Shown: piece by piece, positions 1 to 31,262 of the stretch | Layout: every line of letters starts with the position of its first letter | How positions within the stretch are numbered: the first letter of the stretch is position 1 | Source: a virus | Direction: 5' to 3' (one strand) | Length of the DNA: 31,262 nt | Virus record (IMG/VR): IMGVR_UViG_3300043438_000571 | Span: 1 to 31,262 of that record | The notes under the pieces: model-generated | Database searches by the model: none | The model's input: only the letters and a program-made list of their open reading frames with translations | Told to the model about the DNA's origin: nothing | Translations under genes and position numbers: made by a program

Positions 1-732
1 ATGTACGTGAACTTGTTTGGAAACTGTGTAGATTGGGATCGGTTCCAAATACAAACTAGATTCTTTAATGATGATCTTGTGATCATCGAAGACGCAGCAC
101 AAAGTTTTGGTGCCAGTTACCGAGGCATACCCAGTGGCAAGATGGGTGACATCAGCGTGTTGAGTTTTGATCCAACCAAGAACTTGGGCAACTATGGGTC
201 AGGAGGAATGATTTTGACAGATGATCTGCACATTGTCAACACAGTAAAAGGTCTGCGCGACAACGGTAGACCTGTAACCTATCTTTATCACAACGACACC
301 CCAGGAACCAACAGCAAAATGAGTGAGTCTGATTCAGCTCAGATGTTGGTCAAACTCAATCACTTTGATTCGTGGCAGCGGCGCAGAACCAAGATCGCCG
401 AATACTACATGCAAGAGTTGTATCAGTACGTGGATACATTAACCCCAAACAAGGATGTGGTTCATGCCTGGCATAAATTTGTAATTCGCACACATGATCG
501 AACAGCCTTACAAGCAAAATTAAGTTGGCATGGCATTGAAAGTAAAATACACTATGATTATGCGTTGTACGATCTAGGAGTTGGAGCCAGTTATATTGAC
601 TACACCAAGGATGTGTACACAGAAACCAACTCGTTTACCAAAGAGTGCCTGAGTTTGCCTATCTATCCTGAACTGTCTGATGCTGAAGTAGAAACTGTAG
701 TTGCAGTCATCAAGAATTACTATACTGAATAA
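1..732 (+). CDS. DegT/DnrJ/EryC1/StrS-family PLP aminotransferase, 5' truncated by window
   Basis: The 243 visible residues are the C-terminal two thirds of a sugar aminotransferase of the fold-type I DegT/StrS family. These enzymes use PLP to transfer an amino group to a nucleotide-linked keto-sugar. Visible marks are VIIEDAAQSFGASYRG (residues 27-42, with the PLP-ring Asp31), the Schiff-base lysine Lys60 in SFDPTKNLGNYGSGG, and GIESKIHYDYAL, which matches the family's GI...HY segment. Family members are about 360-400 aa and the reading frame is already inside the domain at base 1. The ATG at base 1 is therefore probably internal, and roughly 110 or more residues lie outside. The stop codon overlaps the 3' end of the convergent repeat-protein gene by 23 bp. 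The neighbouring glycosyltransferases suggest a role in amino-sugar supply (inference). Confidence 0.88.
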   Translation: MYVNLFGNCVDWDRFQIQTRFFNDDLVIIEDAAQSFGASYRGIPSGKMGDISVLSFDPTKNLGNYGSGGMILTDDLHIVNTVKGLRDNGRPVTYLYHNDTPGTNSKMSESDSAQMLVKLNHFDSWQRRRTKIAEYYMQELYQYVDTLTPNKDVVHAWHKFVIRTHDRTALQAKLSWHGIESKIHYDYALYDLGVGASYIDYTKDVYTETNSFTKECLSLPIYPELSDAEVETVVAVIKNYYTE

Positions 733-3727
733 ATTTGATTTGTAACCAAGCCCAATCAAAACTCAGCATCAGCAGATTGTAATCACCACCCACCTCCTCA
801 TAGTAAGCAACAGCGTCAGCTGCACCACGCAAACACCATTCCGCATGATCACCATGTGCCACAGTTAACCAAGTGGTTAATCTATGTTCAGTTTCTAACG
901 TAGGTTGCGTGGCCATAAAGTGTTTTAGTTTAACAACTTCACGGAATGCTGTACGCCAGGTCATCCAAGGGTCTTGATTGAATCGTGCTATACCACTTAG
1001 TACAGGCACACTTTCGTGTGGCTGACTTAGAGTAAAATCAATACCAGGATTGTTATTTGCTAATACTAGATTCTTGTTATACGCAATCATGCCTTGGTGT
1101 CCGTACTCTAATCCGTTAACAGGATTCTGTGCATTAAAGATATAATGTTTGGGCTCTTGCCAATAATCTGGTTGCCATGTATACCAAGGGAAACTTCCTC
1201 CCATTACTTCTAGTTTGGCAAATACAGCAAAAAACCAGGGCGTGGTACTTGCACGAGCTGCCGCTTGATACGCTGCCGTACGACCATTGACTCCACGTAT
1301 CCATTTTACATTACTATTGGCCATGTATTTGGTGTGATGGAACATTAGTTCTTCATTGGGCTCACCATTACTAATGAAGATAGTATCCAGGGGATTTTCA
1401 GTCACATAATGAGGATTTTTGCGGTTTACATAAGGGTAATCATATAATTGTGTACGCAAATGTGCCTTGATTTCTCTAGGCACTATCGTAGTAGCCCCGT
1501 TGCGTGTAATTGCCTCAGCTACACGGTCTTTTGCATGCCACAAACAAAGATCCTGGGCGTTTGACGGTGCTGTGCTTTGATTGGTAAACACTGCGTATGG
1601 AAAATCAAACTGATATGCTTGTACTGCAGGCACAATGCTGTCTTGGGCAAATTGTACCACAGGAGCAGGCAGTCGATCTACCAATTGTTCTTGGCAATAG
1701 TTGATCACATTAAACCAATCCAGCATTTCTAATTCATACATCTGTGTCTTAAACGATTCCACATGTATATAAAAAGTATCTCCGCGACGTTGGCTGCTGC
1801 TGCCAAACACGTGAATCATTTCCTTTTGCCACGGTTCGGGTTGCCAGGAAAAATCAAATTTGGTGTAATTGCAAATGCTGCTGGTAATCCAAACGTATTC
1901 AGTTGTAGCCGTCGTCATTACACGTTTGAACGTGTCTAAATAATTATCAACAAAGCGAGTAACTTTAATATCAGGATGCCGTTGCTGCATCCAGGCCAAT
2001 TGATGGTTGGCATTGTTATGATCAACATAGTAGATGTCATGTAGATCATCGGGTCTGTGTACAGTTTGATTGTTAACAAAGTTCAAACTAGGAAACTGTT
2101 CTAGAGACGTAGCCCATTTAGCATGTCTTTCAAACTCCCATTTGTTGACAAGATATGTGTCAGACCATTTTTGCCATTGGCTGCCAAATATGTGCGTCAT
2201 GTAGCTTTGCCACGGCTCGGCATGCCATGCAAAATCAAACTCACTGTAAACATTTTCGCTGCTAATAACCCAGAATTTGTTTGTGCTGGTTCTAGTAACA
2301 CAACGACGCACAGTTTCTAACATGCTGTTGGCGTATCTGATCTTTTGTGCAGCAGGAAAACGTTGTTGTAGTTGTTCAAACCGTACTGCAGATAATGAGT
2401 TACCCTTATCAACAAAAAAGATATCTAGCACGACAATTGTACTTTGGCCTTTCTGCTTGATTGGTAATTCGTATTCCAGTTTAATTTCTGTTGCACCAGG
2501 AGTGGTATATGTTAGTCCAGTGCTCTTTTGATATTGACTGCCAAAGTGATGTACAAAACAATCAGCTGGATGCGGATGCCAGGTAAAGTCAATGTTGTCT
2601 ACATTAATTTCTTCAGGCACACACCACCGTTCCGGCATTGACAACAATGCAGCCTTGGGATATTCCAGGTACTTGCGTTCAACTGCACCCAGCACATGGT
2701 ATTCTACTGTGGGCATGATTTCTGCAGCGTGCCACTGATTACCAAACACATAGATGTAAGGTGGATCACCAGGATCTGGAACCCAACTGTAATCCCATTC
2801 ACAGTCTATCAATGTGTGCCAATGGTTATTATGTCGTTCTGGCAATTGTGCTCTGGGATAATCCAGGAACTTGCGTTCAGTTGCGCCTGCAACTGCATAT
2901 TCTACTGTAGGCATAACCTCTGCAGGATACCACTGATTACCAAACACATAGACGTAAGGTGGATCACCAGGATCTGGTTCCCAGCTAAAGTCAAAGCTGG
3001 CTGCATGCACAATTGTAAACTTGTTAGGCTGACTGATTCTAGTAGCCTTGGGGTAGTCCATGTACTTTGTTTCTGTGGCGTTACCAACCACGTACTCCAG
3101 TGCAGGTCTCAATTCTGGTGCCAACCATTGATTGCCAAACACATAGCGATAAGGAGGATCTGTAGGATTGGGACGCCAGGAAAAATCAAAATATTCTATA
3201 TCATCTAATATGTTCCACTGATCCATTACTGGCAACACTTGTACAGGCCTATCTTCTACAAATTTATATTGTGTAGCGCCAGGCACTGTGTATGTTACAG
3301 TTGGCTCACGCACCGCTAAATTCCATTGATTACCAAATACATAAATGTATGGGGGCGATGCTGGATCTGGGCACCAGCGCCAGTCAATACTGTTTCTATC
3401 AACATGTTCAGGGATAGAATAACAGTCTATTATTGGCAGTCGATGTACTGGGTATTCTGTTCTGTAATTGTAAACCAATTGTGTATTGTGTTTATTGGCC
3501 AAATACACTTCGCCATTGGGTTGCCATTGATTGGCCCATACATGTGTTTGGTTTGCTTCCCAGGGCGCTGGCACAAAATTAAAATCAAAATTTGAGTAAT
3601 CGTTGCCTCCATAAATATACCAGTAGAGTCCAGTGCGGCTCTTGTCAGCAGCATCCTCTAAACTTGTAGCAGGTTGTTCGTGCGCAAATCTACCAGGCTT
3701 AGGCCCAAAATAAAAAACATCAAACAT
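710..3727 (-). CDS. 1005-aa protein of nine degenerate GT-A-type modules
   Basis: Nine copies of a core resembling FDFSWxPxPxDPPYxYVFGNQW start near residues 47, 114, 180, 245, 311, 379, 497, 624 and 846. The first six are spaced about 66 aa apart. Copies seven to nine sit in longer units that also carry an upstream half (for example DIFFVDKGNSLSAVRF at 435-450). The last unit (about 780-925) aligns along its length with the GT-A glycosyltransferase encoded at 19162-20091: VNGRTAAYQAAARASTTPWF against VKGSDAAHKAAAAASDTEWF, and NPVNGLEYGHQG against NIINGLRYGNGG. At the position of that enzyme's DGD metal motif this protein has FAKLE, so transfer activity is doubtful there. No signal peptide or membrane segment is seen. 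The start is the first Met; its ATG lies head to head with the next gene's ATG and no Shine-Dalgarno is visible. The role is unknown: a glycan-binding scaffold or surface protein is possible. Confidence 0.85.
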   Translation of the reverse strand: MFDVFYFGPKPGRFAHEQPATSLEDAADKSRTGLYWYIYGGNDYSNFDFNFVPAPWEANQTHVWANQWQPNGEVYLANKHNTQLVYNYRTEYPVHRLPIIDCYSIPEHVDRNSIDWRWCPDPASPPYIYVFGNQWNLAVREPTVTYTVPGATQYKFVEDRPVQVLPVMDQWNILDDIEYFDFSWRPNPTDPPYRYVFGNQWLAPELRPALEYVVGNATETKYMDYPKATRISQPNKFTIVHAASFDFSWEPDPGDPPYVYVFGNQWYPAEVMPTVEYAVAGATERKFLDYPRAQLPERHNNHWHTLIDCEWDYSWVPDPGDPPYIYVFGNQWHAAEIMPTVEYHVLGAVERKYLEYPKAALLSMPERWCVPEEINVDNIDFTWHPHPADCFVHHFGSQYQKSTGLTYTTPGATEIKLEYELPIKQKGQSTIVVLDIFFVDKGNSLSAVRFEQLQQRFPAAQKIRYANSMLETVRRCVTRTSTNKFWVISSENVYSEFDFAWHAEPWQSYMTHIFGSQWQKWSDTYLVNKWEFERHAKWATSLEQFPSLNFVNNQTVHRPDDLHDIYYVDHNNANHQLAWMQQRHPDIKVTRFVDNYLDTFKRVMTTATTEYVWITSSICNYTKFDFSWQPEPWQKEMIHVFGSSSQRRGDTFYIHVESFKTQMYELEMLDWFNVINYCQEQLVDRLPAPVVQFAQDSIVPAVQAYQFDFPYAVFTNQSTAPSNAQDLCLWHAKDRVAEAITRNGATTIVPREIKAHLRTQLYDYPYVNRKNPHYVTENPLDTIFISNGEPNEELMFHHTKYMANSNVKWIRGVNGRTAAYQAAARASTTPWFFAVFAKLEVMGGSFPWYTWQPDYWQEPKHYIFNAQNPVNGLEYGHQGMIAYNKNLVLANNNPGIDFTLSQPHESVPVLSGIARFNQDPWMTWRTAFREVVKLKHFMATQPTLETEHRLTTWLTVAHGDHAEWCLRGAADAVAYYEEVGGDYNLLMLSFDWAWLQIKFIQYSNS
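2447..3433 (-). repeat. Tandem ~66-codon coding repeats
   Basis: This is the run of five short tandem modules (copies two to six, residues 99-427) in the 1005-aa protein. The DNA is conserved as well as the protein: the segment beginning ccactgattaccaaacaca occurs at 2732 and again at 2930, exactly 198 bp (66 codons) apart, and both copies continue into a nearly identical stretch ending ggatcaccaggatctgg. A more diverged copy lies near 3124. The near-identity points to recent unit duplication. Copies two and six are more diverged. Confidence 0.85.
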
Positions 3728-4922
3728 GTATAATATTCACAGTCATTACGAAACTTTATTCTATGCATTAAAGGATATTGTAACACATCGTAGGTTAATT
3801 TACCTATACCCATACGGCTCAACTCAACCAGAAAATATTGAACGCTCAGCCGATAATATTTCAAAATTCAGTGGCTTTATTAAAGACGGACCTATGTTTG
3901 TATTCTACGACCAAGAACCCATATACGGCAATTATAATTATACATTGTTTGATCACATAAAAAATAATTTTCAACCACCACATATATTAGTAACGACTGA
4001 AAAAGATAATCCAACTCTGACAGAAATCCAAGAAAAATATGGTTGGCCAATTGTGTATTATTTTCATCATGTGTTTGCAGCGCATGATTGGTTTCGAGGG
4101 TATCAGTATAATTTGGCAATCACAAACCCAAAAGATAGAACTATTACAAAAAAATATATTACGTTCAACCGCCTAACTGGTAATGCTAGAGTATATCGTA
4201 GTTTTTTTGTTGCCGAACTTCAAAAAAATAAACTGCTCGAACACGGACATGTTAGTTACAGCGATGTTTGTCCCGAACATGGATATTACGAGGAAAATAT
4301 ACTTGCTTCGATAACTACACACAATGTATCAGCTGAATATGTATTAAACGCTAGACACCAATTAGACCAAATTGACTTTCCATTGCGTATTGATCAAAAA
4401 CATAATCAGTTTATTGAAAACGACAGTATGCGTATCAATGCTATTGAAGAATGCATGGAAAGTTTCTTGTATGTAGTAACAGAAACGTGTTATTGGGATA
4501 CCAAAAAACACCTGACAGAAAAAATATTTAAACCTATTATTACCAAGCAACCATTTTTGTTACTGGCATGTGCTCATAATCTTGAATATCTACGCAGCTA
4601 TGGATTTAAAACATTCAGGGCCTGGTGGGATGAAAGTTACGACACCATACAAGACCCCATACAACGATTACAAGCAGTTGTTAAAATTATCAACGACATT
4701 TGTGCAATGAGTAACGAGCGTCTTGAAGAAATCCTAACGGAAATGCAAGAAGTATTAGATTACAATTATAACTGGTTCTATAATAAACAATTCTTAGATC
4801 AATGCTGGGACGAACTAGTCGTTAATCTTCAGCTGGCAACTGCTCAAGTGTTACCCCAGACTTCTTCAGAAACACTAGTCCTGAATCATCACGATAATTT
4901 GCACCATAGTATACATGACTAA
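3726..4922 (+). CDS. GT10-like (fucosyltransferase-fold) glycosyltransferase
   Basis: This 398-aa protein has the C-terminal signature shared by GT10-type alpha-1,3-fucosyltransferase-like proteins of marine phages: VVTETCYWDT (250-259), TEKIFKPI (264-271), then GFKTFRAWWDESYD (293-306). A central strand-turn region (KYITFNRLTGNARVYRS, 143-159) corresponds to the segment before the donor-binding half. Two paralogues lie on the opposite strand at 15774-16808 and 18184-19137. It is one of only two plus-strand genes in the window. Its ATG shares two bases with the ATG of the divergent repeat-protein gene, and no Shine-Dalgarno is evident. The last 33 codons (366-398) are antisense to the dCMP deaminase gene, and that tail looks unlike the rest of the family. 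Donor and acceptor cannot be read from the sequence. Confidence 0.75.
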   Translation: MYNIHSHYETLFYALKDIVTHRRLIYLYPYGSTQPENIERSADNISKFSGFIKDGPMFVFYDQEPIYGNYNYTLFDHIKNNFQPPHILVTTEKDNPTLTEIQEKYGWPIVYYFHHVFAAHDWFRGYQYNLAITNPKDRTITKKYITFNRLTGNARVYRSFFVAELQKNKLLEHGHVSYSDVCPEHGYYEENILASITTHNVSAEYVLNARHQLDQIDFPLRIDQKHNQFIENDSMRINAIEECMESFLYVVTETCYWDTKKHLTEKIFKPIITKQPFLLLACAHNLEYLRSYGFKTFRAWWDESYDTIQDPIQRLQAVVKIINDICAMSNERLEEILTEMQEVLDYNYNWFYNKQFLDQCWDELVVNLQLATAQVLPQTSSETLVLNHHDNLHHSIHD

Positions 4923-5283
4923 TACCTGATTGGTATATCAATTTGGCACACTGCAGGCAAGGTGCATGAGTAACAAACAAGGCAGCGTTGTTACCGCTTT
5001 CGTTTGATTTTGCCAACTTGGCAATGGCATTGGTTTCAGCATGAAGAACTTCAGATTTGGTTTTTAATTTAACCCTATGTATAGCACCTTCAAATTCTGA
5101 GTAAGTGTCCGTTGTTTCATCTTCACAGTTGTTGTCCCAGCCTGCTGGCATACCATTGTATCCAATAGAGATAATTCTATCATCCTTGACCACAATAGCA
5201 CCCACCTGCAACCTACGGGCACTGCTTAACCCAGCAAATGTTTGTGCAGTCTGCATGTAGGCACGTTTAAATTTATCTTTCAT
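4822..5283 (-). CDS. cd: dCMP deaminase
   Basis: A 153-aa zinc-dependent deoxycytidylate deaminase, converting dCMP to dUMP to feed dTMP synthesis during phage replication. The zinc and proton-shuttle signatures are intact: HAE at 81-83 (His81 ligand, Glu83 catalytic) and PCLQC at 108-112 (Cys109 and Cys112 ligands). The N-terminal VGAIVVKDDRIISIGYNGMP matches T4 gp cd and bacterial ComEB. It is shorter than T4 Cd (193 aa) because the insert before the HAE motif is reduced. The start overlaps the stop of the preceding 70-aa gene (ATGA), so it is translationally coupled at the end of the long leftward array. The last 101 bp overlap the convergent GT10-like gene. Confidence 0.93.
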   Translation of the reverse strand: MKDKFKRAYMQTAQTFAGLSSARRLQVGAIVVKDDRIISIGYNGMPAGWDNNCEDETTDTYSEFEGAIHRVKLKTKSEVLHAETNAIAKLAKSNESGNNAALFVTHAPCLQCAKLIYQSGISHVYYGANYRDDSGLVFLKKSGVTLEQLPAED

Positions 5284-5492
5284 TTTATATATGCTATTCC
5301 ATTTTTAATTAACATTGTTCCCTCGCAAAAAACATTCCATTTTTCTATATTGTTCTCAACTGTAACATCATCACGTATAGGAACTTGAATGTCTAAATGC
5401 TCCACTAAATGTTCTATGCCGTTTTCAAATACTCGCCAGATTTTACCACTTCCATTATGCTGGTGATTAAATCTTATGTGATATTTGTTCAT
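5280..5492 (-). CDS. Small conserved phage protein (MNKYHIRFN...)
   Basis: A 70-aa hypothetical protein beginning MNKYHIRFNHQHNGSGKIWR. I recognise this as the style of a small conserved protein of T4-like cyanophages (MNKY-RFN, W-R-FEN, EKWN), but no function is known to me. An in-frame ATG nine codons upstream (at 5519) would extend it to 79 aa. I prefer the later ATG because the MNKY start fits the recalled relatives and shortens the overlap with the upstream gene to 26 bp; neither start has a strong Shine-Dalgarno. Its stop overlaps the dCMP deaminase start as ATGA. It has a mixed hydrophobic/charged composition, with no membrane segment. Confidence 0.75.
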   Translation of the reverse strand: MNKYHIRFNHQHNGSGKIWRVFENGIEHLVEHLDIQVPIRDDVTVENNIEKWNVFCEGTMLIKNGIAYIK

Positions 5493-5880
5493 ATATAATT
5501 TTTGTCCATTTATTTGCATCTTGCTCTGTTACTCTTACATCATATTTTTCTGGTGGTTCAAATAAACGATTAGTATCTTGGTATCTACCTTCTGTAATCG
5601 TGTCTATCCAAACTGTAAAGTCTGCGGCATAGATATCACGCATTGCAGGTAATGGACAAACAAAGTCTGCGATTATGTAATCCCTATTAGAGACATCTGC
5701 TATTTCTCTCATGCGCCGACTTTGTCTTAAACGTCCTTCTTCACTAAAATCCCAGTCATTAAATTTTTGTCTAATCTCATCTGCATTAAGCCATAGCACG
5801 TCTGGTGATAGCATTGCAAACAAGTTTAATGCTAGTGTAGTTTTACCCGAGCCCGGAAGCCCCATAATTAGTATTCTCAT
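5467..5880 (-). CDS. APS-kinase-like P-loop kinase (CysC-like)
   Basis: This 137-aa protein has the APS-kinase layout: Walker A GLPGSGKT (7-14), LNADEIRQKFNDWDFSEEGR (31-50), which parallels the LDGDxVR...LGFS.edR segment of CysC, and DFVCPLPAMR, which parallels the substrate-side FISPyr..R motif. Canonical APS kinase (about 170-200 aa) phosphorylates adenylylsulfate to PAPS, the universal sulfate donor. This version is short and lacks a recognisable RDPKGLY lid; in its place is WIDTITEGRYQDTNR. The substrate may therefore differ, although similar short forms occur in cyanophages. The start forms an ATGA overlap with the carbamoyltransferase stop. With the sulfotransferase-like gene at 15121 it could supply sulfation (inference). 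Confidence 0.75.
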   Translation of the reverse strand: MRILIMGLPGSGKTTLALNLFAMLSPDVLWLNADEIRQKFNDWDFSEEGRLRQSRRMREIADVSNRDYIIADFVCPLPAMRDIYAADFTVWIDTITEGRYQDTNRLFEPPEKYDVRVTEQDANKWTKIIYEQISHKI

Positions 5881-7358
5881 GAATAAACCTTGACTCCGTA
5901 TTGTTGTTCAAATCTATCTGCATCAGCTCTATCATTGACCATGGGCTCTCCTCTTATATTCAAGCTGGTATTAAGCAGCATAGGGCAGCCAGTTCGTTCA
6001 TACCAGGCCTCTAACAATGCTCGGATTCCTGAACCATCCGACGATACCGTTTGTACTCGACTGGTCCCATCATGATGGCAGATAGCAGGAAAACGGTCAG
6101 GAAACCTGCAACGAGCGACTGACTGCATATAATTGCTGTCAAGCCAGCCAGGGCTGAGATCAAAGTACTGGTCAGCCATCTCAGCCAATACAACAGGGGC
6201 GAAGGGTCTGAATTTTTGTCTGCGTTTAATTTCATTTACTCTATCCTTGATATCTGGACCTCTAGGATCCGCCAACAAACTTCTATTACCTAAAGCACGT
6301 GGACCAAACTCAGCACGACCAGATGCAACACCAACAATACCGTCAACCAATAAACTATCAAGTACGGGTCTAACCGGATATGCTCCCGGAATATTGTGAC
6401 CAAGATAAGCATTGACCCAATTAAGGCGACGCCCATATTGAAGTGCGGCAGCACCAAGGCTGCTACCAGCATCGCCAGGATTAGGCATAATCCATATATT
6501 TTCAAAGTATTCTCCTAGGTTTCTATTGGCTAGACAGTTGAGTGCAACTCCGCCCATGTATACAAGATTATGGCTCCATCTAAAATCTCTAGCATTGCAC
6601 ATCACATTATAAATCATTCGTTCTGTCAATGCTTGTGCTGATGCTGCAATATCAGTGTTGCTCAAATCAGCCAATGCTGTTTGATCAATGCCTATGTGTA
6701 AGTTTTCTTTAAATGTGGCACGATACTCATCTGCAACATATTGTGTGCTTATTGTATCAGCATGACCAGGATCACCGTATGCACTCATGCCCATCATGAT
6801 ATATTCTTCTTCATTGGGTTTAAGTCCCACACGTTGCGTCATTGCACTGTAGAACAATCCTATACTGTGTGGGTAACGTTGTCCCCATAGTCGTTTATAG
6901 TGTGCCTGTCCATGGCTGTCGTACTCTGCACCGTAAATGCTGATGGTATCTGATTCTCCAATGGCATCTATTACTACCACAGTGGCACGATCAAATGGAC
7001 TGGTTTGGAATCCTGCTGCAGCATGACTGAGATGATGGCTGTGACTGCTGTAACTTGGAATATGTGCATATCCGCCAAATTGCTCAGTGAGGATTTTCTT
7101 GGTAGATAATCTGTTCCACTCTATACCCTCGCCACTGCGCAACCTACGCAATTGCTTTTGCAATGGTTGTTCGTAGTAGGCCACATGATTGACTGGGCCA
7201 TGAGACATCACATCACGTAACAATTCGTAACAGAGATTTGGATCGTTCTTTATTTTGCTGTAGCGTTCACTATGAGCAGCAAACAGTATATTGCCGTGAT
7301 GGTCAATTACACTAGTCGCTGCGTCGTGAAAACCAGCCGAGATTCCCAATATGTTCAT
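5877..7358 (-). CDS. Carbamoyltransferase, NodU/CmcH/TobZ family
   Basis: A 493-aa enzyme of the family that makes carbamoyl-adenylate from carbamoyl phosphate and ATP and passes the carbamoyl group to a sugar or antibiotic hydroxyl. The N-terminal actin/YgjD-like half shows GISAGFHDAA (5-14) and HHLSHAA (108-114, metal/ATP site). The YrdC-like remainder shows GRAEFGPRALGNRS (347-360), KFRPFAPVV, HHDGTSRVQTV (428-438) and LLNTSLNIRGEPMV (461-474). All family motifs are present, so it is probably active. The C-terminal tail after the last motif is short (about 19 aa). The start lies 47 bp inside the preceding SGNH gene. In this setting it likely carbamoylates a phage- or host-made glycan, as NodU does for Nod factors (inference). 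Confidence 0.92.
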   Translation of the reverse strand: MNILGISAGFHDAATSVIDHHGNILFAAHSERYSKIKNDPNLCYELLRDVMSHGPVNHVAYYEQPLQKQLRRLRSGEGIEWNRLSTKKILTEQFGGYAHIPSYSSHSHHLSHAAAGFQTSPFDRATVVVIDAIGESDTISIYGAEYDSHGQAHYKRLWGQRYPHSIGLFYSAMTQRVGLKPNEEEYIMMGMSAYGDPGHADTISTQYVADEYRATFKENLHIGIDQTALADLSNTDIAASAQALTERMIYNVMCNARDFRWSHNLVYMGGVALNCLANRNLGEYFENIWIMPNPGDAGSSLGAAALQYGRRLNWVNAYLGHNIPGAYPVRPVLDSLLVDGIVGVASGRAEFGPRALGNRSLLADPRGPDIKDRVNEIKRRQKFRPFAPVVLAEMADQYFDLSPGWLDSNYMQSVARCRFPDRFPAICHHDGTSRVQTVSSDGSGIRALLEAWYERTGCPMLLNTSLNIRGEPMVNDRADADRFEQQYGVKVYS

Positions 7359-7884
7359 TTATTTTATCTGCTATTCGTTGATGTCCAAGTTCCAATGGAT
7401 GGCCTTCTGGTCCTTTAGGACAATCGCTCATCCATTCAACTAGGCCCTGATCAGGCCATCCCAACCACGGATAAGTCTTTGCGCCACTGGCCCACGTTTG
7501 TATATCAAACGCACTAACAAAAAAGTGCGGAATCAATTTATAGGATAAAAAAGCATGTAGTAACTCAACTTGAGTTAAAAACTTATCTCTGGCCCAGTCC
7601 TGATCCCATCCTCTAAATACTTCATTTATCACTTGCCCGTATTTCTTAATGCTGTTAGCAGTTAAATGATTGTTAGATATTTCTATTCTGTCCGGTGATG
7701 TCCACGCAATAATAACCTTGACAGGATATTCTTCGGTGGTGTTGATGTAGTTAACTGTGCTACGTACAATATAATCGTTACTGGCTCCTGCGACTGCAAT
7801 GTTAACAGAATCATGTACCAAGCTTGGCCAGGCGATGGAGCTTTCTTCGCCGCTGGTGAAGCTACACCCGTTTACTAATATCAT
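7312..7884 (-). CDS. SGNH/GDSL-like hydrolase (small, 190 aa)
   Basis: The pattern is that of the SGNH fold: the block I nucleophile motif GCSFTSG (residues 6-12, Ser8), block II/III-like AVAGASNDYIVRS (30-42, with Gly33 and Asn36), strand VIIAWTSPDR, and a C-terminal GHPLELGHQRIA (161-172) in the place of the catalytic Asp/His block. Such enzymes are often carbohydrate esterases or acyl transferases on sugars. The substrate cannot be told here. The start codon overlaps the stop of the 33-aa gene as ATGA. A longer paralogue lies just upstream at 7957-8751. Confidence 0.7.
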   Translation of the reverse strand: MILVNGCSFTSGEESSIAWPSLVHDSVNIAVAGASNDYIVRSTVNYINTTEEYPVKVIIAWTSPDRIEISNNHLTANSIKKYGQVINEVFRGWDQDWARDKFLTQVELLHAFLSYKLIPHFFVSAFDIQTWASGAKTYPWLGWPDQGLVEWMSDCPKGPEGHPLELGHQRIADKINEHIGNLGWFSRRSD

Positions 7885-7982
7885 TTGTAAATAAATGGAT
7901 CTCGTTTGCGTAGCTCACGTAGCTTACGCCGATATTTAATTTCTAGTTTAATTCTATTATAGATGTTTTGTAACCAGTTCAT
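7881..7982 (-). CDS. 33-aa basic peptide ending KRDPFIYK
   Basis: This short gene fills what would otherwise be a 72-bp gap. It starts at ATG 7982, reads MNWLQNIYNRIKLEIK followed by a basic stretch and RKRDPFIYK, and stops with TGA at 7881-7883. A Shine-Dalgarno AAGGA (7991-7995) lies 8 nt upstream. The 3' end forms an ATGA overlap with the next gene, and the 5' end lies 26 bp inside the preceding one. The peptide is strongly basic and probably an amphipathic helix. Short proteins ending in a KRDPFIY-type motif are, as far as I recall, common in marine phages, but their function is unknown to me. Whether it is a substrate, adaptor or RNA binder is open. Confidence 0.75.
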   Translation of the reverse strand: MNWLQNIYNRIKLEIKYRRKLRELRKRDPFIYK

Positions 7983-8751
7983 TGAATTTTTCCTTAATTA
8001 ATTCTGCTGCTGCTGCGTGAGCTTCTTCAAGTGGATGTGTAGTTCCTACTGGGTATTTATTTTCAATTGCCCATTGGTAAAAACCTCTAGGTTCTTTTGT
8101 TTCATTTTCTAATGTTCCGGCTGGAAACCAAAACCAAGATTCTTGATCATTGAATATTTGTTCTGTTAAACTGTGTATGGTTACATCAGCGTGTTGAGTA
8201 GTATAATTATACCAGATACTGTTATCAGCACAGGTAAACAAATAGCGAACATTGTTTGCTTTTAAGTAATTCTGTAAATAAACTATTTCTTTTAACGTAG
8301 AATATACTTCCCAATATTCCCCGCTGCCCACATGTTGATAAAAAGCCTTTGCAAAATTGTGTACTCCGGTTGATTTGGCACGAGTTATAGTTTTACTATG
8401 TTCACCTAAAATTTGTGTATCCTTTGAAATAAACTCTTGTTCTATTTCATCTATCTCTTTAATAGTCCATGCAGTGATCGAATACCATTCTTTGGTACGT
8501 TGCCCGGTATCATATGTAAATTTAAATTCATATCTTCCAGGAAAAGTCCAATTAACTATAACAAAAAGTTTTTTAGGCAATTGTCTTTGAATCTCAGAAA
8601 TAACTCGTCGAGCTATACCATCATTACCAATACCTGGCCATGCTACACAATTATATTCGTATTCCCGACTTAACAATGCCGTAAAGGTATTATTTGGCGA
8701 CTGGAGTTCGCTACCGTAAACAAAACTATCACCGCCGGCTACTATAATCAT
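7957..8751 (-). CDS. SGNH/GDSL-like protein (264 aa)
   Basis: This is a longer relative of the 7312-7884 product. It has GGDSFVYG (6-13, Ser9 in the block I position), AWPGIGNDGIARR (37-49) with the Gly-Asn pair, strand VIVNWTFPGRYEF, and a C-terminal THPLEEAHAAAAELI (238-252) matching the smaller protein's HPLELGHQRIA. A mid-protein insert of about 70-90 aa accounts for the extra length. An esterase or O-acyl-transfer role on a sugar is the family-based guess. The start at 8751 has AGGAT directly upstream and overlaps the preceding gene by 23 bp. Confidence 0.65.
   Translation of the reverse strand: MIIVAGGDSFVYGSELQSPNNTFTALLSREYEYNCVAWPGIGNDGIARRVISEIQRQLPKKLFVIVNWTFPGRYEFKFTYDTGQRTKEWYSITAWTIKEIDEIEQEFISKDTQILGEHSKTITRAKSTGVHNFAKAFYQHVGSGEYWEVYSTLKEIVYLQNYLKANNVRYLFTCADNSIWYNYTTQHADVTIHSLTEQIFNDQESWFWFPAGTLENETKEPRGFYQWAIENKYPVGTTHPLEEAHAAAAELIKEKFNELVTKHL
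7991..7995 (-). promoter_or_regulatory. AAGGA ribosome binding site of the 33-aa gene
   Basis: AAGGA on the minus strand lies 8 nt before the ATG at 7982, within the coding sequence of the upstream SGNH-like gene. It supports translation of the very short downstream ORF. Confidence 0.65.
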
Positions 8752-9925
8752 ATCCTGGTTTCATCATATCAATTTGCATTTGTTTATAATCTGAATCAGA
8801 CCAACAGTAAGGATATGTACCAATAACATTTTCAATTTGCACAGAATATATGTCCGAGTAGCTTCCTAACATGTTCCATATTTTAAAATGATCGGTTGTA
8901 CCAAAACTTTTTAGTAGATCAACCTCACCAATAGGTAGATAACCTAAACTCAAGTTTTCATCCAAAGGGTCCAATTTATTCTTTACCAGCCACTCACGAA
9001 ACAATTGTTGTTCTTTGATGTGCCAAAAATGTCTTGAGTCATGACCCGATACTACATCTAGCCCCCAATCAATATCAAACTCACCGCTGTAATATTCAAG
9101 ATGTGTAATTGCCTCACACACTGCGTCAGTAAGATCAGGTGCACCTTCGTCCCTAAACACTTCAAACAATGTTTTACCTATTTGCGCCCAGTGCATGTAT
9201 ACATGACCAAATCTACGATCGTACCCATTTTCTAAAAACAGTTTTCTATGTTCGGCACGCAATGTGTGTCGAGGAGCATGTAACCATGTTGTAATTTGGC
9301 TTGGTCTGATCCATTCAGGCAAATAAACTTGTTTTTGCTGACTCAGAATTAAATTTTCCATTTCGTGGCAGAGTATGTTTAGTTGCCTAATAGCATATTT
9401 TGTTTCGTAATCAGCTAATACATAATACGGACTAGAATTGTTCACTGTACCTTGAAGAATTTCAAAGTGATTATGTAACTTATTGAGTATGCTTTTTTTC
9501 TCAGACAACCCTATGAACTGTGTTAGATAATAGTCACTGGTTCCTTCTTTATGTAATCTTTTTGGTATCGGATATTCTATTCCGTATCTAACTGTATCTG
9601 GTGTAAAGTATTCTTCGATGAAGTACGAATCCAGATCGCCGTGTATCCATGCAAGAGTACTGTTAAACTTGTTAATCTGTAACACTGCTTTATTAAGCTC
9701 TTTACACAAATAGTCTAATGTTCTTGCTGTATTAGGAAAACCCATAAAGCAGAAATTTTTCTCTAAGAGAGAATTAGACTGCAATAATTTTTTGAGTGCA
9801 TCAATCCAATCATGTGACATTGGATTATCGTATGTCCGGATATAATAATCCAATGTGTCACTATAATCCAATGGATTTCGTAACGTAACTTTTATTTCAG
9901 ATTGATTGCCACCACTCATATACAT
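8729..9925 (-). CDS. Conserved phage protein of unknown function (398 aa)
   Basis: I do not recognise a characterised domain. The protein is mostly alpha-helical in appearance, with histidine/acidic clusters: LNKLHNHFEILQG, LNILCHEMENLI, LHAPRHTLRAEHRKL, then FGHVYMHWAQIGKTLFEV. Near the C-terminus there is GYLPIGEVDLLKSFGT. The spaced His and Glu residues could bind metal, but no known signature is complete. It lies directly after the radical SAM genes and overlaps the last one by 29 bp and the next SGNH gene by 23 bp, which suggests a partner in the same pathway. The first ATG has an AGAGAG purine run just upstream; a second ATG two codons later is an alternative. Confidence 0.8.
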   Translation of the reverse strand: MYMSGGNQSEIKVTLRNPLDYSDTLDYYIRTYDNPMSHDWIDALKKLLQSNSLLEKNFCFMGFPNTARTLDYLCKELNKAVLQINKFNSTLAWIHGDLDSYFIEEYFTPDTVRYGIEYPIPKRLHKEGTSDYYLTQFIGLSEKKSILNKLHNHFEILQGTVNNSSPYYVLADYETKYAIRQLNILCHEMENLILSQQKQVYLPEWIRPSQITTWLHAPRHTLRAEHRKLFLENGYDRRFGHVYMHWAQIGKTLFEVFRDEGAPDLTDAVCEAITHLEYYSGEFDIDWGLDVVSGHDSRHFWHIKEQQLFREWLVKNKLDPLDENLSLGYLPIGEVDLLKSFGTTDHFKIWNMLGSYSDIYSVQIENVIGTYPYCWSDSDYKQMQIDMMKPGYDYSSRR

Positions 9926-11195
9926 CTGCTCTCTTTGATAGTATTTCGTCCATGGTTATTGATTGACTACGGATAGATTCTAATTGTAACACACGAGCCT
10001 TACCCTTTGCAACACCTTTGAGATAAGCGTCTACGCCAAACTGTTCTTGAAATGTAGGGCGTGTTTTAAGTTGAACTAGTATATCCTTTAACGGGCCGAG
10101 GGGTGTGGTTGGGCCATCCAAAATTTCATCTACCCATGCTTCTAATAGACTTCTGGGTAGGGCTAAAGGTGACATAACTATGTCCGGACTAAAACCAAAG
10201 ACAACCTTGGCCAGGATGTCAACGCCCAAATCGTCAGCTAACTGCTGTATATTTTCTACTTCAAACATACCCGGGAGGGTAAGAGTGAAGTCCAATCTCA
10301 TTTGACGCCTGTTTGTAGCAACTGCAACTCCTCTCTTAAAGTTTTCAAGCCATTCTGTATAATCAAGACCTGTTCGGATATATTCTCCAATTCTTCCCGT
10401 TCCATCAATACTCGCACATACTTGCCAATCACGTAACCGGCATAAAATATCACTGTACAGATCAATACCCCGGTACCGGACACGACTAAGGTTTGTGTTA
10501 TATCTTGCGTAGACATTTGGACCATCTCCTAGTTCTATAATACGCTGCATGTACCGCCAATGTTGTTCGTACATTAACGGCTCTCCCCCCACCCAGTACA
10601 CCTCTTCGATACGGTGGTCTTCGACTGCTGCTGCGAACTCGGCTTCAATTTGAGTTGTTTGAAATTGTTCAATCTGATCTTTGATCTCAGGTTTCATCCA
10701 ATTGTTCTTTGGATCCTGCCAGTTGATCATGTTGTGTTGGCGTTGCTCGCTTTCCCAAGCACTGCTTAACATGTCTCCACACATGCGACATTTGAAATTA
10801 CAATGATTGCTAAATCTGTAATCCCACGATACTGGTTTTAATGTGGTATACCCAGTTGCGTCAGTTTGTTCTACTACTTGTTTGTACTTATGTCCGAACA
10901 ATTGATTGAAATAACTACGGTAAACGTCAGTGTTTAATAGCTTGTCGTTACATACTTCACACTCGGGTAGTGTTTCTCCGGCCATCATGCGACGTCGCAC
11001 ACTGCGCATATGATCATTGTTCCAGTGGTCTTCTAAGGTAACGGGAATATACTGCCCGGTACCGGCACTGGTATCAATATACTGGCGAAAATTTTGTGCT
11101 GGTTCTCGGCTGGCACAACACAACCGCCGTTCAGTTTGTGGACTAAGGTAGGTGTGTACCCACGGTGCCAGGCACAAGGTATCAGGCTTACTCAT
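9897..11195 (-). CDS. Radical SAM protein with N-terminal twitch/SPASM-like cysteine domain (copy 1)
   Basis: This 432-aa protein has the radical SAM cluster motif CxxxCxxC at Cys132, Cys136 and Cys139 (HCNFKCRMCG), followed by WVGGEPLMYE (201-210), the GGEP SAM-binding turn. Ahead of the core is a cysteine set typical of SPASM/twitch auxiliary-cluster domains: LCLAPW (Cys8), a CC pair (26-27) and CEVC (79-82). In most SPASM enzymes this region follows the core; here it precedes it, as in the phage 'twitch domain-containing radical SAM' family. Those enzymes cleave SAM to a 5'-deoxyadenosyl radical. The substrate is unknown, though SPASM/twitch relatives often act on peptides. The start overlaps the previous stop by 8 bp. 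Confidence 0.88.
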   Translation of the reverse strand: MSKPDTLCLAPWVHTYLSPQTERRLCCASREPAQNFRQYIDTSAGTGQYIPVTLEDHWNNDHMRSVRRRMMAGETLPECEVCNDKLLNTDVYRSYFNQLFGHKYKQVVEQTDATGYTTLKPVSWDYRFSNHCNFKCRMCGDMLSSAWESEQRQHNMINWQDPKNNWMKPEIKDQIEQFQTTQIEAEFAAAVEDHRIEEVYWVGGEPLMYEQHWRYMQRIIELGDGPNVYARYNTNLSRVRYRGIDLYSDILCRLRDWQVCASIDGTGRIGEYIRTGLDYTEWLENFKRGVAVATNRRQMRLDFTLTLPGMFEVENIQQLADDLGVDILAKVVFGFSPDIVMSPLALPRSLLEAWVDEILDGPTTPLGPLKDILVQLKTRPTFQEQFGVDAYLKGVAKGKARVLQLESIRSQSITMDEILSKRADVYEWWQSI

Positions 11196-12405
11196 AGCCC
11201 ATTGCCTTGGCTATTTCAAAGTGTGTGTCTTTAAAACTCTGCTGCCTATACTCGTCGGTGCGTTGCATTTTGGTCAAGAATTCTTTGCCGTCACTGCCAT
11301 TTCCGTTCTGGATAAATTTAATTATGTTGCTAATTTCGTATTGATAATGTCGATTGGTCCATGCGGTGGTTTCCAGTTTATTTAATACCAATGCTTGAGC
11401 GTCCGGGGTCATTTTTTGTATACTCATATGGCCCGGGCTATGCATCATGTTAAAATATACACTACCAAATTTTTTAGTATCTGCCCAGGCCAATAGTTCA
11501 TCTAAATAATAAACATTCTGAATATTAATTGTAAAACAAAGTTGTGTAGTAATGTTTGGCATCCGCTGTTGTTTGGCTGCATGAGTAGCATCTATAATAC
11601 TGTTTGCTTCCATCCAGTTGGCTCCGTATCGCTCGTACTCAAATCTAGGTCCTACGTTGTCAATACTGAATGCAATATCTACTCGTCCAAATTTACTAAA
11701 CAAGTCCAAATGCGGCAAGATAGATTGTGTAGCATTGGTATTGTAGTGTATGTCTATATTTTTGCTGTAGCCTTCACTGGCTGCAAAATTCAATAACTCA
11801 AAGTGCTCCTCAATCAACCAAGGCTCACCACCGGTGAACTCAAAGTACTTTATGTTGGGCAGTATTTGCTTTAAGTTGCTCCAAAAAGTTGTATCCTTGT
11901 TTCGTGGCCAGGCGCCCTGTTTTAACCACTGATATGCAATATGAGATTTTTTATCAGATCCTTTAGACATATAGTTTAGTTCTTCTTCTGCCCATTTGCT
12001 ACTAGACCAGGATCCGCATATACGACATTTTAAGTTACAGATATTACCCAATTTTAAATCAATAAACCACAGTTGATCAGGAGTATCATTTGCCCAGTCT
12101 ACCTGTGCATATAGTTCTTTTAATCTAACCTGACTATGTATGCGCTTGCTTGACCTGCCAGCGACTTCCTCGTCCCAACAACGACTACATGTTGCAGGCT
12201 TTTCTCCAGCACGAAACTGTCGTCGAAGTTTCTGCATATATTCGCTGCGATATATTGTTGTTAGGTCGGCTGTATTCAAATCATACTTGACCCCATCAGT
12301 ATCTGTAATCTCATCATGCGCCATGCAGCATGGCCTAGTAGTTCCAATTGGACTGGTTTCTATACTGATCCAAGGCAACATACAAATTGTGTTAGGTAGG
12401 GTCAT
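11188..12405 (-). CDS. Radical SAM protein with N-terminal twitch/SPASM-like cysteine domain (copy 2)
   Basis: A 405-aa relative of the flanking two genes. The core cluster is Cys123, Cys127 and Cys130 (NICNLKCRICG) and the SAM turn is FTGGEPWLIEEH (starting near 190). The N-terminal domain carries ICMLPW (Cys8), PCC (26-27) and CSRC (73-76). The sequence after the core differs clearly from copy 1, so this is a distinct specificity rather than a recent duplicate. The ATG at 12405 lies 14 bp inside the upstream gene. There is no leader or membrane segment, so it should act in the cytoplasm. Confidence 0.88.
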   Translation of the reverse strand: MTLPNTICMLPWISIETSPIGTTRPCCMAHDEITDTDGVKYDLNTADLTTIYRSEYMQKLRRQFRAGEKPATCSRCWDEEVAGRSSKRIHSQVRLKELYAQVDWANDTPDQLWFIDLKLGNICNLKCRICGSWSSSKWAEEELNYMSKGSDKKSHIAYQWLKQGAWPRNKDTTFWSNLKQILPNIKYFEFTGGEPWLIEEHFELLNFAASEGYSKNIDIHYNTNATQSILPHLDLFSKFGRVDIAFSIDNVGPRFEYERYGANWMEANSIIDATHAAKQQRMPNITTQLCFTINIQNVYYLDELLAWADTKKFGSVYFNMMHSPGHMSIQKMTPDAQALVLNKLETTAWTNRHYQYEISNIIKFIQNGNGSDGKEFLTKMQRTDEYRQQSFKDTHFEIAKAMGYE

Positions 12406-13735
12406 AGTATCTTAGTTCTGCAAGTTCGGGAAATGTAGCCCACACATCTTCGTTTCTGACTTTATCTAGTTTATTGCATTCTTCTACAAAGCGAGGCCAG
12501 TATTTGTCCTGAGTGCTACTCATCATCATGTTTTTTAAACTCTGAAATCCATTGGTTGCCCTACGCAATGTGTCCTGTGGATCTATCCAGGCAATATGTT
12601 CGTCATATGCCGGGAATATTACCTCTTGTTTGAATTTTTCAGGAAATATATCAGTTCGATACCATTCGGGACTCTGACAGACATTAACGTTCCAATCTTT
12701 GGCATTGATCAATCCCAGGCGTGTCCATTCTTTATGAAAATCTAACACATGCAACACGTTTAATGCACTAACAGTGCTACTAACATAGAAATCAACATGT
12801 GGTACTTCTGTGATCATTTGTTCTCTATTATTAACAGTCTGCGTCCAATTGGTTCCTTTGCGTATCAGTTCAGCTTGCTGACTCATACCATCTAGGCTGG
12901 CGCCTACGCTGACATTCTTAAAGTGTTTCCAATATTCAAACACATGTTTGTCCTTGTATGCCAGTTCGCTAAAATTTGTGTTATACTGAATACGAACATC
13001 AGTTTTGCCTGCCTCAATTAGCTTTTCTAATAGAAAGTAATGCTCTTTCATGATAAGAGGTTCGCCGCCGGCAAAGTATACCTGTTCAAGATAAGGTATG
13101 TGTGGTAACATTTGTTCAATCATGGAATCTTCGCTGCCAGCAGTGTATTCGACCCTGGCCATATCGCGCCCAAGGACATCGGGGACGCGATTGTATAACT
13201 TTACATGATCGTTAAACCAATTACTACTGAAGATAGGACCGCAAGTACGGCAGCTAAAATTACATAGGTTGGAAAATCTTACATCCCAATATCTAATTTT
13301 AAAATCTGGATTAGTGCCATCGTCATGTGTATGTTCTACTTCATGTATTAAATGTCCGTAATTCCTATTGCTGTCATTACGCATGCTAAATGCGCCGTTC
13401 TTTTCTAACTCGTAGCATTTAGTACATTGCTTGCTAGGCTGATCCTGCAGCATGTTTACACGTAGTTCCTTGTAGGCATCTTGATTCCATACCTCCTCCA
13501 TGGTGTTTTTACGCAAGTCCCCAATTGGATGCCAGTACTCTGCTAGACAACAAGGATATACTCGACCATCCGGAAACGCATGCATGTGCATCCATGGTAA
13601 CATACAAAAGTTGTCACTTTCTGTCAACCGCTGCCATTGCTTGTCTGTAAAATCTTCGCGGCCAGCAAAATACGGGGCGCTGGCACTATAATCATATCCT
13701 TTTTTGTAAAATCCAACTACTTTGTCATCACTCAT
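12392..13735 (-). CDS. Radical SAM protein with N-terminal twitch/SPASM-like cysteine domain (copy 3)
   Basis: A 447-aa protein when started at the ATG at 13735, which forms an ATGA overlap with the upstream stop. A TTG five codons earlier is possible but less natural. After an N-terminal extension (GFYKKGYDYSASAPYF) come FCMLPW (Cys44), PCC (62-63) and CTKC (104-107), then the core NLCNFSCRTCG (Cys158, Cys162, Cys165) and FAGGEPLIMKEH. It belongs to the same subgroup as the two downstream copies, and all three are contiguous. The long extension before the first cysteine is peculiar to this copy. Confidence 0.88.
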   Translation of the reverse strand: MSDDKVVGFYKKGYDYSASAPYFAGREDFTDKQWQRLTESDNFCMLPWMHMHAFPDGRVYPCCLAEYWHPIGDLRKNTMEEVWNQDAYKELRVNMLQDQPSKQCTKCYELEKNGAFSMRNDSNRNYGHLIHEVEHTHDDGTNPDFKIRYWDVRFSNLCNFSCRTCGPIFSSNWFNDHVKLYNRVPDVLGRDMARVEYTAGSEDSMIEQMLPHIPYLEQVYFAGGEPLIMKEHYFLLEKLIEAGKTDVRIQYNTNFSELAYKDKHVFEYWKHFKNVSVGASLDGMSQQAELIRKGTNWTQTVNNREQMITEVPHVDFYVSSTVSALNVLHVLDFHKEWTRLGLINAKDWNVNVCQSPEWYRTDIFPEKFKQEVIFPAYDEHIAWIDPQDTLRRATNGFQSLKNMMMSSTQDKYWPRFVEECNKLDKVRNEDVWATFPELAELRYYDPT

Positions 13736-15084
13736 AATGTATTGTACCAATTTGCTAATGCAGGAAATGTTTGTATGAAATTTTTATTACGACGTTGATC
13801 GTATTGTTGATAGAACTGTTTGAAGTCATTGCGTAACTTGGGTAAATCAAATGCTTCGCTGTGCGGAGTTTTAACCACATCTAAATAATCAACTAAACGC
13901 TGCAATTGGTTCCACTCATGTTCATGAAGGTAGCTGTGACCTTCATGCATGGCCATAAACTGTGACAGTTGATCTTTGTATCGGGTCCGTAACTGGTCAG
14001 GCAATACTAATGCAGATTGAAAACTTGGAAAGCGTAATATATTTAGTGAGATATTAACAGCATCTCGTCCGTATTCTAGTTTCCAATTTACTACACACTC
14101 AAGAAAGTCTACCAAACTGTCCAGGCATAATGCATTGATAGTACACATGACGTGCAAGCCGCGCAACTTGGACTGGTGGTTATTTAAAATCAGTTCTACT
14201 TTGTTTGCCCAGTCGTCCCATACCAAGCCATCTCGTACATATTCAGCTTGTAATCCTGTTGCTTCGTTACTGGTATATATGTCAATGGGTTGGTCTACGC
14301 TGTCAAACAATCGGACCACATCTACCTGTGTACCAAGGTTGCTGTTGATGGCCAGACGAGTTTTACTTTTGCCTTTGTTGTTCTTGAACCAATCTAACAG
14401 TTGCCAGGTGTATCCTGACAGCAAAGGCTCACCGCCAGTGATGCGTAGTTCGTCTAGTGTGTTATGGAGGTCGCTTTCCCACCACGCAAAGAATGCCTCC
14501 ACATATGGGTTAGTTTCACCAAATTTATACAGTTGAGCACTGTCATGAGTGTGAGTAAAATGATTCCTGCCGTCTGAAATCAAGTTAATGTAGGGTCCGT
14601 TGGTGTTGATATCTCGAACCCAAGTACTACTGAATGCAGGATTGCAATAACTGCAAGCGAACTGACAAGTACGATCAAAACTGATTTCAAGAGTGCGAAG
14701 ATTAACATCGTTGATTGGGTTAGTGTTGTATGCACGATCTAGATCCTGATCAGAATAAATTATTGTTTTGTACACCCGATCACTGATGTTGTCGCGCCCA
14801 ATGTCTTCTATTTTCCAGCAGTATTCGCAGCCAGAAGGTCTGTGTCCTTTTTGCATCTGAGCACGTTCTGATTTCTTTTGATCAGTATTGTGTAATGCAC
14901 TGGGGTTTGTTTTTATTTTCTCAATATCAATTGCATGTGGCAATGGATGATGGCAACTTGTGGTCATGCCGCTGCCTAACCATATAGTAGCGTTATACCA
15001 TTTTGCTCCACAGAAACTGTCTGACTTGATGTCAATTATTCTGTGCTTATACTCTAGATATGTTTCGTTATTAAGTCTTGACAT
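13732..15084 (-). CDS. Radical SAM protein, second subgroup (copy 4)
   Basis: A 450-aa protein with core cluster Cys140, Cys144 and Cys147 (RTCQFACSYCNP) and RITGGEPLLSG. The N-terminal cysteine domain is of another type from copies 1-3: FCGAKW (Cys25), SCHHPLPHAIDI (Cys44) and CEYCW (86-89), with the connecting segment NPSALHNTDQKK. The same pattern occurs in the gene at 16809-18194, so these two form a second subgroup. The C-terminus (QRRNKNFIQTFP) also matches that paralogue (KRRNTNFTETFP). A 36-bp AT-rich gap precedes the gene, one of the few gaps in the array, and may hold a weak promoter. Confidence 0.88.
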   Translation of the reverse strand: MSRLNNETYLEYKHRIIDIKSDSFCGAKWYNATIWLGSGMTTSCHHPLPHAIDIEKIKTNPSALHNTDQKKSERAQMQKGHRPSGCEYCWKIEDIGRDNISDRVYKTIIYSDQDLDRAYNTNPINDVNLRTLEISFDRTCQFACSYCNPAFSSTWVRDINTNGPYINLISDGRNHFTHTHDSAQLYKFGETNPYVEAFFAWWESDLHNTLDELRITGGEPLLSGYTWQLLDWFKNNKGKSKTRLAINSNLGTQVDVVRLFDSVDQPIDIYTSNEATGLQAEYVRDGLVWDDWANKVELILNNHQSKLRGLHVMCTINALCLDSLVDFLECVVNWKLEYGRDAVNISLNILRFPSFQSALVLPDQLRTRYKDQLSQFMAMHEGHSYLHEHEWNQLQRLVDYLDVVKTPHSEAFDLPKLRNDFKQFYQQYDQRRNKNFIQTFPALANWYNTL

Positions 15085-15120
15085 TTTAAAATTTTTTATG
15101 TTAGAATATAAAACAAGTGG

Positions 15121-15777
15121 TTAACTATTAAAGTACAATCTTTTATTCAACTGCTGATACTCATTAATTAATTTTTGTATCTCATCTGTTACAGGTTTTT
15201 GTAAAATATCAGAAACTGTATCTGCCAGTGATGCATTATCTAATCCCATCACTGTTTTAAAATTAATATTGTAATCAACTACTTCTCTGTCATAATTTTT
15301 GTCCCAGTCCGTAATCTTTAATAATAAGTGATTGATTAGGTCTGTCCTTACTATTTCTGATTCAGCAATTATATTAGTGCTATAGTCCGGCCAATCAACA
15401 CCTTTTTGATTTGCATATTCTTGCTCTGTTAATATGTCGGGCCAAGCTTTGCAAACAAAGAGTTTAGTTACATCATAATAATCATCGGGATACATCTTGA
15501 TACTAATGACTTTTAAATTTTTTTGCGACTTCTTAAAATCTCTAATAGGTCCGTAATGTGCATTAAAAATTGGGTAGCCGCGCCGAAGATTGCTCCAATA
15601 ATCACCAATAAAATTAACAACACGGTTGGCACCTTTCCAGTTACCGTAGCCTTGGTCATGACTATGTCCGGTGCTAGAAAAATTTGGTTTTACTGTCATT
15701 CCTAAAAAATTAGCTATCACCGAAGTCAAAAATAATCCGCCTGTGCCTGCACAACAATATACCATGTACTTGTTCAT
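15121..15777 (-). CDS. Sulfotransferase-like P-loop protein
   Basis: The 218-aa protein opens with YCCAGTGGLFLTSVIANFLG, which looks like the 5'-phosphosulfate loop and first helix of sulfotransferases of the P-loop fold. It continues with a mid-protein strand NLKVISIKMYPDDYYD and ends with a helical segment (DNASLADTVSDILQKPV) like the one after the 3'-phosphate site. No canonical 3'-PB motif is certain, so the assignment is tentative: a P-loop protein with sulfotransferase resemblance, perhaps moving sulfate from PAPS to a sugar. It is AT-rich like the neighbouring GT10-like gene and forms an ATGA overlap with it. The APS-kinase-like gene at 5467-5880 would fit as donor supply. Confidence 0.5.
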   Translation of the reverse strand: MNKYMVYCCAGTGGLFLTSVIANFLGMTVKPNFSSTGHSHDQGYGNWKGANRVVNFIGDYWSNLRRGYPIFNAHYGPIRDFKKSQKNLKVISIKMYPDDYYDVTKLFVCKAWPDILTEQEYANQKGVDWPDYSTNIIAESEIVRTDLINHLLLKITDWDKNYDREVVDYNINFKTVMGLDNASLADTVSDILQKPVTDEIQKLINEYQQLNKRLYFNS

Positions 15778-16808
15778 GTAAATAAATTTGTTAGTTTAAT
15801 CTTTTGCTCTTTAGAAAATTCTAAAAAACGAGTTCTATTATACATTAGATCTGGCAACATGTCATTGTACATATTCATCAATTTGTGTTTATCAAGACTA
15901 GCAAGGTGTTGTACAACTTTTATAATTGAATTATGAACTTCATATTCGGGGATATCTTCTATTAGAATATTGTTAAAGTATTTCTCAAAAGTTCTAAATC
16001 CCCGATTTCTTAGCCACAAGTATAACTTGGATGATCCATTAATGATAAACGGTCTCAATCCAATTATGGGCTTCCATGTTTTTTCTGTCACAAACGTATG
16101 ATCCCAGGGATTAAATGTAGTTTCGCTGATTATATTTAAAAAGTGATTTTGCCATATGTCCATGTTCCCAAGACTGTGTATGTCGTGGGGTATTCCGTAC
16201 GACATTGCCATCCCCCAGTTTCCCTCATTGGCAAAATCATCCGGCTGTTCACCCAATAGAAAACTTGGTGCATATTCAACTTTGCTATACAATTTATCGT
16301 TTTTACCTAATGTAACAAGACCGTGTCTGACCAAGTCATAGTCAATCAACTGTTTCACTAGCTTAACTCGGTGTTCCCTTGGCTTACGATTATAACAAAG
16401 GTACAAGTACTTTATGTCTTTTATTAATAAATCTGCGTCATTATAATCTTTAAAATAGTCCGGTATTACTGTTGAAATAAAACTAACTTCATACGGAGAA
16501 TCATAATTTCCTATTAAAAAAAGAGAGGCATTAAATTTTTTTCTAATGTTCTCAATTTGATCATGAGTTAACATTATTTCATCAACTAATGTAATAAAAA
16601 ACAAATTATCAATATGCTCAAATTTGTTTAATTTTTTATATTGCCCGTTGTCAAATTGCGGACCAAACCAAGTTGTATTAATTATTAAATTCTCTGCTGT
16701 AGGAAATTTTTTATTAATCTGTGCCTTTAAGTGATCAATAGCCAGCACTTCGTTGGTGTGCCATTGGCTATTAGTCCCAAATGTTGTTCCAATAAAATAT
16801 GTTGTCAT
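15774..16808 (-). CDS. GT10-like glycosyltransferase (second paralogue)
   Basis: A 344-aa protein sharing the GT10-like C-terminal half with the gene at 3726-4922: NIISETTFNPW (225-235), TEKTWKPI (241-248), then RNRGFRTFEKYF. The preceding YLCYNRKPREHRVKLVKQL (136-154) is the family's central 'NR.PR.HR' segment. The N-terminal half is unrelated in detail to its paralogues, as expected if each recognises a different acceptor. The ATG begins immediately after the TAA of the upstream radical SAM gene. Base composition is markedly AT-rich compared with the flanking radical SAM genes. Confidence 0.72.
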   Translation of the reverse strand: MTTYFIGTTFGTNSQWHTNEVLAIDHLKAQINKKFPTAENLIINTTWFGPQFDNGQYKKLNKFEHIDNLFFITLVDEIMLTHDQIENIRKKFNASLFLIGNYDSPYEVSFISTVIPDYFKDYNDADLLIKDIKYLYLCYNRKPREHRVKLVKQLIDYDLVRHGLVTLGKNDKLYSKVEYAPSFLLGEQPDDFANEGNWGMAMSYGIPHDIHSLGNMDIWQNHFLNIISETTFNPWDHTFVTEKTWKPIIGLRPFIINGSSKLYLWLRNRGFRTFEKYFNNILIEDIPEYEVHNSIIKVVQHLASLDKHKLMNMYNDMLPDLMYNRTRFLEFSKEQKIKLTNLFT

Positions 16809-18194
16809 TTAATTTTGTGCATGGTATCGACATTCGTTCCAGAACTCTCGCATTTCTGGAAATGTTTCTGTAAAGTTGGTGTTCCTACGTTTGTCGTGTT
16901 CGTTGAAGAATCTATAAAAATCAGCACGTTGTAGTGTAACATAGTCAGGATCCAAATTGCTACCTTCTTGCATCCAATCTATAGTGCGGCGCATGCGTTG
17001 CACTTCGTAATCCTTAAATCCTTGGAATGGGCGATCTGCTGTTTCTAAATTAGCTTCCATCCAGTCTGCTACGTCGGTTAATCTTTGTGCATACACCGGT
17101 GGAAGTATCTGTAGACTCTGCCATGACGGAGTACGTAACAGCGGAGTATCAAACCATACACGTTGGTATGTTGTACTGTGATATCTCCGCAAAGCCAGAA
17201 TAATTTCTAGTTGTTGTTTTAATCCCAACACACTTAGATTATTCATGGTAATAATAAATGTCAAACTATTACAGTGCGGAATGTGCCTTAAGAAAAATTC
17301 AACTCTTGCTAGTACCCGATTAAAGTCCATACCATGTCGAATATACTCGGCATGCTGCCTGATGCCAGAATCCAAACTAACATACTGCATGAAGTGTTCA
17401 ATTTGTGTATTGCATAACTTGGACACGTACTCAAAATATTTTTGCCATAACTTTTCGTCTACACTAAAGTTACTGGTAACATCAATGTGCAGTTCAGGAT
17501 TAGGAAAAGCCAACACATAATCAAATACTTTGAAGGTATTACGATCCATTAATGGCTCGCCACCAGTCATCCTAAAATGTTTTAGTTTTGGATAGAGAGT
17601 GGGCCACCATTCCCAAAATGCATCTACATAGGGGTTGTCAGCACGAACAGGTATAGGCTTGCGACGACCATTAAAATGGCTCGGGTCATTATGAGGTTCG
17701 CTAGTAGGGTAGGCTCCCCATCGCTGGATTTCGTCTTCCCACGATGAACTAAACTGCGGACTGCAGTAACTACAGCGAAGGTTGCAAGCATGATTAAAAT
17801 TAACTTCCACATAGGAAGGAACAGCATCTTCATCTCCTGTTGAGTTTGTGATTGCATCAAAGTGTTCAGCTGCCCAGGGCTCGCCACTACGATAATGCCT
17901 ATCGCTTAACTGGCCTAGATCTTCCATGTTCCAACAATAACTGCATTCTTGTGGACGCTCATTGCGTAACATAATTTTACGCTGCTCTTTTTTATGCGCG
18001 GTGTTGTGTAACGCACCAGGATTATCTTTTAATAGCGCAGCATCTATTTCGTGCAACGGTGGATGGTAACAACTGTTATTAAGACCGGTTGTCAGGTGCA
18101 AACTCACTTGCTGCCATTTGGCCAAGCAGGTGCCTTTGCCTAGTTTTTGCTTCATCTGCTCTGCTGCAGACATAAAGTCACTTTTACTTGTCAT
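16809..18194 (-). CDS. Radical SAM protein, second subgroup (copy 5)
   Basis: A 461-aa protein paralogous to the product of 13732-15084. The core cluster is Cys137, Cys141 and Cys144 (HACNLRCSYCSP), with RMTGGEPLMDR. The N-terminal cysteine domain has TCLAKW (Cys23), SCYHPPLHEID (Cys42) and CSYCW (84-87), separated by NPGALHNTAHKK. It is separated from the other four radical SAM genes by a GT10-like and a sulfotransferase-like gene. The start overlaps the preceding GT10-like gene by 11 bp. Its two nearest neighbours on either side are both GT10-like, suggesting radical chemistry is interleaved with glycosylation steps (inference). Confidence 0.88.
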   Translation of the reverse strand: MTSKSDFMSAAEQMKQKLGKGTCLAKWQQVSLHLTTGLNNSCYHPPLHEIDAALLKDNPGALHNTAHKKEQRKIMLRNERPQECSYCWNMEDLGQLSDRHYRSGEPWAAEHFDAITNSTGDEDAVPSYVEVNFNHACNLRCSYCSPQFSSSWEDEIQRWGAYPTSEPHNDPSHFNGRRKPIPVRADNPYVDAFWEWWPTLYPKLKHFRMTGGEPLMDRNTFKVFDYVLAFPNPELHIDVTSNFSVDEKLWQKYFEYVSKLCNTQIEHFMQYVSLDSGIRQHAEYIRHGMDFNRVLARVEFFLRHIPHCNSLTFIITMNNLSVLGLKQQLEIILALRRYHSTTYQRVWFDTPLLRTPSWQSLQILPPVYAQRLTDVADWMEANLETADRPFQGFKDYEVQRMRRTIDWMQEGSNLDPDYVTLQRADFYRFFNEHDKRRNTNFTETFPEMREFWNECRYHAQN

Positions 18195-19137
18195 TAACTA
18201 ACCTTATTTTGCGCTGAAAGCTATTAGATGTTATTAAATTATAATTATGGTCAAGTATATTTTGCATTGACTCGTACATATTAACTAGTTCATCTACGGA
18301 CTTGCCTGACAGATTATTAATTACATCTAGAATTTTTTTAAATTTAATACTAGGACTATACCCGTCGTAATCTTCGTCCCAATATTCATAAAAAGTTTGA
18401 AAGCCCATTTGTCGCAAATATATCATATAATTTTTTGGTCCCATAATTATAAAAGGTTTTTTTAGTAGCATGGGCCTAAATGTTTTTTCAGTAGGAAAAA
18501 AAACATTTCCTTCTAAGAAAGTTTCGCTAACTAAATCAACAAAAATATCCTTGTAAAATGTTATTATGGTATCAGCATAATCATATACAATATTAGAATA
18601 CTTAGACGCTTTGTTGAGTAATAACGGAAAATTAGTTGCAATTTCCCCAAAATCAACCAATGATTCTGCACGGTATCGATATAGTTTTTCTAGTTCAAAA
18701 AAAGTACGATCCACATCGTTAAAAGAATTGCCGTGACAGGATAAATGAGCCAGATTTTGATGATGCCTATTTAAATAAGAAATAAAACCTAGTCTATTGG
18801 CCGAGGGCCTTCCGTAAAGACACAAAAAAATTTTTTTACCATTCCAAGAATGAAATAAATTTTCTACATGACGTGGAATCTCCTCTGCATAATAATATGG
18901 TTTATTGATTGCAATTTTATAAAAATTATGACGTTCTAATAGATTTGAGGTGTTAATTGTTACTGATTGAAAAGAAAATTTGTCTAAAATATCATATACT
19001 TGCAAATATTCTAAGCATGCAGCTTCTGGGTTAAGAATAATTTTTATTGATTTATTCTGATTATCTAATAGAAAAGAATAAAATTCTTTAATGTTCCAAA
19101 TCTTATCGTTTGTTGTAATTAAAACAAATGTATTCAT
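18184..19137 (-). CDS. GT10-like glycosyltransferase (third paralogue)
   Basis: A 317-aa protein with the shared C-terminal signature VSETFLEGN (203-211), TEKTFRPM (216-223) and GFQTFYEYWDEDYDGY (245-260). The central KIFLCLYGRPSANRLGFIS corresponds to the 'NR.PR.HR' segment of the 344-aa paralogue. The N-terminal half is diverged. It is the most AT-rich gene of the array: one 60-bp line at 18901-18960 has 13 G+C, against 26 of 60 at 17041-17100 in the next gene. A 24-bp gap separates it from the upstream GT-A gene; GAG lies before the ATG at modest spacing. Confidence 0.7.
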   Translation of the reverse strand: MNTFVLITTNDKIWNIKEFYSFLLDNQNKSIKIILNPEAACLEYLQVYDILDKFSFQSVTINTSNLLERHNFYKIAINKPYYYAEEIPRHVENLFHSWNGKKIFLCLYGRPSANRLGFISYLNRHHQNLAHLSCHGNSFNDVDRTFFELEKLYRYRAESLVDFGEIATNFPLLLNKASKYSNIVYDYADTIITFYKDIFVDLVSETFLEGNVFFPTEKTFRPMLLKKPFIIMGPKNYMIYLRQMGFQTFYEYWDEDYDGYSPSIKFKKILDVINNLSGKSVDELVNMYESMQNILDHNYNLITSNSFQRKIRLVNDK

Positions 19138-19161
19138 TTATTTACTCACTATTAGTTAACA

Positions 19162-20091
19162 CTACCATCCTTCGATCTTTCTAATAACGTCAATTTCTGT
19201 CATCATAATCTCACTGTTACGTTGACCAGTACTGTAATGGTGTTTGAAGAAACGACTCTGTTCTGACGTATATATAACAATGGGTAAACCAAGTCGCTTG
19301 GTTAATGACTCTTCAATCTGCTTACACCCTTCTTTGGGATCCTCTTTGCTGAACATATCCCACAACTGTTCCAGCATGTCAAAATCTTGTACGTACTTGT
19401 GGTCCCATCCTTCTAACATGATCATGAATGCACCCAGTCTAGCACCATACATGGCCCAATGACCATTTTCCACATCAGCACCCACACTTTGCCAAATACA
19501 CAAGTGGTCGTAATTACGACCATTGACCCTATCTTTAAATTCTTCTAGGGTGATTCTGGAGCCACGATCCAGACACATCTTGACCCCTTCTCTAAATCCT
19601 GCTCGCCAGGCCTGTTTGGCACTGCCATTGGGGTATGTTGTACTGTAACAGTTGTGCATGGCAAAGTACTTTGGGTCAAAACAAAACTCCACAGCAGTTT
19701 CGTCACTGCCATTGCTGGCCTCGTGTGTGCGCATGTTGTTTACAAATTCGCGACTCCAACAACTTAGTCCACCGTTACCATAGCGCAGGCCATTGATAAT
19801 ATTGCGTGCCTTCCATCTGAATGCGCCACCTTCTTGTTCTGGTTTAATCTTTAATTGTAGATTAAAGAAGGCAGCATCAGGCAGATTATCCCCGTCAATT
19901 AACACAAACCATTCTGTATCGCTGGCTGCTGCCGCAGCTTTGTGCGCGGCATCGCTGCCTTTGACTCCATCGACACGTTTTGCCCAAGGCGTCATGTTTT
20001 GTATCTTGATCCAAAACTCTTCTTTTTTGGGTTCGTCGTAGGTAAGGAAGATACAATCTAAATCTGCTACATCAAGTATTCGTTCGGCCAT
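19162..20091 (-). CDS. GT-A fold glycosyltransferase with intact DGD
   Basis: The 309-aa protein begins with a Rossmann-like strand (DCIFLTYDEPKKEEF), then VKGSDAAHKAAAAAS and WFVLIDGDNLPD (61-72). Asp66-Gly67-Asp68 is the metal/nucleotide-sugar DxD motif, so it is probably an active nucleotide-sugar-dependent transferase. The segment GAFRWKARNIINGLRYGNGG matches the last module of the 1005-aa repeat protein at 710-3727, which lacks the DxD. This gene is therefore the likely functional relative of that protein's modules. It overlaps the previous gene by 20 bp. The donor sugar and acceptor are unknown. Confidence 0.75.
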   Translation of the reverse strand: MAERILDVADLDCIFLTYDEPKKEEFWIKIQNMTPWAKRVDGVKGSDAAHKAAAAASDTEWFVLIDGDNLPDAAFFNLQLKIKPEQEGGAFRWKARNIINGLRYGNGGLSCWSREFVNNMRTHEASNGSDETAVEFCFDPKYFAMHNCYSTTYPNGSAKQAWRAGFREGVKMCLDRGSRITLEEFKDRVNGRNYDHLCIWQSVGADVENGHWAMYGARLGAFMIMLEGWDHKYVQDFDMLEQLWDMFSKEDPKEGCKQIEESLTKRLGLPIVIYTSEQSRFFKHHYSTGQRNSEIMMTEIDVIRKIEGW

Positions 20092-20455
20092 AATATTCTG
20101 TCTGTGAGTATTCTTCTTTGATTGTTAGTGCCAGTGCTGCATGACCTTTTACCACACGTTGGCCGGCATTGGCTTTTGTTAATTTTACACGATGAACCGG
20201 TTGTGGGTCAAGTACTTTTAATTCGTTGTTAACCACTTGTATCAGATTGGTTGGTGTTCTGTGAAATATATCTGGGTCTGTTAACACAATATAATTGCTG
20301 CCTTCGGGATGATGGCTTTCCCAAAGACCAATAACAGACCCATCATTGTTATAGTATAATCTGTATTCTTTTACAATAACAGGACGTTGCCGGTCGTACT
20401 CAGCAACTAACTCAAATGCTTTAACGAACTCTTGCCAAGGATCTAAAGTGGTCAA
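20072..20455 (-). CDS. Conserved hypothetical phage protein, TTG start
   Basis: A 127-aa protein that contains no internal methionine. The only workable start is the TTG at 20455, which directly follows an in-frame TGA and is preceded by a strong Shine-Dalgarno GGAGG at 20462-20466 with a 6-nt spacer. I recognise no domain. It is rich in beta-type segments (VIVKEYRLYYNNDGSVIGLW, NYIVLTDPDIF) and ends with a polar tail. It sits between the GT8-like pair and the GT-A gene and overlaps both (35 and 20 bp), so it is probably an accessory factor of the same pathway. Confidence 0.75.
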   Translation of the reverse strand: MTTLDPWQEFVKAFELVAEYDRQRPVIVKEYRLYYNNDGSVIGLWESHHPEGSNYIVLTDPDIFHRTPTNLIQVVNNELKVLDPQPVHRVKLTKANAGQRVVKGHAALALTIKEEYSQTEYYGRTNT

Positions 20456-21263
20456 TCAGCGCCTCCGTTGCAAAATTCTTATCATGGTAGTGTACAGGAT
20501 GGTATTGGTTGATATTGTTAATTCTGATCATGCCCTGATCAAATTCAGTCACATAAACATCTTGGAACGACGCTGTTTCGTCGTATCCGTTTATGCTGGG
20601 TTTCATGTGTACAAAATTTACAAAATCTGCACTGGGCACGGTGCACAATTCTGGGCCTATTATATTGGCAGTAATGGCATATGCAACATCAGTGGTAGCA
20701 TATTGATCGTTGCAACCTAGCAACAAGTTTCTCACTGTGGGCCATTGTTCAAATACCTGTTTTGCTGTTCTAAAAAAATTAGCAGCAGTTTGACTAAACC
20801 TAAAATACATCAGTCCAGTATACACATCTGGTAAGTGATTGTCGTCAAACAATTTTCTATAACGCCGGCTACCAGCCGGCTGCTGTTGGTAAGTCTGACA
20901 TCCAGTACTCATGACAATGTCACGCAATCTAAAAGTTGTCCACCAATGGTCCACACTTCTAGTGAACAGTAAATCGCTTTCTAATTTGATAGTTTCTTTA
21001 AAGGGTGTTGACCAAAATGCCAGTGGCTCTAATCCAAACGGACCAGTGACACTGCTGGGTACTTCAATTACATAATCGAACACTGTGCGATGATAGTCCT
21101 GCACTTGAGTTGCAGTAGCAGCATCAACAATGACTGCAAACTTATTGATCTTTTGAGTCGCTTTGACATTCAATGCCTGCAAGTAGGCAAGTCGGAGATA
21201 ATCAGTCTTGGCAGTGTTGGCTGCAATAGTAACAAATCCTTGTTGTTCTTTATGTTGGCTCAT
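20421..21263 (-). CDS. GT8-like glycosyltransferase paralogue with ESD variant
   Basis: A 280-aa protein paralogous to the next gene upstream. Both start with a short strand plus NTA.(T/V)(D/N)Y (FVTIAANTAKTDY here, IVAFANNTAEVNY there), have a metal-site-like segment near residue 95, and contain a VYTGLMYFR or VWATVFAFR strand. Here the metal motif reads KLESDLLF, with Glu95-Ser-Asp97 in place of Asp-x-Asp. Activity may therefore be altered, though ExD can still bind metal. The C-terminal half contains paired His residues (YHPVHYHDKNF) that could complete a metal site. It overlaps the next gene by 35 bp and the upstream gene by 14 bp. Confidence 0.6.
   Translation of the reverse strand: MSQHKEQQGFVTIAANTAKTDYLRLAYLQALNVKATQKINKFAVIVDAATATQVQDYHRTVFDYVIEVPSSVTGPFGLEPLAFWSTPFKETIKLESDLLFTRSVDHWWTTFRLRDIVMSTGCQTYQQQPAGSRRYRKLFDDNHLPDVYTGLMYFRFSQTAANFFRTAKQVFEQWPTVRNLLLGCNDQYATTDVAYAITANIIGPELCTVPSADFVNFVHMKPSINGYDETASFQDVYVTEFDQGMIRINNINQYHPVHYHDKNFATEALIDHFRSLARVR
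20462..20466 (-). promoter_or_regulatory. GGAGG ribosome binding site fixing a TTG start
   Basis: The minus strand reads GGAGG, then six bases, then TTG at 20455. It decides the start of the 127-aa gene, which has no ATG or any internal Met. It lies within the end of the upstream GT8-like gene. Confidence 0.75.
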
Positions 21264-22035
21264 TGACTAACTGTTCCACCAGTTGTTGAAACTTACTACT
21301 TTGTAGATAGGCTTTGCCCATTAAATGCAGATTGGTCCGTGGCGCAACGTATGCTTTGTTGGCATCTTTAACAATTACTTGATGTTGATTGACAGTAATA
21401 GACTCAATCACTTGGTCTACGTTGAGCATGATGCCAGGAATACTGTTTGTACCAATGGCGTATCCGTTCAGGATAGTATCTGCTACTGCAAATGCATAAT
21501 CATTGCGATAGTTTCTTTCTTGCATGTTAAACAAAGCTTGGTAGTATCCATAATTGTTTTGTACTCGTCCAACCAACTCAAAGAACAATCGTGCTCGTGG
21601 CGTTTTCCTAAATGCAAAAACTGTTGCCCATACATACGGTAAACTGTTAGGACCCATATCTGCCGGCATTGGCTGCACCAATGAATGACTGTGCCTTTGT
21701 AACAAATAATCCCAGGGTTGGTCAAATATTGATAGCAAATTACGATCCAGTACCAAATAGTCCGCATCAATTACCAGGGTCTCATCATAAGGACTCAGTT
21801 CATAAGCACGATATCTATCATTGTTGCGCCACTGTGTAAACTGTTCTGTATCTATGTCATACCTTGTATTTTCAAACGCAGAATCATCAGATGATATTAC
21901 AGTATACGGCAATTTTAACACATGACTGGCTACGCTCAATGTTTGTTGAGCAATTTTTTTATAGTTTACCTCAGCTGTATTGTTAGCAAATGCCACAATA
22001 CCTTTAGATTTTTCTGATCTTTTTAAGTTCTTCAT
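21250..22035 (-). CDS. GT8-like glycosyltransferase with DAD motif
   Basis: This 261-aa protein resembles retaining GT8-type GT-A enzymes: IVAFANNTAEVNYKKIAQQT at the start, ETLVIDADYLVLD (86-97) with Asp90-Ala-Asp92 as the DxD motif, then PYVWATVFAFRKTPRARLFF, a hydrophobic strand followed by a basic helix. The C-terminal HLMGKAYL may supply the third metal ligand (His), as in GT8. It is the second gene downstream of the sigma70-like promoter and overlaps its neighbours by 14 and 32 bp. The donor and acceptor are unknown. Confidence 0.65.
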   Translation of the reverse strand: MKNLKRSEKSKGIVAFANNTAEVNYKKIAQQTLSVASHVLKLPYTVISSDDSAFENTRYDIDTEQFTQWRNNDRYRAYELSPYDETLVIDADYLVLDRNLLSIFDQPWDYLLQRHSHSLVQPMPADMGPNSLPYVWATVFAFRKTPRARLFFELVGRVQNNYGYYQALFNMQERNYRNDYAFAVADTILNGYAIGTNSIPGIMLNVDQVIESITVNQHQVIVKDANKAYVAPRTNLHLMGKAYLQSSKFQQLVEQLVNEPT

Positions 22036-22318
22036 GTTCGTTGTGCCAACGATTCATCACTTGTTGATAGTGTTGTTGTGCGGTAACAAGAAAAATTTGC
22101 TTGTCAATTTGCACAGGATTTTGGTAAACATCTTCCAGATAGATCTCATCCACGGGCCATGTTTTTACAAAACCAAGTAGCTCCGGTGTTATTTTAAATA
22201 GCCCACCGTTGTGAGTTAAATGCAAGTCAGTCTGAATCTTTTCGCGTAGGATTCGTTTATTAATTTGATAATCCGTTGCCAGCCGGATTTCATCAACTAA
22301 AAGATTAATATTGCTCAT
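22004..22318 (-). CDS. Conserved small phage protein, first gene of the leftward array
   Basis: A 104-aa hypothetical protein, largely helical (INLLVDEIRLATDYQINKR at the start, NRWHNEHEELKKIRKI at the end), with the central segment NGGLFKITPELLGFVKTWP. I recall similar proteins in marine T4-like phages, but without a function. No signal or membrane segment. It is the first gene after the promoter at 22344-22378; the predicted leader is only about 25 nt and shows no clear Shine-Dalgarno. The charged C-terminal helix could mediate a protein or nucleic-acid contact. Confidence 0.8.
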   Translation of the reverse strand: MSNINLLVDEIRLATDYQINKRILREKIQTDLHLTHNGGLFKITPELLGFVKTWPVDEIYLEDVYQNPVQIDKQIFLVTAQQHYQQVMNRWHNEHEELKKIRKI

Positions 22319-22333
22319 TGAATTAAATGTAGG

Positions 22334-22367
22334 TTCTGGTTAGAGTATTATTATACGCTAACCAGAA
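22334..22367. repeat. Perfect 10-bp inverted repeat around the -10 box
   Basis: The left arm TTCTGGTTAG (22334-22343) and right arm CTAACCAGAA (22358-22367) are exact reverse complements separated by 14 bp. An inner GTA/TAC pairing (22345-22347 with 22354-22356) follows one mismatch, leaving a TTATTA loop. It is centred next to the -10 hexamer of the minus-strand promoter, as an operator would be. As RNA it would form a hairpin about 23 nt after the stop of the 316-aa structural gene. No U-run follows, so it is a poor intrinsic terminator. Confidence 0.7.
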
Positions 22368-22378
22368 TAAATTGTAAA
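22344..22378 (-). promoter_or_regulatory. Sigma70-like promoter of the leftward accessory array
   Basis: On the minus strand a -35 box TTTACA (22373-22378, five of six matches to TTGACA) is followed by exactly 17 bp and a perfect -10 box TATAAT (22350-22355). Transcription would start near 22343, about 25 nt before the ATG at 22318. It lies in the 71-bp gap between virion genes and the accessory array, the expected place for a host-polymerase (early) promoter. This is a sequence match only; no expression evidence is available. Confidence 0.7.
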
Positions 22379-22389
22379 GACTTTAGGTA

Positions 22390-23340
22390 TTATACTCGTG
22401 TTACTGTAACAGCACCCCAGGTGTTGCCTAGGTTAGTAACTTCAGGATATGACACATCTACTGTGACAGTCGGAGTCAAACTCAGATCATCATCAAAGCT
22501 GCCGCCTGCGTTGGCACCAGATGTTGAGTTGATCGTGGCCCAGAAACTGACGATATCGCCGTTGTCATTGAAGCTGCCTCTTGTTCCGTTTGTTCTTACA
22601 GCAATTGACCCAGTATCAGTGGTATAACTAGCAGTGACACCAGTAACTGAAATTGCCGTGGTATTGGCTATGGTCAAAGAGTAATATCCAAGGCCGGTAA
22701 GATTGGTGCCTAAAGTACCACCAGTACCAGTACGACTTCCATTAGTATTTGCTGCAAATAGTGCTATACCACCTAAATAGTTTACCATATTAAGAGCGGC
22801 AGTAGACCTTGCTGATGCGCCTGCTGTGGCACTGATATTGAATTTTAAGCGGCCGCCTGCATTGAAGAAAAATCTAGCAGCGTCTGCGCCAGTAAATGCA
22901 ACGTTGGCTCCAAATGATCTTGTCAATGTGCTGGTAGTTGTTGTACTAGTCCAAGCTGCATACGCAGTCAGTGCGTTGTGGTTGGTAATAGTGGCAGAGT
23001 TGGATGCAAATGTCATTCTGTCAGTGTTTAACCCATTGACTTTTGATTGTAGTCCTCCAGAGAATCCAATTATTTGTCCAGCTGTGTTTGCAGTAAGTCC
23101 AGATCCTGTTCCATTAATGTGAGTATTTGCACTGTTGATTGTGTTTACCAAGCTGGCCCACTGAGTGGCTGTCACGGTAGAAGATACAGATACATTAGAA
23201 AGTGCAGTTTGTCCCCAGCCTCTGCTGTTTGCACCCCAAGCCCATACAGCATGTACTGTGCTGGTATTGGTACTTGTGTTTGTTCCTAAAATGTTGTTAT
23301 AATCTGTGGCTTCAATCAAACCACCTTGTGCATATGACAT
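22390..23340 (-). CDS. Virion structural / tail fibre-associated protein (316 aa)
   Basis: A 316-aa protein rich in Thr, Ser, Ala, Asn and Gly, with a low-complexity beta-structured appearance typical of phage fibre or decoration proteins. It begins MSYAQGGLIEATDYNNILG, with a WAWGANSRGWGQT segment near residue 32. A second region, ADAARFFFNAGGRLKF (about 154-169), and a beta-rich C-terminus ending WGAVTVTRV resemble structural proteins I associate with marine phage tail clusters; the exact role is unknown. Shine-Dalgarno AAGGA (23349-23353) lies 8 nt before the ATG. It is the last gene of the virion block. Confidence 0.65.
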   Translation of the reverse strand: MSYAQGGLIEATDYNNILGTNTSTNTSTVHAVWAWGANSRGWGQTALSNVSVSSTVTATQWASLVNTINSANTHINGTGSGLTANTAGQIIGFSGGLQSKVNGLNTDRMTFASNSATITNHNALTAYAAWTSTTTTSTLTRSFGANVAFTGADAARFFFNAGGRLKFNISATAGASARSTAALNMVNYLGGIALFAANTNGSRTGTGGTLGTNLTGLGYYSLTIANTTAISVTGVTASYTTDTGSIAVRTNGTRGSFNDNGDIVSFWATINSTSGANAGGSFDDDLSLTPTVTVDVSYPEVTNLGNTWGAVTVTRV

Positions 23341-23354
23341 ACTCAGTATCCTTA

Positions 23355-24842
23355 TTAACTATTTAATTTCACAATGGCTTCGATGGTGCCTTCGCCTGGG
23401 TCAGTTTTGTTCTCTAGTGCTCTACCAATCACATTCCATGGGGTCAATTCAGTTTTGGCAGCGGCTCTAGCTAGACCGTTGCCTGCAGCAACCAATCGAT
23501 CACCTTTACGAATTTTACCTATTACTTTAACTGGTACGCGACCTTGGACTGCAACTGGTGGGTGAGTTAAATCTGATCCTGCTGCGGAATTCATTAGATA
23601 TGCTGCTCGTGTACTTATGACGCCAAACACATCTTCGCTTAATTCTTCGTTTACCACGGTGATTTCTTTGACACCGCCAAGACCAACAATGGTGCCTGGG
23701 GTATATGGTTGATCTGCTTCAAATCTTTCGGCCAAGTCAGCGTATTTGGCTTGAATTGAAACACCGTATATATTGTTCCACCAGCTGACACTTGATCCTA
23801 GGTTATACGACAAGTTTGCACTAGGTACAATGTTGGCAGCAAATGTACTAGTTCCTGTTCCACCACCTAGTACAGTATCCACATAGTCTTTGGTGGCAAA
23901 GCTGTATCCACTAGATGCTCCTGTAGGATTAGCATATGCTTCTGCTAGACCCGACGTTGCGTTACCTTTAAGGAACGGAGTGTTAACTGTTGCTGATTTA
24001 ACGCTTAAAATTAAATTACCATTATTGGTTACATTTCGTAGTGTTACATCACTGCTGCTGACAAAGCCCTCAAAATCGCTGTCTGCTCCAAATTTAATAC
24101 CAGTGTCGTTTGTAAAGGTAACTGATCCATTCACTACTCCGGACTGGTCGTTACGCAAGAAACTTGCTGCTGGAATGCCAACTCCGGACACATTTAAACT
24201 GTTTGCTACATCTGCATTGCCGTAAAAAGCCTGATTTAGTGCGGTGCTTAAATTTAAGCCGCGATTAATAACTGCAAAGCCAGCGGTCGCTGTAGTAAAG
24301 CTGGCCTCTTTGCTCCAAATACCAACCAAAGTGTTATCAATATAGAATTTTAACACAACATACGTGGCTGCAGGGCTTGCTGAAACAATGGTATCAGGCA
24401 CTGCACCAGTGTTACCAGTGGTACTAGTACCTGCTGGACCAATAATTGCCCAAGATGTGCCATTCCAAACTTTTAGTTGTAAATTGACTGTATCCCACCA
24501 TTGCTCGCCGGTTACCGGACTGCTAGGAGCACTACTGCTTGGCGTCATTGTGATTATAGTTTTCCAGGCAGCAGATGCTGTTCCTTTGGCTGTGGCGGTG
24601 TTAACTTTTATGTATTTTCCCCCAGTATCCCACCATAACTGGCCTGGTAAAGGGGCAGTTGGTGCTGATGACTTGGCAAAGTTTTCCATCAACTGTACCA
24701 TGTTTTGATTTAAAAATACACCGTATCCGGGGTAATTTTTACCTACCAGAGTCAAACTTGAATTTGTTGTATCAATTGTACCATCAGTCAAACCACCAGT
24801 GATAAGTGCGGTACCGTTTGATAAATTTATATTATAAGCCAT
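23355..24842 (-). CDS. Tail fibre-like protein with Peptidase_G2/IMC-type C-terminus
   Basis: A 495-aa protein. The N-terminal domain MAYNINLSNGTALITGG ... MENFA shares a pattern with the next fibre (SNGT, DGT.DTT..S.TL.G, NYG-like, ENFA) and probably docks both on the same baseplate site. GQLWWDT (67-73) and GEQWWDT (112-118) are tandem short motifs. From residue 367, YADLAERFEAD leads into PGTIVGLGG, FGVISTRAAYLMN and VQGRVPVKV, the pattern of the Peptidase_G2-type intramolecular chaperone end common in T4-like cyanophage fibres. That domain trimerises the fibre and is then cleaved off in known cases. The ATG is preceded by GGAG (24853-24856) and a late-promoter-like motif. Confidence 0.78.
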   Translation of the reverse strand: MAYNINLSNGTALITGGLTDGTIDTTNSSLTLVGKNYPGYGVFLNQNMVQLMENFAKSSAPTAPLPGQLWWDTGGKYIKVNTATAKGTASAAWKTIITMTPSSSAPSSPVTGEQWWDTVNLQLKVWNGTSWAIIGPAGTSTTGNTGAVPDTIVSASPAATYVVLKFYIDNTLVGIWSKEASFTTATAGFAVINRGLNLSTALNQAFYGNADVANSLNVSGVGIPAASFLRNDQSGVVNGSVTFTNDTGIKFGADSDFEGFVSSSDVTLRNVTNNGNLILSVKSATVNTPFLKGNATSGLAEAYANPTGASSGYSFATKDYVDTVLGGGTGTSTFAANIVPSANLSYNLGSSVSWWNNIYGVSIQAKYADLAERFEADQPYTPGTIVGLGGVKEITVVNEELSEDVFGVISTRAAYLMNSAAGSDLTHPPVAVQGRVPVKVIGKIRKGDRLVAAGNGLARAAAKTELTPWNVIGRALENKTDPGEGTIEAIVKLNS

Positions 24843-24864
24843 TTTTTATGTTCTCCAACTGCAT

Positions 24865-24872
24865 TATTTATG
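24865..24872 (-). promoter_or_regulatory. T4-type late promoter motif CATAAATA
   Basis: The minus strand reads CATAAATA, seven of eight matches to the T4 late consensus TATAAATA and a match to the NATAAATA form reported for cyanophages. It lies in an 82-bp gap between two fibre genes. Transcription starting 6-8 nt downstream would give a short leader containing GGAG (24853-24856), 10 nt before the ATG at 24842. The match is short and could be chance in AT-rich DNA, but the position is right. Confidence 0.45.
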
Positions 24873-24924
24873 CTGTGTTTTTTTATGTTTTCATTATGCA
24901 ACAATGTGCAAATCCCAACCACTG

Positions 24925-26637
24925 TTAAATGTTCAACCCAAAGAAGACCTTGGCTTTTAGCACTGCTATTTCTTCTGTCATCTCATCAACTTTGGTACTA
25001 AGTTCTTTAACTGAGTTTATCAGTGCGTATATAATCTGATTGGTATCAACCATTTTATACCCCATGGCATCCTCAGTCACTGAGTTTGCAAAATCAGTAG
25101 TTTCTAGCTCTTGTGCAATCAGTCCAACAAATTCTTGCGACGGGTTGTCTGCCTGCATGAATTCGGCAGTGTATCTGTAGTTTTTTGGAACCAGTTGATT
25201 TATTTCAGCTAGGCCAGCTGTGTAATTGGTAATATCTTGTTTGTATCTGGCATCAGAGTAAGACCCAAATGTTCCGCCACCAATTTTACTTACTGATGAC
25301 AAGTTAAATCCTGCACCTAGCGGATTCACGTAGAATCGTTCTGGCGGGTTAATTGCAGTCCCAACCAAAAGACTCACTGTGGTATCTGAGGCTCGATAAG
25401 CCCAAGAGGTGTACGTAGCAAAATTGTAGTTTGCTGTCAGTATACCAGCTGGACGAAGTGTAGTGCCATCAAAACTTAGGTTGGTACTACCACTAGCGAC
25501 GCCAGAATTATTATACAACACCTGGCCATCAGATCCACCAACCAAACCACTTGCACCTGCTGGGCCCTGTGGTCCTGTGGCGCCAGGTGACCCAGCAGTA
25601 CCTGGTAGTCCGGTTGGACCTCTAGCACCTGCTGGGCCTGTGGTGCCTGTGGCACCAGTAAGACCTTGCTGGCCTGTTAGTGAACTAGCAAGGCTATACA
25701 CAAACGCTGTTGTAGCTATTCTGGTGGAGTTATCCGACACAGCGGGAGTAGGAGCAGTAGGAGTTCCGGTGAATGTTGGACTACTAATTGGCGCTTTAGA
25801 ACCAAGTTGATTTTGCTGCGAAATATTGTTTGCGCTGGTAATTGCATCAACATAATTTTTCATATCCAGGTTGGCTGATACCATGGATGCATTTGCAGCA
25901 GTTATTGTGTTAAGAGCTACAGTAAGATTAGATGTGATAGCCGAACTCAGATCACTGTTAATTAAATTAACACTGGATACTGTTGCTCTATTAAGAATTT
26001 CAGCATTTGCTGCAGTAATTTTGTTTAGAAGCTCGTTGTCTGTTTGTGTTCTGACTACTAAATTTGCATTGATAGCAGCAATATTAGCAGTGTATGTGGA
26101 ATCCAGGGATGCAGTGATTTGATCAAGCAGAGAGTCAACATAAACTTTGGTTGGTATCCCAAAATCTGCAACGGCATTACCGGCAATTTCTAACAGTCCT
26201 GTGCTACCGTTGATATAAAGTGTTTGTGTGTTAGTACCAGCAACATTGGCATAAAAACTAATATTGCCATTGTTGACACTGTTAGTCATTGTAACATTGC
26301 CAAGATCTTGTATTTGAAAGCTATTTGGCCCAACAAATAAATTACCAGTTAGTGCAACGTTTCCTTGTATATTGCTGCCTACTATTATCCAGTTTGTTCC
26401 TGTGTAGACTTTTATGTTGTCCAACCCAGTATCATACCACAACTGACCTGCTATTGGGTTTGCTGGGCTGGTGGTAAGCGCAAAATTTTCTAGTATATGT
26501 AGGAAATTCTCGTTTGTTTGATCACCGTAATTTTGAGACAGTCTGCCAAGCAGAGTTATGCTGGTACTAGTAGTGTCTTTGGTGCCATCTAATACCGTAA
26601 TAGCTGTTCCGTTGGATTTACTGATAATATATGCCAT
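24925..26637 (-). CDS. Tail fibre with collagen-like stalk and Peptidase_S74 chaperone
   Basis: A 570-aa protein. Residues 1-75 share the N-terminal domain of the other fibre (SNGTAITVLDGTKDTT, ILENFA, GQLWYDT 64-70). A helical, Asn/Thr/Ala-rich shaft follows (about 170-285), then APISSPTFTGTPTAPTP (283-299), a motif common before fibre tips. Residues 322-366 form fifteen uninterrupted Gly-X-Y triplets. The end is an intramolecular chaperone of the Peptidase_S74 type: SDARYKQDI begins at Ser461, with LIAQELE and a C-terminal coiled coil. In this family the Ser-centred motif drives autocleavage after trimer assembly. AGGAT precedes the ATG, within the end of the upstream gene. Confidence 0.88.
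   Translation of the reverse strand: MAYIISKSNGTAITVLDGTKDTTSTSITLLGRLSQNYGDQTNENFLHILENFALTTSPANPIAGQLWYDTGLDNIKVYTGTNWIIVGSNIQGNVALTGNLFVGPNSFQIQDLGNVTMTNSVNNGNISFYANVAGTNTQTLYINGSTGLLEIAGNAVADFGIPTKVYVDSLLDQITASLDSTYTANIAAINANLVVRTQTDNELLNKITAANAEILNRATVSSVNLINSDLSSAITSNLTVALNTITAANASMVSANLDMKNYVDAITSANNISQQNQLGSKAPISSPTFTGTPTAPTPAVSDNSTRIATTAFVYSLASSLTGQQGLTGATGTTGPAGARGPTGLPGTAGSPGATGPQGPAGASGLVGGSDGQVLYNNSGVASGSTNLSFDGTTLRPAGILTANYNFATYTSWAYRASDTTVSLLVGTAINPPERFYVNPLGAGFNLSSVSKIGGGTFGSYSDARYKQDITNYTAGLAEINQLVPKNYRYTAEFMQADNPSQEFVGLIAQELETTDFANSVTEDAMGYKMVDTNQIIYALINSVKELSTKVDEMTEEIAVLKAKVFFGLNI
25540..25674 (-). repeat. Collagen-like Gly-X-Y repeat (15 triplets)
   Basis: This segment encodes fifteen consecutive Gly-X-Y triplets (residues 322-366 of the fibre) with several Pro at position X or Y (GPA, GPT, GLP, GSP, GPQ). 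In phage fibres such runs form a trimeric stalk. The DNA is locally GC-rich, with repeated ctggtcc/ggacca-like units, and could vary in copy number. Confidence 0.85.
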
Positions 26638-26641
26638 TGTA

Positions 26642-27340
26642 CTATCCTATACTACTTAAATTGGTCAGAGTTTGAATTCGTACAGTGTAATCAATTTGAA
26701 TAAGTCTATTTAAACTTTTTTGTACTGGATGAAACACCACGTGTGTTAAAAGTTTTCCAGTAGTAGTCAGTCCAGAACTACCATCAGTGCTGCGTGCTTT
26801 TAATCCCAACTCATCAAAGGTATATGTTTCGTTCAATGTTGTGGAGTTGTCAAATGCTGCTTGACCACTGGGCTCTCCATAATCTAGTAGACAACTTATT
26901 ACAATATCTGAATAAACTCTGCCCGGAGTATGTCGGATTTCAATCTTGTTTCGGGTAGGATCTGCGTTTAGAGTACTAGTATCATCAACAATTTTTGCAA
27001 AAGTTGGATTGTATAAATTACTGTTGCTGGTGTTTGTGTTTGAAGGTAGATAATTTATAATACCAGTTGGATCAATGCTGGTACCACCGTTCCCAAAGTG
27101 CATTTCGTATATGTAACTTTGCCCTTTGTTTGCTAGTGTATATGCAATGGATTCAGACAAATTTTCATAATGAATAGCATTTCGTTTATCAATATAAACT
27201 TCGCCAGATTCTGGGTCAAAGATCTTTATATGCCCTTGTATTACCATGCCGCCGGTTTCGTTGGGCACTTGCTCTGTTACGCTAACTTGTGTTTGTTCCA
27301 TATTTTTGTCCATATTATTATTTATCTGGGGTGTTGTCAT
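26642..27340 (-). CDS. Virion structural protein (baseplate/tail, 232 aa)
   Basis: A 232-aa protein with a polar Gln/Asn-rich start, then MVIQGHIKIFDPESGEVYIDKRNAIHYENLSESIAY in pieces (GHIKIFD near 37, KRNAIHYENLS near 53) and beta-rich segments ending VQKSLNRLIQIDYTVRIQTL. I recognise the NAIHYENLS pattern from structural proteins encoded beside fibre genes in marine myoviruses, but not a defined T4 counterpart. The ATG overlaps the stop of the giant upstream gene (ATGA). In-frame ATGs at residues 10 and 14 are alternative starts. Confidence 0.65.
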   Translation of the reverse strand: MTTPQINNNMDKNMEQTQVSVTEQVPNETGGMVIQGHIKIFDPESGEVYIDKRNAIHYENLSESIAYTLANKGQSYIYEMHFGNGGTSIDPTGIINYLPSNTNTSNSNLYNPTFAKIVDDTSTLNADPTRNKIEIRHTPGRVYSDIVISCLLDYGEPSGQAAFDNSTTLNETYTFDELGLKARSTDGSSGLTTTGKLLTHVVFHPVQKSLNRLIQIDYTVRIQTLTNLSSIG

Positions 27341-30300
27341 GGTGTATAACTAGGCTCCGCTTTAATAAATGTTGCTGCTGCTGTAGTACTATTTTCTAAT
27401 CCTGCGCCTGTTCCGTACGGGATCCAAAGATTTGATTGCTGTATGTACACGCTGCCTAATATTACATTCCCGTTTGCTCTAACTTCACCCAGAATTGAAA
27501 TAGTGCTAGTATTTGCTGTAGTTGTAACACCATTGATTGAAATTACATTTGCATTAGGTACTAGTAAATTACCCGATACCCGTTCAATTGCAAAAATAGT
27601 GTCGTTAATTATGACATCTTTTACAATCTGCTGTATAGTTGTTCCTGTCACGTTACCACTAATAGAAATTGCATCACCTGAGATTGTAAACCCGTCATTG
27701 GGGGTAACAAAAATTTCATTGGAGTCATTGACTGCAGCCACCACTGTGGCATTTGCTAATGTGCCTGCTTGAGTTAACACGTTGCCCACAGATGTTGTAA
27801 TGTTGGAGGACAGGTACAATCTATATGCATCAACAGTGCCGCCAATGATCCGAGCGTTGGCAGAAGCATTATTGGCTTGAGTAATATAATCACCAATGTT
27901 TGCAGTTATGTTTGATCCTAGTGTTAACCGATAGCTTACATTTGATGTTACGTTAGAATTAAATGTTGTTTTTACTATAGTAACGGCTGCATTTGGAATA
28001 AATTGATCTAGGCTAGCACTGACCACCAAAGTGCCTGCGGCGTGCAACCCAGGTGCCCCTGTACCGTCAACTCCTCTACGCAATTGAGTTATTGAGTTTG
28101 TTTGCACCAATTGTATATTTGAATTGCTGATATACCCTGTTGCGTTTGCATAAACATTACCCAATACCAGATAAACGTTACTGCCAATATTAGATATCAG
28201 TGTTCCTGTTGCGTAGGCTGTATTGGCTTCCCACATTGTGGCCATTGCTATTTTTGCATCATCATATTTCTGATAATAATGGATTTTTTCACCATTGATA
28301 AAAACCGTACCCGGTACAGTTTCTATAGGTGACGGCTCTTCTAGCACCGAGGCATCAGTCACATAGATTACCGTGTCTGACACTGCTAAATTTGAAGACA
28401 AGCTGGTTGAACTATTGGAACTTATTCTGGTAAACGAAATATTTCCACTTGGAACGTTTGGAAGCAGCTGGTTAAAGTCATTCATTGGATGAAAAACTCT
28501 GAAGCCGTATGTGGCACTATTTGCAACGGTATTAGTAAACACCCGCATTTCTAACGTGTCGTACAATCTGCCAGGTACCAATTCCTCAGGAGCATGACTG
28601 CTGTATGCATCCACATAAGCACCACCGGTGACATTGATGTCCTCTGGTCTGGTCCCCAAAGCTGTGTCAAGATATGTGCTGTAGATATTAGAATCAATAA
28701 CAGAAGTTTCTAACTCTAAATAGCTAATTTTTACGTTGGCCATACCGCCAGCCACAATTGATTGAATATAACTGACTGTGTTTGCCCCGTTAACTTGAAT
28801 AACGTTGGCCGATGTTAAATTAAACCCTGTATGGCTATGTATAATATCAATTGATGTTGAGTTAACAGCATCTTGTAATACATATGCACTGGCTGCTGCT
28901 GCGTGACCGCTGCTATAATCCCATTGCGTTATTACGTCCCCAGCATTGACTGTCAGACCAGTGTTGGCAGTCAATTTATATGTTGTTTCAATTGGTACTT
29001 CACCGCTTGTCAGAGTCATGTAATCTCGTTCAACAGTGACAATCTTAAAGAATCCATTGTTCATAAAGTCAAACGGTACAAATGATTGTATTTTGATAGA
29101 CTGATCAAGCTCAAACCCTAGGTCAATAAAATTAACCTGTTGCGTATTAGCACTGGTTATGTTGGCTCCAGTATAGTTAAAGCTAATTATGTTACTAGTA
29201 ATTTCAAAACTATTGGCTGTAAAGATTGGACCAACAACTTCAACGCCTGGATAATCAATTCCGTAAATCAATTCTGACAGTCGGCGGCTTGGCATACCAG
29301 TAACTGGTTGATAATAAGTTTCTATTCTGTCTGTGGCACGAAGTAACACGTTACTTGAATCTATTTTATTAAACAGTGTGTAATCAAATATACCACGATC
29401 GCCTTGATCCCACGCCAGTTGGGCCAGGAACGCTTCGTTGTTGTAAATTACAATGTTACCGCTTGAAACCCATATATTGCTACCTGTTCCGGAAATTACA
29501 GTATTTGCATACGTGGTGTATTGTTGCCAAGTAACTAGATTACTAGTGAACTCTGTTCTATCAAATTTTAAACTGGTGGTGATGCTTCTAGTCAAACTAT
29601 AGCTCAGATTTGGAGACGTTGCATAGTATTCATTCTTCATTGAAGGGTACACTATTGCGCCTGATCCTACTCCATTTATATACACAGTTGGGGTCGAGGT
29701 ATACCCATCACCCGGAGCAATCACAGTGATACCAGTTAACTTTCCGGTAGTAGGATTAATTGTTGCAATTGCATTTGCACCAGTGCCGCCACCGCCGGTA
29801 ATTTGTACATTGGGCACAACTGTGAATCCAACTCCAGCATTGCCAATTATGTAATCTGCCACTTGCAAGGTATAATTGTTATACCATTCTGCATAAGGAG
29901 TTTGCTGCAGCAATGCAAGATCTGCAGGATTATCAACATCAGGCGAATTAAATGTATTTGTAGTAGTATTATATCTGCTAGGTAAATCAAAATCAGTCCA
30001 GGACTGAGGTGACGTGTCTATGCTTTCGTATATGGGCACATATTCTCTAATTTTAGTTCTGTAAGGTTTAATCTCGTTGATGTAATCCTCGTAAAAGCTC
30101 TGATTGTCTTTGACATAATTTGGTATCTGTTCTAAATTCCTCAATTGATGGTAGATATCAATGAAGCTGGTCTTGAAGATCCAGTCTGGCGATTTTTGTT
30201 CAAAGAATATATAATTCACCATAGAGAAAAATACCTGGTTGAACTGTATACTTAGATCTTTGATCAATATTTCTTCGTAAAGACTATTAAAAATATTAAC

Positions 30301-31262
30301 TAATTCTAAACCAACCTGAGGATCAAATCCAATTCCTGATTTTTCAAAAACTGATGTGTCAAATCCTGCACCAGCCGACGGGTCGTAAACACTGGAGTCA
30401 ATTTGAATAGTTGCATTTTGTGCTGCTTGTAATTGCAACGAACCATCAGCTTGTACTTGGTAAATTAACCATTGACCATTTCCGTTATCTAAAACTTTTA
30501 TATAGTCGCCGGTGATCACACTCAATGATAAAATATCACCATATGTGCCCACAATATAATTCATCCTACTTCCGGCATCATAAGATTCATTGTACCAGTC
30601 AGACGCAGTCCAGTATAATGAAGTTTGGTAACTTTGAATTACTTGAATTGTAAATTCTTGTGTGTCTGATTCAAACTGGTATATGGTCCATTTATTATCA
30701 TATTCTGCATTGTTGGGTATCAATACCCGGTAGCCATCTCCAAATGTGTCAGGATCTATGTAGCTCAATTCCAGTGGGGAATCTAATTGTGCATCAAATC
30801 CCGTGGTAGGAACCGGATCTGCCAGATATAAAGTTGACGGAGAAGTCAACAGCAGAATTGGGTTTTGCACCAACAGAGCGTTGACTGTTTTAACAAATGT
30901 TTCAACTGCTGCCAGTCTATTAGAGAACATTGACTGTCTTGGTTTGTCAGACAAACCCAACCTGTCTTGAACAGATAAATTTTGATTAGGCACAGTAGAG
31001 CCCAGTGTGTCAAATCCTACCAGACTTTCTCGTAATTTTCTAATTATTTTTTCTGGAAAACGCTGGCCAGGATTCCCTTCTTGAATCAGCTGAAATTCAC
31101 TGTGTATTAAATTTTCGCTTTTGTCTTTGGCCAGATCCAGGTGCAGAATAGCATTGTCACCTTGTAAAAATTCAAGTACGTTGTAAATTGCAAAACTGTC
31201 TGGTGCTATTGGTGCAATATAAGGAATACCCTGGTCTCGTGGTGCTAATATATAACTTTCCA
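27337..31262 (-). CDS. Giant baseplate/tail structural protein, 5' truncated by window
   Basis: The frame stays open from the stop at 27337 to the window edge, giving at least 1307 residues. A GTG at 30993 is probably internal: the 89 codons upstream read as ordinary protein (APRDQGIPYIAPIAPDSF, LEFLQGDNAILHL, EFQLIQEGNPGQRFPEKII) that joins smoothly. The protein is a chain of beta-rich modules. About 394-446 residues after the GTG is a Gly-rich repeat unit (GGGGTGANAIATI, APGDGYTSTPTVYI); further on are APEELVPGRLYDTLEMRVF, LRRGVDGTGAPGLHAAGT and, near the C-terminus, repeated SNIT..(I/V)G..(I/L)TQA units. These are familiar from large virion proteins of T4-like marine phages. The exact baseplate position is unknown. 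Confidence 0.78.
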   Translation of the reverse strand, partial: ESYILAPRDQGIPYIAPIAPDSFAIYNVLEFLQGDNAILHLDLAKDKSENLIHSEFQLIQEGNPGQRFPEKIIRKLRESLVGFDTLGSTVPNQNLSVQDRLGLSDKPRQSMFSNRLAAVETFVKTVNALLVQNPILLLTSPSTLYLADPVPTTGFDAQLDSPLELSYIDPDTFGDGYRVLIPNNAEYDNKWTIYQFESDTQEFTIQVIQSYQTSLYWTASDWYNESYDAGSRMNYIVGTYGDILSLSVITGDYIKVLDNGNGQWLIYQVQADGSLQLQAAQNATIQIDSSVYDPSAGAGFDTSVFEKSGIGFDPQVGLELVNIFNSLYEEILIKDLSIQFNQVFFSMVNYIFFEQKSPDWIFKTSFIDIYHQLRNLEQIPNYVKDNQSFYEDYINEIKPYRTKIREYVPIYESIDTSPQSWTDFDLPSRYNTTTNTFNSPDVDNPADLALLQQTPYAEWYNNYTLQVADYIIGNAGVGFTVVPNVQITGGGGTGANAIATINPTTGKLTGITVIAPGDGYTSTPTVYINGVGSGAIVYPSMKNEYYATSPNLSYSLTRSITTSLKFDRTEFTSNLVTWQQYTTYANTVISGTGSNIWVSSGNIVIYNNEAFLAQLAWDQGDRGIFDYTLFNKIDSSNVLLRATDRIETYYQPVTGMPSRRLSELIYGIDYPGVEVVGPIFTANSFEITSNIISFNYTGANITSANTQQVNFIDLGFELDQSIKIQSFVPFDFMNNGFFKIVTVERDYMTLTSGEVPIETTYKLTANTGLTVNAGDVITQWDYSSGHAAAASAYVLQDAVNSTSIDIIHSHTGFNLTSANVIQVNGANTVSYIQSIVAGGMANVKISYLELETSVIDSNIYSTYLDTALGTRPEDINVTGGAYVDAYSSHAPEELVPGRLYDTLEMRVFTNTVANSATYGFRVFHPMNDFNQLLPNVPSGNISFTRISSNSSTSLSSNLAVSDTVIYVTDASVLEEPSPIETVPGTVFINGEKIHYYQKYDDAKIAMATMWEANTAYATGTLISNIGSNVYLVLGNVYANATGYISNSNIQLVQTNSITQLRRGVDGTGAPGLHAAGTLVVSASLDQFIPNAAVTIVKTTFNSNVTSNVSYRLTLGSNITANIGDYITQANNASANARIIGGTVDAYRLYLSSNITTSVGNVLTQAGTLANATVVAAVNDSNEIFVTPNDGFTISGDAISISGNVTGTTIQQIVKDVIINDTIFAIERVSGNLLVPNANVISINGVTTTANTSTISILGEVRANGNVILGSVYIQQSNLWIPYGTGAGLENSTTAAATFIKAEPSYTP

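Follow-up and report, generated by a model that had tools for sequence, protein, structure and literature searches.

At positions 710..3727 of the window, the whole stretch of 31,262 nucleotides of viral DNA that was analysed, the minus strand carries a gene for a repeat protein of 1005 amino acids. From the open reading frame, HMM matches and a structure model, the protein can be written as M0-(S)x6-M1-M2-linker-M3. Its start codon overlaps that of a divergent neighbour of 398 aa on the plus strand (3726..4922; CATG), and the 2-base overlap is seen in 59 of 63 loci. At its other end the gene lies tail-to-tail with a fragment of a DegT/DnrJ aminotransferase gene (1..732, plus strand; Pfam PF01041, 5e-51), whose family is the 3' neighbour in 56 loci. 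The gene for a 309-aa GT-A glycosyltransferase (GT) with an intact DGD motif (codons 19888-19896) is found at 19162..20091, also on the minus strand, and two more possible GT genes, recognised solely by their motifs, fall at 20421-22035. The window also encodes a NodU-type carbamoyltransferase, five radical-SAM proteins with a twitch domain and a collagen-like tail fibre with an S74 chaperone, and three of its genes have a common TEK(T/I)F(R/K)P motif. The repeat gene is co-directional with a tail-fibre/structural block at 24925-30993. About 18 kb of biosynthetic genes lie between it and the tail genes, and the genes adjoining it are metabolic. The gene content of the window fits a glycan-building island adjoining tail genes.

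The repetition is pronounced. A short-unit HMM seeded with the window copies finds the FDFSW...FGNQW core nine times in the protein, the number counted in the earlier note. Six copies follow one another at a pitch of about 66 aa, again as claimed (residues 47-107, 114-175, 180-241, 245-306, 311-372 and 379-426), and three more are at 497-529, 624-659 and 849-876. An independent HMM, made from 240 copies in 13 distant relatives with the window left out, matches the protein at E=4.2e-112, the best of 500 shuffles reaching 0.02. Some copies are weak when taken singly in this search, namely those at 47 (E=0.0018), 497 (E=0.011) and 849 (E=16); the last is non-significant alone and is assigned through the profile alignments of M3 with M1 and with M2. 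Seven matches to the motif [FIWYV]D[FWYR].W.[PA] are present, against a mean of 0.017 and a maximum of 1 in shuffles, and chance repetition was ruled out by these HMM and motif counts. An assembly artefact was likewise ruled out by the open reading frame, which many samples show intact in a total of 109 full-length relatives, together with the differences between close pairs of repeat genes, which are mostly synonymous and at third positions.

Fold and homology of the modules

The protein begins with M0 (residues 1-82; 3482..3727, minus strand, as are all the modules), an N-terminal cap that is a truncated GT-A-like half module and holds the first core copy. The S array follows at 2450..3388 with the other five copies of 66-aa pitch. 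Over 664 S copies from the whole family, W5 and P7 are conserved at nearly 100%, D2 at 98%, Y16 at 94%, K42 at 93% and Y33 at 92%. Two degenerate GT-A half modules come next, M1 (residues 430-535; 2123..2440) with SSE and M2 (residues 560-665; 1733..2050) with SSxC.Y at the DxD position, which by motif tally and alignment conservation is mostly SSx or NSE in M1 and M2 across the family. The C-terminal M3 (residues 775-1000; 728..1405) is a complete GT-A-like module with a helical WRTAFRE segment. Catalysis by M0, M1, M2 or S would be very unlikely, since all of them lack the C-terminal half with its NPxNxLxYG and WRxAFRE motifs.

Neither the repeat protein nor the paired GT scores above the curated cut-off in Pfam, NCBIfam or PHROGs, and a sequence search of the PDB returned no match; matches of the repeat protein to Kri1, LAG1 and HAD were below cut-off and dismissed as chance. 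One relative (L153) reaches 19.3 bits with PF13641, for which the cut-off is 27. The link to glycosyltransferases comes from within the window, where residues 780-969 align with the 309-aa enzyme at 7e-8 by BLASTP, at 2.4e-10 in a separate search and at 99.5% in a profile-profile comparison. This bears out the earlier proposal that the C-terminal copy aligns with this enzyme and has FAK opposite its DGD. In addition, phmmer from the paired GT retrieves 49 repeat proteins below 1e-5.

From M3 the homology can be carried through the other modules by profile-profile alignment: GT to M3 at 99.5% (99.54% for M3 against the DGD GT family, E 3e-23 over 188 columns), M3 to M1 at 97.4-97.7% (97.7% with profile M3n), M3 to M2 at 94-96% (95.8% with M3n), M1 to M2 at 99.95%, and M0 to M1 and M2 at 99.5% and 99.2%. 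The S unit matches M1 at 96.6% over 23 columns and M2 at 95.1% over 20 columns, and it has no significant match to the GT profile alone. The linker between M2 and M3, used as a negative control, joins no module (below 1%).

The AlphaFold2 model of the whole repeat protein has a mean pLDDT of 85 and a pTM of 0.54, so the placement of the modules relative to each other is uncertain. M1 and M2 are modelled as beta-alpha-beta-alpha-beta, with the FDFxW segment next and then two strands. The S unit would correspond to the part from the third strand onward, the strand matching being read off the secondary-structure string rather than from a superposition. The 20-23-column core match to the full modules and the retention of the post-DxD strand and hairpin support the short copies as a reduced form. 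Foldseek against the PDB places GT-A enzymes on top, led by chondroitin polymerase (2z87, with an alignment of 540-640 columns at E 2e-5) and followed by LH3 (3e-4), PcManGT (E 5e-4) and heparosan synthase; TM-scores are low, query and targets both being multi-domain. Glycosyltransferases are also matched in BFVD, and no match to tail families was found. The predicted structures are thus GT-A rather than an unrelated fold, and the profile chain and the Foldseek matches of these models support the GT-A origin of the modules put forward in the earlier note.

The lysine in place of DxD

In M3 the DxD motif is replaced by F836-A837-K838 (codons 1214..1222, minus strand), which lies opposite DGD (66-68) of the paired GT, with K838 at the position of the second Asp. 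The lysine is found in 116 of 116 family members and the phenylalanine in 107 of 116; as a motif, [FPNW]-[AG]-K occurs in 115/115, and FAK in 104 of them. Outside the repeat-protein family, DGD or DAD is kept by 177 of 181 complete domains. The replacement does not stand by itself. Compared with the DGD enzyme, M3 has Y18 changed to N, D19 to G, D66 to F, D68 to K, N106 to H and G107 to Q or M, so that on the donor side SYDEP becomes SNGEP, DGD becomes FAK and YGNGG becomes YGHQ or YGHM, all together. M3 lacks the YGxGG glycine loop of the DGD relatives but retains its Y and G.

Much else is held in common. All or nearly all members of both groups retain E20, G45, N97, N100, L102, Y104, G105, W162, R163, F166, R167, E168, K171 and W200 in the numbering of the DGD enzyme, and the (nearly) invariant M3 residues common to the DGD enzymes are E789, N868, N871, Y875, G876, W924, R925, F928, R929, E930, K933 and W953. 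The donor and metal side looks to have been rebuilt in a coordinated way with the remainder under constraint, more like a re-purposed pocket than decay. One relative (L152), with SYDEP retained and FPK at the DxD position, reads as an intermediate. In the tree, which is unrooted and has several long branches, the M3 modules of the repeat proteins form one side of a branch with 99% support. The catalytic motif was altered once and has been fixed since. The modules had been described as catalytically dead, and that wording stands as far as the canonical DxD is concerned, which is gone. For the C-terminal module as a whole the word is too strong, because a specific FxK is fixed and about a dozen signature residues are retained. 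At the motif level M3 lacks the canonical set of a metal-dependent GT, and it is likely to be catalytically inactive.

Distribution and the paired enzymes

The family belongs to many uncultured aquatic phages. In IMG/VR, 69 loci were found by close patterns and at least 586 stretches by profile. The repeat protein, its minimal form and its GT relatives were all unmatched among 50,697 deposited cultured phages, and no cyanophage homologues were found; as a positive control, the dCMP deaminase of the window returned 3106 records in the cultured-phage search. Four contigs of metagenome-assembled genomes have relatives, among them L152, which is binned as a Pacearchaeota genome and has the architecture M1-M2-M2-M3 with no S units. 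Elsewhere the order M0-(S)n-(M1)0-2-M2-M3 is constant, with M0 and M2 present in almost all full-length members. The array is what varies: the 109 full-length members have between 0 (10 of them) and 30 S units and are 545 to 2717 aa long, and n differs in 81% of pairs whose constant parts are 80-90% identical. In one member (L194), the DNA of an S unit most resembles that of the units four places away (0.69 vs 0.57), a periodicity above the single unit that suggests duplication in blocks.

The DGD enzyme accompanies the repeat protein. It is modelled with a pLDDT of 91.5 and a pTM of 0.90, and its best Foldseek matches are GT-A or related SpsA-like folds, one only falling below 1e-3. This long enzyme is present in all 35 repeat-protein records tested, as a rule encoded 8-30 kb upstream and in the same orientation. 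In the other direction, 17 of 20 records retrieved through the long enzyme have the repeat protein, and in the remaining three the distance from the enzyme gene to the contig end on that side is shorter than the spacing usually seen between the two genes. Related phages have a compact DxD enzyme. A full repeat protein is missing from all 20 records with the compact enzyme. The long DGD enzyme is present in 19 of these, and in several it adjoins the compact one or is fused to it; the repeat protein therefore occupies the slot of the compact enzyme. The records are not independent of one another, and descent from a single phage lineage, rather than physical partnership, may account for the co-occurrence.

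Literature searches yielded no description of a GT-A-fragment repeat array with a terminal FxK domain, in agreement with the earlier view that no such system had been reported. The passages searched in a paper on large aquatic phages contain no such repeat protein, and there several core glycosyltransferases are listed with role unknown (PMC12619734).

Possible functions and known systems

The ancestry of the repeat protein lies in a pair of GT-A enzymes in aquatic phages, one a DGD enzyme of 300 aa and the other a compact DxD enzyme of 230 aa. The repeat protein is a GT-A module with a fixed FxK behind truncated GT-A halves and 0-30 units of a fragment of about 66 aa (strand 3 onward), and the DGD enzyme has been retained. 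The explanation that we tentatively prefer is a pseudo-glycosyltransferase that would assist the DGD enzyme as COSMC assists T-synthase, either as a subunit without catalysis of its own or as a scaffold, within a glycan-building island of the phage. The C-terminal module would have lost canonical metal-dependent NDP-sugar transfer and may still bind a shared partner or substrate, because its acceptor-side and helical residues are invariant. The array would offer a multivalent or spacing surface, its length altered by recombination between copies, and the modification target could be the tail fibre, another virion protein, a free glycan or DNA. The homology chain, the GT-A folds, the DxD loss with about a dozen signature residues retained, the joint changes on the donor side, the 99% branch, the pairing, the changing array length and the island genes (GT, DegT, carbamoyltransferase, radical-SAM) support such a partner. 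Against it, DxD loss is no proof of lost activity, active-site residues beyond DxD seem too well retained for a mere scaffold, and the link from S to GT-A comes down to a 20-23-column core and strand order. A more specific form, possible though less probable, has one enzyme of the pair turned into a lysine-substituted GT-A domain with 0-30 tandem half-GT-A units, which would serve the glycan or protein substrate of its partner as a platform or ruler of adjustable length.

In a second explanation the repeat protein would be an active, metal-independent GT and a metal-free substitute for the compact DxD enzyme. K838 would do the work of the divalent metal, a part that basic residues play in GT14, and the array would hold or present acceptors. 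GT14 and bacterial GT6 have lost DxD and are still active, GT14 using basic side chains instead of metal (PMC7185993), and LtpM has metal-free activity with a DxN motif (PMC6393602), while in COSMC activity ended with DxD loss (PMC7185993). The invariant lysine and signature residues favour such an enzyme, as does the slot it occupies, since the reaction of the compact enzyme may remain needed. However, the base- and donor-binding motifs are altered too (SYDEP to SNGEP, G107 to Q or M), which argues that the NDP-sugar site was rebuilt whole, and a candidate donor is absent; we consider this unlikely, though the strongest competitor to a non-catalytic partner. It is improbable, and less favoured than a lysine-based enzyme, that the protein is a virion-borne adhesin or spacer, binding host-surface glycans multivalently through pseudo-GT modules and tuned in length like tail-fibre repeats. 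The direction of the gene, at the end of the tail-fibre/structural block, and the rapid change in copy number would suit this, but 18 kb of biosynthetic genes intervene, the neighbours are metabolic, no tail family matches and conservation is highest in the enzyme-like core rather than at a tip.

That the protein is an ordinary multi-domain GT, in which the C-terminal domain alone matters and the upstream modules are neutral degenerating duplications, has a precedent in the tandem GT-A-like proteins of other phages with an intact last domain (L259), but the near-invariant residues of the S copies, the M0 and M2 modules kept in almost all full-length members and a last domain itself devoid of DxD make it very improbable. 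Hardly credible is a radical-SAM substrate whose aromatic-rich repeats would be modified (RiPP-like) into a decorated fibre: five twitch-domain proteins are at hand and aromatic motifs recur (W5 in 100% of 664 copies), but the conserved aromatics lie where the GT-A fold requires them in the full modules, and repeat-free members occur. Between a non-catalytic partner, which we tentatively favour, and a lysine-based enzyme, the DGD enzyme is a testable partner and K838 a single residue on which loss versus change of catalysis can be examined.

Pseudo-glycosyltransferases and tandem GT-A domains are already known as kinds, and to our knowledge pseudo-glycosyltransferases have so far been known singly. 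COSMC (C1GALT1C1, GT31), the chaperone of T-synthase, is also a DxD-less GT-A paralog with an active paralog in the same genome (PMC7185993), and a DxD-less paralog alongside an active-type one is what all 35 repeat-protein records hold; COSMC, however, is of an unrelated GT family, has no repeat array and has lost xED too. GT14, bacterial GT6 and LtpM likewise have DxD absent or changed and show no detectable sequence relation to the repeat protein (PMC7185993, PMC6393602). K4CP (2z87) and LH3 (6fxm), the top Foldseek matches, have several GT-A or GT-A-like domains per chain, but the domains are few, the proteins are polymerase or collagen-modifying enzymes and identity is about 8%.

Closer relatives are found in uncultured aquatic phages, where multi-module GT-A proteins and compact DxD GTs (L259, L281, L239; 'uncultured Caudovirales phage' Glyco_tranf_GTA_type entries in UniProt) belong to the same branch, with WRxAFRE and NPxNxLxYG. 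The L259-type proteins have degenerate tandem modules before a complete one and the same partner, the 300-aa DGD enzyme. They differ in that their own last domain keeps DGD or DAD (32/32 complete domains in a new multi-module set) and in having no 66-aa S array. Two uncharacterised proteins of uncultured Caudovirales phage, A0A6J5L5L5 (1076 aa) and A0A6J5LK21 (804 aa), are direct homologues, 61% and 50% identical across the model. Together these proteins form a natural series from enzyme to repeat protein, running from the pair with intact DxD through multi-module proteins with DxD and FxK proteins without an array to FxK with a long array. What is new beside the known systems is that, across a widespread family of viral proteins, an enzyme fold has been trimmed to a unit of about 66 aa and amplified to dozens of copies.

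The shared start site of the repeat gene

At window 3725-3728, a single CATG palindrome serves as the start of both the repeat gene on the minus strand and a divergent gene on the plus strand (3726-4922), whose ATGs overlap by 2 bases. The same overlap is seen in 59 of the 63 loci in which a neighbour of this type lies beside the repeat gene. Since the two ATGs overlap, the leader of each gene must fall within the coding region of the other.

Long, short and multi-module relatives

The family member in the related locus L194 (5654-13807) is 2717 amino acids long and is built from about 29-30 units, with a four-unit higher-order period at the DNA level. A relative in L152 (2540-4552), on a contig that was binned as a Pacearchaeota MAG and is probably that of a phage, is devoid of the roughly 66-amino acid short S units and retains SYDEP at the donor/metal side of its last GT-A module but carries FPK at the DxD position.

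The 938-amino acid protein of L259 (1871-4687) apparently contains about seven GT-A-derived modules, as counted by eye, the last with an intact DAD and others with a partial DxD (DPE, DND, YPD). This protein and a similar one in L265 appear to represent an intermediate stage. In L281 (3071-5680) and L290 (3065-5674), the long DGD enzyme and the compact DxD enzyme are fused into one protein, whose C-terminal domain resembles a methyltransferase by eye.

The radical-SAM island, tail fibre and motif proteins

Five twitch-domain radical-SAM proteins (NF033640) are encoded in one island of the window (9897-18194), with GT-like genes interspersed among them. The tail fibre (24925-26637), in which collagen-like repeats are combined with a chaperone domain of the S74 type, is a possible target of glycosylation. 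Three unnamed proteins (3726-4922, 15774-16808 and 18184-19137), for which the family search returned no family match, have in common a TEK(T/I)F(R/K)P...KPF motif that is reminiscent of GT10-type fucosyltransferases.
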